A DNA stretch of 58,621 nt from Phycisphaerales bacterium (GTDB taxonomy: Bacteria > Planctomycetota > Phycisphaerae > Phycisphaerales > SM1A02), in the NCBI GenBank assembly GCA_022446885.1, contig JAKVBU010000022.1, positions 1-58,621 on the forward strand, written 5' to 3'. The notes under the pieces are model-generated. The model did no database searches. It saw only the letters and a list, made by a program, of their open reading frames with translations, and had not been told where the DNA came from. Shown here in pieces: positions 1 through 58,621 of this stretch. The position numbers were made by a program, and so were the translations under genes. The stretch's first letter is position 1. Every line of letters starts with the position of its first letter.

Positions 1-2
1 CC

Positions 3-1235
3 ATCATCATGGTCACCCCCCCACAGGCCGCAGACGGCAGCCATGAGCTGGAGTCGGCAGCCACAACCAGCGGCTTTGGCAGCGAGCTGGACGTGCCGGT
101 GATCCACATGACACCCGAGGCTTTGGGGCGGATGCTCAATCGCTCAAGCACCTCATTGGATCGACTGATCGACGCCGCCAACAGAGGCGACGGTGGCGTG
201 CGCCATCTGTCATGGCTGGCCCGGGCAAGTCTTGACACCGAGGTCCGCCGCAACGCGCTGTCTACCTTCAACATCGGCGGCATCCTGCCCGGAAGCGGTG
301 AACTTACCGACGGCTGGGTCATCGTCGGCGGCCACTACGACCACATCGGGCACGGCTACACAGGTTCGAGATCTCCCGGGTCGAACGCGATTCACCCTGG
401 CGCCGACGACAACGCCTCAGGAACAGCAGGCGTGCTGGTGCTGGCCCAGCGACTGAAGGCCTGGGCCGATGAACACGAGGGCGATCGCCGCAACATCCTG
501 TTCATGGGCTTTGGCGGCGAGGAGGCGGGCCTCCACGGCTCGCGGTACTTCGTGGACACACCCAGCATCGACCTGTCCAAGGCGAGTGTGATGGTGAATC
601 TCGACATGATCGGCCGACTCAGAGACGACAGTGTGATGCTCGGCGGCACCGGAACAGCCGAGGAATTCGACGAGTTGCTCTTGCCCCACGTCGAGGCTTC
701 AGGGCTGACAGTGCATGCCTCCCGAGGGGGCACTGGCCCCAGTGACCACGCGAGCTTCTTCAGCGGTGGTGTACCCGTGCTCTTCTTCTTTACCGGTCTG
801 CATGATGACTACCACCGCCCTGAAGACGAGGCATGGACTGTTGACCCCGAAGGCGGGCTGCGGATCGTGGAACTGGCAGAGGATGTCATTCAAGATGTCG
901 CCACCCGCGGGCACCAATTGACATTCATCAACACGAGTGAGAGCGGCCCTGCCAGGCGCACCGGCGCCAGGGTTCGACTGGGCATCATGCCGGCCTATGG
1001 CGCCGATCTTGAAACCGGTGTCCAGGTTGAGAGCGTGACCGCAGGTACGAGCGCCGCCGAAGGTGGCCTGAAAGCCGGCGACGTGCTGCTCACCTGGAAC
1101 GGCGACAAACTCGATGGCGGCCGCGACCTCATGGCAGCCCTTCGGACCCACGATCCGGGCGACGAGGTGAAGCTTGAGATTCTGCGTGATGGCAAGAAAG
1201 TGCCTGTGGCGATCACGCTCAAAGGGCGGGACTGA
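3..1235 (+). CDS. M28-family zinc metallopeptidase with C-terminal PDZ domain (5' partial)
   Basis: Probable secreted or envelope aminopeptidase of the M28 family, cut by the window edge. The frame is open from base 3, so the ATG at 9 is probably internal and the signal peptide lies outside. Counting from that Met, the zinc ligands are visible: His109 in GGHYDH, Asp133 in GADDNASG, Glu171/172 in GGEEAG, Asp199 in NLDMIG and His269 in DYHRPED. Residues about 320-405 form a PDZ domain (RLGIMP, then AGDVLLTWNG), which would bind peptide termini. M28 plus PDZ is a common arrangement in bacterial extracellular peptidases. The substrate is not predictable. rnpB follows 39 bases downstream. Confidence 0.88.
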   Translation: MIMVTPPQAADGSHELESAATTSGFGSELDVPVIHMTPEALGRMLNRSSTSLDRLIDAANRGDGGVRHLSWLARASLDTEVRRNALSTFNIGGILPGSGELTDGWVIVGGHYDHIGHGYTGSRSPGSNAIHPGADDNASGTAGVLVLAQRLKAWADEHEGDRRNILFMGFGGEEAGLHGSRYFVDTPSIDLSKASVMVNLDMIGRLRDDSVMLGGTGTAEEFDELLLPHVEASGLTVHASRGGTGPSDHASFFSGGVPVLFFFTGLHDDYHRPEDEAWTVDPEGGLRIVELAEDVIQDVATRGHQLTFINTSESGPARRTGARVRLGIMPAYGADLETGVQVESVTAGTSAAEGGLKAGDVLLTWNGDKLDGGRDLMAALRTHDPGDEVKLEILRDGKKVPVAITLKGRD

Positions 1236-1262
1236 CCACCCGGCCTGCACTCAAATTGCGGA

Positions 1263-1268
1263 TATCAT
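1263..1268 (+). promoter_or_regulatory. Candidate -10 box of rnpB
   Basis: TATCAT ends 6 bases before the first paired base of the RNase P RNA at 1275, which is the spacing expected for a -10 element. No convincing -35 lies at the matching distance, so this is only a candidate. Confidence 0.35.
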
Positions 1269-1273
1269 TCCCC

Positions 1274-1668
<395 letters not shown>

Positions 1669-1682
1669 GACGATCTTTGAGG

Positions 1683-1706
1683 CACGGCCCCGCTCTCGGG
1701 GCCGTG
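1683..1706 (+). terminator. Rho-independent-type hairpin after rnpB
   Basis: A perfect 10-bp stem, CACGGCCCCG / CGGGGCCGTG, closes a CTCT loop 15 bases after the end of rnpB. The following tract (TCTGTTC) is only weakly T-rich. Confidence 0.75.
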
Positions 1707-1746
1707 TCTGTTCATGAACAGCGCGATGCGCGAGTACTATCGCGGC

Positions 1747-2679
1747 ATGACCACCACCCACTGCGCTGTCTGGGCTCGGGGGGATCAAGCCCAGTTGCTC
1801 GGCAATGCCTTCAGCGACCGTGCGCTGCAGTGCGCGCTTCTGGGGTGCGACGACCCGCAAGTGGGCGCCGACCTCGCAGCCGCACTGGGCGCAGAGGCAG
1901 TGGACGACGTACGGCAATTGCTTCATCAGACATCTATCGACGTCCTCTGGCTCGCCTGCCCTGACGTACTCGATGCCGACCTGCGATCGGTCATCAGAGC
2001 GTCCAGTGTGCCCGTGGCGACGTCGGCCCCCTGCCGTGAGGGGTTTGACCCACGTCTTTACGATGGAGACCACGCCCGCTTCATCCCGTTGCTCCGCACC
2101 GGGCCGGCATTTCATGCGGCGACGGGTTGCCTCGAACATCTGGGCCGAGTGCACTGCATGCAGGTTTCAGCCTCAGCGGGTGATCACCAGACATCGCTGG
2201 CCGCCCTGCTGCTGGACTGCGCCGATCTGGTCATGCATACGTGCGGCTTGCCCGACGAGGTCTTCGCCAGCCACAGCGGCGGGGTCGCGCCCTCGGCGGA
2301 TCCAGCCGCGGGCATGAGCGGACATGTGACCGCAACGATGCGATTTGCCGACGGCGCAGCTGCCAGCATCACGGTGAGTGACGGTGGCGGCACCTGGATC
2401 AGACGAGCCACGCTGCTGGGTGAAGGCGGCCGTGTGATCATCACCGACGAAGGCGTTTCGTGGACCGACCCCGATGGCCACGTGCAGGAAGCCCCGCCCA
2501 GTGAGTCTCATGCGACTGCCGGGGGCCTCGCTCGATGGCACTTGCTCAGGCTTGCGGAAGGTGCGCCTGTCGAGCAGCCCGGGCACGAGGCAGCGCTACT
2601 CTGTGAAGCGATTCGCCTCTCGTGCGTCACGGGTCAGATCGAAGTGCCCGAGCATGTGGGCCGGATGTTCGTCAACTGA
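1747..2679 (+). CDS. Degenerate Gfo/Idh/MocA-like oxidoreductase (310 aa)
   Basis: Resembles an NAD(P)-dependent Gfo/Idh/MocA sugar dehydrogenase in overall plan. There is an N-terminal Rossmann-like half (VLWLACPDVLDADLR, then VPVATSAPC). The C-terminal beta-rich half has the family-like run GHVTATMRFADGAAASI and a GGRVIITDEG strand. The glycine-rich nucleotide loop and the usual E-K-P motif are not clear, so activity is uncertain and it may be a non-catalytic relative. An upstream in-frame ATG at 1714 sits directly after the rnpB terminator. The ATG at 1747 is preferred because protein-like sequence begins there (MTTTHCAVW). A TACTAT box at 1735-1740 would place transcription start about at this ATG, suggesting a leaderless mRNA. 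The neighbours give no pathway context. Confidence 0.7.
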   Translation: MTTTHCAVWARGDQAQLLGNAFSDRALQCALLGCDDPQVGADLAAALGAEAVDDVRQLLHQTSIDVLWLACPDVLDADLRSVIRASSVPVATSAPCREGFDPRLYDGDHARFIPLLRTGPAFHAATGCLEHLGRVHCMQVSASAGDHQTSLAALLLDCADLVMHTCGLPDEVFASHSGGVAPSADPAAGMSGHVTATMRFADGAAASITVSDGGGTWIRRATLLGEGGRVIITDEGVSWTDPDGHVQEAPPSESHATAGGLARWHLLRLAEGAPVEQPGHEAALLCEAIRLSCVTGQIEVPEHVGRMFVN

Positions 2680-2755
2680 CCGGCAAAGAGCAGCAGATTC
2701 CAAGACGTTCATCGCACCATGGACATGGTGATACCCCAACCACCCGGCATGGTGG

Positions 2756-3505
2756 TCAGCCTCCAAAGAGCTGCCGGTGCAGGGGGGCCACGACCTGCGG
2801 AATCACCCGCTCTTCGCTCAGGCGCTCTGCCCATCCGGCCAGTGACCCAAAGACCTCGTCGAATTGATCCAGCGAGGTGAATGGGCCGCGACGACGAACT
2901 GTGAGATACACGCTGACGGGCGTGTCCACACGAGCCTCCACCTGCCCTTGGGGCCGCGTTCGTATCTCGATGACGGCACATGACGCTGGATCGCCAGCCA
3001 GCCTGAAGGCCAACATGGGCTGGACATCGACCAGTTCATCGCCGTCAGTCACCAGGCCTGCCAGTGGCGAGGTGTCGAGGAACGTGTCAAAGACCGCTTC
3101 GTCTCGATTACCGCCAACTGGCAGGTCGAAGCCGAAGACCAGATCGATCGACTCCACGTCGAGGGGCGTGATACTCAGGTAGTAGGGCGCATTGCGGAGT
3201 ACGACTCGATGCAGGTGATAAGGCGCCGCAAGGTCCAGTGGATTGACCATGCCGCTGCGAACGCTCGTGCGCTGCAGTGACAACCACGCCCCGTGACGCT
3301 CATCTCCTTCCGTCTCCAATGCAAACTCATCGGCGTAGCGGCGTAGCGATGTCAGCGCTGGGCACTCACGGCGGACTCGATCGAACAGATCGAGGACTGC
3401 CTCTCGCCGAGAGGGCAAGTCCATGGTCAGCCCCAACCGCTGATTGACGTAGACATCGCTGCACAAGGCGGCGGCGCCCTCAATGACGGGTCCCACGTGG
3501 GTCAT
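2756..3505 (-). CDS. Conserved-looking protein of unknown function (249 aa)
   Basis: No family recognised. The start at 3505 gives a 4-nt ATGA overlap with the stop of the DUF418 gene, so it is very probably translated coupled to it. The upstream extension of this frame to 3826 lies inside that gene and is not credible. The protein is soluble, with no signal peptide or membrane span. It has short acidic strands (ESIDLVFGFDLPVGG) and a run of Arg/Thr beta-like segments (PVSVYLTVRRRGPF). It is the last gene of the sucC-HAD-DUF418 transcription unit and converges on the oxidoreductase gene with a 76-base gap, which holds a weak CACCAT/ATGGTG hairpin at 2715-2730. Confidence 0.72.
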   Translation of the reverse strand: MTHVGPVIEGAAALCSDVYVNQRLGLTMDLPSRREAVLDLFDRVRRECPALTSLRRYADEFALETEGDERHGAWLSLQRTSVRSGMVNPLDLAAPYHLHRVVLRNAPYYLSITPLDVESIDLVFGFDLPVGGNRDEAVFDTFLDTSPLAGLVTDGDELVDVQPMLAFRLAGDPASCAVIEIRTRPQGQVEARVDTPVSVYLTVRRRGPFTSLDQFDEVFGSLAGWAERLSEERVIPQVVAPLHRQLFGG

Positions 3506-4767
3506 GCGTTCGACTCCCTGACAATCATCGGCTGAGGCTTCATGAAGACCAGCGTTCGCCACAACCACTCGAGCGGGCCGAAGCGGAATTGTCGCAGCCA
3601 CCAGAGCGATCCCAGCAGTTGCACAATCCAGATTCCGACGATGACGATCCACTGATCGGCGTACCCAAGATGGCCGTAGAGCCCGACGCCCCAGCCATAG
3701 AAGAGCACGCTGCACAGCACCGATTGCCCGATGTAGTTGGTCAGCGCCATGCGGCCGGTCGCGGCAAGGGCCCGACTCACGAAGCCCCGAGCGCCTCGCG
3801 AGAGCGCCATCACAAGCCCGATCCACGCCATCGCGGTGAAAACCGATCCGTAGAAGGCAGGCAGCCCGTTCAGGAATATGACATCAATGGGATCCCAACC
3901 ACCAGCCTCGTTGAGTTGCAGCGTCCAACTGGTCAGGGCGAGGCCGACGACGCCTCCGCCCATGATCCAGCCGCAGTAGAACCCGGTTGAACGGCTTCCA
4001 CTGAACACGCCCCAGTTGAACAGGGCCATGCCGATCAACATCAACCCCCCAACCCGCCACACGAGAAACGCCGGCAGCAGGAAGAAGTGCATGCCCGCAC
4101 TCTCCGACACCCGATGTTCCATCTGGTCGAGCCACCCTCCCTGCATCATCGCCATGTACCGCTGCATGCCATCGACATCAGGTGAGAAAGCTGCCGAAAG
4201 AGCGGCCCGCTCTTGGGGTGACCACCAGGGCTCGGTCGCGCCAATTCCAGCCCAGATGAGGCCCCCGATGATCAACAGGCCAATGCCCAGCCCAAGTTGC
4301 CACCCGGGGCGCAGCGACCAGCAGGCATACAGCAACATGCCGCAAACGGCGTAACTGACAAGGATGTCGCCCCACCAGATCAGGTAGGCATGAATCAACC
4401 CGATCACCAGCAGCCAGACCATGCGCCGATAGTGCATGCTCGCCGGCGACCCACCGCGATCCGTGATGCGCCGGGCCATGAGCACGATGCCTGCGCCAAA
4501 GAGCATCGAGAAGATGGACATGAACTTCTGATCGCCCAGCAGCTGCACGATCCAGAAGACCCACTCATCCAGCGCGGAAAAAACACCCCCGCCTTCCAAC
4601 GTGGGATTCCAGTACGCCCCCGAGTGCAACGCGAAGGTGCGAATGTTCAATATCAAGATGCCCAACACCGCCACGCCGCGAAGCACGTCGATGGTGGGAA
4701 TCCGTTCCCGTTTCCCGGTTGGCCCAAGAAGCGCCGGGGGGCTCAGGCTGACATCCGCTCCAGCCAC
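3502..4767 (-). CDS. DUF418-family multi-pass membrane protein (YeiB-like)
   Basis: A polytopic inner-membrane protein of 421 residues. Family features visible are the N-terminal IDVLRGVAVLGILILNIR, the early FMSIFSMLFGAG segment, and the C-terminal DUF418 block (GRMALTNYIGQSVLC, then GPLEWLWRTL). About ten hydrophobic segments are apparent. DUF418 proteins are thought to be acyltransferase-like or transport-related; the substrate is unknown. The start used is GTG at 4767, inside the end of the HAD gene (25-nt overlap); no better in-frame start precedes IDVLRG. It overlaps the next gene by ATGA. Confidence 0.87.
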   Translation of the reverse strand: MAGADVSLSPPALLGPTGKRERIPTIDVLRGVAVLGILILNIRTFALHSGAYWNPTLEGGGVFSALDEWVFWIVQLLGDQKFMSIFSMLFGAGIVLMARRITDRGGSPASMHYRRMVWLLVIGLIHAYLIWWGDILVSYAVCGMLLYACWSLRPGWQLGLGIGLLIIGGLIWAGIGATEPWWSPQERAALSAAFSPDVDGMQRYMAMMQGGWLDQMEHRVSESAGMHFFLLPAFLVWRVGGLMLIGMALFNWGVFSGSRSTGFYCGWIMGGGVVGLALTSWTLQLNEAGGWDPIDVIFLNGLPAFYGSVFTAMAWIGLVMALSRGARGFVSRALAATGRMALTNYIGQSVLCSVLFYGWGVGLYGHLGYADQWIVIVGIWIVQLLGSLWWLRQFRFGPLEWLWRTLVFMKPQPMIVRESNA

Positions 4768-5411
4768 GCCATCACGGTACCCGTATCAGACAGATCATCG
4801 AGCAACAGATCAGGTTGTCCACACGCCAGCGTGTCCCTCGAACAGACACCTGTCGCTACCGCAATGACCCGGCACCCGCATGCCCTGGCGCAGCTGATGT
4901 CGTGCAACGTATCCCCGATGATCACCGTCTGCCCCGGCACGCTGTTGGTACATCGCTGCATGGCAATGTGAGGCAAGTGGTTACGGCTTGGCCCATCTTC
5001 GGCCCATGCCTGCACCGCAAAGCGGCTTGGGTCGATTCCAGCCGCCCGAAGTTTCAACTGCCCGCTGCCGGAGAAGTTTCCCGTCAGCAACCCGAGCGTC
5101 CAACCAATTCTCGCCTCGATTGCATCAAGCAGCCCAGAGACGCCTGGCAATAGTTCGACCCGGTGATCGCTCTGGAGCAGGTGGGCCAAGTGCCGCTCGT
5201 AGGTTTGCCGGAGGACGGCCAACTTGTCGATCGCCACATCGAGCCGTTTGAAGGCCTCGGCGATGATCTGCCCGTCGAGGCGGCCACCGACCTCAATACC
5301 TTCGAGCGAGAAGTGCTCGTGAATGCAGGCACGCCCCGCTGATGTGAGCGCTTGGACACCCGCACGCATCGATGACAGCAGCGTGCCGTCGATGTCGAAG
5401 AGCAAGAGCAC
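4743..5411 (-). CDS. HAD-family hydrolase, phosphoglycolate phosphatase-like
   Basis: A 222-residue haloacid dehalogenase phosphatase. Motif I is FDIDGT, with the nucleophile Asp6 and acid/base Asp8. Motif II is the Thr in LLTGN, and motif IV is the GDTLHD pair. A helical cap lies between motifs I and II, as in the PGPase/beta-phosphoglucomutase subgroup. The start is GTG, two bases downstream of the sucC stop, so it is probably translated from the sucC message. It overlaps the DUF418 gene by 25 nt. The substrate is not predictable; phosphoglycolate is one option. Confidence 0.85.
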   Translation of the reverse strand: MLLLFDIDGTLLSSMRAGVQALTSAGRACIHEHFSLEGIEVGGRLDGQIIAEAFKRLDVAIDKLAVLRQTYERHLAHLLQSDHRVELLPGVSGLLDAIEARIGWTLGLLTGNFSGSGQLKLRAAGIDPSRFAVQAWAEDGPSRNHLPHIAMQRCTNSVPGQTVIIGDTLHDISCARACGCRVIAVATGVCSRDTLACGQPDLLLDDLSDTGTVMAWLERMSA

Positions 5412-5412
5412 C

Positions 5413-6609
5413 TCAGCCGACAGCTGCGCACACCTTGGCGGCCGCGTCTTCCAGGTCGGTGGCGGTTCGCATCGTGGGCAGGCGCTCTGAGGCCTCTTCC
5501 AGAATCACGCGAGCGGCCTCGACGTTCGTCCCCTCCAGTCGAACGACCAGCGGCACTTCGAAGCCGACTTCTTCAGCAGCCGCGACAATGGCACGGGCGA
5601 TCCGATCGCATTGCATGATGCCACCAAAGATGTTCACCAGGACACCCTTGACCGTGTCCTCGGACAAGATGATCCTGAACGCCTCGGTCACCGCTTCCTG
5701 ACTGGCGTCACCACCCACATCGAGGAAGTTGGCCGGCTCACCACCATGCAACTTGATGATGTCCATGGTGCTCATGGCCAATCCGGCGCCGTTGACCAGA
5801 CAGCCGATGTCTCCCTCGAGCGCCACAAAAGACAAGCCGGCCTCCTTCGCCCGCATCTCATCGGGGTCTTCCTCAGTGGGATCAAAGCAACTGGCGATGT
5901 CCTTCTGCCGAAACAGTGCGTTGTCATCGAAATTGAACTTGGCGTCGATAGCCAGCACCTGCCCGTCGGGATGCGACTCGTCTGCTGGCGTGATGATCAG
6001 CGGGTTGATCTCCGCCAGCGATGCGTCTGAAGACTCAAACACCTTGGCCAACTGCATGCAGACAGCCGTGAATTGGCGTACTTGCCGCCCACGCAGGCCC
6101 AGCGTGAAGGCCAGCGACGTTGCCTGCCAGGGCCGCAGCCCGTCCAGCGGGTGCAGAGGAACGGTATGAATCGCCTCGGGGCGAGCCTCGGCCACCTGCT
6201 CGATTTCAACACCCCCTTCGGCAGAGGCGATCAACGTGTTGGTGCGTCGCATTCGATCTGTGGTGATGGCCAGATAGAGCTCTCGCTCGATATCCACGCC
6301 CTCGGCGATCAACAGCCGCGTCACTTCCAGCCCCTCGGGCGGGGTCTGGGGCGACACCATCTTGTTGCCGAGCATGAACGTCGCGGCGTCGGTGACCTCC
6401 TCGGTGGAACTCACGACCTTCACAAACCCGGCCTTGCCGCGGCCGCCGGCATGCACCTGCGCCTTCACGACCACGATGCTCGCCCCCTGCTGGAACAACT
6501 CACCGGCAACACGCGTTGCTTCTTCAACGCTCGTGACCATCGCCCCGCCGGGGACTGGCACACCGCCACGGGCCAGAAGCGATCGGGCCTGGTATTCGTG
6601 AATCTTCAT
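5413..6609 (-). CDS. sucC: Succinate-CoA ligase, beta subunit
   Basis: Beta subunit of succinyl-CoA synthetase, the substrate-level phosphorylation step of the TCA cycle; 398 residues, the usual length. It begins with the family's MKIHEYQARSLL. It has an ATP-grasp domain with VHAGGRGKAG (about 52-61) and, later, the CoA/phosphohistidine region INIFGGI-like (VNIFGGIMQCD). The ATG at 6609 is chosen over the ATG at 6627 because it starts exactly at the family N-terminus and has AGAAGAG just upstream. sucD, normally adjacent, is absent. Instead the gene leads an operon with a HAD phosphatase, a DUF418 protein and an unknown protein. Confidence 0.96.
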   Translation of the reverse strand: MKIHEYQARSLLARGGVPVPGGAMVTSVEEATRVAGELFQQGASIVVVKAQVHAGGRGKAGFVKVVSSTEEVTDAATFMLGNKMVSPQTPPEGLEVTRLLIAEGVDIERELYLAITTDRMRRTNTLIASAEGGVEIEQVAEARPEAIHTVPLHPLDGLRPWQATSLAFTLGLRGRQVRQFTAVCMQLAKVFESSDASLAEINPLIITPADESHPDGQVLAIDAKFNFDDNALFRQKDIASCFDPTEEDPDEMRAKEAGLSFVALEGDIGCLVNGAGLAMSTMDIIKLHGGEPANFLDVGGDASQEAVTEAFRIILSEDTVKGVLVNIFGGIMQCDRIARAIVAAAEEVGFEVPLVVRLEGTNVEAARVILEEASERLPTMRTATDLEDAAAKVCAAVG

Positions 6610-6729
6610 CTCTTCTGATGCTCCCAAGCGGGTTCGAGGGCCCTGGACGGGCCGTGTTTGAAGCGGGGCATCCTAGCAGCCTCGTGGCCACTGGCGACGC
6701 TGAACTCCGGCCCCTAGCATCTGCCTCCC

Positions 6730-7290
6730 ATGGCACGAACACCCTCGACGATGGTTCCGCTGGGCACCCCAATGCCCGAGTTCACATTGCCTGACGCCAG
6801 TGGTCAAACGCACACGGCGCAACAGGTCTGCGGCGATCGTGGCACGCTGGTCATCTTCATGTGCAATCACTGTCCGTTTGTCGTGCACATCGCAGACATG
6901 CTGGGCTCGCTTGCATCGCGGTACATGCCTCAAGGCATCGGCGTGGTTGGCATCAACAGCAATGACATCGAGGCCTATCCTCAGGATGGCCCCGAGGCCA
7001 TGATCGAATTCGCCCGGACGCATGATCTGAAATTCCCATATCTGCTGGATGCCTCACAGGAGGTCGCCAGGGCCTTTGATGCGGCATGCACACCAGACTT
7101 CTTCCTGTATGCACAATCACGCAGATTGGTGTATCGTGGCCAATTGGATGACGCACGGCCGGGCTCGGACGCTCCGGTCAGCGGCCGTGATTTGATCGCC
7201 GCTATGGATGCGGTACTTGAGGGAACCCCCGTCCCCCATGAGCAGGTGCCATCGTTGGGATGCAACATCAAGTGGAAAGCGGCCGACTGA
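6730..7290 (+). CDS. Thioredoxin-like / AhpC-TSA family redox protein
   Basis: A cytoplasmic thioredoxin-fold protein of 186 residues, with no signal peptide. It has the CNHCPF motif (Cys45 and Cys48), a family-typical IGVVGINSND strand, and CTPDFFLYA carrying the cis-Pro. This matches the 'thioredoxin family protein' group related to ResA/AhpC, in which the CxxC pair acts as a dithiol reductant or sensor. It is divergent from sucC with a 120-base shared upstream region. A TAGCAT box at 6715-6720 may be its -10. Confidence 0.85.
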   Translation: MARTPSTMVPLGTPMPEFTLPDASGQTHTAQQVCGDRGTLVIFMCNHCPFVVHIADMLGSLASRYMPQGIGVVGINSNDIEAYPQDGPEAMIEFARTHDLKFPYLLDASQEVARAFDAACTPDFFLYAQSRRLVYRGQLDDARPGSDAPVSGRDLIAAMDAVLEGTPVPHEQVPSLGCNIKWKAAD

Positions 7291-7327
7291 TGTCGGTGTA
7301 CCTGACGCAGGACAGAGCAACAGATTC

Positions 7328-7792
7328 ATGGCAGCAAAGTCAAAGACTGCAAAGACAAGTTCCAAGACTTCCCGTAACGGCAAAGTAAAAGTAATCAAGC
7401 GATACCCCACCGCCAACGACCGCACGGAGAGTGTGGCTCTTTGGCACGACTCCTCACTGCTGCGTAGGTTGTACGAGGAAGAAGGCAAGAGTCAGGGCGA
7501 GATCGCTCAAGAACTGGGCTGCTCGCTGGTCACCGTCAACAAGGCATTCAAGAAGGCCGGCATCAAGGCCAAGCGTGGGCGCCGCCCCACTGACCATCTG
7601 GCCAAGCATGGCCGCCCAGTGAACGCTCCCCGCATCGCTGGAGGCCGACCACGCCGTCGCGGCACGCCCGACCTGCGAGGCCTTTCGGTGCGAGAGCGGG
7701 TCAACGAACTCGCTGACATGATGGACCGACTCGGGCCCCAAGGCCGCGACGCTGTCCGCCAGGATCTGCACGATCTGATCGACCGCCTCTGA
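7328..7792 (+). CDS. Small helix-turn-helix DNA-binding protein (154 aa)
   Basis: A basic protein with a Lys/Ser/Thr-rich N-terminal tail. A helix-turn-helix spans about residues 46-77 (RRLYEEEGKSQGEIAQELGC, then SLVTVNKAFKKAGI). A second Arg-rich linker follows (GGRPRRRGTPDLRG), then an acidic C-terminal helix (VRERVNELADMMDRLGPQG). The HTH resembles those of sigma-70 region 4 or Mor/resolvase proteins, but no catalytic domain is present. The start at 7328 is taken because the coding character begins at MAAKSK. An in-frame extension to 7208 would overlap the thioredoxin gene. The function is inferred only as a transcription or nucleoid factor. Confidence 0.75.
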   Translation: MAAKSKTAKTSSKTSRNGKVKVIKRYPTANDRTESVALWHDSSLLRRLYEEEGKSQGEIAQELGCSLVTVNKAFKKAGIKAKRGRRPTDHLAKHGRPVNAPRIAGGRPRRRGTPDLRGLSVRERVNELADMMDRLGPQGRDAVRQDLHDLIDRL

Positions 7793-7814
7793 ACCTGTAC
7801 CGGTCTCAATAGAC

Positions 7815-7865
7815 GGGCAGGCTTCATCGAAAGGGCTGGCTTCATCAAAAGGGCAGGCTTTACCC
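7815..7865. repeat. Imperfect 18-bp tandem repeat (2.8 copies)
   Basis: Copies start at 7815, 7833 and 7851 with consensus GGGCAGGCTTCATCAAAA. Copies 1 and 2 differ at two positions, and copy 3 decays after GGGCAGGCTTTACC. It lies between the convergent HTH and small membrane protein genes. Confidence 0.8.
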
Positions 7866-7891
7866 ACCCGGGCTGTTGGTGCGCTTTGGCT

Positions 7892-8071
7892 TCAGCCTCT
7901 GCGCCCCCAGATGAGCCAGAGCACGCCAGTCACCAGCAAGGTCAGCCCAATGCTGCCCAAGACGTCGATGTGCACATGCACACCGGCCAGCCAGAAAATC
8001 AGATTGAGGGCCAACAGAATGCCGACGAAGACCACTAGCCGAATTGCGAGGGAGTTGGTGCGGTCAGCCAT
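7892..8071 (-). CDS. 59-residue membrane protein
   Basis: A short gene with two predicted transmembrane helices, roughly residues 10-30 (LAIRLVVFVGILLALNLIFW) and 38-55 (LGSIGLTLLVTGVLWLIW), and a short His-containing loop between them. An ideal AGGAGG Shine-Dalgarno ends 7 bases before the ATG. It ends in a basic GRRG tail, consistent with a cytoplasmic C-terminus. It is the last gene of the operon 10460>7892, 31 bases after yjbQ. The family is not recognised; it resembles small DUF5668/LiaF-type or phage-shock-type two-helix proteins only in shape. Confidence 0.8.
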   Translation of the reverse strand: MADRTNSLAIRLVVFVGILLALNLIFWLAGVHVHIDVLGSIGLTLLVTGVLWLIWGRRG

Positions 8072-8102
8072 GTCGAGCCTCCTGGGGATTCAACAAGAGA
8101 GA

Positions 8103-8519
8103 TCAGTTTGCTTCGTGGATCAACGTGACGATGAGTCGCCGCTGGTGCCCCCGGCGACGATGCTCACACAGGTAGACGCCCTGCCAGGTGCCCAGCGCCA
8201 GCGACCCACCGGACACGGGCAGAACAACCGACGTACCGGTGAGCATGGCCCGAACATGCGAGGGCATGTCGTCTGGCCCTTCATGTGTGTGGGTCCAGGC
8301 GGGATCGTCTTCGGCCGCCGCCCGGCTCAACCACTGCTCCAGATCATGCCGGGCTGAGGGATCGGCGTTCTCCTGAACAGTGAGGCTCGCAGACGTGTGC
8401 AGCACATGGACGTGGCACAGACCGTCTCGAACTGGCCCGGCTCGCACGATGTCGTCGATCGATCGAGTGATCTCAACGAAGCCCTGCCCGGCAGTGTCGA
8501 TGGTGAGCGTGGCGCTCAC
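8103..8519 (-). CDS. YjbQ-family (UPF0047) protein
   Basis: A 138-residue member of the YjbQ/UPF0047 family, for which secondary thiamine-phosphate synthase activity has been reported in E. coli YjbQ. Visible family marks are HTSASLTVQENADP, the WTHTHEGPDDMPSHVRAML segment with its conserved histidines, and the C-terminal signature LGTWQGVYLCEHR. The GTG start overlaps the lipoprotein gene's stop (GTGA), so the two are probably translationally coupled. Confidence 0.9.
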   Translation of the reverse strand: MSATLTIDTAGQGFVEITRSIDDIVRAGPVRDGLCHVHVLHTSASLTVQENADPSARHDLEQWLSRAAAEDDPAWTHTHEGPDDMPSHVRAMLTGTSVVLPVSGGSLALGTWQGVYLCEHRRRGHQRRLIVTLIHEAN

Positions 8520-8737
8520 CCCCCAGCCCCCTCCAACGCAGATCGACGAGCCGCCTCTCGATCGCGTTGATACTGCTCAAGTGTGCGATCGACCTCCCGC
8601 TGAGCGTGCTCGACGTCGGAGAGCCCGACTTGACGTCGCTGGGGCTGCACCTTCTGCATGGGCTCGAGTTGGCAACTCACGCTGCTCGCCACGAGCACGA
8701 TCAGCACGCCTGCGGCGACCACCTCACGCGGGCGCAT
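8516..8737 (-). CDS. Small putative lipoprotein (73 aa)
   Basis: The N-terminus MRPREVVAAGVLIVLVASS is followed by a Cys within SVSC. This is a signal peptide with a weak lipobox, Ser rather than Leu at -3. The mature part is short, charged and probably a single helix (VEHAQREVDRTLEQYQRDR). The start at 8737 is preferred over 8833 because it begins exactly at the signal sequence and overlaps the upstream gene by only 14 nt. It overlaps yjbQ by 4 nt. The function is unknown; its position suggests an envelope partner of the haem/LRR membrane protein. Confidence 0.68.
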   Translation of the reverse strand: MRPREVVAAGVLIVLVASSVSCQLEPMQKVQPQRRQVGLSDVEHAQREVDRTLEQYQRDREAARRSALEGAGG

Positions 8738-10460
8738 CTGCAGCCGTCTCCTCAGAGGCCTCTGGCTTCGTTGCCGAACCATGTACCGCCAATGCAGGCC
8801 GCTTGGCTCGAAGCGCGTTGAGGCCGGCCTCACTCATACCGGTGTTTCCCAGATAGACGGCTCGCAGGCCTTCCAAGGCTGCGATGTCATCCACGCAGGC
8901 GTCGGTGAGCTTTGTATTCCAGCAATTGAGCACCTCAAGCCGCTGCAGGGGCAGCAGCGCCTTGACACCCGCGTCGGAAACTGCGGTCTGATCGAGCCGC
9001 AGTGAACGCAGCTGGGTGCAGGTGGCTACCGGTGTCATCGCAGCATCTGTGATCGCCGTTCCTGCCAGCGAGCACGACCAAAGGTTGCCCGCCAAGGCGC
9101 TCAGACCGGCGCAGGTGGCATCGTCGGCCGGCGGCGTGAGCCTACTCATGTCGACTTGTAGCCAGGGAGAACCCTTGTAGAGCGCCCCTGCCCGAACACC
9201 ACGCTCACGCAGACGGGCAAGCTGGGCATCTTCCGCCGCCTGATCGAAGGGGCCCGGCAGCACCTTGGATGGATCGCTGCGGGCGCCGCTATCAGGCGAT
9301 GGTGACGAGCCCCCCTGAGGCTCGCCCGAACCAGCGTTTGGTGGCTCCACCTCGATTGTCGGCGGCTCTGCGCCATTTGGCCCTGTAGCCCCGGCGGCGA
9401 TCCAAGCGCGGATCCGCTCGACCTGCGCCTCGTTGAGCATGTTGCCTTCGCCCTCCGGAGGCATGGGGTCATCCTCATCCGTGATGCGTTCCAGCAGCAA
9501 GCTCGACTTGGGCTCACCTGGCGCCACCGACCAGAACTGAGCGTCATCTGCAAAGAGCGCCGACCAAGGCAGAATCTGCAATCCGCCTTTCTGCTTGTCA
9601 GGTCCATGGCATCGGACGCACATGGCATCGAGCAACCCTTCGACCGTGTCCCACCCGGCGTGGGCGATCGCAGGCGTGATGGCCTCAGACACATCGGTCG
9701 ATCCCGGCTCGCTCGAGGCCTCAACCTCGGAGGCATCAGCACCAGTCTGACCAGACTGCCCATCGCCAGAGGTCGAACCATCGACACTGGTCTGAGGTGT
9801 CGCCTCGGTGCCTTTGGCCTGCTCGGTCGCTTCAGTGCTCGTGTCGCCTGCAGACCCATCTCCCGTCTCATCGGCGGGCTCGGCGCTGCCACCATCCTGC
9901 GGTGATGGCTGTTGAGGTGACGATGCGTCAGTCGTGGCACTTGAAGACGCAGCATCCGCCTTGGCCTGAATTGCCTCCTGCGCTCTGTAGATGGGGTTGA
10001 GCAAGAAGTCATCCCCCCACTTCATCGATGCCCCCAGATGGCCTGAGACCGCGATCAAACCGGCCGCCAGTAAGAGCGCAAGCAAACGGGCTGGCAGGGC
10101 CCAATGCCAGCGAGGCGTGCGTCGCATCAAGTCGAAGATGGCCGCCAAGACCAGGGCTCCCAAGGCCGAAACAGACAGCCATCGGTGCCAGTCCATTTGC
10201 GGGTAGGACTCAGATGTGTACTTGAGCGCCCCCCCTTTGAGCGTCTCCCCGTCGGCAAACACCCAGCCGGTCCAGACGGCCAATGCGGTGAAGAACAGCC
10301 CCCCCCAGAGGCAAAATTGGGTCGTCGGAGAGGGCTGATCGCCCTTTTTCAGGCACCAGCGGACGAGGGCGACAACCGCCCCTAGCAGCACCAGAGCGAT
10401 GGGAAAGTGCAGGATCAAGGGGTGCAGGCGGCCAAAGACCTGCCACCAGGCCTCGGTCAT
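8724..10460 (-). CDS. DUF2231 membrane / planctomycete-type cytochrome c / LRR fusion protein
   Basis: A 578-residue three-part protein. The N-terminal third has about four transmembrane segments in DUF2231 style, starting with RLHPLILHFPIALVLLGAVV. A long Ser/Thr/Ala/Glu-rich linker follows. Next comes a cytochrome-c-like domain with a single haem site CVRCHGP at about 281-286 and a DDPMPPEGEGNM segment, typical of planctomycete 'PSCyt1' domains, which also contain the recurring GGLQ-I run after the CxxCH. The C-terminal third has leucine-rich-repeat character (LRSLRLDQTAVSDAGVKAL, then LEVLNCWNTKLTDACV). The start at 10460 (MTEAWW) is chosen because the first membrane helix follows directly; ATG 10496 and TTG 10505 are alternatives. 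Haem export to the periplasm is inferred. Confidence 0.85.
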   Translation of the reverse strand: MTEAWWQVFGRLHPLILHFPIALVLLGAVVALVRWCLKKGDQPSPTTQFCLWGGLFFTALAVWTGWVFADGETLKGGALKYTSESYPQMDWHRWLSVSALGALVLAAIFDLMRRTPRWHWALPARLLALLLAAGLIAVSGHLGASMKWGDDFLLNPIYRAQEAIQAKADAASSSATTDASSPQQPSPQDGGSAEPADETGDGSAGDTSTEATEQAKGTEATPQTSVDGSTSGDGQSGQTGADASEVEASSEPGSTDVSEAITPAIAHAGWDTVEGLLDAMCVRCHGPDKQKGGLQILPWSALFADDAQFWSVAPGEPKSSLLLERITDEDDPMPPEGEGNMLNEAQVERIRAWIAAGATGPNGAEPPTIEVEPPNAGSGEPQGGSSPSPDSGARSDPSKVLPGPFDQAAEDAQLARLRERGVRAGALYKGSPWLQVDMSRLTPPADDATCAGLSALAGNLWSCSLAGTAITDAAMTPVATCTQLRSLRLDQTAVSDAGVKALLPLQRLEVLNCWNTKLTDACVDDIAALEGLRAVYLGNTGMSEAGLNALRAKRPALAVHGSATKPEASEETAADAPA

Positions 10461-10541
10461 GGGCGATGCAGTTGTCAGGAGGTGTCCGGGGAGCATGCCT
10501 ATCAAGGTAGCGACAAGGTGACGAATCAGTCTATTGGTCCC

Positions 10542-10569
10542 TTGCCCGAAGCCCCAAAGCCCCTATATT
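10542..10569 (+). promoter_or_regulatory. Candidate sigma-70-type promoter of the 10736 gene
   Basis: TTGCCC (-35, 10542-10547) and TATATT (-10, 10564-10569) are separated by 16 bases. Transcription would start near 10576, leaving a 5' leader of about 160 bases. Confidence 0.5.
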
Positions 10570-10581
10570 CAACAAGATGGA

Positions 10582-10603
10582 GCGACTACCGCGCGGTGGT
10601 CGC
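10582..10603 (+). promoter_or_regulatory. Hairpin at the 5' end of the leader
   Basis: A 9-bp stem, GCGACTACC / GGTGGTCGC with one T-G pair, closes a GCGC loop about 6 bases after the predicted start of transcription. It could stabilise the mRNA 5' end. There is no T-tract, so it is unlikely to terminate. Confidence 0.45.
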
Positions 10604-10735
10604 ATGAGAATGCAGGAGGACCTGATAACCAAGGTTCCCAAGAACTGCTGGCCCCACGTGTCGTGGATGGGGTTGCTTCGTGCAAGGTTGGCAGCACAGT
10701 CACGATCCCAGACAAGCGGGGTCAGGAGAGGAAAC

Positions 10736-12988
10736 ATGCGCAAGTTCATGCTCACTGCAGCCGGCCTGTCGACGGTCGGGCTGTGCGGCGCCGCGATGGC
10801 GGATGCCGACATCACCTATGACGTTACTGGGCCCGGTGGCAATCAGGTTGACTATGACGTCGAGATGTCTGGTGTTCTTGGCGATGCCAACATCACCTGT
10901 GATTTCGTTAACAACGGCGGCTGGACTTGGGCCGGCGACTTGCTTCTTGGCTTTGTCGCACCCAATGGTTCAACCGTGGAATTCGGTGGCTACGACATGT
11001 CATTCGGTTATGAGTCTGCCGGCGACTTCCCCAGCAGTTGGGACTCAAGCACGAGCGGCACCTACTCGCACTCCTTCAACCTCGGCGGATATGGACTTGA
11101 GGGTGGCGGCAGTTGGACAGTCCAGGTTTCTGACGGATATTCCAGTGGCGCCTCAACCGATCAGTTCAGCGGCACGCTGACGCTGGTGGGTATGGATGGT
11201 GGTGGCGGCGGCGACCCATGGGGCGGATGCTGCATGGGAACTGACTGCGACACAATGACGCAGGCCAATTGCGAAGATGGCGGCGGCACCTATCTCGGTG
11301 ACGGCACCAACTGCGACGGATGGCCCTGCGGTGGTGCACCTGAAGGCGCCTGTTGCTTCGGTGGTGGAGATTGCATCGACAGCGACATCGTCGCCTGTGG
11401 CAAGCTCGGCGGCGACTTCGCCGGTGAGGGCACGACCTGTGCCGGAGGCGCCTGCGATGCCAGTGCTGGTGACACCTGTGCTGCGGCCGTGGTCGTGGGT
11501 GCGGGCAGCCATGCCTTTGACACCGCAACCGCCACGGACAGCGGGTACGGCGATCCTGACGAGTCACAGTGCGAAGGCACATTCCTCGACTGGGAAGGCA
11601 GCCCTGATCGCTGGTTCAAGTGGACCGCGACTGAAGACGGTACGGTGACATTCGACACCTGCGATGCAAACTCGTACGACACCTCACTGGTGCTTTACGA
11701 GGGCGACGATTGCGGTTCGCTTGTTCAGATCGCCTGCAACGGTGATGACACTACGCTTGATGGCTGTCAGACCTATTCCTCCTACATAGGTGACATCTAT
11801 GCCACCTCCGGCTCGAGCTACTACATCCGCATTGGTGGATGGCAGGGCGCAACCGGCCCCGGCACGCTGACGATCACCGCTGGCGGTGGTGGCGATCCCA
11901 CTGGCGCCTGCTGCATCGACTCGAACTGCTATATCCAGACCGGCGGCGACTGCTTCGCCTCGGGCGGCGAGTATTACGGCGACGGCTCCAACTGCGGAAG
12001 CGTCGACTGTGGTGGCGGCGAGCCCATGGGCGCCTGCTGCCTAGACTCGGACTGCAGCACCTTGAGCAGCAGCGACTGCGACATATTCGGTGGCGCTTAC
12101 CAGGGTGACGGCAGCGACTGCGGCAACGTGGACTGCAGTGGCAGCGGTGACGGGTGGCCCACGGTGATCGCACCGGTCGGCAACGATCTGGTCGCCGGCC
12201 AAGGTGGTACGTGGACCTTCGACATTGTGATCGAAGTTGGAGAAGGTGGTCGTCTCGACGCCGTCGCCGGTACCGGTGCTCAGATGAAGATGCTCGCCAA
12301 CAGCGGCGACTTCTATCAGCACCCCTTCGGTGGCCCCGTCTCCCCTGATGTCAACCCCAACCTCTACAGCGCCTATCCCGATCTGGAATGGGACTCGCGC
12401 GTCACCATCGGTGCGCTCGACTCCAGCGGTGACCCCTTCCCGGAGAATGCGCTCCAGAGTGTGGGCATCGATTGGTCCGGCTTCGAGAACGGTGGCGACA
12501 TGGTCACCGACAACGGCACCTGGTTCGTCCTGCCCACCGACGTGCAGGGCACCGCTGAAGCCATCTTGGCTGCGGACTGCTCGACCGTCTGGGGCGTGCG
12601 TATCGCCCGTCTCACGGCGACCGCCATGGATGATGTCATCACCTTCGAAGGTGTTGTCCAGGGTACGGATGGCAATGGTGACTTCTTCAACGATGTGTCG
12701 TACATCGAGGCCTCGTACATGGCAGTCGAAGACTGCAATGACAACGGCGTCAATGACATGTGCGACATCGCCAACGGGACGTCCGAAGACAACAATGGCG
12801 ACGGCATCCCGGATGAGTGCGAGAACCCCTGCCCCGGCGATGCAGATGGTGATGGTGACGTCGATGTCGACGACATCCTCATCGTGATCGCTGACTTCGG
12901 CGGCAGTGGCAACGGCGACGTCGATGGCAATGGTGAAACCAATGTCGACGACCTGCTGTTGGTCATCAGCTGGTTCGGCAACTGCTGA
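10736..12988 (+). CDS. Secreted GACC-module / PPC-like / dockerin-like protein (750 aa)
   Basis: An extracellular protein starting at MRKFMLTAAGLSTVG with a signal peptide, probably cut after AMA near residue 22. CAGGAGAGG lies 5 bases upstream of the ATG, which is why the ORF extension back to 10577 is rejected. Domain order: beta-rich N-terminal domain (23-155); GACC Cys modules at about 161 (GGCC variant) and 203; one PPC-like jelly roll (about 245-384) with the run SYDTSLVLYEG; GACC modules at about 389 and 431; a beta domain (about 473-660); a calcium-type DxNxxGxxD segment (NNGDGIPDEC); and two dockerin-like repeats (GDADGDGDVDVDDIL and GDVDGNGETNVDDLL). It ends WFGNC. No enzymatic domain is recognised; adhesion or matrix roles are inference. 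It is paralogous to the next gene. Confidence 0.85.
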   Translation: MRKFMLTAAGLSTVGLCGAAMADADITYDVTGPGGNQVDYDVEMSGVLGDANITCDFVNNGGWTWAGDLLLGFVAPNGSTVEFGGYDMSFGYESAGDFPSSWDSSTSGTYSHSFNLGGYGLEGGGSWTVQVSDGYSSGASTDQFSGTLTLVGMDGGGGGDPWGGCCMGTDCDTMTQANCEDGGGTYLGDGTNCDGWPCGGAPEGACCFGGGDCIDSDIVACGKLGGDFAGEGTTCAGGACDASAGDTCAAAVVVGAGSHAFDTATATDSGYGDPDESQCEGTFLDWEGSPDRWFKWTATEDGTVTFDTCDANSYDTSLVLYEGDDCGSLVQIACNGDDTTLDGCQTYSSYIGDIYATSGSSYYIRIGGWQGATGPGTLTITAGGGGDPTGACCIDSNCYIQTGGDCFASGGEYYGDGSNCGSVDCGGGEPMGACCLDSDCSTLSSSDCDIFGGAYQGDGSDCGNVDCSGSGDGWPTVIAPVGNDLVAGQGGTWTFDIVIEVGEGGRLDAVAGTGAQMKMLANSGDFYQHPFGGPVSPDVNPNLYSAYPDLEWDSRVTIGALDSSGDPFPENALQSVGIDWSGFENGGDMVTDNGTWFVLPTDVQGTAEAILAADCSTVWGVRIARLTATAMDDVITFEGVVQGTDGNGDFFNDVSYIEASYMAVEDCNDNGVNDMCDIANGTSEDNNGDGIPDECENPCPGDADGDGDVDVDDILIVIADFGGSGNGDVDGNGETNVDDLLLVISWFGNC

Positions 12989-13020
12989 TCCCGCACAGAT
13001 TCCCCTCAGGAATCAACACC

Positions 13021-13059
13021 CCGCAGGCACCGGTTTCGGCCGGTGCCTGCGGTCTTTTT
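13021..13059 (+). terminator. Rho-independent terminator of the 10736 gene
   Basis: A 13-bp stem, CCGCAGGCACCGG-type at 13021-13033 paired with 13040-13052, closes a TTTCGG loop and is followed at once by TCTTTTT. It begins 32 bases after the stop codon. Confidence 0.92.
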
Positions 13060-13363
13060 CTGGCCAACCCTCGCCCGGTTCACGCCCCCTCGCCAGCACA
13101 GTGCCTGTGCTGGCACTTCATCACGCTCCAGCGTGCTGATCTTGCACGCCGGCCTCACCCAGCCCCCTCACCCAGCCGGCCTACTCCCCGTGTCTAGCCC
13201 TCGAATCACCCCTGCAACACGACCCAGGCTCCTCCAGCACCCCTCGCAACGGGGGTGCTGGCGGCCATTTGGGGGAGATAGGGCCTGACAGGTGGAACCT
13301 GCTGCCCCATCGCGGCTTGCACCCGCCCCTCCTTGAAATAGACTTGGCTCAAGGAGAGTGGAC
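13060..13363. other. Intergenic region with strong hairpins before the second secreted protein
   Basis: No credible ORF. It holds two inverted repeats: CCAGCACA/TGTGCTGG near 13093-13113, and a 10-bp stem CCAGCACCCC (13234-13243) / GGGGTGCTGG (13252-13261). Their arms share the CCAGCAC core, so they could also pair with each other. No clear -35/-10 pair is seen; the 13364 gene's promoter must lie in this stretch. Confidence 0.55.
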
Positions 13364-15319
13364 ATGGTTCGTGTGATGCTTGGTGGCATGGGCGCCGTTG
13401 CCCTGAGTGTGTCGGTCATGGCCGGCGGCGGCGATACCTGCGAAGAGGCCCAGACGGCTGTCTGGGGCACCAACTCCTTTAACACCTCCACAGCTTCACC
13501 GAGCGACTTTCCAGCGCCCGACGAGGACATGTGCCCTGATGCCTACCTCGATTGGCTTGACAGCCCGGATCGCTGGTTCGTGTTCGTTCCAGATGTCGAT
13601 CAGATCAACATCGACACGTGTCTGAGCAGCTCCTACGACACCTCCTTGGTTGTATACGAAGGCGACTCGTGTGACACGATCGTGCAGATCGCCTGCAGTG
13701 GTGACGGCTCAGGACTGGACGGCTGCCAAGCTTACTACTCAAACATTCCGGATCTCGACGTGACGCCGGGTGAGACGTACTACATTCGCCTTGGCGGGTG
13801 GAATGGCGCCTCGGGAACGGGCGAACTGCACATCACACCGGGCGCCGGCACGATTCCAGGCGCCTGCTGCTCCCACGAGGGTGTCTGCACCAATGGAACC
13901 CTCGCCGACTGCATGGACTCTGGTGGCATCTTTGCCGGCGCTGACACCACCTGCGCCGGCGTTGATTGCGACGATTACCTGGGCGCCTGCTGCATTGGCG
14001 GCGCCTGCGAACAGATCAGTCAGTCTGCTTGCGCCGGAGTAGGCCACTACGCCGGAGATGGCACATCGTGTGACGGATTCGACTGCGACGTGTTTCTTGG
14101 CGCTTGTTGCGCCTATGACACCTGCTTCATCACCGATGAGAATGAGTGCGGCTGGGTAGACGGCGTCTTCTTTGGCCCCGGCGTGCAATGCGACGACCCC
14201 GCGGTCGATTGTGGCCCCGACCGAGGGGCCTGCTGCCTCGAAGATGGCACCTGTCAGGACGATCGCACCGAGATCCAATGCTCCGTGTCAGAAGGCGAGT
14301 GGCAGGGGGCAGACAGCACCTGTGACAGTGTCGATTGCGACTCCGGGGGTGGCGGCGGCGACCCCGGCGACGTGTGTGAGACGGCATTCAAGGCCGTGAT
14401 CGGCAACAACCCGTTCAACACGGGTGCCGCCACGATGAGCCCCTTCCCCCCACCCAATGAAGGCCAGTGCGCAGGCACCTATCTCGACTGGGATGACAGC
14501 CCTGATGTGTGGTTCCGCTGGGAGGCGCAGAGTTACGGCCGCCTCACGCTCGATACCTGCCAGAGTGGGTCATATGACACCTCGCTGGCCGTGTATCAAG
14601 GCCCCGACTGCACCGATCTGGATCAGATTGCCTGCAACGGCGACGGCAGCGGGCTCAACGGCTGCCAGGCCTACTACTCCTACATCCAGAACATCGACGT
14701 CACCTTCGGCGAGGTGTACTGGTTCCGTCTGGGCGGTTGGAACGGCGCCTCCGGATCCGGTGTCCTAGATGTGTCATTCGAAGACACCGGCAACACGCCC
14801 GGCGCCTGCTGTATCGATGTGGACTGCGTCATCATGACGGGCAATGAGTGCGGCGGCGTGGGCGGCCTGTTCTTCGCCGAGATCTCCTGCAGCCAGATCG
14901 ACTGCAGCGACCCGGACAACACCGGCGCCTGTTGCCTCGATGGTGAGTGTTACCAACTTGCCAGTGCCGACTGCGATGCCTTCGCCGGCACGTTCTTCTC
15001 CGTAGGCACACCTTGCAGCGAGATCGATTGCGCCGATCCTGTGGGCGCCTGCTGCAACCTCCAAGACTGCTACCCCGCCACGCCCAACTGGTGTGAGGTC
15101 AGTGGTGGCGAGTGGCAGGGTGAAGGTGTCGTGTGCGGCGACATTCAGTGCGGCTGCGAAGGCGACGTGACCGGTGATGGGTTGGCGGACGTGAACGATG
15201 TGCTGGCCCTCATTACGGAGTGGGGCACGATCGGGCATGTTCCAGAGGACCTCAATGGCGACGGCGAAGTCGGCGTCGAAGACCTGCTGATCATCCTGCA
15301 GTGGTTCAACAACTGCTGA
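13364..15319 (+). CDS. Secreted GACC-module / tandem PPC-like / dockerin-like protein (651 aa)
   Basis: A paralogue of the upstream protein. The ATG at 13364 is used because AAGGAG at 13351-13356 lies 7 bases away, whereas the in-frame GTG at 13358 is too close. A signal peptide covers about residues 1-21 (ending VSVMAGGG). Then: PPC-like domain 1 (20-160, SYDTSLVVYEG); four GACC Cys modules (165-325); PPC-like domain 2 (332-475, SYDTSLAVYQG); three more GACC modules (479-590); and two dockerin-like repeats (GDVTGDGLADVNDVL and LNGDGEVGVEDLL) ending WFNNC. There are seven GACC modules in all, each about 35-45 residues with six cysteines. It is probably disulfide-rich and calcium-binding outside the cytoplasm. 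The two PPC copies are closely alike, indicating internal duplication. Confidence 0.86.
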   Translation: MVRVMLGGMGAVALSVSVMAGGGDTCEEAQTAVWGTNSFNTSTASPSDFPAPDEDMCPDAYLDWLDSPDRWFVFVPDVDQINIDTCLSSSYDTSLVVYEGDSCDTIVQIACSGDGSGLDGCQAYYSNIPDLDVTPGETYYIRLGGWNGASGTGELHITPGAGTIPGACCSHEGVCTNGTLADCMDSGGIFAGADTTCAGVDCDDYLGACCIGGACEQISQSACAGVGHYAGDGTSCDGFDCDVFLGACCAYDTCFITDENECGWVDGVFFGPGVQCDDPAVDCGPDRGACCLEDGTCQDDRTEIQCSVSEGEWQGADSTCDSVDCDSGGGGGDPGDVCETAFKAVIGNNPFNTGAATMSPFPPPNEGQCAGTYLDWDDSPDVWFRWEAQSYGRLTLDTCQSGSYDTSLAVYQGPDCTDLDQIACNGDGSGLNGCQAYYSYIQNIDVTFGEVYWFRLGGWNGASGSGVLDVSFEDTGNTPGACCIDVDCVIMTGNECGGVGGLFFAEISCSQIDCSDPDNTGACCLDGECYQLASADCDAFAGTFFSVGTPCSEIDCADPVGACCNLQDCYPATPNWCEVSGGEWQGEGVVCGDIQCGCEGDVTGDGLADVNDVLALITEWGTIGHVPEDLNGDGEVGVEDLLIILQWFNNC

Positions 15320-15367
15320 GGACGTCTCGCCATCTGGCTTGCGGTCCGTTTCGCCCTTGGGCAATGA

Positions 15368-15559
15368 GTGCGCCGTTCGCTCAACAGCGATTTGATGTGG
15401 CTCGCGATGGCTCCGAGCCTGATCGATGCTGTGCCGCCCCCAAAGGGCCTTGGTCAACAGATCAATCTGCTCGATGACCGTGGGGAACTGTGGTCACAGA
15501 ACGCGGTCTCTCACATCGACAAGCGTGCCTATGCACCACGCAAGTCAGAAGGCCGCTGA
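15368..15559 (+). CDS. Possible small protein (63 aa)
   Basis: A GTG-initiated frame with natural-looking sequence: a hydrophobic start (LMWLAMAPSLIDA) and a polar tail with INLLDDRGELWSQNAVSHID and a basic RKSEGR end. No family is recognised and there is no strong Shine-Dalgarno. It is offered only because the composition looks coding and it fills an otherwise empty 332-base gap between convergent genes. If it is not real, this gap holds nothing I can identify. Confidence 0.35.
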   Translation: MRRSLNSDLMWLAMAPSLIDAVPPPKGLGQQINLLDDRGELWSQNAVSHIDKRAYAPRKSEGR

Positions 15560-15651
15560 CTCAGATGGAGATCCAACGGGGCGAAAGCTCGTCGCCCGGT
15601 GCCCTTTGCATGTGACTCGTTGAAGGTGCACCGTCGATCTGGCCGCGAAGG

Positions 15652-16509
15652 TCAGGGACTCGACGTAGGCCCGGTCGGTTGCCCCTCACCTTGAGGTGGT
15701 GAGGGAGGGAGACTGGCGATTGACGCAGGCGGCTCAAACAGGCACGGGTCGATGCTCACGTCGATTTGCATGGCATCAAAGCGGCGCTCGAAGGACGCCC
15801 CCAGATTGGACACGATCATCACGTGGTTGAGCAGCACGCCCCCTACCGGGCGGTAGTCGGAGAGTGTCAGTTCTGACGTGACGCCACCACCGGCAGGCGT
15901 CTGAGCCAGTTTGATCATCAGGCCGTCATCCACCCCAAACCAGCGAAGTTCGGTGGGGTCGTCTGGATCCTTGGGCTCCAGTTTGATCTTCCAGCACTGG
16001 TTCCCATCCACTTCCTCCATGCCCTCTACCGAAATCGCGTCATACCACCGGTCCAAATCGAGCAGTGGATTGAAGGTTGACTTCCGGAGCAGGTCATCGC
16101 GGGTAGGCCCCGTAACCAAACGCGGTGGTGCGTTTTCGCCCTCCCGCCACGTGTGGTCGCCATTGCGCACGGTCGATTGACTGGTCACCTTGACCCAGGC
16201 GGCATCGGGCCCCTGCGAAAACATGTCCACGTCCATCCTGAAGCCAGTTCGTGTTTGACTCACCATGAATCGCCCTTGGGCGGGCAGGCCGGTGAGCGAC
16301 ACGGTGCCCATGCCGCGAATGCTGGTGATGGCTTCCCATGCCGCTCGCCCACCGGTCGCCTCGATGCAACGCTCGATGATCGTCTCGGCGCTCGACAGGG
16401 CCTCCTTGGCTGATGGCTGCGCCTCTTGGGATGGTTGAGCGGGCCCGCCCGGTGGAGTTGACTGGGCTAGGACGGCGAGCGATGTGAGGGCTGCGGCGAG
16501 CATCGGCAT
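15652..16509 (-). CDS. Secreted LolA/LolB-like protein of unknown function
   Basis: A 285-residue exported protein. It starts at MPMLAAALTSLAVLAQS (signal peptide, cut near residue 17) with GGAG 7 bases upstream, so the earlier in-frame ATG at 16554 is rejected. A Pro/Gln/Ser-rich linker precedes a domain opening IIERCIEATGGRAAWEAITS. This opening and the following beta strands (GRFMVSQTRTGFRMDVDMF, then NQCWKIKLEP and LTLSDYRPVGGVLLNH) match the outer-membrane-lipoprotein-sorting-like proteins often found in Bacteroidota and Planctomycetota. The role is unknown. tRNA-Thr lies just upstream on the same strand. Confidence 0.75.
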   Translation of the reverse strand: MPMLAAALTSLAVLAQSTPPGGPAQPSQEAQPSAKEALSSAETIIERCIEATGGRAAWEAITSIRGMGTVSLTGLPAQGRFMVSQTRTGFRMDVDMFSQGPDAAWVKVTSQSTVRNGDHTWREGENAPPRLVTGPTRDDLLRKSTFNPLLDLDRWYDAISVEGMEEVDGNQCWKIKLEPKDPDDPTELRWFGVDDGLMIKLAQTPAGGGVTSELTLSDYRPVGGVLLNHVMIVSNLGASFERRFDAMQIDVSIDPCLFEPPASIASLPPSPPQGEGQPTGPTSSP

Positions 16510-16576
16510 GTGCAATCTCCGTCCTGGCCCCGCAAGGACCAGTTGCGACCCCAAACGGGCTCGAACAGTGAACCAA

Positions 16577-16649
16577 AGCCACCCAGCGGACTCGAACCGC
16601 TGACCTGAGCTTTACGAAAGCTCCGCTCTACCAACTGAGCTAGGGTGGC
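16577..16649 (-). tRNA. tRNA-Thr (CGT)
   Basis: A complete cloverleaf on the minus strand: acceptor GCCACCC/GGGTGGC, D-arm AGCTCAGTTGGTAGAGC, anticodon stem GAGCT/AGCTC around loop TTCGTAA (anticodon CGT, reading ACG), and T-loop GGTTCGAGTCC. The discriminator is T and CCA is not encoded. Confidence 0.96.
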
Positions 16650-16702
16650 GAGGGGTGACAGGATACCCGGAGCCGGGCAGAGGTTCCTGTCTCAGAAATA
16701 GA

Positions 16703-18829
16703 TCAGGGCGACGCAATCGACGCGGTCGATGCCAGCGATCCTTGCAGCCGCGCAGCTGCCTCGGCTTCAGCGCCGGAGGCATGCTTGATCAACTCCATCA
16801 GGTCGGCACGCTGCCGCCGCGTTGTGTGGTCGCCATAAAGACGCACAGACGAAGCAGCCAGATCCAGCAGGCGGTCGCGATCCTCACCCGCATCGGGCGA
16901 GAGAGACGCATTGATCAGCGCCCGCTGGGCCTCAGCCGTATCGATGGCTGCGAGCACCTCACCGGCCAGCAACTTCTGCCCGCCGTCACCATGCTGAACG
17001 AGTTGGCTCAAGGGCGCCAATGCATCGCCAGCATGCAGACCATCAGGGGCCACGGAAGCCAGATCACGCAGCGCCGACAGGGCCCGTACGGCGTAGATCT
17101 TGCGCTGCGCCCCGGTCAGTGCAGACTGCTCTGAAATGTCAGCCAGAACATGTCCCGCAGCATCCGCCGAAGCACTCTGCTGCATCAGGGTCAGGTCTGG
17201 CACCTGCGACAGGGCGCCCTGAGCTCGATCGATGTCCACTTGCGGCATCACCAGAAGAATGGGCATGCCAAGCGATTCCAGCAGCGGCGCGGCGTGCTCG
17301 GCACCATTGGAGTGGGGCGGCCCCATTTCGATCCAGAGCAGATCGAGCGAGCTGCCCTCGGGCAGCGTTGACTCCAGCCCGTTTCCTACAGCAACAACGC
17401 GATAGCCAGCCTGCTCGAGCGCCTCGACACCGCGATGACGAGCGGCATCCTCGGCTGCGATCACGGCGGCCAGTTTGCCCGCACCACCCAACGCGGCCCG
17501 ACCCAGCAGCGGCACAACCCTCTCTGATCCGGGGAAGCCGGTCTTTGGCATTGACGAAGCAGCAACGATGGCCGCCTCAAATCGCACGCGGGGGTCGTCA
17601 AAGAGCAATGCCTCAAGGAGTGGCTCCCTGTCGCCACCCTCGAGCAGATCGTTGCTGCCCGAGACACGGCTCATGGCGTCAAGCGCATCGAGCGCCAACT
17701 CGGCATCTTGCTGATCCATCGACAAAGCCAACACATCACGAGCCACATCGGGGCCGTGCACCGTCGCATAGAAGGCTGGTGACCTATCGAGTTCGGGCAG
17801 TACGGTGGAGAGGTCTTCCTCCCCCATCCGATGGGCCAAACGCAGATTCGCGGCCACGAAGGCTGCCAAGGCATCTCGATCTTCGGGCGCCAACGCACGG
17901 GCTGCGAAGGCATGTCGAGCCGCCATGACCGGGTGATAGAGACGATCCGGCACGGTTGTCGTCACCAACCCGGTGGTTGGATCCCACCGCCAGACATTCT
18001 GCTTGGACACGAGCTCGCCCTCGACGGTCCGCACCGGAATGGGCTGGGCACGAAGGTGCTCAAATTCCGCAAGATAGCGCCGCGCTTGACGTGTGTGTAG
18101 GGCGGCCAGGTCAACATCGGAACTCGACCCAAGGCGACCCAGTGCATCAGCGGCGGCCTGACGAGAGATGCTCGGTGCAGAATCGTCTTGAGCCAACGTG
18201 GCTAGTGCCGGTTGGGCATGGGGGTAGCCAATACGAGCAAGCGCGTCGGTCACAACAACCTGCTGCGGGGCCGGCAGGTGCGGCAGCGCCGTCGTCAGCG
18301 GATCTACGGCCTCACGGCCGATCGCGGGCATCAACTGAATGATCTCAACTCGAATTGCGGAGGGCAGTTCCGGGCTGTTGAAGGCGCGGACAATTGCGGG
18401 CACTGCATGCTCGCCAGCAGCGAGCAGGCGTCTGGCACCCAGTTGCCGCTCACGCCGAGTTCCACCCAACATCGGAATCGCTTCTTCGATGCGGCCCTCG
18501 TCGCGAGCCTGCTCCAGCCGGCCCATCTCGACACGCTTCTCGATCTGCCCCGACACCTGCTCAAGAGCGGGTACTTCACGGCCCCATCGATAGGCTCGGA
18601 TGAGCCGGTCACGCAAAGCGGGGTCATCATCGACGATCTCAGCGAGTTCCTGATCGGAAACACCACTGTCCAACAATGCATCTCCGCTGGCTTGGGCCAG
18701 TTCCACGTTGGCCGTCAGGCTGTAGTGCACGAAATCCTGGAGCAGTTGCACCGGATCTGCAGGGCGAGCGCTGAAGGCCAGGCAGGTCGTGATGATGGCG
18801 GCGAGTCCGAGGCGTGGGACGAGTCGCAT
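16703..18829 (-). CDS. Secreted HEAT-repeat protein (708 aa)
   Basis: An exported alpha-helical-repeat protein. The signal peptide (MRLVPRLGLAAIITTCLAF) ends near ARPA. The body consists of HEAT-like helical pairs, clearest at about residues 125-240 (LGARRLLAAGEHAVPAIVRA, AIRVEIIQLMPAIGREAVDP and VVVTDALARIGYPHAQPALA) and again beyond residue 400. Around residues 460-560 is a different segment (GYRVVAVGNGLESTLPEG, then SLDLLWIEM, then IPILLV-like) that resembles a receiver/Rossmann alpha-beta fold. No catalytic motif is visible. It is probably a periplasmic scaffold, and is divergent from the riboswitch operon. Confidence 0.78.
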   Translation of the reverse strand: MRLVPRLGLAAIITTCLAFSARPADPVQLLQDFVHYSLTANVELAQASGDALLDSGVSDQELAEIVDDDPALRDRLIRAYRWGREVPALEQVSGQIEKRVEMGRLEQARDEGRIEEAIPMLGGTRRERQLGARRLLAAGEHAVPAIVRAFNSPELPSAIRVEIIQLMPAIGREAVDPLTTALPHLPAPQQVVVTDALARIGYPHAQPALATLAQDDSAPSISRQAAADALGRLGSSSDVDLAALHTRQARRYLAEFEHLRAQPIPVRTVEGELVSKQNVWRWDPTTGLVTTTVPDRLYHPVMAARHAFAARALAPEDRDALAAFVAANLRLAHRMGEEDLSTVLPELDRSPAFYATVHGPDVARDVLALSMDQQDAELALDALDAMSRVSGSNDLLEGGDREPLLEALLFDDPRVRFEAAIVAASSMPKTGFPGSERVVPLLGRAALGGAGKLAAVIAAEDAARHRGVEALEQAGYRVVAVGNGLESTLPEGSSLDLLWIEMGPPHSNGAEHAAPLLESLGMPILLVMPQVDIDRAQGALSQVPDLTLMQQSASADAAGHVLADISEQSALTGAQRKIYAVRALSALRDLASVAPDGLHAGDALAPLSQLVQHGDGGQKLLAGEVLAAIDTAEAQRALINASLSPDAGEDRDRLLDLAASSVRLYGDHTTRRQRADLMELIKHASGAEAEAAARLQGSLASTASIASP

Positions 18830-18945
18830 TCGAGGAAGTCTCCGATGACGAACCCCCTAGGGCTCGTCTGTGGTTCTGTTCAATCATCAAACTCTATCCG
18901 ACCCCCACACAACTGAGCGTCATATGGGACGGAAGAATTGGTCAC

Positions 18946-18951
18946 TATACT
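18946..18951 (+). promoter_or_regulatory. Candidate -10 box for the riboswitch transcript
   Basis: TATACT ends 5-7 bases before the first paired base of the riboswitch aptamer, where a -10 element is expected. No good -35 hexamer is seen at 16-18 bases upstream. Confidence 0.5.
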
Positions 18952-18955
18952 CCCC

Positions 18956-19140
18956 GTGGCACAGGTTCGGCTCGCCCAAGCGGGCCGTGGCAACAGGGAA
19001 GTGCGGTGAAATGCCGCCACGGACGCGCCGCCGTGAAGGGCCATGCCTCCCCCGGGAGGCCGTGTGGACCAAGGCCACTGTCGATCAGCGATCGATGGGA
19101 AGGCCCCACTCGACCCGAGTCGGAAGACCTGCCCGTGCCC
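18956..19140 (+). promoter_or_regulatory. Cobalamin (B12) riboswitch
   Basis: Aptamer of the cobalamin class, which senses adenosyl- or other cobalamins and usually represses downstream expression when B12 is plentiful. The conserved core is present in order: CAGGGAAGTGCGGTGAAAT at about 18993, the GCCGCCACGG/CCGCCGTGA segment (19013-19035), GCCACTG (19074-19080), GGGAAGGC (19097-19104), and GGAAGACCTGCC (19122-19133), the near-invariant B12-box end. P1 forms from GGCAC-AGGT at 18958-18966 with ACCT-GCCC-GTGCC at 19127-19139. A variable hairpin (GCCTCC/GGGAGGC) sits in the middle. Starting at the aptamer, 132 bases of structured leader follow before the first gene. Confidence 0.93.
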
Positions 19141-19271
19141 GAGTGCTCTGTACCCGCGCGATTTCGGGTCGGCGGCAGCCATCGCGGCACGCACGTGTGG
19201 CAGGTGGCCGTCCGATCCCCATCGCAATCAGCGGGTGCGCTCATCTGGTCCCGCCCCTACTGGAGGCTCGC
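19141..19271 (+). promoter_or_regulatory. Leader / probable expression platform after the riboswitch
   Basis: A 131-base GC-rich stretch between the aptamer and the first ATG, including GGAGG at 19262-19266, 5 bases before the start codon. No T-tract terminator is visible, so control by occluding the ribosome site seems more likely than termination. This is inference; the alternative pairing was not computed. Confidence 0.5.
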
Positions 19272-20138
19272 ATGCTCTGCTCATGGATTCTGATGGCCGC
19301 TCTGATCAACCCTTGGGCTGATCAGGTGGTGTCATTCAACCCAGGCTCGGGCGGATCGCCCGGCTACGACGATCCCCTCACCTGCCTCGGGCCACCTGAG
19401 CGCTTCTCAGGCGAGGCCGGCGGCATGCCAGGGGTGGTGACACCATTCGCCCCGGCGTGGGGGCTAGACGAACTCGTCTCGCTGGGTCAGGGCGGCTCCA
19501 TCGTGCTGGCCTTTGACACGCCCGTCACCGACGACCCGCTCAACCCCTTTGGCATCGACCTGATCATCTTCGGCAATACAGGCCTGCTCGACGGGAGCTA
19601 CCCAGAAGGCCTTTGCAGCGGGTTCTTCGGCGCAGATGGCGGCCAGGTCGAAGTGAGTCCGGACCGCGTCAACTGGACGCTACTCAACATCGAGGCCGAC
19701 GCCCCCTGGCCCACCATCGGCTGGATCGACTCGGGCCCCTACGACACGGCGCCGGGGACGCATCCGGCTGACCCAGTTCGGCCGGTGGATCCGGCAGTAA
19801 AAGCCTCCTCGATGATCGGACAACCGCATGAGGCCATCATCGATCTCTACGGGGGCTCCGCCGGTGGGACCGGCGTCGATCTGGGCGCGGTGGGCCTCGA
19901 CGCCATCAGCTTTGTCCGCATCAGCGTGGATGACGCTGCCTTTCTTGCGCCTGAACTCGATGCCCTCGTAGACGTGGGCCGCTGGGGAGATGCCACCGGA
20001 GATCACCTGGTCGATGTGAACGACCTGCTGACGGTGGTTTCCGCCTGGGGGCAAACCGGCGGCTTGCTGGCCGATCGCACCTTTGATGGAGTCGTAGACG
20101 TTGCCGACCTGCTCACCGTGCTGGACTGCTGGAACTGA
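19272..20138 (+). CDS. B12-riboswitch-controlled secreted surface protein with dockerin-like C-terminus
   Basis: A 288-residue exported protein. The ATG at 19272 is chosen for its GGAGG site; the ORF upstream of it is riboswitch. The signal peptide is short (MLCSWILMAALINPWA). The main domain (about 20-230) is beta-rich: DQVVSFNPGSGG, then LGQGGSIVLAFDTPV, DLIIFGNTGL and GGQVEVSPDRVNWTLL. This pattern of 'GGSIVLAF...FGN...VEVS..' resembles secreted proteins found in cobalamin regulons of other bacteria, from memory and not searched. Two dockerin-like repeats close it (GDATGDHLVDVNDLL and DGVVDVADLLTVLDCWN). Control by the riboswitch implies a role in acquiring or sparing B12; the mechanism is unknown. 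It touches the next gene by TGATG. Confidence 0.82.
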   Translation: MLCSWILMAALINPWADQVVSFNPGSGGSPGYDDPLTCLGPPERFSGEAGGMPGVVTPFAPAWGLDELVSLGQGGSIVLAFDTPVTDDPLNPFGIDLIIFGNTGLLDGSYPEGLCSGFFGADGGQVEVSPDRVNWTLLNIEADAPWPTIGWIDSGPYDTAPGTHPADPVRPVDPAVKASSMIGQPHEAIIDLYGGSAGGTGVDLGAVGLDAISFVRISVDDAAFLAPELDALVDVGRWGDATGDHLVDVNDLLTVVSAWGQTGGLLADRTFDGVVDVADLLTVLDCWN

Positions 20139-20953
20139 TGTCGTCACGCGGCCTCACGCTTGTTGAACTGCTGGTGGTCATCGCCGTCATCTGCACGTTG
20201 GCCGCAACCATGATGCCACTGGTGTCTCGGGCGCAAGACTCGGCCCTGCGAGCACAATGCCTGGCGAATCTCCGCCAACTGACCCACACCGCAGCAGCAT
20301 GGGCCACCGAACATGAGGGCGCCTTCCCACCGGGGCTCTTGCATGGCACCCAACGCGACTGCCTCAGCGGTGACGTGCGGGCATGGGACTGGCACCGACT
20401 CCCCAACGGCACAGTGCGCCCGGGCATCTTGTGGGCCCGTGCGGCCGGGCGTGATGCAGGGGATGTGATGCAGTGCCCCACCTGCCGCCATGTTTCCCCG
20501 GCATGGAGCGGCGATCCTGTGACGGGGTACAACTACAACGTCGCGTTCATCGCCGCGGAGGCGAGGCCACCCACGGCATCTGACAAGGGGCTGGGAGCCC
20601 AAGACCTGATCACGGCCAAGGCCAATCTCGATGGTGAGACGCATCTGACCCTGGCTCAGTGCCGCCGAGGCTCCCACACGGCCCTGTTTGGAACGGGCGG
20701 GCGTCGTGGCGGAACCAACAAGTTCATGCGATCGCCGGTGAATGCCGGGCCGGTCTACGACATCGCCTATGCCGGGGCTCAGGCCTTTCCCGATGGCTCC
20801 AACGTGGCCCGAGTCGATGGATCGGTAGGTACGGTCCGTATCGCCAAGGCCGGCATCCACGCCGATGCCCTGCCCGATTGGATCGTCGATCAACTCGATC
20901 ACCCCCGAAACGGCTTCCTTTCGGACGACGCGTCGGCCTATGACCCGCGATGA
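20138..20953 (+). CDS. Type II pseudopilin-like protein (prepilin-cleaved)
   Basis: A 271-residue protein with a classic prepilin N-terminus: RG followed by LTLVELLVVIAVI, the cleavage site after Gly with Glu at +5 of the mature protein, then one long hydrophobic helix. The globular part has planctomycete-pseudopilin features (AQCLANLRQL early, NFAV-like NYNVAF in the middle, and a late VARVDGSVGTVR resembling the H-X9-DG motif). It would be processed by a prepilin peptidase and inserted in a type II secretion or pilus-like assembly. It starts within the stop of the riboswitch-led surface protein gene, so it should share B12 control. Confidence 0.85.
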   Translation: MSSRGLTLVELLVVIAVICTLAATMMPLVSRAQDSALRAQCLANLRQLTHTAAAWATEHEGAFPPGLLHGTQRDCLSGDVRAWDWHRLPNGTVRPGILWARAAGRDAGDVMQCPTCRHVSPAWSGDPVTGYNYNVAFIAAEARPPTASDKGLGAQDLITAKANLDGETHLTLAQCRRGSHTALFGTGGRRGGTNKFMRSPVNAGPVYDIAYAGAQAFPDGSNVARVDGSVGTVRIAKAGIHADALPDWIVDQLDHPRNGFLSDDASAYDPR

Positions 20954-21189
20954 TGTCGCCCATGCGACGTCGGGTCATGGTCGAGAAGTGCATCTGCCAC
21001 GATGTGCCTTTCACACGCATCGTCGAGTGGGCGCAGGGGCGTGACACACCTACCGAGGCCCAAGTGCGTGAGGCATTCGGGTGCGGCTCATCCTGTGGCA
21101 TGTGCCGCAACTACATTCGACGCGTGCTTGAGACAGGGCTCACGAGCATTGAGTTGATGGTGCCCGACCATGAAGAGAAGACGCCGTGA
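20950..21189 (+). CDS. Bfd-like [2Fe-2S] ferredoxin-domain protein
   Basis: A 79-residue protein matching the BFD/(2Fe-2S)-binding domain: CIC at residues 14 and 16, then SCGMC at 49 and 52, giving C-x-C-x32-C-x2-C, the Bfd spacing; Cys45 is an extra cysteine. The GCGSSCGMCRNYIRRVL helix is typical. Its partner is unknown; Bfd proteins transfer electrons to bacterioferritin or act in Fe-S enzymes. The ATG at 20950 overlaps the pseudopilin stop; a second ATG at 20953 is an alternative. It overlaps moeA by GTGA. Confidence 0.85.
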   Translation: MMSPMRRRVMVEKCICHDVPFTRIVEWAQGRDTPTEAQVREAFGCGSSCGMCRNYIRRVLETGLTSIELMVPDHEEKTP

Positions 21190-22358
21190 TCACCCTTGAC
21201 GAGTTGCTCCAGATCGCATCCGACCTCGCCGGGGCACCGCAAGGGGCTGAGTCGTGTGATCTCAAGATGGCCGCTGATCGAGTGCTCGCCCAGGCCCTTA
21301 GGGCTGACCGCGATCTTCCCCCCTTTGATCGCGCCGCAATGGACGGGTTCGCACTTCGCCATGACGAAGCAGGTCACGCCATGCCCTGCATCGGACAGAT
21401 TGACGCCGGCGCAGACGAGACGCCGGAGATTCCCCCAGGTGCGTGCGTGGGCATCGCGACCGGGGCCCGCGTGCCCGGCGGTCTCGACACAATCGTCCAG
21501 CACGAGTGGACCAGTCGCAGCGGCAACTTGATCACGCTTGATCGCGTGCCTCATCGAGGCGCAAACATCCACCCTCGCGGTGCAGACGCTCGCAAGGGCG
21601 ATGTGCTCGCAGAGGCGGGTAGCAGCGTAGACGCCGTCACAACGGGCCTGGCCGGAGCCTGCGGGCACACCCAACTGCAGGTTGTCACTCGCCCTCGCAT
21701 GGCCCTGCTCACCAGTGGCGACGAGGTTGTCCCGATCGATCAATCCCCCCAGCCGCACCAGATTCGAAACAGCAACGCCCCGATGCTGCAGCGTCTGGCC
21801 CGCCGGCTCGGATTTGAGGTTGCTGCAGCAGACCACCTGCCCGACGAAGCAGATGCTGTCCTCACGCCCATCGCTGATCAAATCGCACAGGTGGATGTGA
21901 TCGTGACCACGGGCGGTATCAGCGCCGGCGTGCGTGACGTGCTGCCTCAGGCATTCGATGATCTGGGCGTCATCTGGACCTGCATTGGTGCCCTCGTGCA
22001 ACCTGGCAAGCCCACACGCCTTGGCCGGGTCGGCTCCACGGCCGTGGTCTGCTTGCCTGGCAACCCCATCTCGGCCCTCGTCATGGGCACCATCCTGCTG
22101 GGGCGACTGTCTGCCGCCCTGAGCAACTCGCCCGCGCCAAGTTGGCAACCGATGCCACTGGGCTGTAACGCCACCCCCAACCCGCGTCGGACGCTGATTC
22201 GCCCGTGCAGCTTCATCGACGGAGCGATTCACATTCCCCAGTGGCACGGCTCGGGTGATCTCGCCCATGCGGCGGGCACACACGGGCTGGTTCGACTGCC
22301 CATGCAGGATGCCCCCCTTGCAATTGGCACTCACCTGCCGGTGCTGCCCTGGCCATGA
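21186..22358 (+). CDS. moeA: Molybdopterin molybdotransferase
   Basis: Inserts molybdate into adenylylated molybdopterin to complete the molybdenum cofactor. At 390 residues it has the normal length. Family marks: PPFDRAAMDGFAL near the N-terminus, IATGARVPGGLDTIVQ, then RPRMALLTSGDEVV, the TTGGISAGVRDVLPQ loop of the MPT-binding domain, and LPGNPISALV. The start is GTG, overlapping the Bfd-like gene, and the end overlaps moaD by ATGA. Strong coupling makes it part of the riboswitch-led run of genes, which is unusual for a Moco gene. Confidence 0.94.
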   Translation: MITLDELLQIASDLAGAPQGAESCDLKMAADRVLAQALRADRDLPPFDRAAMDGFALRHDEAGHAMPCIGQIDAGADETPEIPPGACVGIATGARVPGGLDTIVQHEWTSRSGNLITLDRVPHRGANIHPRGADARKGDVLAEAGSSVDAVTTGLAGACGHTQLQVVTRPRMALLTSGDEVVPIDQSPQPHQIRNSNAPMLQRLARRLGFEVAAADHLPDEADAVLTPIADQIAQVDVIVTTGGISAGVRDVLPQAFDDLGVIWTCIGALVQPGKPTRLGRVGSTAVVCLPGNPISALVMGTILLGRLSAALSNSPAPSWQPMPLGCNATPNPRRTLIRPCSFIDGAIHIPQWHGSGDLAHAAGTHGLVRLPMQDAPLAIGTHLPVLPWP

Positions 22359-22606
22359 ACGCACCCGTCACAGTCTCGATCACATGCCTGGGTCCACTCA
22401 AGCAGACTGTGTGCGATACCCCGCTCACGATCACCTGCCGCCCGCTCGTACGATCGCTCATTGATGAACTTGCCGGGCGCTATGCGACGATCGAGCAATT
22501 GAGAGGACGCATCGCGGTTGCCCATGCAAGCGGCTACCTGCAGATGGATGACCTACTGCACGAGGGCATGGCTTTGCTGCTGGTTCCGCCTGTCAGTGGC
22601 GGCTAG
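22355..22606 (+). CDS. moaD: MoaD/ThiS-family sulfur carrier
   Basis: A small ubiquitin-fold sulfur carrier for molybdopterin synthase. It has 83 residues and the diagnostic C-terminal Gly-Gly (PPVSGG-stop), where the thiocarboxylate forms. The N-terminal strand (TVSITCLGPLKQ) and the LIDELAGRYATIEQLRGR helix fit MoaD better than ThiS, and moeA next door supports that. The stop codon lies inside the stop of mutL on the other strand: both share CTAG at 22603-22606. No MoaE gene lies in the window. Confidence 0.86.
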   Translation: MNAPVTVSITCLGPLKQTVCDTPLTITCRPLVRSLIDELAGRYATIEQLRGRIAVAHASGYLQMDDLLHEGMALLLVPPVSGG

Positions 22607-24357
22607 GACCGACCAAATCGACGCTCGAGTTCGTCCAACGTCAATCGCATCGTGGTGGGCCGCCCGTGTGGGCAATTCGAAGCGCGTTCAATGGCGTCGC
22701 GGGCTTCGAGCAAGTCTTGCAACTCACGCTGGGTGAGTCGATCGCCCGCCTTGATCGCGGCCTTGCACGCCATCATGTCAATGACATCACGAAGCGCGGT
22801 CTCGGTGTCGGCCTCGTGCAGTGCAGCGGCGCTCTGGGACAGATCCTCGATGAAGCGGGCAAGATCAACGCCCCGCTCGATCAACAGCACGGGCGCCGCG
22901 TGCAGGGCCAATTGCCCCGGGCCCATCGGGGTCAGGTCCACCCCCAACCGCTGAATCAGATCGCGGAGCTTTTCGAGCCCCTCGATTGCGGTGGAATCTA
23001 GATCGACGACGATCGGCACCATGAGTCTCTGAGAAGGCAGATCGCCAGACTGCAATCGCTCCAGCAGCCGCTCGAACATCACCCGCTCATGCAGGGCATG
23101 CTGATCAACGATGAGAATGCCTGACTCATCTTCAACTAGCAACCAGGCGTCATGCACCTGCATGAACCGCAGAGTTGCCGACACGCCTTCGATCGCATCC
23201 GAGTCGTCACCAGCAACGTCCCTCCCGTCAAGTGCGATTGGCTGGGATCGACGTTGCTCAAGCCGGGGCATGGACACGCTCTGGGAAGACGATGCCGCGA
23301 GCCCCGAACCAAAGAGCGCTCGAGGCTCCTGAGGCACATTCGGACGCGGCGTCGGCAACGTGGGGATCAGGTCTCGGCCTTCCAGCGCCGCCTTGATGGC
23401 GTCTCGAACGACTACGAAGATCAGTCGTTCATCGCGCAGGCGCACCTCAGTCTTGGCCGGGTGCACATTGACATCTACTCTCGCAGGATCCACGCCCAGA
23501 AAGAGCGCCGCCACTGGTGATCGAGAGGGCTCGATCAACCCTCGGTAGGCCTCTCGCATCGCATGACGGATGGACCGATCGACAATTGGCCGCCCATTCA
23601 GACACACGATCTGATGCGTTGCGCCCGGGCGCGCGGTGTCGGGAGGGCCGATCAAGCCCGACAGCGTGACACCGTCGCGGTGGGACTCCACATCAATGAG
23701 CACATCTCCCAGCTCACGCCCCAGCAAGGCCACGCACCTGTCGCGCAACGTCTGCTCACCGGGCAACTCCAAAACGACCCGATCGTTCGACCGCAGAGTG
23801 AATCCCACGCTCGGGTGGGCTGCTGCCAGATCTCGCACGACACGCCGCACTCGAGTAGTTTCACCTCGAGGCGTTTTCATGAATTTGCGGCGTGCCGGCA
23901 CCCGGGCGAACAGACCGCCGACTTCAACACATGTGCCCTCAGGGGCGCCGCATGGCTCCACCTGCCGCGTGTTGCCATGGTCCACCACCAACCGTCCCCC
24001 AGCGGGCGTCCCCGGCACACGGGATGTGATCTGCAGCCGGCTCACTGAGGCGATTGACGCCAGCGCCTCGCCCCGGAATCCCATGGTGGCGATGCCCTCC
24101 AGATCATCCACATCGACAACCTTGCTGGTGGCATGAGCCGACACGGCAAGCGGCAGTTCGTTTGGGGGAATCCCGTCACCGTTGTCTCGCACCTGCAGCA
24201 GATCCAGACCGCCCTCGATCAGGTCCACTTCGATTCGACTCGCTCCGGCATCGATCGCGTTCTCAATCAGCTCCTTGGCGACGCTCGCAGGCCTGTCAAC
24301 CACCTCGCCGGCAGCGATCTGATTGACGACATGCTCAGACAACTGGCGAATGGGCAT
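22603..24357 (-). CDS. mutL: DNA mismatch repair protein MutL (endonuclease type)
   Basis: A 584-residue MutL. The GHKL ATPase half has the motifs ELIENAIDAGAS, DNGDGI and ATSKV / MGFRGEALASI. The dimerisation half contains DQHALHERVMFE, which fits the DQHA-x2-E-x4-E metal-binding motif of MutL proteins that nick DNA, together with ACKAA and CPHGRPT near the C-terminus. MutH-independent repair is therefore expected. The ATG at 24357 is chosen because the extension to 24501 lies inside nadE and MPIRQLSEHVVNQIAAGEVV is the family N-terminus. It overlaps nadE by one base (TGATG). Confidence 0.95.
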   Translation of the reverse strand: MPIRQLSEHVVNQIAAGEVVDRPASVAKELIENAIDAGASRIEVDLIEGGLDLLQVRDNGDGIPPNELPLAVSAHATSKVVDVDDLEGIATMGFRGEALASIASVSRLQITSRVPGTPAGGRLVVDHGNTRQVEPCGAPEGTCVEVGGLFARVPARRKFMKTPRGETTRVRRVVRDLAAAHPSVGFTLRSNDRVVLELPGEQTLRDRCVALLGRELGDVLIDVESHRDGVTLSGLIGPPDTARPGATHQIVCLNGRPIVDRSIRHAMREAYRGLIEPSRSPVAALFLGVDPARVDVNVHPAKTEVRLRDERLIFVVVRDAIKAALEGRDLIPTLPTPRPNVPQEPRALFGSGLAASSSQSVSMPRLEQRRSQPIALDGRDVAGDDSDAIEGVSATLRFMQVHDAWLLVEDESGILIVDQHALHERVMFERLLERLQSGDLPSQRLMVPIVVDLDSTAIEGLEKLRDLIQRLGVDLTPMGPGQLALHAAPVLLIERGVDLARFIEDLSQSAAALHEADTETALRDVIDMMACKAAIKAGDRLTQRELQDLLEARDAIERASNCPHGRPTTMRLTLDELERRFGRS

Positions 24358-26024
24358 CAGCGCGAGGGCTCCGCGGCAGTTCTCGTGAGCCGAGCCACGA
24401 TCGGCCAGGGCCGCCCAGGCCCAAAGGCCCGGGCAGATAGCTTGGGAATGACGGCCGCCTGCGATCTCTTGAACTGTGCGCGATCGATCTGGGCTCGCCA
24501 ATGGGCCGCCTCATCAGTTTCGACGCCCGCGGCCTGAGCGGCCTCTTCGTCGTCAAGTTGATCTTCAACAATCGCCCGCACCAGTGCATCCAGCACCGGG
24601 TACGGCGGCAGGCTGTCCTGATCAGTCTGATCCGGTCTCAATTCGGCGCTGGGTGGGCGAGAGATGACCGACTCGGGAATGGGCGGCTTATTCAGCCCAA
24701 CCTGGTCATGATGCACATTGAGCCAACGCGACATCGCCTGCACATCGGTCTTGAGTAGATCACCAAGTGGACACAGTGCACCGTTCATGTCGCCGTACAG
24801 CGTGGCATATCCCACCGCGAGTTCAGATTTGTTGCCGGTCGCCAGCACAAGTGCGCCCGACGCGTTCGACCTCGCCATGAGCAGCACACCACGAGCTCGG
24901 GCCTGCAGGTTCTGATCGACCAGACTGCCATCCTCGACCGACGCCCCACCGAGCACCTGACGCAAAGCTGAGTGCACGGGCTCGATGCCCAGCGTCTCCA
25001 TCCGGATGCCCAAGGCGCTCGCCACCGATTGCGCATCGTCGCGCGTCCCAGTTGACGTGTATCGCCCGGGCATGGTGATCGCATCGACACGCTCGGGCCC
25101 CAAGGCCGCCACGGCCAAGGCGGCTACGAGCGCCGAGTCGATGCCCCCGCTGAGGCCCAGCAGGACACCACTGGCACCCGTCTTGCGAACATAGCCCTCA
25201 ATCGACGCAATGATGGCCCCCACACGCAACGCGTCTTCATCGACATCAGCGGGCTCGATGCGATTTGGGCTGTCAAGATCCACATCCAGTCGCTGGCCGC
25301 AATCAAAGGGCCCTCGAATGGCCCGCCACCGACCGTCCGCCGCCACTGCCATGGCGGCCCCGTCGAAGATCAAGTCGTCATTGGCCCCACCCTGATTGAC
25401 AGCGACCACGTCCACCCCTCGCTGGGCAGCCACCTCCTGCAGGCGGCGGCGCTGGAGAGCGTGTTTGGAATAGGCAAACGGGCTTGCTGATGCAACCACA
25501 AGCAGATCGGCGCCCGCATCAATTGCATCAGCCACCGGGTCCGACTCGTAGGCGGGCGCGCCAACGTCGCCCCCCTGCCACATGTCTTCACACACCAGCA
25601 ACCCAAGACGCCTCCCGGAAAAGGGAACGATGCATGAGCGATCTCCCGGCGTGAACCAGCGGTCCTCATCGAACACGTCGTAGGCGGGCAGCAGTCTCTT
25701 GGCCCCGGTAGCAATCACCTCGCCGCCGCTGCAGGCAACAAGCGCATTGGTCAGTCGTCCCCCGATCATCCAGGGCGCCCCCAGCAGCAGCAGTCGATCC
25801 GGCCCAATGGTCGAGGCGATGGAACGCATCACCTCAGCGCAGGCTTCGACGAAGCCTTGGCGATGCAGCAGGTCTCGGGGCGGGTAGCCGCACAACGCAA
25901 GTTCAGGGGCCACCACGACGTCGAGTCCGTCGGCAAAGGCCTCTTGGCAGGCGTCCGTGACGATGCGGTCGATCGATGCCAGATCGCCGATGGTCGGATC
26001 AAGTCTGAGCAGGCCCAGTCGCAT
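24357..26024 (-). CDS. nadE: Glutamine-hydrolysing NAD+ synthase
   Basis: Converts deamido-NAD to NAD+ using ammonia from glutamine. It has 555 residues in two domains. The N-terminal nitrilase-type glutaminase has its Glu in PELALCGYPP, Lys in GAKRLLPAYDVFDE and Cys in LLVCEDMWQ. The C-terminal synthetase has the LGLSGGIDSALVA P-loop and the GNKSELAVGYATLYGD signature. The start at 26024 (MRLGLLRLDPTIGD) is chosen over 26054 because it begins at the nitrilase domain. Confidence 0.95.
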   Translation of the reverse strand: MRLGLLRLDPTIGDLASIDRIVTDACQEAFADGLDVVVAPELALCGYPPRDLLHRQGFVEACAEVMRSIASTIGPDRLLLLGAPWMIGGRLTNALVACSGGEVIATGAKRLLPAYDVFDEDRWFTPGDRSCIVPFSGRRLGLLVCEDMWQGGDVGAPAYESDPVADAIDAGADLLVVASASPFAYSKHALQRRRLQEVAAQRGVDVVAVNQGGANDDLIFDGAAMAVAADGRWRAIRGPFDCGQRLDVDLDSPNRIEPADVDEDALRVGAIIASIEGYVRKTGASGVLLGLSGGIDSALVAALAVAALGPERVDAITMPGRYTSTGTRDDAQSVASALGIRMETLGIEPVHSALRQVLGGASVEDGSLVDQNLQARARGVLLMARSNASGALVLATGNKSELAVGYATLYGDMNGALCPLGDLLKTDVQAMSRWLNVHHDQVGLNKPPIPESVISRPPSAELRPDQTDQDSLPPYPVLDALVRAIVEDQLDDEEAAQAAGVETDEAAHWRAQIDRAQFKRSQAAVIPKLSARAFGPGRPWPIVARLTRTAAEPSR

Positions 26025-26063
26025 CTGCACAGGATAGTGGTCCCGGGCCGGCACCAGATGAAA

Positions 26064-26090
26064 CGCGGCCCCCCAAGAAGCGGGGCCGCG
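26064..26090 (-). terminator. Terminator of the HTH-receiver gene
   Basis: A 9-bp stem, CGCGGCCCC / GGGGCCGCG, with a 9-base loop lies 31 bases past the stop of the minus-strand regulator gene. It is followed on that strand by TTTCAT. It also insulates nadE. Confidence 0.75.
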
Positions 26091-26120
26091 AGGTCGTTTG
26101 GTTGCAGTCTTGGCCTCAGG

Positions 26121-26702
26121 TCAACAGACGACCGATGCAGCCTCATTGATACAGTCGAGCGCCTGCCGGGCCGTAAAGGGCTTGCGGAGCATGCCATCGC
26201 AGCCGCACTGTCGCAGCGCTGCAGCCTGCCCTTCGGTCAGGGTTCGATACATGCAGACGATCTTCATGCCCTGCAAGTCCTCGTTCGACCGAATCGCTCC
26301 GATGGTCGTAGACGGGTCGCCAGTACACATGGCCAGATCGAACAGCAGCACGTGTGGGCGGAATCGCTCGCACTCCATGCCCAGCGTGAATGCTGAACTG
26401 CATGTGCGCACCTCGTGATCGGTCTCCTGCCCCATGACTTCAGTGAGGGCTGTGCAGACAGCCGTGTCCGTGTCGGCCACGAGCACCCGCGACTGTCCGG
26501 TCATCAGACCGTCCATCGGAATGCCGTGCGTTCGCATGAACTGCACGAGGCTGGATACGGGAATGCGACGATCCTTGGAACCGGGAATGCGGTAGCCGTC
26601 GATCTGGCCGGAGTCGAACCACTTACTCACGGTTCGAGCGGCGACGTTGCAGATCTTGGCGACCTCACCGGTTGTCAGGACATCCTTGTCAAATGATTGC
26701 AT
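26121..26702 (-). CDS. Excisionase-type HTH plus receiver-domain regulator
   Basis: A 193-residue protein. A MerR/excisionase-like HTH lies at about 8-58 (TTGEVAKICNVAARTVSKWF, then DGYRIPGSKDRRIPVSSL). A receiver domain spans about 72-185, with the acidic pair in VLVADTD (Asp77/79), phospho-acceptor Asp122 in LLFDLAM and Lys174 in MLRKPF. The DNA-binding domain precedes the receiver, the reverse of most response regulators. No histidine kinase is nearby. The start at 26702 opens MQSFDKDVLTTGEVAKI; the ORF upstream is non-coding. The targets are unknown. Confidence 0.83.
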   Translation of the reverse strand: MQSFDKDVLTTGEVAKICNVAARTVSKWFDSGQIDGYRIPGSKDRRIPVSSLVQFMRTHGIPMDGLMTGQSRVLVADTDTAVCTALTEVMGQETDHEVRTCSSAFTLGMECERFRPHVLLFDLAMCTGDPSTTIGAIRSNEDLQGMKIVCMYRTLTEGQAAALRQCGCDGMLRKPFTARQALDCINEAASVVC

Positions 26703-26856
26703 CGAAGTTGGTCCTTGTTGGCGTTCGTGAATGGCCTCCGGGGCCATCCCTCGGGTCCGACTCGGGAATCGACCGGACAGAAGGGACAGTCCAGTCACGT
26801 GGCCGAATCTTTCACCCAACAGACGGACAACCCGCATAACTCCCCCTTTCGGCCCT

Positions 26857-26896
26857 AAAAACACCGCTCGGGCGGTCCGGTTATCGGCCGCCCGAG
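26857..26896 (-). terminator. Rho-independent terminator of pckA
   Basis: A 9-bp stem, CTCGGGCGG / CCGCCCGAG, is followed on the minus strand by CGGTGTTTTTAG. It lies 29 bases after the pckA stop codon. Confidence 0.9.
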
Positions 26897-26924
26897 GCAA
26901 GTTGGGTGTCACTTCAATTCTGGA

Positions 26925-28499
26925 TCAGACGTTGGGGCCAGCCGCTCGAACCTCGTCATCGAGTTCATAGCGTGCATCATTGGCCCGAAATCGACTGGCG
27001 AGATCCATCGCCGCGGCATCCCACTTGGTCCCGTCGGCCCAGGTGTTTCGAGGCACGAGCACCTCGGAAGGCACGCCATTACAAGCGTCGGGCGTCAAAA
27101 GCCCGAAGATCTCATCAGGTGTCCAGGTGGCCTCCCGCAGGGATCCATCGAGAATCGCCGTCACGAATGCCCGCGTCCAAGTGAGGCTGAATCGATTGCC
27201 CACGCCGTAGGGGCCGCCTGTCCAGCCTGTGTTGAGCAGCCAAACATCGGCGTCGTGTTCCTCAACCCGCTGGGCCAGCCAGCGGGCGTACACCATCGCT
27301 GGTCGAGGCAAGAACGGCCCGCCAAAGCAGGGGCTGAAGTTTGGTGTCGGCTCCGTGACACCTGCTTCAGTGCCGGCCAGTTTCGACGTGTACCCATTGA
27401 CGAAGTAGTACATCGCCTGCTCGCGAGTCAGTTTGGCGACCGGTGGCAGCACGCCAAATGCATCAGCCGTCAGGAAGACCACGTTCTTGGGATGCCCGCC
27501 GACTGATGGGACGAGTGCGCCGGGGATGTAGTCCACCGGGTAGGTCACGCGGGTGTTTTCAGTCTTGATTGCCGAGTCGTAATCGGGCACGCGAGTGCTC
27601 GGGCACAGATCGGTGTTCTCCAGCACAGAGCCGAACCGAATCGCATTCCAGATCTGTGGTTCCCCCTCCTCAGTCAACTTGATGCACTTGGCATAGCACC
27701 CACCCTCGAAGTTGAATACTCCGTTGTCAGACCAGCCGTGCTCGTCATCGCCGATGAGCGGTCTGTCTGGATCGGCCGACAAGGTGGTCTTACCGGTACC
27801 CGACAGACCGAAGAAGAGCGCCACATTGGACGGATCATCGGCCGCGACGTTTGCGCTGCAGTGCATCGGGAACACGTCCACATCGGGCATGTCGTAATTC
27901 ATCGCGTAGAAGATCGACTTCTTCATCTCACCGGCGTACTCGGTGCCGATGATCACGACCTTCTTTTGCTCAAGTGACTGGACGATGGCGACTGGCCCCT
28001 TCACGCCGTACGCCGCCGGATCATGCAGACGCAGCGTTGAGGCATTGAGAATCGTCCAGTCGGTCGGAGCTTCGGCAGCATCCGCTTCATCAATGAACAG
28101 TGTCTTAGCAAACAGCGCGTGCCAAGCGAACTCGGTGATGGCTAAAACGCACAGACGGTGCTCAGGATCAGCCCCACACCACCCATCGAATCGGTAGAGC
28201 ACCGGCTGACGATCGAGATGTTCAAGGGCCAAGGCTTCGAGCCGCGCGAAGTTCTCGGGCGAGATCGGCTGATTCACGGCGCCCCAATCAATGGAGTCGT
28301 GCACGCCGGGCGTGTCCTCGAGGTATTTGTCCTTCGGGCTGCGGCCGGTGCGGTCGCCTGTATCTACTGCCAAAGCGCCATTCGCCGCAAGTACGCCCTC
28401 GCCTCGTTTGAGTGCTTCCTCGACGAGCCGTGCAGTCGTCAGATTCGCATGAACGGTGGTCGTGAAAGTGAGCTCGTCGGTACTGGTGGCGGTGCTCAT
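26925..28499 (-). CDS. pckA: Phosphoenolpyruvate carboxykinase (ATP)
   Basis: Interconverts oxaloacetate and PEP at the entry of gluconeogenesis, using ATP. It has 524 residues, typical length. Motifs: DRTGRSPKDKY (about 49-59), GTEYAGEMKKSIF around the catalytic Lys/metal site, the P-loop GLSGTGKTTLS (231-241), and GDDEHGWSD. The ATP type is clear from these motifs. The start at 28499 begins MSTATSTDELTF; the upstream extension is not protein-like. Read with sucC, a TCA/gluconeogenic metabolism is implied. Confidence 0.95.
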   Translation of the reverse strand: MSTATSTDELTFTTTVHANLTTARLVEEALKRGEGVLAANGALAVDTGDRTGRSPKDKYLEDTPGVHDSIDWGAVNQPISPENFARLEALALEHLDRQPVLYRFDGWCGADPEHRLCVLAITEFAWHALFAKTLFIDEADAAEAPTDWTILNASTLRLHDPAAYGVKGPVAIVQSLEQKKVVIIGTEYAGEMKKSIFYAMNYDMPDVDVFPMHCSANVAADDPSNVALFFGLSGTGKTTLSADPDRPLIGDDEHGWSDNGVFNFEGGCYAKCIKLTEEGEPQIWNAIRFGSVLENTDLCPSTRVPDYDSAIKTENTRVTYPVDYIPGALVPSVGGHPKNVVFLTADAFGVLPPVAKLTREQAMYYFVNGYTSKLAGTEAGVTEPTPNFSPCFGGPFLPRPAMVYARWLAQRVEEHDADVWLLNTGWTGGPYGVGNRFSLTWTRAFVTAILDGSLREATWTPDEIFGLLTPDACNGVPSEVLVPRNTWADGTKWDAAAMDLASRFRANDARYELDDEVRAAGPNV

Positions 28500-28633
28500 T
28501 GGGTGCACTCCAGGGGCGGCAGACCTCATGTCGGCCGGCTGTGGGAAAGCGAGGGATTGTACCACTGCTTCCCACTCCCATCGACCAGCGGATTGGCCCT
28601 GCGTGAAGGAAGTCGGTACCCTGCTCAATCTAC

Positions 28634-28708
28634 GGCGACCGTAGCTCAGCTGGTCAGAGCACCTGGTTGTGGTCCAGGATGTCGCGGGTTCGAATCCCGT
28701 CGGTCGCC
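28634..28708 (+). tRNA. tRNA-His (GTG)
   Basis: The anticodon stem CCTGG/CCAGG encloses TTGTGGT (anticodon GTG). The acceptor pairs as GGCGACCG with CGGTCGCC, including the encoded extra G at -1 opposite C73, the identity element of tRNA-His. CCA is not encoded. Confidence 0.96.
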
Positions 28709-28863
28709 CTCCCCCTCGTGCCGTTCTTTTGGGTGGCTCGCCCTCCGTGCTTTGGAAGGCATCAGTTCCTCAGGACGCCCTACCCAGTCCTGAAACTCGG
28801 GCCCGAGACCAGGCCGGACGCAGGCCCCGACGGCATTAGCAGAGCCACCCGAGTGCCGGATCC

Positions 28864-29658
28864 ATGAACCTCCATCTCGTCCAATTCGACCTCCAGTGGG
28901 AAGACAAGCCCGCGTCACAGGCTCGGGCAGACGAGCTGATCAGCGCAGCTGAGATCCCCCCTGGCGGTCTCATCGTGCTGCCGGAACTGGGCGATACCGG
29001 ATTCAGTTTCGACCTCGATGCCATTGTCGATGAGCGATCCGCAGTTTGGGCCAGAGAACTGGCCACTCGAACCGGCTGCTGGGTGCAGCACGGGTGGGCC
29101 TGTCGCTTGGAATCGGGGCGTGGTCGAAATGTGGCGGGCCTGTTCTCACCCGATGGCACATTGCTGGGCAAGGCCGACAAACTCCACCCATTTTCAGTGG
29201 GACGTGAACACGAGGTCTACGACGGCGGTGACGTGCTCACGATGTTCGATCTGGGCGAAACCTGCGTGGCGCCGTTGACGTGCTACGACCTGCGGTTTCC
29301 TGAGGCCTTCCGGAAGGCGGCGATTGAAGGCGCCGAGGTATTCACTGTCGGGGCCTCCTGGCCACAGAGTCGAATGCACCACTGGCGAGCGCTGGCCATC
29401 GCCCGCGCCATTGAGAATCAGGCGGCAGTTGTAGCTGCCAACCGCACTGGAGATGACCCGAATCTGCGGTACATCGGGGGATCAATGATCATCTCTCACG
29501 ATGGCGAGGTGCTTGCTGAGGCTGGCGATGAAGAGACCGTTCTGAGCGCCACCATCGACCTGCCCGAATTGCGTCGGTGGAGACGTCGCTTCCCCTGCCT
29601 GCGAGATGCAAGAGCGGATCTGCAAGGCCCACTTGAGGTTCGGCGACTGCCGCATTGA
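28864..29658 (+). CDS. Carbon-nitrogen hydrolase (nitrilase family), omega-amidase-like
   Basis: A 264-residue cytoplasmic amidohydrolase. The catalytic triad is visible: Glu41 in LPELG, Lys106 in ADKLHPF and Cys140 in LTCYDLRFPE. The CYDLRFPE signature and HPFS segment are those of YafV/Nit2-like omega-amidases, which hydrolyse alpha-ketoglutaramate or related amides in metabolite repair. The active site looks intact. It stands alone between two tRNA genes. Confidence 0.88.
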   Translation: MNLHLVQFDLQWEDKPASQARADELISAAEIPPGGLIVLPELGDTGFSFDLDAIVDERSAVWARELATRTGCWVQHGWACRLESGRGRNVAGLFSPDGTLLGKADKLHPFSVGREHEVYDGGDVLTMFDLGETCVAPLTCYDLRFPEAFRKAAIEGAEVFTVGASWPQSRMHHWRALAIARAIENQAAVVAANRTGDDPNLRYIGGSMIISHDGEVLAEAGDEETVLSATIDLPELRRWRRRFPCLRDARADLQGPLEVRRLPH

Positions 29659-29698
29659 CCGCGCCGGCATGAGGCGGGTACCCTGCAACGTCACCAAC

Positions 29699-29771
29699 GG
29701 CGAGGTAGCTCAGTTGGTAGAGCACGGCATTGAAAATGCCGGTGTCCCCGGTTCAAGTCCGGGTCTCGCCA
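29699..29771 (+). tRNA. tRNA-Phe (GAA)
   Basis: The cloverleaf begins GGCGAGG, paired with TCTCGCC (one G-T pair). The anticodon stem CGGCA/TGCCG surrounds TTGAAAA, giving anticodon GAA. The T-arm is CCCGGTTCAAGTCCGGG. The discriminator is A and CCA is not encoded. Confidence 0.96.
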
Positions 29772-29844
29772 TGTTCACCAGGCTGATTCAACATCGCTTG
29801 GCCGAGGCAGCCCACGCCCGAGGGTCGCCGCCGCCCGCCTCCAA

Positions 29845-30294
29845 CTAGGCCGCCTTCGCCCCGGGCAACGGATACCACCGATGCAGGGCCGTGACGAGGT
29901 CTTCTGCCTCGCAAAGCACCAGAAAGACGCTTGCCGAGAGGGTTCGCAGGCAGAATCGATGGGCCCTCACGAGGTTTTCCTCGCAGGTGGCCACCATCAC
30001 CTCGGCGCCGTCCCATCGAACGGGCAGACAGCCAAACTGCCAGGCCTGTCGTCGGTTGATCATGCCCTGCACCGCCGGATCGAAGCACTCGGTAGCCGGG
30101 TCGATCCGCATCGTCAAACGCGCGTACTGCTCACCCCAGGCAGCCTCGACGTCTCGTGGATGCACGTTGTAGAGCCGCTCACAGAGCACACCGAAGGGCT
30201 CCCCGGTGCGGCCCTGTTCGGCCAGCACCCGATCGACCTGCCCCGCATTGAGCACCCCCTTATTCACCAGAACGTCGCCCAGTCGTGATTCCAT
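29845..30294 (-). CDS. GspE/MshE N-terminal-domain-like protein (149 aa)
   Basis: A protein whose start (ESRLGDVLVNKGVLNAGQVD) matches the GspE_N/MshEN module of type II secretion and type IV pilus ATPases, some of which bind cyclic di-GMP. The rest (LPVRWDGAEVMVATCEENLV) is also similar to that domain. The ATPase itself is absent, so this is a free-standing module. The ATG at 30294 is preferred: GGGAGAA lies about 11 bases upstream and the domain begins there. 30312 is a near alternative, and the ORF back to 30414 is not convincing. Confidence 0.7.
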   Translation of the reverse strand: MESRLGDVLVNKGVLNAGQVDRVLAEQGRTGEPFGVLCERLYNVHPRDVEAAWGEQYARLTMRIDPATECFDPAVQGMINRRQAWQFGCLPVRWDGAEVMVATCEENLVRAHRFCLRTLSASVFLVLCEAEDLVTALHRWYPLPGAKAA

Positions 30295-30454
30295 GTGCAG
30301 TTGTTCTCCCATGACGGAGACGGAATCGGCCCGCTGGAGGTGTCGCTGGAGCACCACCAGGGCGGGATTGGGCGACCCACCCCCAAAAAAGACGGGTTGT
30401 GCGGTCTGCGCCAAGGGCTCCGGTGAAACGAACCGGCGCTTTCGGCTTACTGCC

Positions 30455-31576
30455 CTATCTGAGCCGGTCGGGGTTCAGCGCCGCCAGATCGTCAACCACG
30501 AACAGGCCGTCGCGGCGGATCGTCTCGCCATCGAACACGATCTCTCCCCCACCATGCTCGGGCCGCTGGATGAGCACCAGATCCCAGTGGATGTCGCTGC
30601 GGTTGCCGTTGTCGGCATCGTCGTAGGCCTGCCCCGGTGTGAAGTGCAGTGAGCCAGCAATCTTCTCATCGAAGAGGATGTCCATCATGGGCTCGAGAAT
30701 GAACGGGTTGAATCCGATGGCGAACTCGCCCACGTATCTGGCCCCTTCATCAGTGTCAAAGATCGACTCCAGATGCTCACCACCTTGGTCGGCCGTCGCT
30801 TCGACCACCCTGCCATCCTTGAAGACCAAGCGGACATTCTTGAAGGCGTTGCCCTGATACACGGTGGGTGTATTGAAGGCGATGACACCGTTGACACTCT
30901 CACGCACTGGCGCGGAGAACACCTCGCCGTCGGGAATGTTGTGGGAGCCCGTACAGGGAACGGCGCCGATGTCCTTGATCGAGAAGGTCAGATCGGTCTC
31001 GCCGGGCCCCTTCAGGTGGACGGCATCCGCATTGGACATGCGCTTCTGCAGCGCGGCTGCTGCATCGGCCATGGCCGCATAGTCGAGCGTACACACATCG
31101 AAGTAGAAGTCTTCGAAGGCCTCGGTGCTCGAGCCGGCCAATTGGGCCATCGACGGCGTAGGCCAACGCAGCACGCACCAGCGAGTGCGTTTGACGCGCT
31201 CCTGCATGTGCACCGGCTGTCCGTACAGACGCCCCCATGCAAGTTGTCGTTCCGATGGAATCCCAGCCGTCTCATTGGCGTTGAGGCCACCACGCAACCC
31301 GATGTAGGCGTCCATGTGCTGCATGCGGTGCAGATCGCTCACCGCCATCTGCTCGAATTGTTCGTCGGCGCCTTCCTCGACCAGCGCTCGCATCACCCGA
31401 CCGCTGCGAATGGCCACATGTGGGTGGGCGCCAACCGCTCGAGCGGCCCGAATGAGCTCGATCACCATGGCTTCGGGCACGTCGAATGCCTCAATCAGCA
31501 GGTGTTCACCCTTTTGCAGGCGAGTCGAGTGTCCAACCAGCCCACGGGCCAGCGTCGTCATGCGGGGATCAAGCAC
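30455..31576 (-). CDS. M29-family aminopeptidase
   Basis: A metallo-aminopeptidase of the AmpS/aminopeptidase T family, cytoplasmic, 373 residues (family about 370-410). Features: LVGHSTRLQKGEHLLIEAF, the NIPDGEVFSAPV metal-site segment with its acidic ligand, GGEHLE, and a late GEFAIGFNPFI / HFTPGQAYDD / RSDIHWDLV run. The start is GTG with AGAGGAG 9 bases upstream. It removes N-terminal residues from peptides; the precise specificity is not visible. Confidence 0.9.
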   Translation of the reverse strand: MLDPRMTTLARGLVGHSTRLQKGEHLLIEAFDVPEAMVIELIRAARAVGAHPHVAIRSGRVMRALVEEGADEQFEQMAVSDLHRMQHMDAYIGLRGGLNANETAGIPSERQLAWGRLYGQPVHMQERVKRTRWCVLRWPTPSMAQLAGSSTEAFEDFYFDVCTLDYAAMADAAAALQKRMSNADAVHLKGPGETDLTFSIKDIGAVPCTGSHNIPDGEVFSAPVRESVNGVIAFNTPTVYQGNAFKNVRLVFKDGRVVEATADQGGEHLESIFDTDEGARYVGEFAIGFNPFILEPMMDILFDEKIAGSLHFTPGQAYDDADNGNRSDIHWDLVLIQRPEHGGGEIVFDGETIRRDGLFVVDDLAALNPDRLR

Positions 31577-31616
31577 GGCTAAGTCTCCTCTGGATCAGGG
31601 AGGATACCGCTGAGCT

Positions 31617-32543
31617 TCAACGCAATGCGACCATCGACTCCCGCAACCAGTCTTCGGGCGCGGGCCGCTCTCGCTCCAACACGTCGGCTTGCAGCAGTGG
31701 CAGATCCGGCCTGAATCGACACCACCCACACAGACGCGACTCGGGCCGCGACTCCCCGCTCCAGAAACCATCAGCGGCCCGCCCCCATGCAACACGGGCA
31801 CCCGCCGCCGGGTGACGATCCCATCGCTCTTCAGGCGTACCCAGCACGGCTGATTCAAACTCGCGTGCTGTGTCCTGCCGATCGCCCGCGACCAGAATCA
31901 CGTTGGCCGCACGAGGCATGAACTGCTCATAGGCCTTCTGCAGCAGGCCCCTGATGCGGCCGCTGCGATCAACAAAGCCCCCGGGAAGCCCGATCGCCAG
32001 CGAGATGTGATCACCTTCCCAGGGGCCGACCACCCGGACGCCTCCGGTCTCTATTCCGTCCGTGTCTCGCACCGTGAGTTCTTCGCCGATCCTGGCCGTG
32101 TGAAGAAAGGCCGAAGCCCGCACCACCAAATGCTGAAGCGCCTCGTCATCAAGCTCCTCCCGCCAGCGAATGCGCACCAGGAACGGACGCTCGATCTGTT
32201 CCAGTACCCGCAGACGAGGTGACAACACGAGTTGACGAGGTGGCGCTTCGTCCTCCTGCAATCGCTTGAGATGCAGGTAGAAGGTCTCGCCTCCGCGAGA
32301 CGCTCGCAGATCACAGGTTCGCCCCGAGGGGGTGGGCACTTCCGTGTCGAGAGACCAACCTGCTTCCATCAGTCGGTCAGCAACCATGGCTTCAATCCAG
32401 ATGTCCATGAATCGGGTGCGATCGATCTGCGTTCGAAGCGACTCGAGCAACGGAGCCAAGCCACGGTGCCTCGACCAGATCCGCACCCGTTCCACCAGCA
32501 TCGGATCGAGTTCATCAGAGAACTGCTCGAAGGCGTCGATCAT
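31617..32543 (-). CDS. Protein of unknown function, possibly nuclease-like (308 aa)
   Basis: Not recognised. The ATG at 32543 overlaps the hflX stop (ATGA), so it is translated with hflX; the extension to 32756 lies inside hflX. Residues about 60-90 contain TPSGRTCDLRASRGGETFYL followed by HLKR. The D...(E/T)xK-like layout resembles PD-(D/E)XK nuclease cores, but the match is weak. The rest is mixed alpha/beta with several Arg-rich helices. A CGWC pair near the C-terminus could bind a metal. Coupling to HflX may hint at ribosome or RNA work, but this is inference. Confidence 0.65.
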   Translation of the reverse strand: MIDAFEQFSDELDPMLVERVRIWSRHRGLAPLLESLRTQIDRTRFMDIWIEAMVADRLMEAGWSLDTEVPTPSGRTCDLRASRGGETFYLHLKRLQEDEAPPRQLVLSPRLRVLEQIERPFLVRIRWREELDDEALQHLVVRASAFLHTARIGEELTVRDTDGIETGGVRVVGPWEGDHISLAIGLPGGFVDRSGRIRGLLQKAYEQFMPRAANVILVAGDRQDTAREFESAVLGTPEERWDRHPAAGARVAWGRAADGFWSGESRPESRLCGWCRFRPDLPLLQADVLERERPAPEDWLRESMVALR

Positions 32544-33973
32544 GCGCTTGTGCGGCCCCACCCAGCCTCTGGCGCCTGTACACGATGCAGTGGAATTCGG
32601 CAGGAGTCGCCGAACGTGGCCGGCTGTGGCCAGATCGTGTCGAGCGCATCCACGAGCCGGCCCCCCTCGATCGAAGCTCGGCTGGTGTGGGCCAACAGCG
32701 CCTGCGCCTGAGCGCGATTGACCCTCACCTGCATTCGGACCGAGCCCTCGTCCCAATTGCGATCAAGCACGGCAGTCCGTCGCTCCAGATAGGCGACGGC
32801 CGCGGCCTCGTCTGATGGAATCTCGATCTCGACTGTCCGGGCAGGACCAAAGACGGACTCGGCGACTGCCTGCGCCAGCGTGTCCAGCCCTTCTCCAGTT
32901 GCGGCGCTGACAGGGATCGCATCGGGATGACGATGCAACCACTGCAACAGTTCGTCAGGACGGGGCAGCAGATCTACTTTGTTGAGCACGAGTTGCCGTC
33001 GCTGCGAGGTGGCGCCGATTTCGTCAAGCGTCTGCAGCACCGTACGGAGGCGTTCCTGCGCCCCCGCCTCCGACACATCAACGACAACCAGCAGCAAGTC
33101 GCCGTGCACCGTCTCCTCAAGTGTCGAACGAAACGAGGCGACAAGGTGGTGGGGCAAGTCACGAATGAACCCGACCGTGTCGCTTACCAATACCTCGGCA
33201 CCATCACCCAAGGGCCAACGCTCTACCCGGGTGGACAGCGTCGCAAACAACTGATCATTGGCGAAGGCGCCACCTTGTGTCACAGCATTGAAGATCGACG
33301 ACTTTCCTGCATTGGTGTATCCCACCAGCCCCACCGTGTGATGATCTGCGTTGCGCTTCTCCACCTGGCGGGCAGTTCGGTCATGAATCTGATCGAGTTC
33401 CCTCTTGAGTTGCTTGCGACGGCGCTGCACCAGCCGACGATCGATCTCAAGTTGCTGTTCACCTGGGCCGCGCGTGCCGATGCCCACCGGCGCACCACCC
33501 GTGACCTGCCCGAGGTGATCCCACATCGCACGCAGTCGCGGGTAGGTGTACTCCAATTGTGCGATCTCGACCTGCAGCCGGGCGGCGTGAGTCGTCGCCC
33601 GACGGGCGAAGATGTCGAGTATCAACTCGCTGCGATCGACGATCTTCACTTCGCAGGCTTGTTCGAGATTCCTGATCTGTGCAGGAGAGAGGTCGTGGTC
33701 GAAAATGACGATCGCGGCCTTGACCATCTTCACCAGCGAGGCGAGTTCCTCGACCTTGCCCCGCCCGAGGAATGTCTTGCCATTGGGAATCCGCAGTTTT
33801 TGGCTCAACTCTCCTACCGAAGTCGCCCCAGCCGTGTCTGCCAACGCCCGCAGTTCCTTGAGGCGGCTCTCAAGGGTCACCGATGAACCGGATCGCGCAT
33901 GAGGCAACTGCACCGCAACAAGCACGGCCCGCTCACGGGCGACCTTGAGCTGCTCACGGTGTGCTTCCGACAT
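32540..33973 (-). CDS. hflX: Ribosome-associated GTPase HflX
   Basis: A GTPase that splits stalled 70S ribosomes. It has 477 residues. An N-terminal HflX domain carries GRGKVEEL and the FDHDLSPAQIRNLEQ segment. The linker GIGTRGPGEQQLEIDRR is the family signature. The G domain has GYTNAGKSS (218-226), DTVGF and NKVD. There is a long C-terminal extension after the G domain. It starts at the ATG at 33973. It is divergent from ctpA with a 107-base shared region and coupled to the unknown 308-residue gene by ATGA. Confidence 0.95.
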   Translation of the reverse strand: MSEAHREQLKVARERAVLVAVQLPHARSGSSVTLESRLKELRALADTAGATSVGELSQKLRIPNGKTFLGRGKVEELASLVKMVKAAIVIFDHDLSPAQIRNLEQACEVKIVDRSELILDIFARRATTHAARLQVEIAQLEYTYPRLRAMWDHLGQVTGGAPVGIGTRGPGEQQLEIDRRLVQRRRKQLKRELDQIHDRTARQVEKRNADHHTVGLVGYTNAGKSSIFNAVTQGGAFANDQLFATLSTRVERWPLGDGAEVLVSDTVGFIRDLPHHLVASFRSTLEETVHGDLLLVVVDVSEAGAQERLRTVLQTLDEIGATSQRRQLVLNKVDLLPRPDELLQWLHRHPDAIPVSAATGEGLDTLAQAVAESVFGPARTVEIEIPSDEAAAVAYLERRTAVLDRNWDEGSVRMQVRVNRAQAQALLAHTSRASIEGGRLVDALDTIWPQPATFGDSCRIPLHRVQAPEAGWGRTSA

Positions 33974-34080
33974 GAGGGTGAACTGGAACTCCTTGGGGCC
34001 TGAGGGATCGAGGGGCGTAGGATGATGGGAGCCCCGACCACATGGTATGGCCGGGATACACCTGCTAGCGAGACCTCCCG

Positions 34081-35721
34081 ATGACTATCAGACAGATCGT
34101 CGCTCCCACGCTCATTGTGCTGCTGAGCCTGCTCCTGGTGCTGGAACTGCCTCAGGCCATTGCCGCTCGAGATCGCGACTACGACTGGTACACACCCGTG
34201 ATCGACGTTCGGACGCTCTTGCAAGACCGCTACGTGCGTGAGGTGGATGTTGATGCCATGCAGCAGGCGGCCATCGCGGCAATGGTCGACAGTCTCGAAG
34301 ACCCACATTCGGTCTTCATTCCGCCCAGAGACACCGAGGCGTTCGAGAAGGAGATGAGCGGCCGCTACACGGGCATTGGCGCCGAGATCAGGCCGGTTGA
34401 CGATCGGTTGATGATCATCACCCCGCTGGACGACTCACCGGCATTTCACGCTGGGCTTCGAGCTGGCGATGTGCTGCACTCGATCGACGGCACCGACACG
34501 CTTGGGCTGGGCGCCGATGGTTGCATTGATTTGCTGCTGGGCGAGCCGGGCACCGACGTCGAGCTGGGCATTGTTCGGCCCGACGGGTCAGAGGCCACGA
34601 TCACAGTGACCAGAGCCCCTATCGGCGCCCCTACCGTCGAAGGGCTCATCCGTCGCGACGGACAATGGCGGCACTGGATCGACGAGACGACGGGCGTGGC
34701 ATACGTTGAACTGGCCCAATTCACGGACTCCACCTCGCATGAGTTGCGAGCCGTACTTGAAGACCACGGCGACAATCTGCGTGGACTGATTCTCGACCTG
34801 CGTGGCAATCCCGGCGGCGCCTTGCCGGCGGCTGTCGAGTCGGCCGACCTGTTTCTCGCTGAGGGCCCCATCGTGCACATCAAGCCCCAGCGCGAAGATC
34901 GCGCGGCAGAAGCCCACACTTGGTCTGCTCGTTCCGGTCACGCCGGTGAAGCAGTTCCAGTGGTAGTCCTCGTGGACCGACACTCGGCCTCAGCCAGCGA
35001 AATCCTCGCGGGGGCACTTGCGCAGAACGGCGATGCCCGCGTGGTGGGTGAACGCACATTTGGCAAGGGCTCGGTGCAGGAATTGAGGCCCTTGGATGCC
35101 GACAAGGGGCTGGTGAAGTTCACGACGGCGCTCTACGCCCTCCCTGAGGGACGCATCATCGAACGAGATCCCGACGACCCCACCGCCCCCTGGGGTGTGG
35201 ACCCCTCCGAGGGTTGCGTTGTGCCGCAGACCCCCGCCCAGCGAGTCGAACGCACTCGGGCCCGCGAGCCTTGGCGAGTCATTGCTGCACAGGAGCCCGC
35301 TCTGGGTGGCCCCACCGATGCCAAGTGGATGCGAGAAGAACTCAAGGACCCGGCATTGGCCGAGGCGGCAACGCTGATCAGTGGCCGCCTGAAGCAGGGC
35401 GCCTGGCCGCAGCTTCCCCCAGATGAAGACGCTGCGTTCATACCGCCGATGGAAGACCTCGATCGAGCGAGGAACACCCGCACCTTGTTGCTGGAGCAAT
35501 TGGATCTGATTGATCAGGAGATCGATCGGCTTGCTGAAGCGGGCATCGAGGCGCCTCGCGGGTTTGACCGGCTCGAGGATGATGTACGACTGGGCAGCAT
35601 GGAGATTGTGCTCAAAGACACCGACGGCACCGTCATCGGCACTTGGTCAGCGGCCGATCCTGAGGTGGCCCGAGCCGCGTTGCACGATGCGACGCTGGAA
35701 AAGGTAGACGGGTCGCCCTGA
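34081..35721 (+). CDS. S41-family C-terminal processing peptidase (CtpA/Prc-like)
   Basis: An envelope serine protease with a single N-terminal hydrophobic segment (residues 7-28), 546 residues. A PDZ domain spans about 95-180 (YTGIGAEIRPVDD, then LRAGDVLHSIDG). The S41 catalytic domain has the nucleophile Ser304 in HSASASEI and the general-base Lys329 in TFGKGSVQE, 25 residues apart as in Prc. A variable, charged C-terminal tail follows. It would trim or degrade periplasmic substrates. tsaD starts immediately after the stop (TGAC-ATG). Confidence 0.93.
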   Translation: MTIRQIVAPTLIVLLSLLLVLELPQAIAARDRDYDWYTPVIDVRTLLQDRYVREVDVDAMQQAAIAAMVDSLEDPHSVFIPPRDTEAFEKEMSGRYTGIGAEIRPVDDRLMIITPLDDSPAFHAGLRAGDVLHSIDGTDTLGLGADGCIDLLLGEPGTDVELGIVRPDGSEATITVTRAPIGAPTVEGLIRRDGQWRHWIDETTGVAYVELAQFTDSTSHELRAVLEDHGDNLRGLILDLRGNPGGALPAAVESADLFLAEGPIVHIKPQREDRAAEAHTWSARSGHAGEAVPVVVLVDRHSASASEILAGALAQNGDARVVGERTFGKGSVQELRPLDADKGLVKFTTALYALPEGRIIERDPDDPTAPWGVDPSEGCVVPQTPAQRVERTRAREPWRVIAAQEPALGGPTDAKWMREELKDPALAEAATLISGRLKQGAWPQLPPDEDAAFIPPMEDLDRARNTRTLLLEQLDLIDQEIDRLAEAGIEAPRGFDRLEDDVRLGSMEIVLKDTDGTVIGTWSAADPEVARAALHDATLEKVDGSP

Positions 35722-35722
35722 C

Positions 35723-36766
35723 ATGTCGCTGATCCTGGGCATCGAGACGAGTTGCGATGAGACGGCGGCGGCGATCGTCGATGCAACGATGCAGGTGCGA
35801 TCAAATGTCGTCGCCTCCCAGCACGAACTGCATGAGCGGTACTCGGGCGTCGTTCCGGAACTGGCCAGCCGGGCCCATCTGGAGCGGCTTGTGCCCGTTG
35901 TGCAGTCGGCGCTCGAGGAGGCCAGCCTGGGCTGGGACGATCTCGACGCCGTGGCCGTTGGACATGCCCCGGGCCTGATTGGTTCATTGCTTGTAGGCGT
36001 CAGCGCCGCCAAGGCATTGGCCTGGAGTTTGGGCATTGACCTCATAGGCGTGCATCACGTGCTGGCCCATCTGCACGCAGCCGAGTTGAACGCCGAGCCT
36101 GTCCCCCTACCTGCGATAGGCCTGGTGGCCTCGGGTGGTCACACCCACGTGTACCACTTCGATGAGCATTGGCGTGGAACCCTGCTGGCCTCGACCATTG
36201 ACGATGCGATCGGTGAGGCCTTCGACAAGGCTGGAACGATGCTGCGAGCCGGATACCCCGGTGGCCCGGCAGTGGAAGCGATGGCCCAAAGCGGTGACCC
36301 CTTGTCGCACGAGCTGCCCATCGGCCGCCCCAAGGTGGGTGGGTTCTCCTTCAGCGGGCTCAAGACGGCCCTGCTGTACGCCTTGCGGGGGCAGCCTCGA
36401 CGCCTAGATGGCAAGACGGTGTTTCCCCGAGAGCTGGACGATGTTGACACCTCAACGCGGCAGGATCTGGCGGCCTCCTTTCAACGAGCGGCAGTGCGAG
36501 GCCTACGACGCGGGCTGGAGGCGGCGGTTGCAGGTGCTCAGAACCTGCAGTGCCTGGTGGCTGGCGGCGGCGTAATCTCAAATGAAGCCGTCAGAGCGAT
36601 GCTCGAGTCCGTCGCCAGTGAGGCCAGCATTGATTTGCGTTTGCCGGATCGGGCCTGTTGTGTGGACAATGCGGCGATGATCGCAGCGTCCGGACACATT
36701 GAACGACGAGCGGGTCGGCTGAGCGATCTTCATCTGCAGGCATCTGCCCGAGCGGCCATTGGCTGA
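35723..36766 (+). CDS. tsaD: tRNA N6-adenosine threonylcarbamoyltransferase
   Basis: Transfers the threonylcarbamoyl group to A37 of ANN-decoding tRNAs, with TsaB/TsaE. It has 347 residues. It begins MSLILGIETSCDETAAAIVD. Metal histidines are in GVHHVLAHLHA, and the later SGGHTHVYHF and GGVISNEAVR segments are typical. The active site looks complete. tsaB and tsaE are not in the window. It overlaps the following gene by one base (TGATG). Confidence 0.96.
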   Translation: MSLILGIETSCDETAAAIVDATMQVRSNVVASQHELHERYSGVVPELASRAHLERLVPVVQSALEEASLGWDDLDAVAVGHAPGLIGSLLVGVSAAKALAWSLGIDLIGVHHVLAHLHAAELNAEPVPLPAIGLVASGGHTHVYHFDEHWRGTLLASTIDDAIGEAFDKAGTMLRAGYPGGPAVEAMAQSGDPLSHELPIGRPKVGGFSFSGLKTALLYALRGQPRRLDGKTVFPRELDDVDTSTRQDLAASFQRAAVRGLRRGLEAAVAGAQNLQCLVAGGGVISNEAVRAMLESVASEASIDLRLPDRACCVDNAAMIAASGHIERRAGRLSDLHLQASARAAIG

Positions 36767-37296
36767 TGACGTTCGACCCGATCATGATCGACGGGCGGCA
36801 TCCGGCCACACTCGAAGATGGCCAGTTGCTCAAGCAGTGCGCCCCCCAGTTCGGACGCTCCAGCGGGCCTGGCGGGCAACACCGAAATCGGCGCAGCACG
36901 GCGACCACCTTGGTGCATGAGCCAACCGGGCTCCATGGCACCGCCACCGAGCGACGATCGCAGGCCCAGAACCGCTCGGTGGCGCTGCGGCGACTGCGCC
37001 TGACCTTGGCGCTTCGCGTGCGTACCAGTGGCCCCTTTCGAGGCCCTTCACCTTTGTGGACCTCCCGTCGGCAGGGGCGACAGATGAGCATCAATCCCCG
37101 TCATCGCGACTACCCAGCCCTGCTGGCGGAGGCGATGGACTGCCTGCTGGCCAACAGATGGGATGTCGCAAAGTCCGCCGGAGCCCTTGGCATTTCCATG
37201 TCGCAGATGACCAAACTTCTGAGGCACCACGGCGCCGCCCTGGAGCAGGTGAACCAGATTCGACAGGACATGGGGCTGCCCCGGCTTCGGCGCTGA
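36766..37296 (+). CDS. Release-factor-like GGQ protein with extra C-terminal helical domain
   Basis: A 176-residue protein. The first 90 residues carry the peptide-release GGQ motif (SSGPGGQHRNRRST, GGQ at 36-38) followed by ATERRSQAQNR, as in ArfB/RF-H-type ribosome-rescue factors. It has no stop-codon recognition domain. Residues about 108-176 form a separate helical segment (ALLAEAMDCLLANRWDVAKS, then AGALGISMSQMTKLLR) that looks like a Fis/HTH-type helix pair. Such a tail is not part of ArfB, whose tail is a basic disordered peptide. A role in stalled-ribosome rescue is inferred from GGQ only. It follows tsaD directly. Confidence 0.78.
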   Translation: MTFDPIMIDGRHPATLEDGQLLKQCAPQFGRSSGPGGQHRNRRSTATTLVHEPTGLHGTATERRSQAQNRSVALRRLRLTLALRVRTSGPFRGPSPLWTSRRQGRQMSINPRHRDYPALLAEAMDCLLANRWDVAKSAGALGISMSQMTKLLRHHGAALEQVNQIRQDMGLPRLRR

Positions 37297-37339
37297 ACCC
37301 ACTGGCCCCACGAGGCCCCTGTGAAGGGGTGCGCTTGGA

Positions 37340-38575
37340 ATGTCGGCAATGACCGGCGATACTCGGTCCATGCCCCTTCCCCAACTGGTTGAAGACACCA
37401 TCGAATCACTACTGCCGGACCTCATGGAGTTCCGCCATGACATTCACGCCCATCCAGAGTTGGGCTACGAAGAGCATCGAACGCGTGATCAAATCTGCAC
37501 CGCACTCGATGCCGCGGGCATCGAACACAAGACCGGGTTCGCAGGTGGCACCGGCACCATCGCCCACCTGCCCGGAGCGGCGGACACCGCAATCGCTCTG
37601 AGAGCCGACATCGACGCACTCCCCATCGAGGAGTGCACGGGGCTGCCGTGGGCCTCTCGGCACCCGGGCAAGATGCACGCCTGTGGACATGATGGACACA
37701 CCACGATCCTGCTTGGCACTGCTCGGGTGCTCAAGCGGCTCTCGGAGGAAGCCGCCCTGCCCAACCCGGTGACCTTCGTGTTTCAGCCCGCCGAAGAAGG
37801 TGGCGGCGGCGGTGAGAAGATGTGCCAGGACGGGTGCCTGGACGGTTCCGTATTCGCCCCCAGGGCCCGGGCCATGTTCGGCCTGCATGGGTGGCCTTCT
37901 CTCCCGCTGGGCGTGGTGTCCAGCAGCCCAGGACCGATGCTCGCGGCTGCTGATCACTTCACCTTGACGATCAAGGGATTGGGCGGCCATGCAGCCATGC
38001 CGCAAACCACCCGTGACCCCATTGCGGCGGCTGCGGCAATCATTCAGAGCCTCCAACACGTGGTCTCCCGCCGAGTCGATCCGGTCATGGGCGGGGTCAT
38101 CTCCGTAACGAGCGTCCACAGCGGCACGACCTTCAACATCATCCCGGGCGAAGTGGTGATGCAAGGCACTGTCCGAGCGCTGTTTACAGAGGCGCAAGAG
38201 ATCTTGCGAGAGGGGCTGGCCCAGACCACCGATCTGTTGGCCAAGGCCCATGGGTGCACGGCTGAGCTCGACTATCAGGTGGGCTACCCGGTCACCTCAA
38301 ACGATCCTGATGCGACAGCCCAGTATCAGGCCATCGCAAACGATCTTATCGGACCAGAGAAGGCCCCCCCCTTCGAGTTGCCTTGCATGGGGGCAGAGGA
38401 CTTCAGTTATTACGGCCAGCACGTGCCTGCGTGCTTTTTCGCCCTTGGGCTGATCCCAGATGGGCAGGAGGCCATGCCCAGCGTGCACCACCCGAAGTTC
38501 GACTTCACCGATCAAGCCCTGCCGATCGGGATCCGGATGTTCTGCGGGCTGGCCCTGCAGGCCTGCCCTGACTGA
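37340..38575 (+). CDS. M20-family amidohydrolase (hippurate / N-acyl-amino-acid hydrolase type)
   Basis: A 411-residue dizinc amidohydrolase. Metal-site motifs: RHDIHAHPELGYEE, HACGHDGHTT, VFQPAEEGGGG and GLHGWPSLPLG. The lid domain contains GGHAAMPQTTRDPI. It probably cleaves N-acyl amino acids or peptides in the cytoplasm. The start is ambiguous among 37340, 37349 and 37370; the family N-terminus (PQLVEDTIESLLPD) begins after the last, and no ribosome site decides. The stop region is duplicated: see the repeat at 38560. Confidence 0.9.
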   Translation: MSAMTGDTRSMPLPQLVEDTIESLLPDLMEFRHDIHAHPELGYEEHRTRDQICTALDAAGIEHKTGFAGGTGTIAHLPGAADTAIALRADIDALPIEECTGLPWASRHPGKMHACGHDGHTTILLGTARVLKRLSEEAALPNPVTFVFQPAEEGGGGGEKMCQDGCLDGSVFAPRARAMFGLHGWPSLPLGVVSSSPGPMLAAADHFTLTIKGLGGHAAMPQTTRDPIAAAAAIIQSLQHVVSRRVDPVMGGVISVTSVHSGTTFNIIPGEVVMQGTVRALFTEAQEILREGLAQTTDLLAKAHGCTAELDYQVGYPVTSNDPDATAQYQAIANDLIGPEKAPPFELPCMGAEDFSYYGQHVPACFFALGLIPDGQEAMPSVHHPKFDFTDQALPIGIRMFCGLALQACPD

Positions 38576-38592
38576 GGGCCTGCCCTGACTGA
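38560..38592. repeat. 16-bp direct duplication spanning a stop codon
   Basis: GGCCTGCCCTGACTGA occurs at 38560-38575 and again at 38577-38592. The first copy contains the last codons and the stop of the M20 gene; the second is a fresh non-coding duplicate. AGGCCTGA follows as a partial third. Confidence 0.85.
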
Positions 38593-38666
38593 AGGCCTGA
38601 AGCACACACCGGTCGACCGCCCAATCGACAATTCCCTGACAGGCCGTAGCGGTGTTCACCGTCGCT

Positions 38667-38674
38667 GCTATACT
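38667..38674 (+). promoter_or_regulatory. Candidate extended -10 promoter for the rplK-rpoC cluster
   Basis: TGCTATACT (TG-N-TATACT) is an extended -10 element about 100 bases upstream of rplK. No matching -35 is seen, as is common for extended -10 promoters. Confidence 0.4.
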
Positions 38675-38775
38675 CCGCGGCTCGACATTTTGCGCCGTTC
38701 ACCACTCCTCATTGCAGCATGCCTCATGGCCCGGCGACTGCACATCACTCGGGGGGTGGGAGGCAGGAGATTCCC

Positions 38776-39201
38776 ATGGCCAAGCAGATTGAAAAGCAAT
38801 TCAAGATCGTTGCGCCCGGTGGCCAAGCGACCCCCGCGCCCCCACTGGGGCCCGCGCTGGGTGCCAATGGCATCAACCCCGGGCAGTTCATCACCGCCTT
38901 CAATGAGCGTACGAAGGAGCTCAACGGCAAGGCTGTGACCTGCCTGATCTCGGTCTACAACGACCGATCCTTCGACTTCGAGCTCAAGTCGTCGCCTGCC
39001 GCGGCCCTCATCAAGGAAGCCGCCGGCATCGACAAGGGCGCTGGCACCCCGCAGGACCCCATCGCGACGATCACCACGTCGCAGTGTCGGGCTATCGCGG
39101 AAGAGAAGCTCGCCGACCTCAACGCACCGACCGTCGATACGGCGATGCACATGATCGCTGGCACCGCACGCTCCATGGGCGTCACAGTGGTGGAGGGCTG
39201 A
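38776..39201 (+). CDS. rplK: 50S ribosomal protein L11
   Basis: 141 residues, starting MAKQIEKQFKIVAPGGQATP with PALGANGINPGQFITAFNERT, the L11 N-terminal domain signature. The ATG at 38776 is preceded by GGCAGGAGA. It binds 23S rRNA at the GTPase centre. It heads the L11-L1-L10-L7/L12-beta-beta' set. Unusually, nusG/secE is not directly upstream, an M20 amidohydrolase gene taking that place. Confidence 0.97.
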   Translation: MAKQIEKQFKIVAPGGQATPAPPLGPALGANGINPGQFITAFNERTKELNGKAVTCLISVYNDRSFDFELKSSPAAALIKEAAGIDKGAGTPQDPIATITTSQCRAIAEEKLADLNAPTVDTAMHMIAGTARSMGVTVVEG

Positions 39202-39205
39202 TTCG

Positions 39206-40006
39206 ATGAGCGAAGAAAACACCACCTCAGTCGAAGCTGAAGCCGCCGCAGCAGAGGCGCCCGCAGTCGCCACCGCAACGGAAGAAACGTCTTCCTGGAA
39301 GTCGCGCCTGCGACGTCGCCGTCGCCGCACCCGAAGCGCTCGCAAGCAGTCAAACAAGGCCTTGGCAACCGAGTCGACCGCGGGCACACCCGCCGAAGCT
39401 GTTGCCACGCTCAAACGATTCAAGCAGCCCAAGTTCGACCAAGCCGTCGAGTGCTGCATCCATCTGGGCATTGATCCTCGACAAGCCGACCAGCAACTTC
39501 GCGGCGCCATCACCATGCCCCACGGCACGGGCAAGACGGCACGCGTCGTGTGCTTCTGCGGCGAGGACAAGATCGAAGCCGTCAAGGCAGCCGGCGCCAT
39601 CGAGGCCGGCGGCGATGACCTGGGCGAGAAGATCAAGGGCGGCTGGTTCGACTTCGACGTCGCAGTCGCATCGCCCGACATGATGCGAGTTGTAGGCCAG
39701 TTGGGCCGAGTCTTGGGCCCCAAGGGCCTGATGCCCTCACCCAAGGCCGGCACCGTGACGCCTGACGTTGAAGCGGCGGTTTCCGAGTTCGCCGCGGGCA
39801 AGAGTGAGTACCGCAATGACGACGGTGGCAATCTGCACGTTGTCATCGGCCGCATGGGCTTCACCGAAGAACAACTCGCCGAAAACCTCGAGCACTTCCT
39901 GGAGTTGGTCGAGAAGATTCGTCCAGCCTCGGTGAAGGGCGTGTACATCAAGAAGTGCGTGATCTCCGGCACGATGACGCCCAGCGTGGAGGTGGCCGTC
40001 TCATGA
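39206..40006 (+). CDS. rplA: 50S ribosomal protein L1 with long N-terminal extension
   Basis: L1 ribosomal protein: the family core starts near residue 60 (KFDQAVECCIHLGIDPRQAD), followed by LRGAITMPHGTGK, then VLGPKGLMPSPKAGTVTPDV and the C-terminal FLELVEKIRPASVKGVYIKK. The first about 60 residues are unusual. An Ala/Glu/Thr-rich segment (1-30) is followed by an Arg-rich stretch ([20 protein letters not shown]). L1 normally begins only about 10-15 residues before the core equivalent. The start is supported by GGAGGG upstream at 39192. It overlaps rplJ by ATGA. L1 can repress its own operon by mRNA binding in other bacteria; no site was looked for here. Confidence 0.94.
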   Translation: MSEENTTSVEAEAAAAEAPAVATATEETSSWKSRLRRRRRRTRSARKQSNKALATESTAGTPAEAVATLKRFKQPKFDQAVECCIHLGIDPRQADQQLRGAITMPHGTGKTARVVCFCGEDKIEAVKAAGAIEAGGDDLGEKIKGGWFDFDVAVASPDMMRVVGQLGRVLGPKGLMPSPKAGTVTPDVEAAVSEFAAGKSEYRNDDGGNLHVVIGRMGFTEEQLAENLEHFLELVEKIRPASVKGVYIKKCVISGTMTPSVEVAVS

Positions 40007-40548
40007 GCAAGCCAGTCAAGAACATGATCGCGTCGGAGTACCGCAGCCGCTTCGGTGACCTCACTGAGGCCCTGTTGGTCGATGTCCGCGGTATTGACGC
40101 CAACGAGAACAACGCCCTGCGGCAGTCCCTGCACGCGGAGGGCGTCCGCATCACGGTCATTCGCAACACGCTGGCCCGCAGCGCCTTCGCCGACACGGCG
40201 CTGGCAGCGCTGGAGCCTGCCCTCGAAGGCCCGTCTGCCCTGTGCTGGGGCGGCGATTCGGTCGTGGATGTGGCCCGGATGATGGTCGACTGGGCCAAGA
40301 AGATCGACGAGCTCGAAGTGAAGGCTGCCGTGCTCGACGGTGAGTACTTCGAGGGCGCCGACGGGGTCAAGCGGCTGAGCACATTCCCGACCAAGGAAGA
40401 GGCCCAGGCCAAGGTCGTCCAACTCGTGCTCGCCCCCGCGGGCAACGTCGTGGGCGGTGCCATGGGGCCAGGTGGCAAGCTCATGGGCATTGTCAAGGAA
40501 CTGCAGGAACGACTGGAGAAGGGCGAGACGATCGAGAAGATCGCCTGA
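40003..40548 (+). CDS. rplJ: 50S ribosomal protein L10
   Basis: 181 residues from MSKPVKNMIASEYRSRF. It has the VDVRGIDANENNALRQSLHA segment and a C-terminal helix that anchors L7/L12 dimers (IVKELQERLEKGETIEKIA). It starts by overlapping the L1 stop (ATGA). The ORF's earlier start at 39955 is inside rplA and was rejected. Confidence 0.97.
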   Translation: MSKPVKNMIASEYRSRFGDLTEALLVDVRGIDANENNALRQSLHAEGVRITVIRNTLARSAFADTALAALEPALEGPSALCWGGDSVVDVARMMVDWAKKIDELEVKAAVLDGEYFEGADGVKRLSTFPTKEEAQAKVVQLVLAPAGNVVGGAMGPGGKLMGIVKELQERLEKGETIEKIA

Positions 40549-40647
40549 CTCAACACACGATTTTCACCACGATCGAGACTGGCCCTGCGGGGTTAAAGGT
40601 CGCATGGCGGCCCCTCTCCCGATCGGCAACATCTGGAGCATGGACTC

Positions 40648-41064
40648 ATGTCCGAAGAAGCAACTGAAGCAAAGACCTTCGACGAGAAGGTGAGCAAACT
40701 CGGCGACGAGATCGCCGGTCTGAGCCTGAAAGAAGCCGTCGATCTGGCGGACTACATGAAGGACACCTACGGCATCGAGCCCGCAGCGGGCGGCGCAGTC
40801 ATGATGGCCGGCCCTGCCGGTGGCGGTGACGATGATGGCGGTGGTGCCGAGCAGACCGAGTTCGACGTCGTGCTCGAGGCTGCTGGCGACAAGAAGATCG
40901 CCGTGATCAAGGCGGTCCGCGAAGCAACCGGCCTGGGTCTCAAGGAGGCCAAGGAAGTGGTTGACGGTGCCCCCGGCGTGGTCAAGGAGAAGGTCTCCAA
41001 GGACGACGCCGAGGCCCTCAAGGCCAAGCTCGAAGAGGCCGGCGCCAGCGTCAACCTCAAGTGA
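40648..41064 (+). CDS. rplL: 50S ribosomal protein L7/L12
   Basis: 138 residues, slightly longer than most, with a Gly/Ala/Asp-rich hinge ([17 protein letters not shown]) between the dimerisation domain and the C-terminal domain. The C-terminal domain is standard ([20 protein letters not shown], then KEVVDGAP). CTGGAG sits 10 bases upstream of the start. It is 99 bases from rplJ. It is strongly expressed in bacteria, binds elongation-factor GTPases and is anchored by L10. Confidence 0.96.
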
Positions 41065-41108
41065 GCCTGTGTCGCCCCATCGGGCGACCTGCACAGCGCA
41101 GATTTCAG

Positions 41109-41135
41109 CCGGTGGGCCCTATCTGGGCCCACCGG
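41109..41135 (+). terminator. Hairpin after rplL, probable attenuator
   Basis: An 11-bp perfect stem, CCGGTGGGCCC / GGGCCCACCGG, closes TATCT and is followed by TTGTCGTTTT. It lies 44 bases after rplL and before the rpoB promoter, fitting the partial terminator seen between ribosomal and polymerase genes in other bacteria. Confidence 0.75.
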
Positions 41136-41186
41136 TTGTCGTTTTCGGACCCCCCCGCACACCGAACAATCGCCGTACAAACAAGG

Positions 41187-41207
41187 GCGTGCCAGAAAAT
41201 GGCACGC
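41187..41207 (+). other. Second hairpin in the rplL-rpoB gap
   Basis: An 8-bp stem, GCGTGCCA / TGGCACGC, with a GAAAA loop. It has no T-tract. It could be an RNA processing site between ribosomal and polymerase messages; this is speculative. Confidence 0.4.
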
Positions 41208-41234
41208 AGATTGCTTTGAAGGGGCTCTCAAAAC

Positions 41235-41263
41235 TTGAGAAAAAATGCCCTCAGGCCTACACT
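41235..41263 (+). promoter_or_regulatory. Candidate rpoBC promoter
   Basis: TTGAGA (41235-41240) and TACACT (41258-41263) are separated by exactly 17 bases of AT-richer sequence within a GC-rich genome. The rpoB start is 127 bases downstream. It would allow transcription of rpoBC separately from the ribosomal genes. Confidence 0.6.
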
Positions 41264-41389
41264 ACGCGGCTCTGTCGATCGCCACACCACCCACATTTGG
41301 ACTCCTGCGCCCCCGCCATGCGGGGGTGCTGCATGCACAAGCCCACTCCGGCACTACCCCCGGGCACCAGCCCCCTTTGAGGTGACCGC

Positions 41390-45190
<3,801 letters not shown>

Positions 45191-45251
45191 GGCCGGCCCT
45201 GACCAATCGACTGAATCAGCACACACAGGCATCCCACGGGAAGCAACACCA

Positions 45252-48200
45252 ATGAACGAAAACGTCTTCGACCGTGTCAACGACTTCAGCTCAGTCCGCA
45301 TTGGATTGGCCAGCCCCACCGACATCCGCAGTTGGAGTTTCGGTGAGGTCAAGAAGCCCGAGACCATCAATTACCGCACCTACCGCCCTGAGAAGGACGG
45401 TCTTTTCTGCGAGCGGATCTTTGGTCCCGAACGCGACTACGAGTGTGGTTGCGGCAAGTACAAGGGCACCAAGTTCAAGGGCATCATCTGTGACCGCTGC
45501 GGCGTGAAGGTGACGCACTCTCGTGTCCGCCGCAAGCGAATGGGCCACATCAATCTGGCCGCGCCCATCGTGCACATCTGGTTCTTCAAGGCGCTGCCCA
45601 GCCGTCTGGGCACGCTGCTGCAGATGAAGACCGCAGACCTGGAGAAGGTCATCTACTTCCAGGACTACGTAGTCACTGATCCCGGTGACACCGAGTTCGA
45701 AGCCCGACAGGTGATCGACGAAGATCAGTGCCACGAAGCCCAGCGCCAATGGGGCCCTTCGTCATTCAAGGCGATGATGGGTGCCGACGCCGTTCGTGAG
45801 CTGCTTTCCCAACTTGACCTGACTGCCGCGGCCGCCGAGATCCGCGAGGAGTTCAGCAAGACCCGCAGCAAGCAACGCATGAAGGATCTCGCCAAGCGAC
45901 TGAAGCTGGTCGAACAGATCCGGAACTCACAGAACGACCCATCTTGGATGGTGCTCGACGTGGTTCCGGTCATTCCGCCAGACCTGCGGCCCTTGGTGTT
46001 GCTGGAGTCGGGCAACTTCGCCACGAGCGACCTCAACGATCTGTATCGCCGCATCATCAACCGCAACAACCGTCTCAAGAAGCTGATGGACCTCAATGCC
46101 CCCGAGGTCATCATCCGCAACGAGAAGCGAATGTTGCAGCAGGCGGTAGATGCGTTGTTCGACAACGACCGTTGCCGCCGCCCCGTGTTGGGCTCCAGCA
46201 ACCGTCCGCTCAAGTCACTCACCGACATGATCAAGGGCAAGCAGGGCCGCTTCCGCGAAAACCTGCTGGGCAAGCGAGTTGACTACTCCGCTCGTTCCGT
46301 GATCGTGGTGGGCCCCGAACTGGCCCTGCATCAGTGCGGCCTTCCCAAGAAGATCGCCCTGGAGCTCTATCAGCCATTCATCATCCGGCGTCTCAAGGAA
46401 CACGGCCTCGCCGACACGATCAAGTCGGCCAAGCGGATGCTCGAACGCCGTGATCCGGAAGTGTGGGACATCCTCGAGCAGGTCATTCACCAGCATCCGG
46501 TGCTGCTCAACCGTGCCCCAACCTTGCACCGCATGGGTATTCAGGCCTTCGAGCCCGTGCTGGTGGAAGGCAACGCCATCACGCTCCACCCACTGGTGTG
46601 CACTGGCTACAACGCCGACTTTGACGGTGACCAGATGGCCGTGCATCTGCCGCTCTCTCTGGAGGCGCAGGTCGAGGCGCATGTGCTCATGCTCTCGACG
46701 CACAACATCTTCTCACCGGCCAACGGCAACCCGATTGTGTCGCCCTCGCAGGACATCATCATGGGCGTCTACTTCCTGACGCACATGGACCCCGAGGATC
46801 AGCGGCCCGAGTCTGAACTCAATGCCTACCTGAGCGCCGAAGATGCCATGCTCGCCCACGACCACGGCATCATCGATCTGCACGAGCGCATCCTCGTTCG
46901 ACTGCCCCGATTCGCAGAGGTCGTTGGCTCCGAGACCGGGCGCCCCGAGGGCATGTCGGACAACCATCGGCTCGTGACCACTGCCGGCCGCGTGATCTTC
47001 AGCCGGATCCTTGGAGATGGCATGCCCTTCTTCAACTGCGCTCTTGGCAAGAAGGGCTGCAGCCGGGTGATTGACGACACCTACAAGCGTCTGGGACGCC
47101 CCGCGACGCTGGAACTGCTCGATGCCATGAAGAGCAGAGGCTTCCGAAGTGCGACCACTTCGGGCCTGTCTATCGCCATCACCGACATGCGGATCCCCGC
47201 AACCAAGGGTGAACTCATCGACTCGGCCCAGAAGAAGGCCGATCGGGTCGAGAAGAACTTCGAGGTCGGTGCCTTGACCGATCGTGAGCGCCACAACCAG
47301 TTGCTCGACATCTGGGCCAGCTGCCGTGAGGAGCTCACACGAGAACTGGTCAAGACGCTCAAGGAGGATCGCCGCGATCTGAACACCCTCACCGAAGTGC
47401 CCATCGACGGCGATGAGGGACGCCGGTATCTCAACCCGGTGTTCCTGATGTCCACATCGGGCGCTCGAGGCAACGTCAGCCAGATGCAACAGCTGGCCGG
47501 CATGCGTGGTTTGATGGCCAAGCCCAGCGGCGAGATCATCGAAACGCCCATCCGCGCCAACTTCCGCGAAGGCTTGAACGTGTTGGAGTATTTCTCCTCC
47601 ACCCACGGTGCACGTAAGGGTTTGGCTGACACCGCCCTCAAGACGGCGGACTCGGGTTATCTCACTCGAAAGCTCTACGACGTGGCTCAATCGGTCGTCG
47701 TGACCGAGCACGACTGCGGCACCCGCCGTGGCATCGGCAAGCGGGCCATCTACAAGGGTGAAGAGGTAGACGTACCACTGCGTGAGATCGTCATCGGCCG
47801 AACGAGTCGACAGTCGATCATCAACCCGATGACCGACGAGGTGATCGTCGGTGAGAACCAGCTCATCACGCACGCCGTCGCTGAGCGGATCGAATCGTTG
47901 GGCATTGACTCAGTACAGGTTCGCAGCCCCCTGACCTGCGATACGCCCCGAGGCGTGTGCGCCTGCTGCTACGGCATGGACATGTCCACCGGCACCCTCG
48001 TCGAAGGCGGGCTGGCCGTGGGCACCATCGCAGCCCAGTCGATCGGCGAGCCGGGTACGCAGCTGACAATGCGAACATTCCACACGGGCGGCATCGCCTC
48101 CCGCAGCCTCACCGAGACCAGCTACCGGGCTGGCGCCGGCGGCACCATCGAACTTCGCGACTGTCGCGAAGTCTCGGTGGAAGTCGATGGTGACACGCAT

Positions 48201-49601
48201 CTGGTCGCACTCAAGCGACAGGGTGAAGTTGCCGTGCTCGATGAGCGTGGCCGAGAGCTTGAGAAGTTCAAGGTGCCTTACGGCGCCATCATCCACCACG
48301 GCGCGGGCGACAAGGTTCGCAAGGGTCAGGTGCTCTGCGAGTGGAACCCCCACCTCACGCCGATTCTTGCCGAGGAGACGGGCATCGTCCGCTTCCGCGA
48401 CATCGAGGTGGGCAAGACCATCCGCGAGGAGGCCGTCAAGGGATCGACCACCGAGCGGATCGTCATCGAGCACACCGGAGAGATGCACCCGCAGATCGTC
48501 ATCGAGGACAAGGAAGGCAAGATTCTCGACTTCCACCACCTGCCGGCCAAGGCCCGCATCGAGGTGACGGAAGGCCAGGAGATCAAGCAGGGCCTCATGC
48601 TGGCCCGACAGCCCAAGGATGTGGCCGGCAGCGCCGACATCGTCGGTGGTCTGCCACGTGTAACCGAGATCTTTGAGGCCCGAACGCCCAAGGAGCCGGC
48701 CGTCATGGCCCAGGTCTCCGGCCGCGTCGAGCTGCACGACGATGTCCGCAAGGGCAAGATGACCATCCGCGTCGTCACCGAGTCGGGCACCGAGATCGAC
48801 CATCACGTGCCACAGGGCAAGCACCTGCTGGTGCACCGCAGCGACTGGGTGGAAGCTGGCGATCCGCTGACCGAAGGCCCCTTGGACCCGCAGGAGATCC
48901 TCTCCATTCAGGGCGAAGAGAAGGTGTTCACCTACATGCTCGACGAGGTGCAGAACGTGTACCGAGCACAGGGTGTGCCCATCTCCGACAAGCACATCGA
49001 GACCATTCTCAGCTGCATGCTGAGCAAGGCCCTCGTTCGCAAGCCCGGCGACACCTCGCTCCTCCCGGAGGAAATCGTGGATCGATCGCTGGTTCGCCAG
49101 CAGAATGCGGACTTGGTCAAGAAGGTCCGAATCGACGATCCGGGCGATACCAACTTCGTCACCGGCGATCTGGTCACCCGGACCGATGTCAAGGAGGCCA
49201 ACGCACTGGCTGACGCCGAGGGCAAACAGGGCGCCAAGACCAAGAAGTGCATGCCCGCCACCTACGAGATCCGGCTGCTGGGCATTACCAAGGCCTCGCT
49301 CCAGAGCGACTCATTCCTGTCCAGTGCGTCCTTCCAAGAGACCACCAAGGTGCTCACGGAAGCCTCTCTGAGGGGCGCTGTGGACGACCTCAAGGGCCTC
49401 AAGGAGAACGTGCTGCTGGGCCACCTGATCCCCGCCGGGACCGGCTTTGAGACCTACACCAAGATGCAGGTGCTGCATCTGGCCGAGCCGCCCACCACCG
49501 AAGAAGAGGATCTGGAAATGGTGGCCATTGCCGCCGCCCAGGAGGCCGAGGCGCTGGGGGCCGAGCCCCCGGAATTGGCCGCCGCCGCGGCTCAGGAGTG
49601 A
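45252..49601 (+). CDS. rpoC: DNA-directed RNA polymerase beta' subunit
   Basis: 1449 residues. The N-terminal zinc site is present ([20 protein letters not shown]). The catalytic metal triad is in [13 protein letters not shown]. Later segments include [20 protein letters not shown], the second zinc-region cysteines ([15 protein letters not shown]) and [13 protein letters not shown] of the trigger-loop/bridge region. It ends in a Glu/Ala-rich tail. It follows rpoB as in nearly all bacteria. Confidence 0.98.
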
Positions 49602-49636
49602 GCCGGGGAGATCGCCTCGACATTGCCACAAATCCC

Positions 49637-49672
49637 CACCGGCCGGTTGTCCCCAAGGGCAGCCGGCCGGTG
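49637..49672 (+). terminator. Terminator of the rpoBC operon
   Basis: A 10-bp perfect stem, CACCGGCCGG / CCGGCCGGTG, is followed by GTCTTCAA, a weak T-tract. It lies 35 bases past the rpoC stop. Confidence 0.7.
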
Positions 49673-49842
49673 GTCTTCAAGTGCCCAAGTTGGGGATTCC
49701 CATGGACAAGCGGTGGTACACTTCGAGGAAAGGTGAAGGAACCGCAATCGCGGGAATCCGTCGGCCAGGAGAGGCCGTATCGGGTCCTGATCCGGCATGA
49801 GGCCAGAGTGCACCGGGGAGACCGGGCACGAGGAGACGAGAG

Positions 49843-52800
49843 ATGCGCGCAGCGCCTGTACACGTGATGGTGGTGACGTCCCTGGTGGGTGTCGCACTTG
49901 GTTTGACCGCTCTGGCCACGGGTGCCACGAGCAAGGGCGAGCGACTGGAACGCCAGCCCTCGTTCATCACCGAAGCACCCGTCACGTCACCGGCTCGCAC
50001 AGTCAGCAGCGAACCTGCACGCAGCGCCAAGCCTGCACCCGGAGACAGGCCTGCACCCGGAGACAGGCCTGCACCCGGAGACAGGCCTGCACCCGGAGAC
50101 AGGCCTGCACGCTCGATCGATCTGCAGGCCCCGGCAGACACCACTGCACGCCTCAAGATTCGTTTTGACGAAGAAGACGCCCTGAGGCTGCTGCCTGACG
50201 GTCGGCTCTTTTCGCTGCGTGGTGCCGAGGTTGAGTCCATCCAATCGGTGCTGGACACGAACAACGTCAAACTGGTTTCCGCCGTCGACATGCCTGAGGC
50301 GAAGGTGACCGAGATTCGGGCCTCATTCGAGCGTCGAACCGGCCACGTGATGGAGGACATCGGCGCAACGATGTGGCTCGATGGCGATCCTGACAGCGTG
50401 CAAACCGCCGCAACTGAACTGAGTCGAGCCGGCCGTCTGCAGATGGCCCGCTATAGCGCATCCACTGACACGACGAGTCTTTCAGGTGCGACCGCTTCCA
50501 GATCAGGCAAGGTGCGAGCATCAAACCATCGCGGTGGTATCAACGCACCCGGCCGCCCCGCCCCCGATAGCCACCTGCTCAGCCACGGTCTCGACATTCC
50601 CGTGATTCCCGTCCCTGAGCAGCCACCACACGTGGGTCAGCCTCCGCAATTCGACGACTTCCGAGCGATGAAGGACCACGAGCAGCGCTTGCAGGATCGC
50701 ATCGATCAGGCGCAGGCCTACGCCATGGACGTCAACGATCGTCACATGCGTGATGGCGCCATTACGCGTGGCCAGGCGGTGTACTGCTGTGTCTTCACGA
50801 TCTCGGGGTTGCCCGGTGAAGAAGTCTGGAACAAGCGGTGTGAGGGTTCGCTGGGCGACATGACCGCTGACGCCTGCGATGACCTCAATCAAGACGGCAT
50901 CACCGTCGCCTTCGTCCGCAACGAGTGGACTGGCCCCAACGACCCGACCAATGACTGCTTCACGAACTGCCTTGACAACACCATCCAAGCCAACAATTAC
51001 GGCGCCTGCTGCAATGCGCCCGGCACCCGCGATGGCGAAGACATGCTGCAGAACGAGTGCACAGAGGCCGGCGGCGAGTTCAACGGCAGCACAGCAGACC
51101 CGGCCCAATATCTTGCATGGCTCAATTGCGATGCCTGTGTGCAGGTGTGGGGCGCCTGCTGCTTCGAGGCGGTCAATCCTGATTTCACCGCCTTCATCTG
51201 GGATAACACTGGACCAGACTGGACCAAGGCCGTCTGCAATGGAGCATTCCCAGAGACGCAGGTCAACGAACCAACCGTGACGGCCTTCCAGATGCGAAGC
51301 CCAGCAGCAAGTTTCTACACGGGCTGGTCGGCACTGTTCGACGACGGTTCCGCCGGCTGGACCTGGCAGGACACCGACGGGCCGCCGGGCCAGATCATGA
51401 ATCCCTCGATGATCGTGAACACACGACTCATCAGCAACTCCGAAGACGAGACCGCCTGTGAACGCTGTGTTGCAGCCGGTGGCTTCTATGTGGGGGACGG
51501 CACCCAGCCGCAGACGCCGGTCTGGGAAGACCTCGGCGGCGTGGTGGTGATCTGCGGACAGCCCGGTGTGCTCGGCATCACCGACTGCTCCGAAGGCGAT
51601 GTTGATCAGACCAATGTGTTGGGCGCCTGCTGCGTCGCGGGCGTACCGAGCATCTCGACGCAGGCTGCCTGCTTTGATGCGGCTGATGATGCCGATCAGA
51701 ACCGGTATGCCTGCTGGCAGCTCAACATGTTGCTGCCGTCCAACTCTCTGACACAGGAGCCCGAGGGCACCGATATCCACGAAGGCTTCTGGCGTCCGTG
51801 GTGGATCATGTTCTTCACGCCGCCGTCTGCGGGCACGTACGACGTGCCGGACATCTACGACTGGTTCGTGCCTTTCTGGGAATACGCTGGCGACTACACG
51901 CCGTGGACGGGGTGGGATCCGGGCCGCTGGTGGGATGAGGGCTTCCAGCCGAACTTCGCCCCTCCGGGCCAACCGGCGACGACTCGCGATCTATTCACAC
52001 AGAGAATCTTCCCCGAGTTCTCCCTCGCCTCGGCCCTCATGCCCGCCTTCCCCACGGATGATGACGGCGCGGTGGATGGCACGTTCATCAACTTCTACCG
52101 CCCTGCCGACTATGGGCCGTGCATCCGATTCGGCTTGCCCCCCACATGCTTCGAACTCGTGCCCGACTACGGGCTGCCACAACAGCCCGGCGACTGGTTC
52201 CCATGGGACGACCCACAGACCGGCGCTACTTGGCCAGTGGTGCCGCACGTCAACCCCTATGTGTTCGAGATGCACTGCATCGGTGTCCAGGCAGATCCGA
52301 CGGACTTCCCCAACTTCTTCCCTTGGGAGTTCGGTCGCAACCGCTGGACTGACGACTGGAAGTTCTTCGACATCATGCGCAATGCCGCGCAGAACAACCA
52401 ACTCGGCTTCTCGCCCAGTTATGACTTCTCCGGCGGCACCCGCTATCTCAATGAAGACCGACCTGGCATCACAACCTGGCAGTACCTCGGTGATGGCAAT
52501 CGCCCCAACCCCAATCCGAACATGCCCCCGCATGATCAGGAGTACGGGTGGCCCTATGTTCCGGGTCAATCCGGTGAGCCTACCCGCGGTTCGTGCTACT
52601 ACCAGCACACCGACTGGTTCCCCACCATTCCCGGCACCGAAGTCGAATCAGACTTCCCCGGCAATCAGGCCTGCTACGTCGGCACCTTCTGCGATCAGGC
52701 CGCCTGCTGCGATGACGTCGCCGCGATCATTCCCGGGTGCTGCACCGACGGTGAGTTGAGCGAGTGGAACAGCCTGTGTGTGCAGGTAGCCCTCGACATC

Positions 52801-55662
52801 TTGGCCGGGCACAAGGAGGTCGGCGACGACTTTGCCAACTGGAGATGCACCGGCATCAGTCCCTTCGCAACCCCCGAGTATCCGGGCAACTTCCCCGGAT
52901 CTGGTTTCTCGGGTGAGTGGGCCTACGACTCGGACGCTCGAAACTACCGGTTGAACCAGTACTTCGAGAGCACCTTGCCAGCAGACCTGCAGCCGGGCAC
53001 GCCAGTGCCGCCGCGGCTGGCTGACGGCACACCAAATCCAGACTGGCCCGCCTATCGACGACAGGTCACCAAGGCCGCTCGTGTGGCGATGTTCGCACCT
53101 CGCTGCCAGGGCATCTACTCCACCAAGGGCCAGTGCAACGTGCCCAGCACGCTCAGCGGTATCGGCTCATGGGACGTGGCCGCCATGGATGATGAACTCA
53201 TCATTGGCTGTCAGGACTACACCTGCTGCCTGCGCGTCATCGCACAATTGCTCACCGAGAAAGACATCGCTGGCAGCAGCGAAAATGACTTCGACTGGGT
53301 CCCACGAAAGTGGACGCAGGAGATGGCGGACATGGCCACCGGCTATGTCGAGTCTGACGGCACCGTGCATGCCCCGATCTGCTACACGACGACCGGTGGC
53401 ACCTGGAACCTGGTGACCGAGCCCACGCCCGCGCTCTTCCCGCTGCAATTGCACATGGGCGCCGAAGCCCTGGTCGAAGCGCTTGCCCTTGCCGACACAG
53501 CCCCCAAGGGATCCAATGGCGATGTCGTGCGGCAGATCTACGGCCCTGATGGCGCCGCCATCGTGCCGGAGCTGCGAGAGATAATCAGTGCACCATTCGC
53601 GTCCAAACTCCGTGAGAGCATCCTCCAAGAGCTGCCCATGCAGAACATCTATGACGTGCTGCCAGACCCCTACTACGGCGGTGATGGCATGGCGCTCTAC
53701 CCAGCGCAGGAGATCGCCCAGTTCGACGGAGACTTCGAGTCTCTGTTGAAGGTGAGCCAGAACTACGAGGCGATCACCGGATCGCCTACTGGAGGCCTCG
53801 GCCGTGGCATGCAGATTGGTGTACTCACCGAGTCGGCATGGCTGCAGACGGACGTCACCAATGGCCGCGGCGCCATACACGAGGATCTCGGGAACATCCT
53901 CCCCGATCCGTTCTATGACTGGAGTGAACGCGACCCCGACACCGGTCTCTATGTGAATCCGTTGAACCTGGCCGACGATGGCCAGTGTGCTCGCGGCACC
54001 GCTGTACTTGGCATCGTCGGCGCAACCAGCCCGAGCGCCAACTGGGTCGGTGGGCCTACGTCTGCGACCGGCGCCTGCCACCTGCCGTATGACAATGGCG
54101 GCGTGCCCTGCACGGATGTCGTTACCAAGGTGGACTGCTTCGCCTTGGGCGGCACCTGGTACTCGGGCATCACCTGCGAGTCGTTCAACGATGGTCAGGA
54201 TCGCGCCAGCGTTCCCGGTGTCAACAACTTCGGCGTTCAGGGCATGTGCGCTGACGCCATGACCTGGTTCTTCCCTACCCAGACGCAATCTGGAAGCCGG
54301 CTTGAGGCTGCGTTCCTCAGTGCCATCACGGTCCTTCAGCCCGGCGATGTGCTGCTGCTGGCCATGAATCCCGACAATTACGATGATCCTTCCGGCTGCC
54401 TCATCCTCGACACTGAGGTGCAGGAATGGGTCGCAATCGCCCAGGCCTTCGACATTGTCGTCGTGGTGCCGGCTGGCGATCGCCAAGTGGCACTTGATCT
54501 GAGCGGTGTTGAGGAAGACATCACCTTGGATGCACTGGCTGTTGTCGGTGGCGCTGTGCCTTCAGGCAATGGCGAATATCTGCGATGGTGGTCTTCGAAC
54601 TACGCTGAAGCGAACACCGTCGCGGGGCGAGATAGTTCAACTGTCAGCCACTGTGCGTGGGGCGGCCTCGTCACCACCACCGGCGGCAACATGAACATCA
54701 CGCAGACGATGTATCAGCGTGCAGCAGTCCCACCAGCCGTTCCCCTGGAACAGCGCAGCTACACCAATGACTTCGGCTCGCAACTTGAAGGCTCGCTGGC
54801 CGCTGCCGCCCAGACGGCCGCTTCTCTAACGTGTGCGCAAGGGCTTACTCGACAGGTCTATGATCAGGTGTTCTCGCCAGCCGCCTTGATGGGTCGCCTC
54901 TACGACTCGGCAGTCCAGAGCGGCACCAACAACGGCGTGGGTTATCAGGGCACGGCCGGCACAACGGACGGCCAGTACTCATGGGATCTCCTTGAAGGTG
55001 AGGCTGCCAACTACGTGGGCCGATTCCCGCAGTTGCACAATCTCGCCATGGACATCGCCCTGCTTGATCCACCCGATGAGGATGAGATTGCAACGGGCCC
55101 ACCGTCCTATCCCGTGCAGTTCGATGTGCTCGTGGGCACCTTGGTTGACGGAAACGTCTTCTACCTGCGGATGCCCGATGAGAACCTCGAAATCGAGGTG
55201 GCTTCTGCCGAGCACGGCGAGGGGCCAATCACGCCACCAGCTGGCACCTGGATGCCAGGTCCCGCGTTCCACCTCGGCTATGGCAATGCGATCGAGATTA
55301 TGGTCACGTTCGCGACCAGTGGTGAGTTTGACTACGCCGACATCTTCGGTGCCCTTGGGCAGCGAGTCGGCCCCAACCGCTACGGCATGGAAATGCCGTA
55401 CATGTTCAACTTCACCATGAACCAATGGGAGCCAATGGTCACCGCGACGGCAACCACACCGCAGGATGCCAACCCGTTCCCCTTCGACTACAACGTGTTC
55501 GACGGGTCGGATTGGCGTGACTACCTCAACCCCGAATCGGGTGAGCGTCATAACCAAGTCTACTTCCGACTGGGCTACTCCTGTGCAGACTCGCCCTACA
55601 CCATCGAGTTTGACCACATCGAACTCAAGGCGATCGACCTGCCCGACTCTGGCGGTTCCTGA
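49843..55662 (+). CDS. Giant secreted protein with degenerate subtilase (S8) domain and Cys-rich segments (1939 aa)
   Basis: An exported protein. The hydrophobic N-terminus (MRAAPVHVMVVTSLVGVALG) is preceded by AGGAGA at 8 bases. Regions: a low-complexity Pro/Ala segment with four PAPGDR repeats (about 64-87); a mixed region to about 300; GACC-type Cys motifs at about 387, 436 and 590; a large Trp/Pro/Tyr/Asp-rich middle part to about 1270 with more Cys pairs (AACCDDVAAIIPGCC); and from about 1320 to 1700 a subtilase-like domain. In the last, strands and loops match S8 proteases (FDIVVVVPAGD, WWSSNYAEANTVAG, GSQLEGSLAAAAQTAA). The usual catalytic Asp is Thr1329, His is Arg1384, the oxyanion Asn is Asp1546, and only Ser1651 may remain. 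Activity is therefore unlikely. The C-terminal about 240 residues are a beta-rich domain. There is no dockerin. Confidence 0.82.
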   Translation: MRAAPVHVMVVTSLVGVALGLTALATGATSKGERLERQPSFITEAPVTSPARTVSSEPARSAKPAPGDRPAPGDRPAPGDRPAPGDRPARSIDLQAPADTTARLKIRFDEEDALRLLPDGRLFSLRGAEVESIQSVLDTNNVKLVSAVDMPEAKVTEIRASFERRTGHVMEDIGATMWLDGDPDSVQTAATELSRAGRLQMARYSASTDTTSLSGATASRSGKVRASNHRGGINAPGRPAPDSHLLSHGLDIPVIPVPEQPPHVGQPPQFDDFRAMKDHEQRLQDRIDQAQAYAMDVNDRHMRDGAITRGQAVYCCVFTISGLPGEEVWNKRCEGSLGDMTADACDDLNQDGITVAFVRNEWTGPNDPTNDCFTNCLDNTIQANNYGACCNAPGTRDGEDMLQNECTEAGGEFNGSTADPAQYLAWLNCDACVQVWGACCFEAVNPDFTAFIWDNTGPDWTKAVCNGAFPETQVNEPTVTAFQMRSPAASFYTGWSALFDDGSAGWTWQDTDGPPGQIMNPSMIVNTRLISNSEDETACERCVAAGGFYVGDGTQPQTPVWEDLGGVVVICGQPGVLGITDCSEGDVDQTNVLGACCVAGVPSISTQAACFDAADDADQNRYACWQLNMLLPSNSLTQEPEGTDIHEGFWRPWWIMFFTPPSAGTYDVPDIYDWFVPFWEYAGDYTPWTGWDPGRWWDEGFQPNFAPPGQPATTRDLFTQRIFPEFSLASALMPAFPTDDDGAVDGTFINFYRPADYGPCIRFGLPPTCFELVPDYGLPQQPGDWFPWDDPQTGATWPVVPHVNPYVFEMHCIGVQADPTDFPNFFPWEFGRNRWTDDWKFFDIMRNAAQNNQLGFSPSYDFSGGTRYLNEDRPGITTWQYLGDGNRPNPNPNMPPHDQEYGWPYVPGQSGEPTRGSCYYQHTDWFPTIPGTEVESDFPGNQACYVGTFCDQAACCDDVAAIIPGCCTDGELSEWNSLCVQVALDILAGHKEVGDDFANWRCTGISPFATPEYPGNFPGSGFSGEWAYDSDARNYRLNQYFESTLPADLQPGTPVPPRLADGTPNPDWPAYRRQVTKAARVAMFAPRCQGIYSTKGQCNVPSTLSGIGSWDVAAMDDELIIGCQDYTCCLRVIAQLLTEKDIAGSSENDFDWVPRKWTQEMADMATGYVESDGTVHAPICYTTTGGTWNLVTEPTPALFPLQLHMGAEALVEALALADTAPKGSNGDVVRQIYGPDGAAIVPELREIISAPFASKLRESILQELPMQNIYDVLPDPYYGGDGMALYPAQEIAQFDGDFESLLKVSQNYEAITGSPTGGLGRGMQIGVLTESAWLQTDVTNGRGAIHEDLGNILPDPFYDWSERDPDTGLYVNPLNLADDGQCARGTAVLGIVGATSPSANWVGGPTSATGACHLPYDNGGVPCTDVVTKVDCFALGGTWYSGITCESFNDGQDRASVPGVNNFGVQGMCADAMTWFFPTQTQSGSRLEAAFLSAITVLQPGDVLLLAMNPDNYDDPSGCLILDTEVQEWVAIAQAFDIVVVVPAGDRQVALDLSGVEEDITLDALAVVGGAVPSGNGEYLRWWSSNYAEANTVAGRDSSTVSHCAWGGLVTTTGGNMNITQTMYQRAAVPPAVPLEQRSYTNDFGSQLEGSLAAAAQTAASLTCAQGLTRQVYDQVFSPAALMGRLYDSAVQSGTNNGVGYQGTAGTTDGQYSWDLLEGEAANYVGRFPQLHNLAMDIALLDPPDEDEIATGPPSYPVQFDVLVGTLVDGNVFYLRMPDENLEIEVASAEHGEGPITPPAGTWMPGPAFHLGYGNAIEIMVTFATSGEFDYADIFGALGQRVGPNRYGMEMPYMFNFTMNQWEPMVTATATTPQDANPFPFDYNVFDGSDWRDYLNPESGERHNQVYFRLGYSCADSPYTIEFDHIELKAIDLPDSGGS
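50032..50110 (+). repeat. 18-bp perfect tandem repeat encoding PAPGDR
   Basis: CCTGCACCCGGAGACAGG occurs four times at 50032, 50050, 50068 and 50086, followed by a 7-base partial copy. It is in frame with the giant secreted protein, giving a PAPGDR repeat of probably variable copy number. Confidence 0.95.
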
Positions 55663-56392
55663 CGCGGCTGATGTAGCCGCCGATCAGGCCATACGCAGTC
55701 AGTCCATTCACAGCGGCCTGTTCCCCTTGGGAGCAGGCCGCTGTTGCGTTCTTAACCAACGTGCCGTCTCGGGGCAATACGATGTCTTGACTGACTGACA
55801 GCGTTCATGCAGGCAAGGTTGCACAAGAACATCCAGCCTTCACGCCTCTCACTCCAGAGCTCTCAGTGAGATCTGCCCATTCCGAAATGCAATCAGATCG
55901 ACGCTGCTGCTTCTTGTCGCTCAGGCACCAGCAATTCAACACGCCACCAAGGCCGGTGGCCGCATCAACAGCCTGGCCCAAGCACCAGTTTCGGGATCTT
56001 GGTTGACTTGGGCAGGATCGGTTGGGATAGTGCCGGTGAACGCCCCCCCATCATACGGTGCATGAAGTGTGCCGGATACGGGGGCGTTCTCATGTTCCCA
56101 GTGGCCGGATTGTCACTGGCCGCTGCACTTGCCCACGCCCTCACCATTCCACCCTACCGCGACCGGTCGCCCACATCTGGCCCGGCGTGGACGCGGCACG
56201 AAGATGGGAGTTGCACATTGAAACCGCAGGGGATTCTGCAATAGCAGGCGCCAGCGTCCCTGCCAACTGGTACTTCGCCTTGAAGGGCGCAGTCGTGGAC
56301 GGCTCCACCACCTCCACAGTGGGCCCGGCTCATGCGGGGCGTTGAGCCAAACACAATCTGACGCCAAAGCAACCTCACCGCCTTAGGTGAAA
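55663..56392. other. 730-base stretch with no convincing gene
   Basis: It begins with a terminator-like hairpin. Beyond that the sequence is less GC-rich in places, and no frame shows a good start site, ribosome site and protein-like composition. The best frames (55999-56244 plus, 56058-56345 plus) have a short hydrophobic run (MFPVAGLSLAAALAHAL) but no continuation. It could be a decayed gene or an unrecognised RNA; nothing definite is seen. Confidence 0.6.
55712..55742 (+). terminator. Terminator-like hairpin after the giant protein
   Basis: A 9-bp stem, AGCGGCCTG / CAGGCCGCT, with the internal TTCC/GGGA pairs extends to a CCTT loop. It is followed by GTTGCGTTCTTAACC. It lies 49 bases past the stop codon. 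Confidence 0.75.
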
Positions 56393-56824
56393 TCAACGCT
56401 CCAGCGTCATCGTCAACTTGTTGCCCGGAGGATGCACTGTGACGGACGTCATGAAGGCCCGCATCAGGGCAAGGCCGCGGCCGGAGGCGATCGTCAGATT
56501 CTCGTCGGCAGTTGGGTCAGGTACTGTCTCGGGCTCGAATCCCGGCCCTTGATCCTCGATCACAAGCTCAATGCGCTGCGCTGAGATCGTGCACCCCATG
56601 TTGATGACAAGCGACGGGTCTCCCCCATGTCCGTGCCTCAAGGCATTCGTGAGGCCTTCCTCCAGCGCCAATCGCACCGCAAAGGCGGCGGTCTCATCCC
56701 ACCCCCGGTCACTCAACGCAGCATGCACATCTTCCACGGCTGCACGCATCGTTTGCGGCTCGCCCTGGATTGACCAGCATCGCGACCAGTTGTCCGGATC
56801 AGGCTCTGGCGAGGTTCCGCCCAC
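56393..56824 (-). CDS. RsbW/SpoIIAB-like anti-sigma factor kinase (HATPase)
   Basis: A 143-residue GHKL ATPase of the anti-sigma serine kinase family. N-box: ALEEGLTNALRHGHGG (Glu55 and Asn60). G1: EDQGPGFEPE. G2: GRGLALMRAF. Such proteins bind a sigma factor or phosphorylate a STAS antagonist. The start is inferred as the GTG at 56824, four bases after the STAS stop; the ORF extension to 56962 overlaps the STAS gene and is not protein-like. The STAS gene directly upstream is its expected partner. No sigma factor gene is visible in the window. Confidence 0.86.
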   Translation of the reverse strand: MGGTSPEPDPDNWSRCWSIQGEPQTMRAAVEDVHAALSDRGWDETAAFAVRLALEEGLTNALRHGHGGDPSLVINMGCTISAQRIELVIEDQGPGFEPETVPDPTADENLTIASGRGLALMRAFMTSVTVHPPGNKLTMTLER

Positions 56825-56828
56825 GAAC

Positions 56829-57182
56829 TCAGGCCTGCAACGCGGCTCTGGCGTCGTCCATACCCGGTTGAATTGCCAGGACACGATCGAGCTTGGTGAT
56901 CTTGAAGACTTCGAGAATGCGGTCTTCAATGCCCGACAGACAGAGCGCACCACCATGCTCATTGGCGAGATTGTTGAGCGTGATCAACATGCCCAGCGCA
57001 GCCGAAGACAGGTGATCGACCGCCGCAAAATTTACGATCAGTCGCGGTGGCTCCATCTGTGCCATCGCCTGCTTGAGCTGGTCGCCGATCTCAGAGATCA
57101 GGACCTCGTCAAGCACATGCGAGTCAAGAATGGTGGCCTCGATAAGCCCGCCAGAGGTTTCGATACGCACGTGCTGGGACAT
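56829..57182 (-). CDS. STAS-domain anti-sigma factor antagonist
   Basis: A 117-residue STAS protein. The phosphorylatable serine lies in the VDHLSSAALGML loop (Ser59/60), and the preceding strand is PRLIVNFAAV. GGAG sits about 6 bases before the ATG. It pairs with the RsbW-like kinase downstream, forming a partner-switch module. It is 37 bases after a secretin gene on the same strand. Confidence 0.88.
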   Translation of the reverse strand: MSQHVRIETSGGLIEATILDSHVLDEVLISEIGDQLKQAMAQMEPPRLIVNFAAVDHLSSAALGMLITLNNLANEHGGALCLSGIEDRILEVFKITKLDRVLAIQPGMDDARAALQA

Positions 57183-57219
57183 GAGAACTCCGCGTCGGTG
57201 AATGAACTGATCCCGGGGA

Positions 57220-58620
57220 TCAGTGCACGTAAGACTGGCCAGCTCGCAGGCGATCCTTCATGCCCGGGAATAGCCGCTCTTCATTTTCGGTGTGAATGAT
57301 GATCTCAGGTCGAAGCAGAATCAGCAGTGTGTCTTCGGATGTTGCCGTCACTCGATTCGTAAAGAACCGGTTGATGTAGGGCACCTTCGAAAGCAGTGGC
57401 ACACCCACTTCGGTCTCGTACTCACTGGTGCGACGCTGGCCACCCAACAGGGCAGTGCCCTTGTCCGGCACTGAGGTCGTCACCTGAATCTCCTGCATCG
57501 AGATCGTGGGCAACTGAACTGAGCCGAAGAAGCCCTGTGCACCGCCACCACCGAATCCACCACCCGCTGCACCGGTAACCGGCGCCGACGGGATCAACGC
57601 ATCCAACTCAGACTTTTGGAAGTAGACGTTCAGCGTCACGTACCGGCGGTCGGCCGAAACGGCACCCTTGAGGTGCAGCACAACACCCGTGGGCAAGACG
57701 CCCACCTGTGGTACGAATGCACCCGAAGCGTCGCCTGTGCTGGCCGAAAGGCCCGCCACATAGGCTTCCTGCTTGTTGATCGAAATCCAGGCCCCCTGAC
57801 CGTTGAAGAAGGTCAGCCGCGGCGCGGACAACTGAATGGACCGCTTGTCCGCCTGTGTCGCCTTGACCAGCAAGTCAACCTGAATGTCGTCAATGAATGA
57901 GATACCCATGCCCAGCGCCGGGGCCGCGCCCAGCACCGTACCGGCAAAGCTGCCGAACGCACCATTGGCGATGGTCTCTGCCAGGCCAAGGGAGTTCTGT
58001 ACGACCCCGATGGGGCTCCATCCACTGGTATGTCGAATGGGATTGCCATAGGGCTGACCAGCCTGATACACGTAATCAACCCCACCACCGTTGCCCTGAA
58101 TGATCGGCTGCCCATTGGGAGATGTCAGCAGCGTGTTGGCTGGATAGGTGAATGCACCGGTAGTGGGGTCGTAGGAGTCGAGTCCGCCGTAAATGAGCGG
58201 ATCCTTGAGCTGACCACCCTGTTGGCCGGTCTGATAGAAGAAGTCACTCAACGTGGCGTTGTTGTCAATGCCCTTGGCCTGCTGGAACAGGCTGTTGTTG
58301 GTATTGAAGTAGAGATCCAGATCGATCCCGATCTCCTCGAACCAGTCAGTGTCGATCTGCAGGAAGCGAGTCTCGACATTGATCATCACACTTCTCTGTT
58401 CACGCAACTGCTCGAGCAATGCACCGATGTCCAAGTGGTTCTGAGGCGTCTGGCGAATGACCAGATTGCGGCTGAACTCCTGAATGAGGCCGACGGGCGT
58501 TCCAGCGATCCAACTGTCAGGATCGATGTTCTCCTGAATGATCTCGATGAGCCGCTCCAGCAGCGCATCTTCATCTTCGTCGTAATTCTCGTACGGACCC
58601 TGGCCGCCGCCGGCGCCACC
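57220..58620 (-). CDS. Type II/IV-pilus-type secretin, C-terminal part (5' end outside window)
   Basis: An outer-membrane channel of the GspD/PilQ secretin family. The frame is open to the window edge; the first visible residues are a Gly-rich linker, then LLERLIEIIQENIDPDSW, continuing through TPQNHLDIGALLEQLREQR (N-domain). The secretin domain follows: VMINVETRFLQIDTDWFEEI, then LLVKATQADKRSIQLSAPRL, then VPDKGTALLGGQRR and the C-terminal VPLLSKVPYINRFF / LLILLRPEII signature. A Gly-rich loop (GGGFGGGGAQG) lies in the channel region. The TTG at 58434 is not the real start. It belongs with pseudopilins such as that at 20138, though the two are unlinked. Confidence 0.92.
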   Translation of the reverse strand, partial: GGAGGGQGPYENYDEDEDALLERLIEIIQENIDPDSWIAGTPVGLIQEFSRNLVIRQTPQNHLDIGALLEQLREQRSVMINVETRFLQIDTDWFEEIGIDLDLYFNTNNSLFQQAKGIDNNATLSDFFYQTGQQGGQLKDPLIYGGLDSYDPTTGAFTYPANTLLTSPNGQPIIQGNGGGVDYVYQAGQPYGNPIRHTSGWSPIGVVQNSLGLAETIANGAFGSFAGTVLGAAPALGMGISFIDDIQVDLLVKATQADKRSIQLSAPRLTFFNGQGAWISINKQEAYVAGLSASTGDASGAFVPQVGVLPTGVVLHLKGAVSADRRYVTLNVYFQKSELDALIPSAPVTGAAGGGFGGGGAQGFFGSVQLPTISMQEIQVTTSVPDKGTALLGGQRRTSEYETEVGVPLLSKVPYINRFFTNRVTATSEDTLLILLRPEIIIHTENEERLFPGMKDRLRAGQSYVH

Positions 58621-58621
58621 G

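Follow-up and report, generated by a model that had tools for sequence, protein, structure and literature searches.

The window, that is, the whole stretch of DNA that was analyzed (58,621 nt), contains a cobalamin riboswitch aptamer followed downstream by five open frames, which overlap by 1, 4, 4, and 4 nt in order. The features are as follows.

18946 to 19150, plus strand: cobalamin riboswitch aptamer (RF00174), from the Rfam covariance-model match and alignment
19151 to 19271, plus strand: 121-nt leader between the aptamer and gene 1, from the sequence
19272 to 20138, plus strand: gene 1, probable secreted surface protein with a BtuH-like core and a dockerin-type C terminus
20138 to 20953, plus strand: gene 2, pseudopilin of a family linked to B12 riboswitches (TIGR02532, neighbor counts, and structural model)
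20950 to 21189, plus strand: gene 3, a Bfd-like [2Fe-2S] protein that the operon may lack (PF04324, below cut-off)
21186 to 22358, plus strand: gene 4, moeA, variable neighbor (MoeA_N and MoCF_biosynth, above cut-off)
22355 to 22606, plus strand: gene 5, moaD-like, variable neighbor (TIGR01682, E = 5.9e-6, below cut-off)

The aptamer matched the RF00174 model over its full length (positions 1 to 189 of 189), with 66.1 bits for a gathering cut-off of 31.5 (E = 3.9e-14 for the 58,621-nt window), and its alignment contained the conserved core, with the 3' box ...GGAAGACCUGCC. Both the complete riboswitch and the run of five genes joined by overlaps of 1 to 4 nt, as described in the original prediction, were thus recovered, and ligand binding and gene control by the aptamer are predicted from the covariance-model match. 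A GGAGG motif sits a short way 5' of the gene 1 ATG. When we scanned positions 18700 to 22700, we found no terminator-like site in the leader; the sole site of this type in the scanned region (1.6 expected by chance) was located at 19922 to 19938, within gene 1. Because none was detected in the leader, control is more likely to operate on translation than on transcription. RNA folding of positions 18940 to 19300 was uninformative (z = -1.25).

The gene 1 product is probably secreted, judging by eye from its hydrophobic N terminus, and comprises a core (residues ∼14 to 237) and a dockerin-type end (residues ∼239 to 287). Pfam and NCBIfam searches returned the dockerin end only, below cut-off (NF041540, E = 0.0021; PF00404, E = 0.13), and placed the core in no Pfam family. 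DUF4465 (PF14717) was rejected as an identity for gene 1, with no match at an E value of 1. Searches of PDB sequences with the protein and two profiles yielded chance matches and no direct match to BtuH; a diverged member of the family gave one weak match to a capsid protein, which we regard as chance, and the distant relative L298 gave none. In the predicted model of gene 1 (mean pLDDT of 92.4), residues 233 to 288 align with the dockerin 2y3n_B (Z = 8.9), and the best structural match of the model is the H domain of BtuG1 (8blw_B, residues 388 to 660; Z = 12.4, 149 aligned residues, rmsd of 3.3, 23% identity), the runner-up row having a Z of 10.5. The model has a jelly-roll fold, a widespread type, and many carbohydrate-binding modules reach Z values of 9 to 10.5; in the judgment of the authors who described BtuH, similarities of this kind are unrelated to the binding of B12 (PMC8941943). 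By Foldseek alone, the top ranks went to the lectin domain of a glycosyltransferase and to carbohydrate-binding modules, at poor TM-scores.

Since BtuG1 came first only in the second (VIA) comparison, and not with Foldseek, we sought a bridge at the sequence level and found it in the relative L299. The gene 1 profile matched L299 with an hhalign probability of 98.7 (E = 2.3e-16), and L299 matched both BtuG1 (8blw, E = 2.1e-14) and BtuH2 (7biz, E = 1.6e-13), so that the connection of gene 1 to BtuH consists of one sequence intermediate and one predicted model. BtuH2 Asn399 contacts the phosphate of B12 (PMC8941943), and an Asn aligned with it (by inferred numbering), residue 102 in gene 1, is kept in 25/26 and 48/48 family rows; as the alignments were read, BtuH2 Trp577 is not conserved in gene 1 or L299. 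By the sequence bridge and the model, gene 1 is probably related, at a distance, to the BtuH domain that binds B12, and its fold and homology suggest that it binds the vitamin. The surface protein is thus not unrelated to B12, a correction to the original prediction, in which no gene of the run was an obvious transporter or cobalamin enzyme. Relatives of gene 1 have anchor ends of the dockerin type or, often, of the PEP-CTERM type.

Gene 2 has a prepilin N terminus (TIGR02532, 21 bits for a cut-off of 16.3; PF07963, 21.0 bits, slightly under the cut-off of 21.2). Its predicted model (mean pLDDT of 91.6) contains a long N-terminal helix spanning residues 8 to 58, and the best structural match, a weak one, is the type IV pilin PilA4 (Z = 5.3).

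We then looked into the conservation of this arrangement in 60 genomes of the class, hand-picked, mostly as the best scoring, from the 171/298 with a gene 1 match; the 171 include dockerin-only matches, and some better-scoring genomes (e.g., G189, G215, and G007) were omitted from the 60. A cobalamin riboswitch was found 5' of the surface-protein gene in 58 of the 60 genomes, the other two being G177, where none was found, and G039, where the gene lies at a contig end. Viewed from the riboswitches, 59 of the 67 matches in these genomes sit upstream of a gene 1 homologue; four of the 67 score below cut-off, one of them at gene 1 (G261, 27.3 bits, counted among the 58). In 9/58 cases the riboswitch lies 427 to 1,568 nt upstream, sometimes with an intervening gene. 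A riboswitch was also present upstream of the gene 1 homologue in 29/29 loci.

Gene order was evaluated in the 60 loci minus L053 and L086, which had no gene 1 call, with counts given on 59 loci. A pseudopilin was found 3' of the gene 1 homologue in 57/59 loci, versus 6/497 genes elsewhere, with the pilins of 14 loci found by construction because the pilin HMMs were trained on them. The two exceptions were L091, which ends at a contig end, and L093, which has a propeller and no pilin. A prepilin regular expression detected pilins in just 38/59 loci, an undercount because diverged or mis-started proteins fail the pattern. In a second set of 68 loci (80 minus 4 that were short, 1 without a gene 1 call, and 7 duplicates), a pilin was present in 65, the exceptions being L141, L163, and L210. 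The genes of the relatives come from our own gene caller, which set a number of start sites wrongly and did not work near L292 and L294, and the loci are related, so that a binomial value computed on the counts overstates their independence. Among 19 genomes without a close gene 1 homologue, which often hold distant gene 1 relatives, 17 carry riboswitches (22 in total), and a pseudopilin lies downstream of 15 of these 22; two of these 15 loci (L298 and L300) encode proteins matching DUF4465 (PF14717). In three of the genomes a riboswitch precedes a TonB receptor, the one at L295 being closest to the model of the B12 receptor. Genes 1 and 2 are a real B12 unit. Here the original prediction, which had grouped the surface protein, the pseudopilin, and the ferredoxin-like protein, stands for the first two, which are conserved with the riboswitch, and has to be relaxed for the third: gene 3 has cysteines and matches PF04324 (Fer2_BFD) just below cut-off (E = 3.5e-5, 24.5 bits for a cut-off of 26), and a Bfd-like gene is frequent yet optional (17/59 loci).

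Other genes accompany the unit in relatives. At L083 and L085, a cob(I)alamin adenosyltransferase gene is located between the riboswitch and gene 1 (the family match was made for L083). A beta-propeller gene, missing from the window operon, occurs in 30/59 loci; the one member tested matches PQQ_2 and PQQ_3/YfgL chains, which makes it PQQ/BamB type by sequence and leaves an identity with BtuG unsupported.

B12 exceeds the size limit of ordinary porins, and its uptake by Gram-negative bacteria is taught as requiring BtuB and TonB. Neither the TonB plug (PF07715) nor the barrel (PF00593) had a match in the window's genome, which is 97.26% complete, and both domains are absent from the same 19 of 26 operon-bearing genomes, the window's included; six of the 19 are single-contig, and absence from draft genomes may reflect incompleteness. 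The other 7/26 have a TonB receptor. Mutual exclusion of operon and receptor was rejected as a rule (7/26 genomes with the operon versus 11/19 without it, Fisher P = 0.064, not significant). A passage of PMC7029141 states, for several bins jointly and including a Phycisphaera bin, that they have outer-membrane B12 receptors. FecCD permeases and B12-binding domains are each present in 26/26 genomes. The window's genome has a FecCD permease to which models for F420-0, BtuC, and siderophores fit about equally, all below cut-off, and we saw no btuF gene beside it. The same genome encodes a B12-dependent methionine synthase (MetH, above cut-off) and the five genes include no B12-independent isozyme, which leaves the suggestion of a B12-sparing system unsupported; the companion suggestion of an uptake system fares well, the unit of surface protein and pseudopilin looking like one.

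We propose, with a probability of roughly two-thirds (0.68), that these genes form a B12-repressed surface acquisition operon, in which B12 is captured at the surface, a dedicated pseudopilin fills the role of BtuB, and a FecCD permease completes import. When cobalamin is scarce, a riboswitch of this class would permit expression of genes 1 to 3. The gene 1 product would leave the cell and stay attached to the surface by its dockerin-type end, so displaying a BtuH-like domain that may bind cobamides. The gene 2 pseudopilin, presumably assembled by the general pseudopilus or type IV pilus machinery, would carry the vitamin once it is caught, or hand it on, either at the outer membrane or across it; we assign it the role of BtuB because its position in the B12 regulon is constant and TonB receptors are missing. 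Import across the inner membrane would then fall to an ABC transporter of the FecCD family. In what is the weakest step of the scheme, the Bfd-like protein may donate electrons for the reduction of imported cob(III)alamin, while moeA and moaD would be passengers. Both B12 binding by gene 1 and pilin-driven transport are inferred. A more specific form of the scheme, a TonB-independent importer of the pilus type in which a B12-regulated pseudopilus bearing BtuH- or DUF4465-like binders draws B12 through a secretin into the periplasm and replaces BtuB over much of a bacterial class, is tentative and on balance doubtful.

The pseudopilin might instead merely export, anchor, or display the surface protein that captures B12, with passage of the vitamin left to an unrecognized channel or porin. 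Type II pseudopilins do aid protein export, the surface proteins bear dockerin or PEP-CTERM ends, and secretins are present in all 26 genomes tested. This explanation accounts poorly for three genomes (G005, G143, and G205) in which the riboswitch directly precedes the pseudopilin, with no called gene between. Also against it, no pilin followed the other anchored genes of the neighborhoods (0/6), and no pilin-like frame was seen at seven short dockerin loci of the window's own genome, both being small numbers obtained with a motif that undercounts pilins. We consider it unlikely.

An attachment or behavior regulon, in which low B12 induces adhesins and pili that stick the cell to organisms making B12 (algae or cyanobacteria, for example), would suit the pairing of a pilin with a surface protein, and a passage of PMC7029141 describes a Phycisphaera in a Synechococcus culture without MetE and B12 synthesis genes and with abundant type IV pilus proteins. 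The resemblance of gene 1 to a B12-binding domain and the presence of DUF4465 or adenosyltransferase genes in related operons fit acquisition better, which makes this regulon quite improbable.

A single B12-responsive system that takes in the Moco genes as well as the surface protein, the pilin, and the ferredoxin is very improbable. In its favor, the frames overlap, no promoter-like site precedes moeA, and moeA lies downstream on the same strand in 31/127 loci. Against it, moeA has the opposite orientation in 11 loci and is missing from the genes that follow in 67 (a contig end leaves 18 undecided), whereas gene 1 and the pilin remain together. These 127 loci remain after removal of 7 duplicates from 134 (33, 12, 70, and 19, respectively). 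In the window, the scan of 18700 to 22700 found no promoter (0 versus 0.4 expected, weak evidence) that would isolate moeA. The comparison of gene order that had been called for ties the riboswitch to the first genes rather than to moeA; moeA and moaD are variable neighbors, and moeA is probably outside the B12 unit.

The proposed B12-repressed acquisition operon looks like an undescribed route of B12 acquisition: in a mainly open-access literature on cobalamin riboswitches, planctomycete B12 uptake, and pseudopilins, we found no description of it. The proposal would give a concrete, testable answer to how planctomycetes without a detectable TonB receptor obtain B12, assign a regulated function to one among many planctomycete pseudopilins, and extend BtuH-type domains far beyond the gut Bacteroidetes (and three Firmicutes) where they were reported.

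Of the known systems, the closest are BtuH and the H domain of BtuG1 from Bacteroides (PMC8941943, PMC10404256), which share with gene 1 a surface-protein gene behind a cobalamin riboswitch, the predicted fold, the phosphate-contacting Asn, and the sequence bridge through L299. They differ in having a lipoprotein anchor, where the sequences here indicate dockerin or PEP-CTERM ends, and our operon has no btuB, places a pseudopilin next, and shows no direct sequence match. TonB-dependent uptake by BtuB-BtuG resembles our proposal in its riboswitch-controlled surface step and its FecCD-family inner-membrane permease, and departs from it in the 19/26 genomes without TonB plug and barrel and in the propeller, which in the one relative tested is of PQQ/BamB type by sequence and is missing from the window operon. 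DUF4465, a B12-binding family by test, for which a planctomycete Mucisphaera protein was chosen for binding tests (DUF4465/BtuJ; PMC12751083, PMC13398666), occurs in the riboswitch-pseudopilin operons of L298 and L300, unlike in gene 1 of the window. Finally, gene 2 shares its prepilin N terminus with the pseudopilins of type II secretion and type IV pili. Pili-like fibers of planctomycetes bind dextran and have been speculated to act in macromolecule uptake (PMC5394234); in contrast to those fibers, the predicted pilin described here is tied to a B12 riboswitch.

The B12 aptamer of the original prediction was recovered as a full-length match to the cobalamin riboswitch model, and the predicted run of five genes overlapping by 1 to 4 nt was borne out, the measured overlaps being 1, 4, 4, and 4 nt. 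These genes encode a putative secreted surface protein (gene 1), a pseudopilin, a Bfd-like protein, MoeA, and a MoaD-like protein. The RNAs of the window and one distant domain of interest are as follows.

18946-19150, + strand: cobalamin riboswitch, full-length (RF00174, 66.1 bits; cut-off, 31.5)
57298-57855, - strand: secretin domain (PF00263, 79.9 bits), in the window but distant from the operon
1276-1670, + strand: RNase P class A RNA
16577-16649, - strand: tRNA gene
28635-28708, + strand: tRNA gene
29699-29771, + strand: tRNA gene

A scan for intrinsic terminators gave none in the 121-nt leader that separates the riboswitch from gene 1, so that we favor control at the level of translation. 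The genome is a draft (97.26% complete, 2.87 Mb) with one further cobalamin riboswitch (L003:6181-6985; contig C15, 61180-61984), which heads a single PEP-CTERM-like protein of 186 aa. The core of this protein has no Pfam family, and all 14 collected members of its unnamed family lie behind riboswitches.

We then looked into the link between riboswitch and gene 1, using homologues from other genomes of the class. A riboswitch was found upstream of the gene in 29/29 short loci and in 58 of 60 chosen genomes (the 29 included), figures that apply to close and middling relatives, as the 60 genomes were hand-picked, mostly by similarity to gene 1. The distance was no more than 370 nt in 49 of the 58 cases and within 1.6 kb in the others; the exceptions were G177, without a riboswitch match, and G039, where the gene lies at a contig end. 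Of 67 riboswitch matches in the 60 genomes, 59 sit at a gene-1 homologue (4 of the 67 score below the curated cut-off, one of these being at gene 1). The core profile of gene 1 matched 57 of 392 sampled genomes of the phylum, the strong matches falling in the class of the window. Among the best 80 of 314 relatives in genome contigs, most are titled Phycisphaerae, Phycisphaerales, or Planctomycet..., and some only uncultured bacterium; several close relatives (L136, L174, L175, and others) carry the titles Caulobacteraceae, Bacteroidia, or Limnohabitans, which are probably wrong.

Gene 1 was called in 59 loci (the window and 58 others), and inspection of what follows it revealed a pseudopilin in 57, a PQQ-type beta-propeller in 30, ahead of the pilin or by itself, and a Bfd-like gene in 17. 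The pilin models, trained on pilins from 14 of these loci, matched 6 of 497 genes elsewhere in the same neighborhoods, and a second set of genome contigs, with duplicates removed, gave a pilin in 65 of 68 loci. The family of the window represents a short form (riboswitch, surface protein, pilin, and sometimes Bfd). In L083 and L085, a PduO-type cob(I)alamin adenosyltransferase gene, matched to its family for L083, lies between the riboswitch and gene 1. The comparison proposed in the original prediction set a stable pair of gene 1 and pilin against a variable moeA: over 127 loci, duplicates removed, 31 have moeA downstream in the same orientation and 11 have it inverted; in 67 it is not found among the genes that come next, and 18 loci could not be assigned because the contig ends. 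moeA and moaD are neighbors that may share a transcript with the B12 genes in some species.

Of 19 genomes of the class without a close gene-1 homologue, 17 carry cobalamin riboswitches (22 in total) and 11 contain a TonB plug. A same-strand pseudopilin lies within 4.5 kb downstream of 15 of the 22 riboswitches, in 14 of the 17 genomes, the calls at L294 and L305 being based on open frames only. Among the products encoded ahead of the pilin are distant gene-1 relatives (L293, L298, L299, L300, and L305), proteins of the B12-binding DUF4465 family (L298, E = 3.9e-55; L300, E = 1.4e-51, the latter also matching PDB 9fct with E = 2.6e-29), and members of an unnamed PEP-CTERM family. In G005, G143, and G205, the gene calls place the pilin directly behind a riboswitch. 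As the pilin is retained behind differing genes, it is the most constant component, and the surface proteins are exchangeable. A riboswitch also precedes a TonB receptor in G143, G205, and G066 (positions only for G066); the one receptor tested, from L295, had as its nearest model TIGR01779, that of B12 receptors, with E = 6.4e-86 and a score under the cut-off. In L295 and L296 (G143 and G205), two riboswitches are adjacent, one before the pseudopilin and the next before the TonB receptor, which is followed by genes resembling ExbB/ExbD by eye. L298 (G243, 2162-9598) holds two consecutive riboswitch units, each closed by its own pseudopilin and together including gene-1 relatives, an unnamed PEP-CTERM protein, and a DUF4465 protein. 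By eye, the remaining four riboswitches head a radical-SAM-like gene (L307) or a PEP-CTERM protein (L306), have nothing clear downstream (L301), or precede apparent cobalamin synthesis genes (L308 of G019; no second case of this kind was noticed in the set of 22).

We then analyzed the gene 1 protein. No Pfam family covers its core among 26 diverse members, whose recurrent end motifs are PEP-CTERM (9 members) and dockerin (6 members); each of the six other families listed gave a weak match to a single member. The genome of the window is very rich in dockerin-like ends, most of 66 further gene-1 matches spanning only residues ~230-288, which suggests a common surface-anchoring role. The AlphaFold2 model of gene 1 is confident (mean pLDDT, 92.4). 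Foldseek ranked lectin and carbohydrate-binding domains at the top, and a second look with VIA placed first residues 388-660 of 8blw_B (Z, 12.4; 149 aligned; rmsd, 3.3; 23% identity; next row, 10.5), the region described as the H domain of BtuG1, homologous to BtuH2 (PMC10404256). The BtuH authors judged the modest fold likeness to other proteins unrelated to B12 binding (PMC8941943), so fold by itself is insufficient for a claim on gene 1. A bridge by sequence is provided by the protein of L299, a riboswitch-pseudopilin locus of the same order, which matches 8blw (E = 2.1e-14) and BtuH2 (7biz, E = 1.6e-13) and is itself matched by the gene-1 profile (E = 2.3e-16). The FGN motif of gene 1 aligns to GN of BtuH2, and, taking residue numbers in chain 7biz to be offset by 100, we infer that the aligned Asn is Asn399, reported to contact the B12 phosphate (PMC8941943). 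Asn occupies this position in 25/26 and 48/48 family rows; the position of Trp577 of BtuH2, as read in the alignments, is not conserved.

Both TonB plug and TonB barrel were absent from the same 19 of 26 operon-bearing genomes, including that of the window and six on single contigs, in a search that returned matches in E. coli, Caulobacter, and Bacteroides among 14 control genomes. In the seven others, the receptor is >1 Mb from the riboswitch or on a different contig. A strong FecCD permease, B12-binding domains, and secretins occur in all 26, and MetH scores above cut-off in the genome of the window. Its FecCD permease and ATPase match F420-0, BtuC/BtuD, and siderophore or heme models near-equally, all below cut-off, and their immediate surroundings showed no BtuF.

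We conclude that the B12-riboswitch surface operon is real and made of known kinds of parts; we found no published description of this arrangement in literature searches on cobalamin riboswitches, planctomycete B12 uptake, and pseudopilins. In the mechanism that we propose, B12 would repress the operon, gene 1 would bind B12 at the cell surface, the pilin would drive its transfer, and the Bfd-like protein may supply electrons. A bolder reading that the evidence allows is a possible pilus-type vitamin import. B12 is a molecule of ~1.36 kDa. A Legionella pilin is said to enhance iron acquisition (PMC13170364). For planctomycetes, pili-like fibers are reported to bind dextran, with a speculated role in uptake; the same paper gives ~600 Da as the limit of passage through porins (PMC5394234). 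B12 binding is reported for eight distantly related DUF4465 members, and the proteins selected for that work included one from the planctomycete Mucisphaera (PMC13398666). In B. theta, BtuJ1, BtuJ2, BtuK1, and BtuG/H are described as B12 binders, most of whose operons have predicted riboswitches (PMC12751083).
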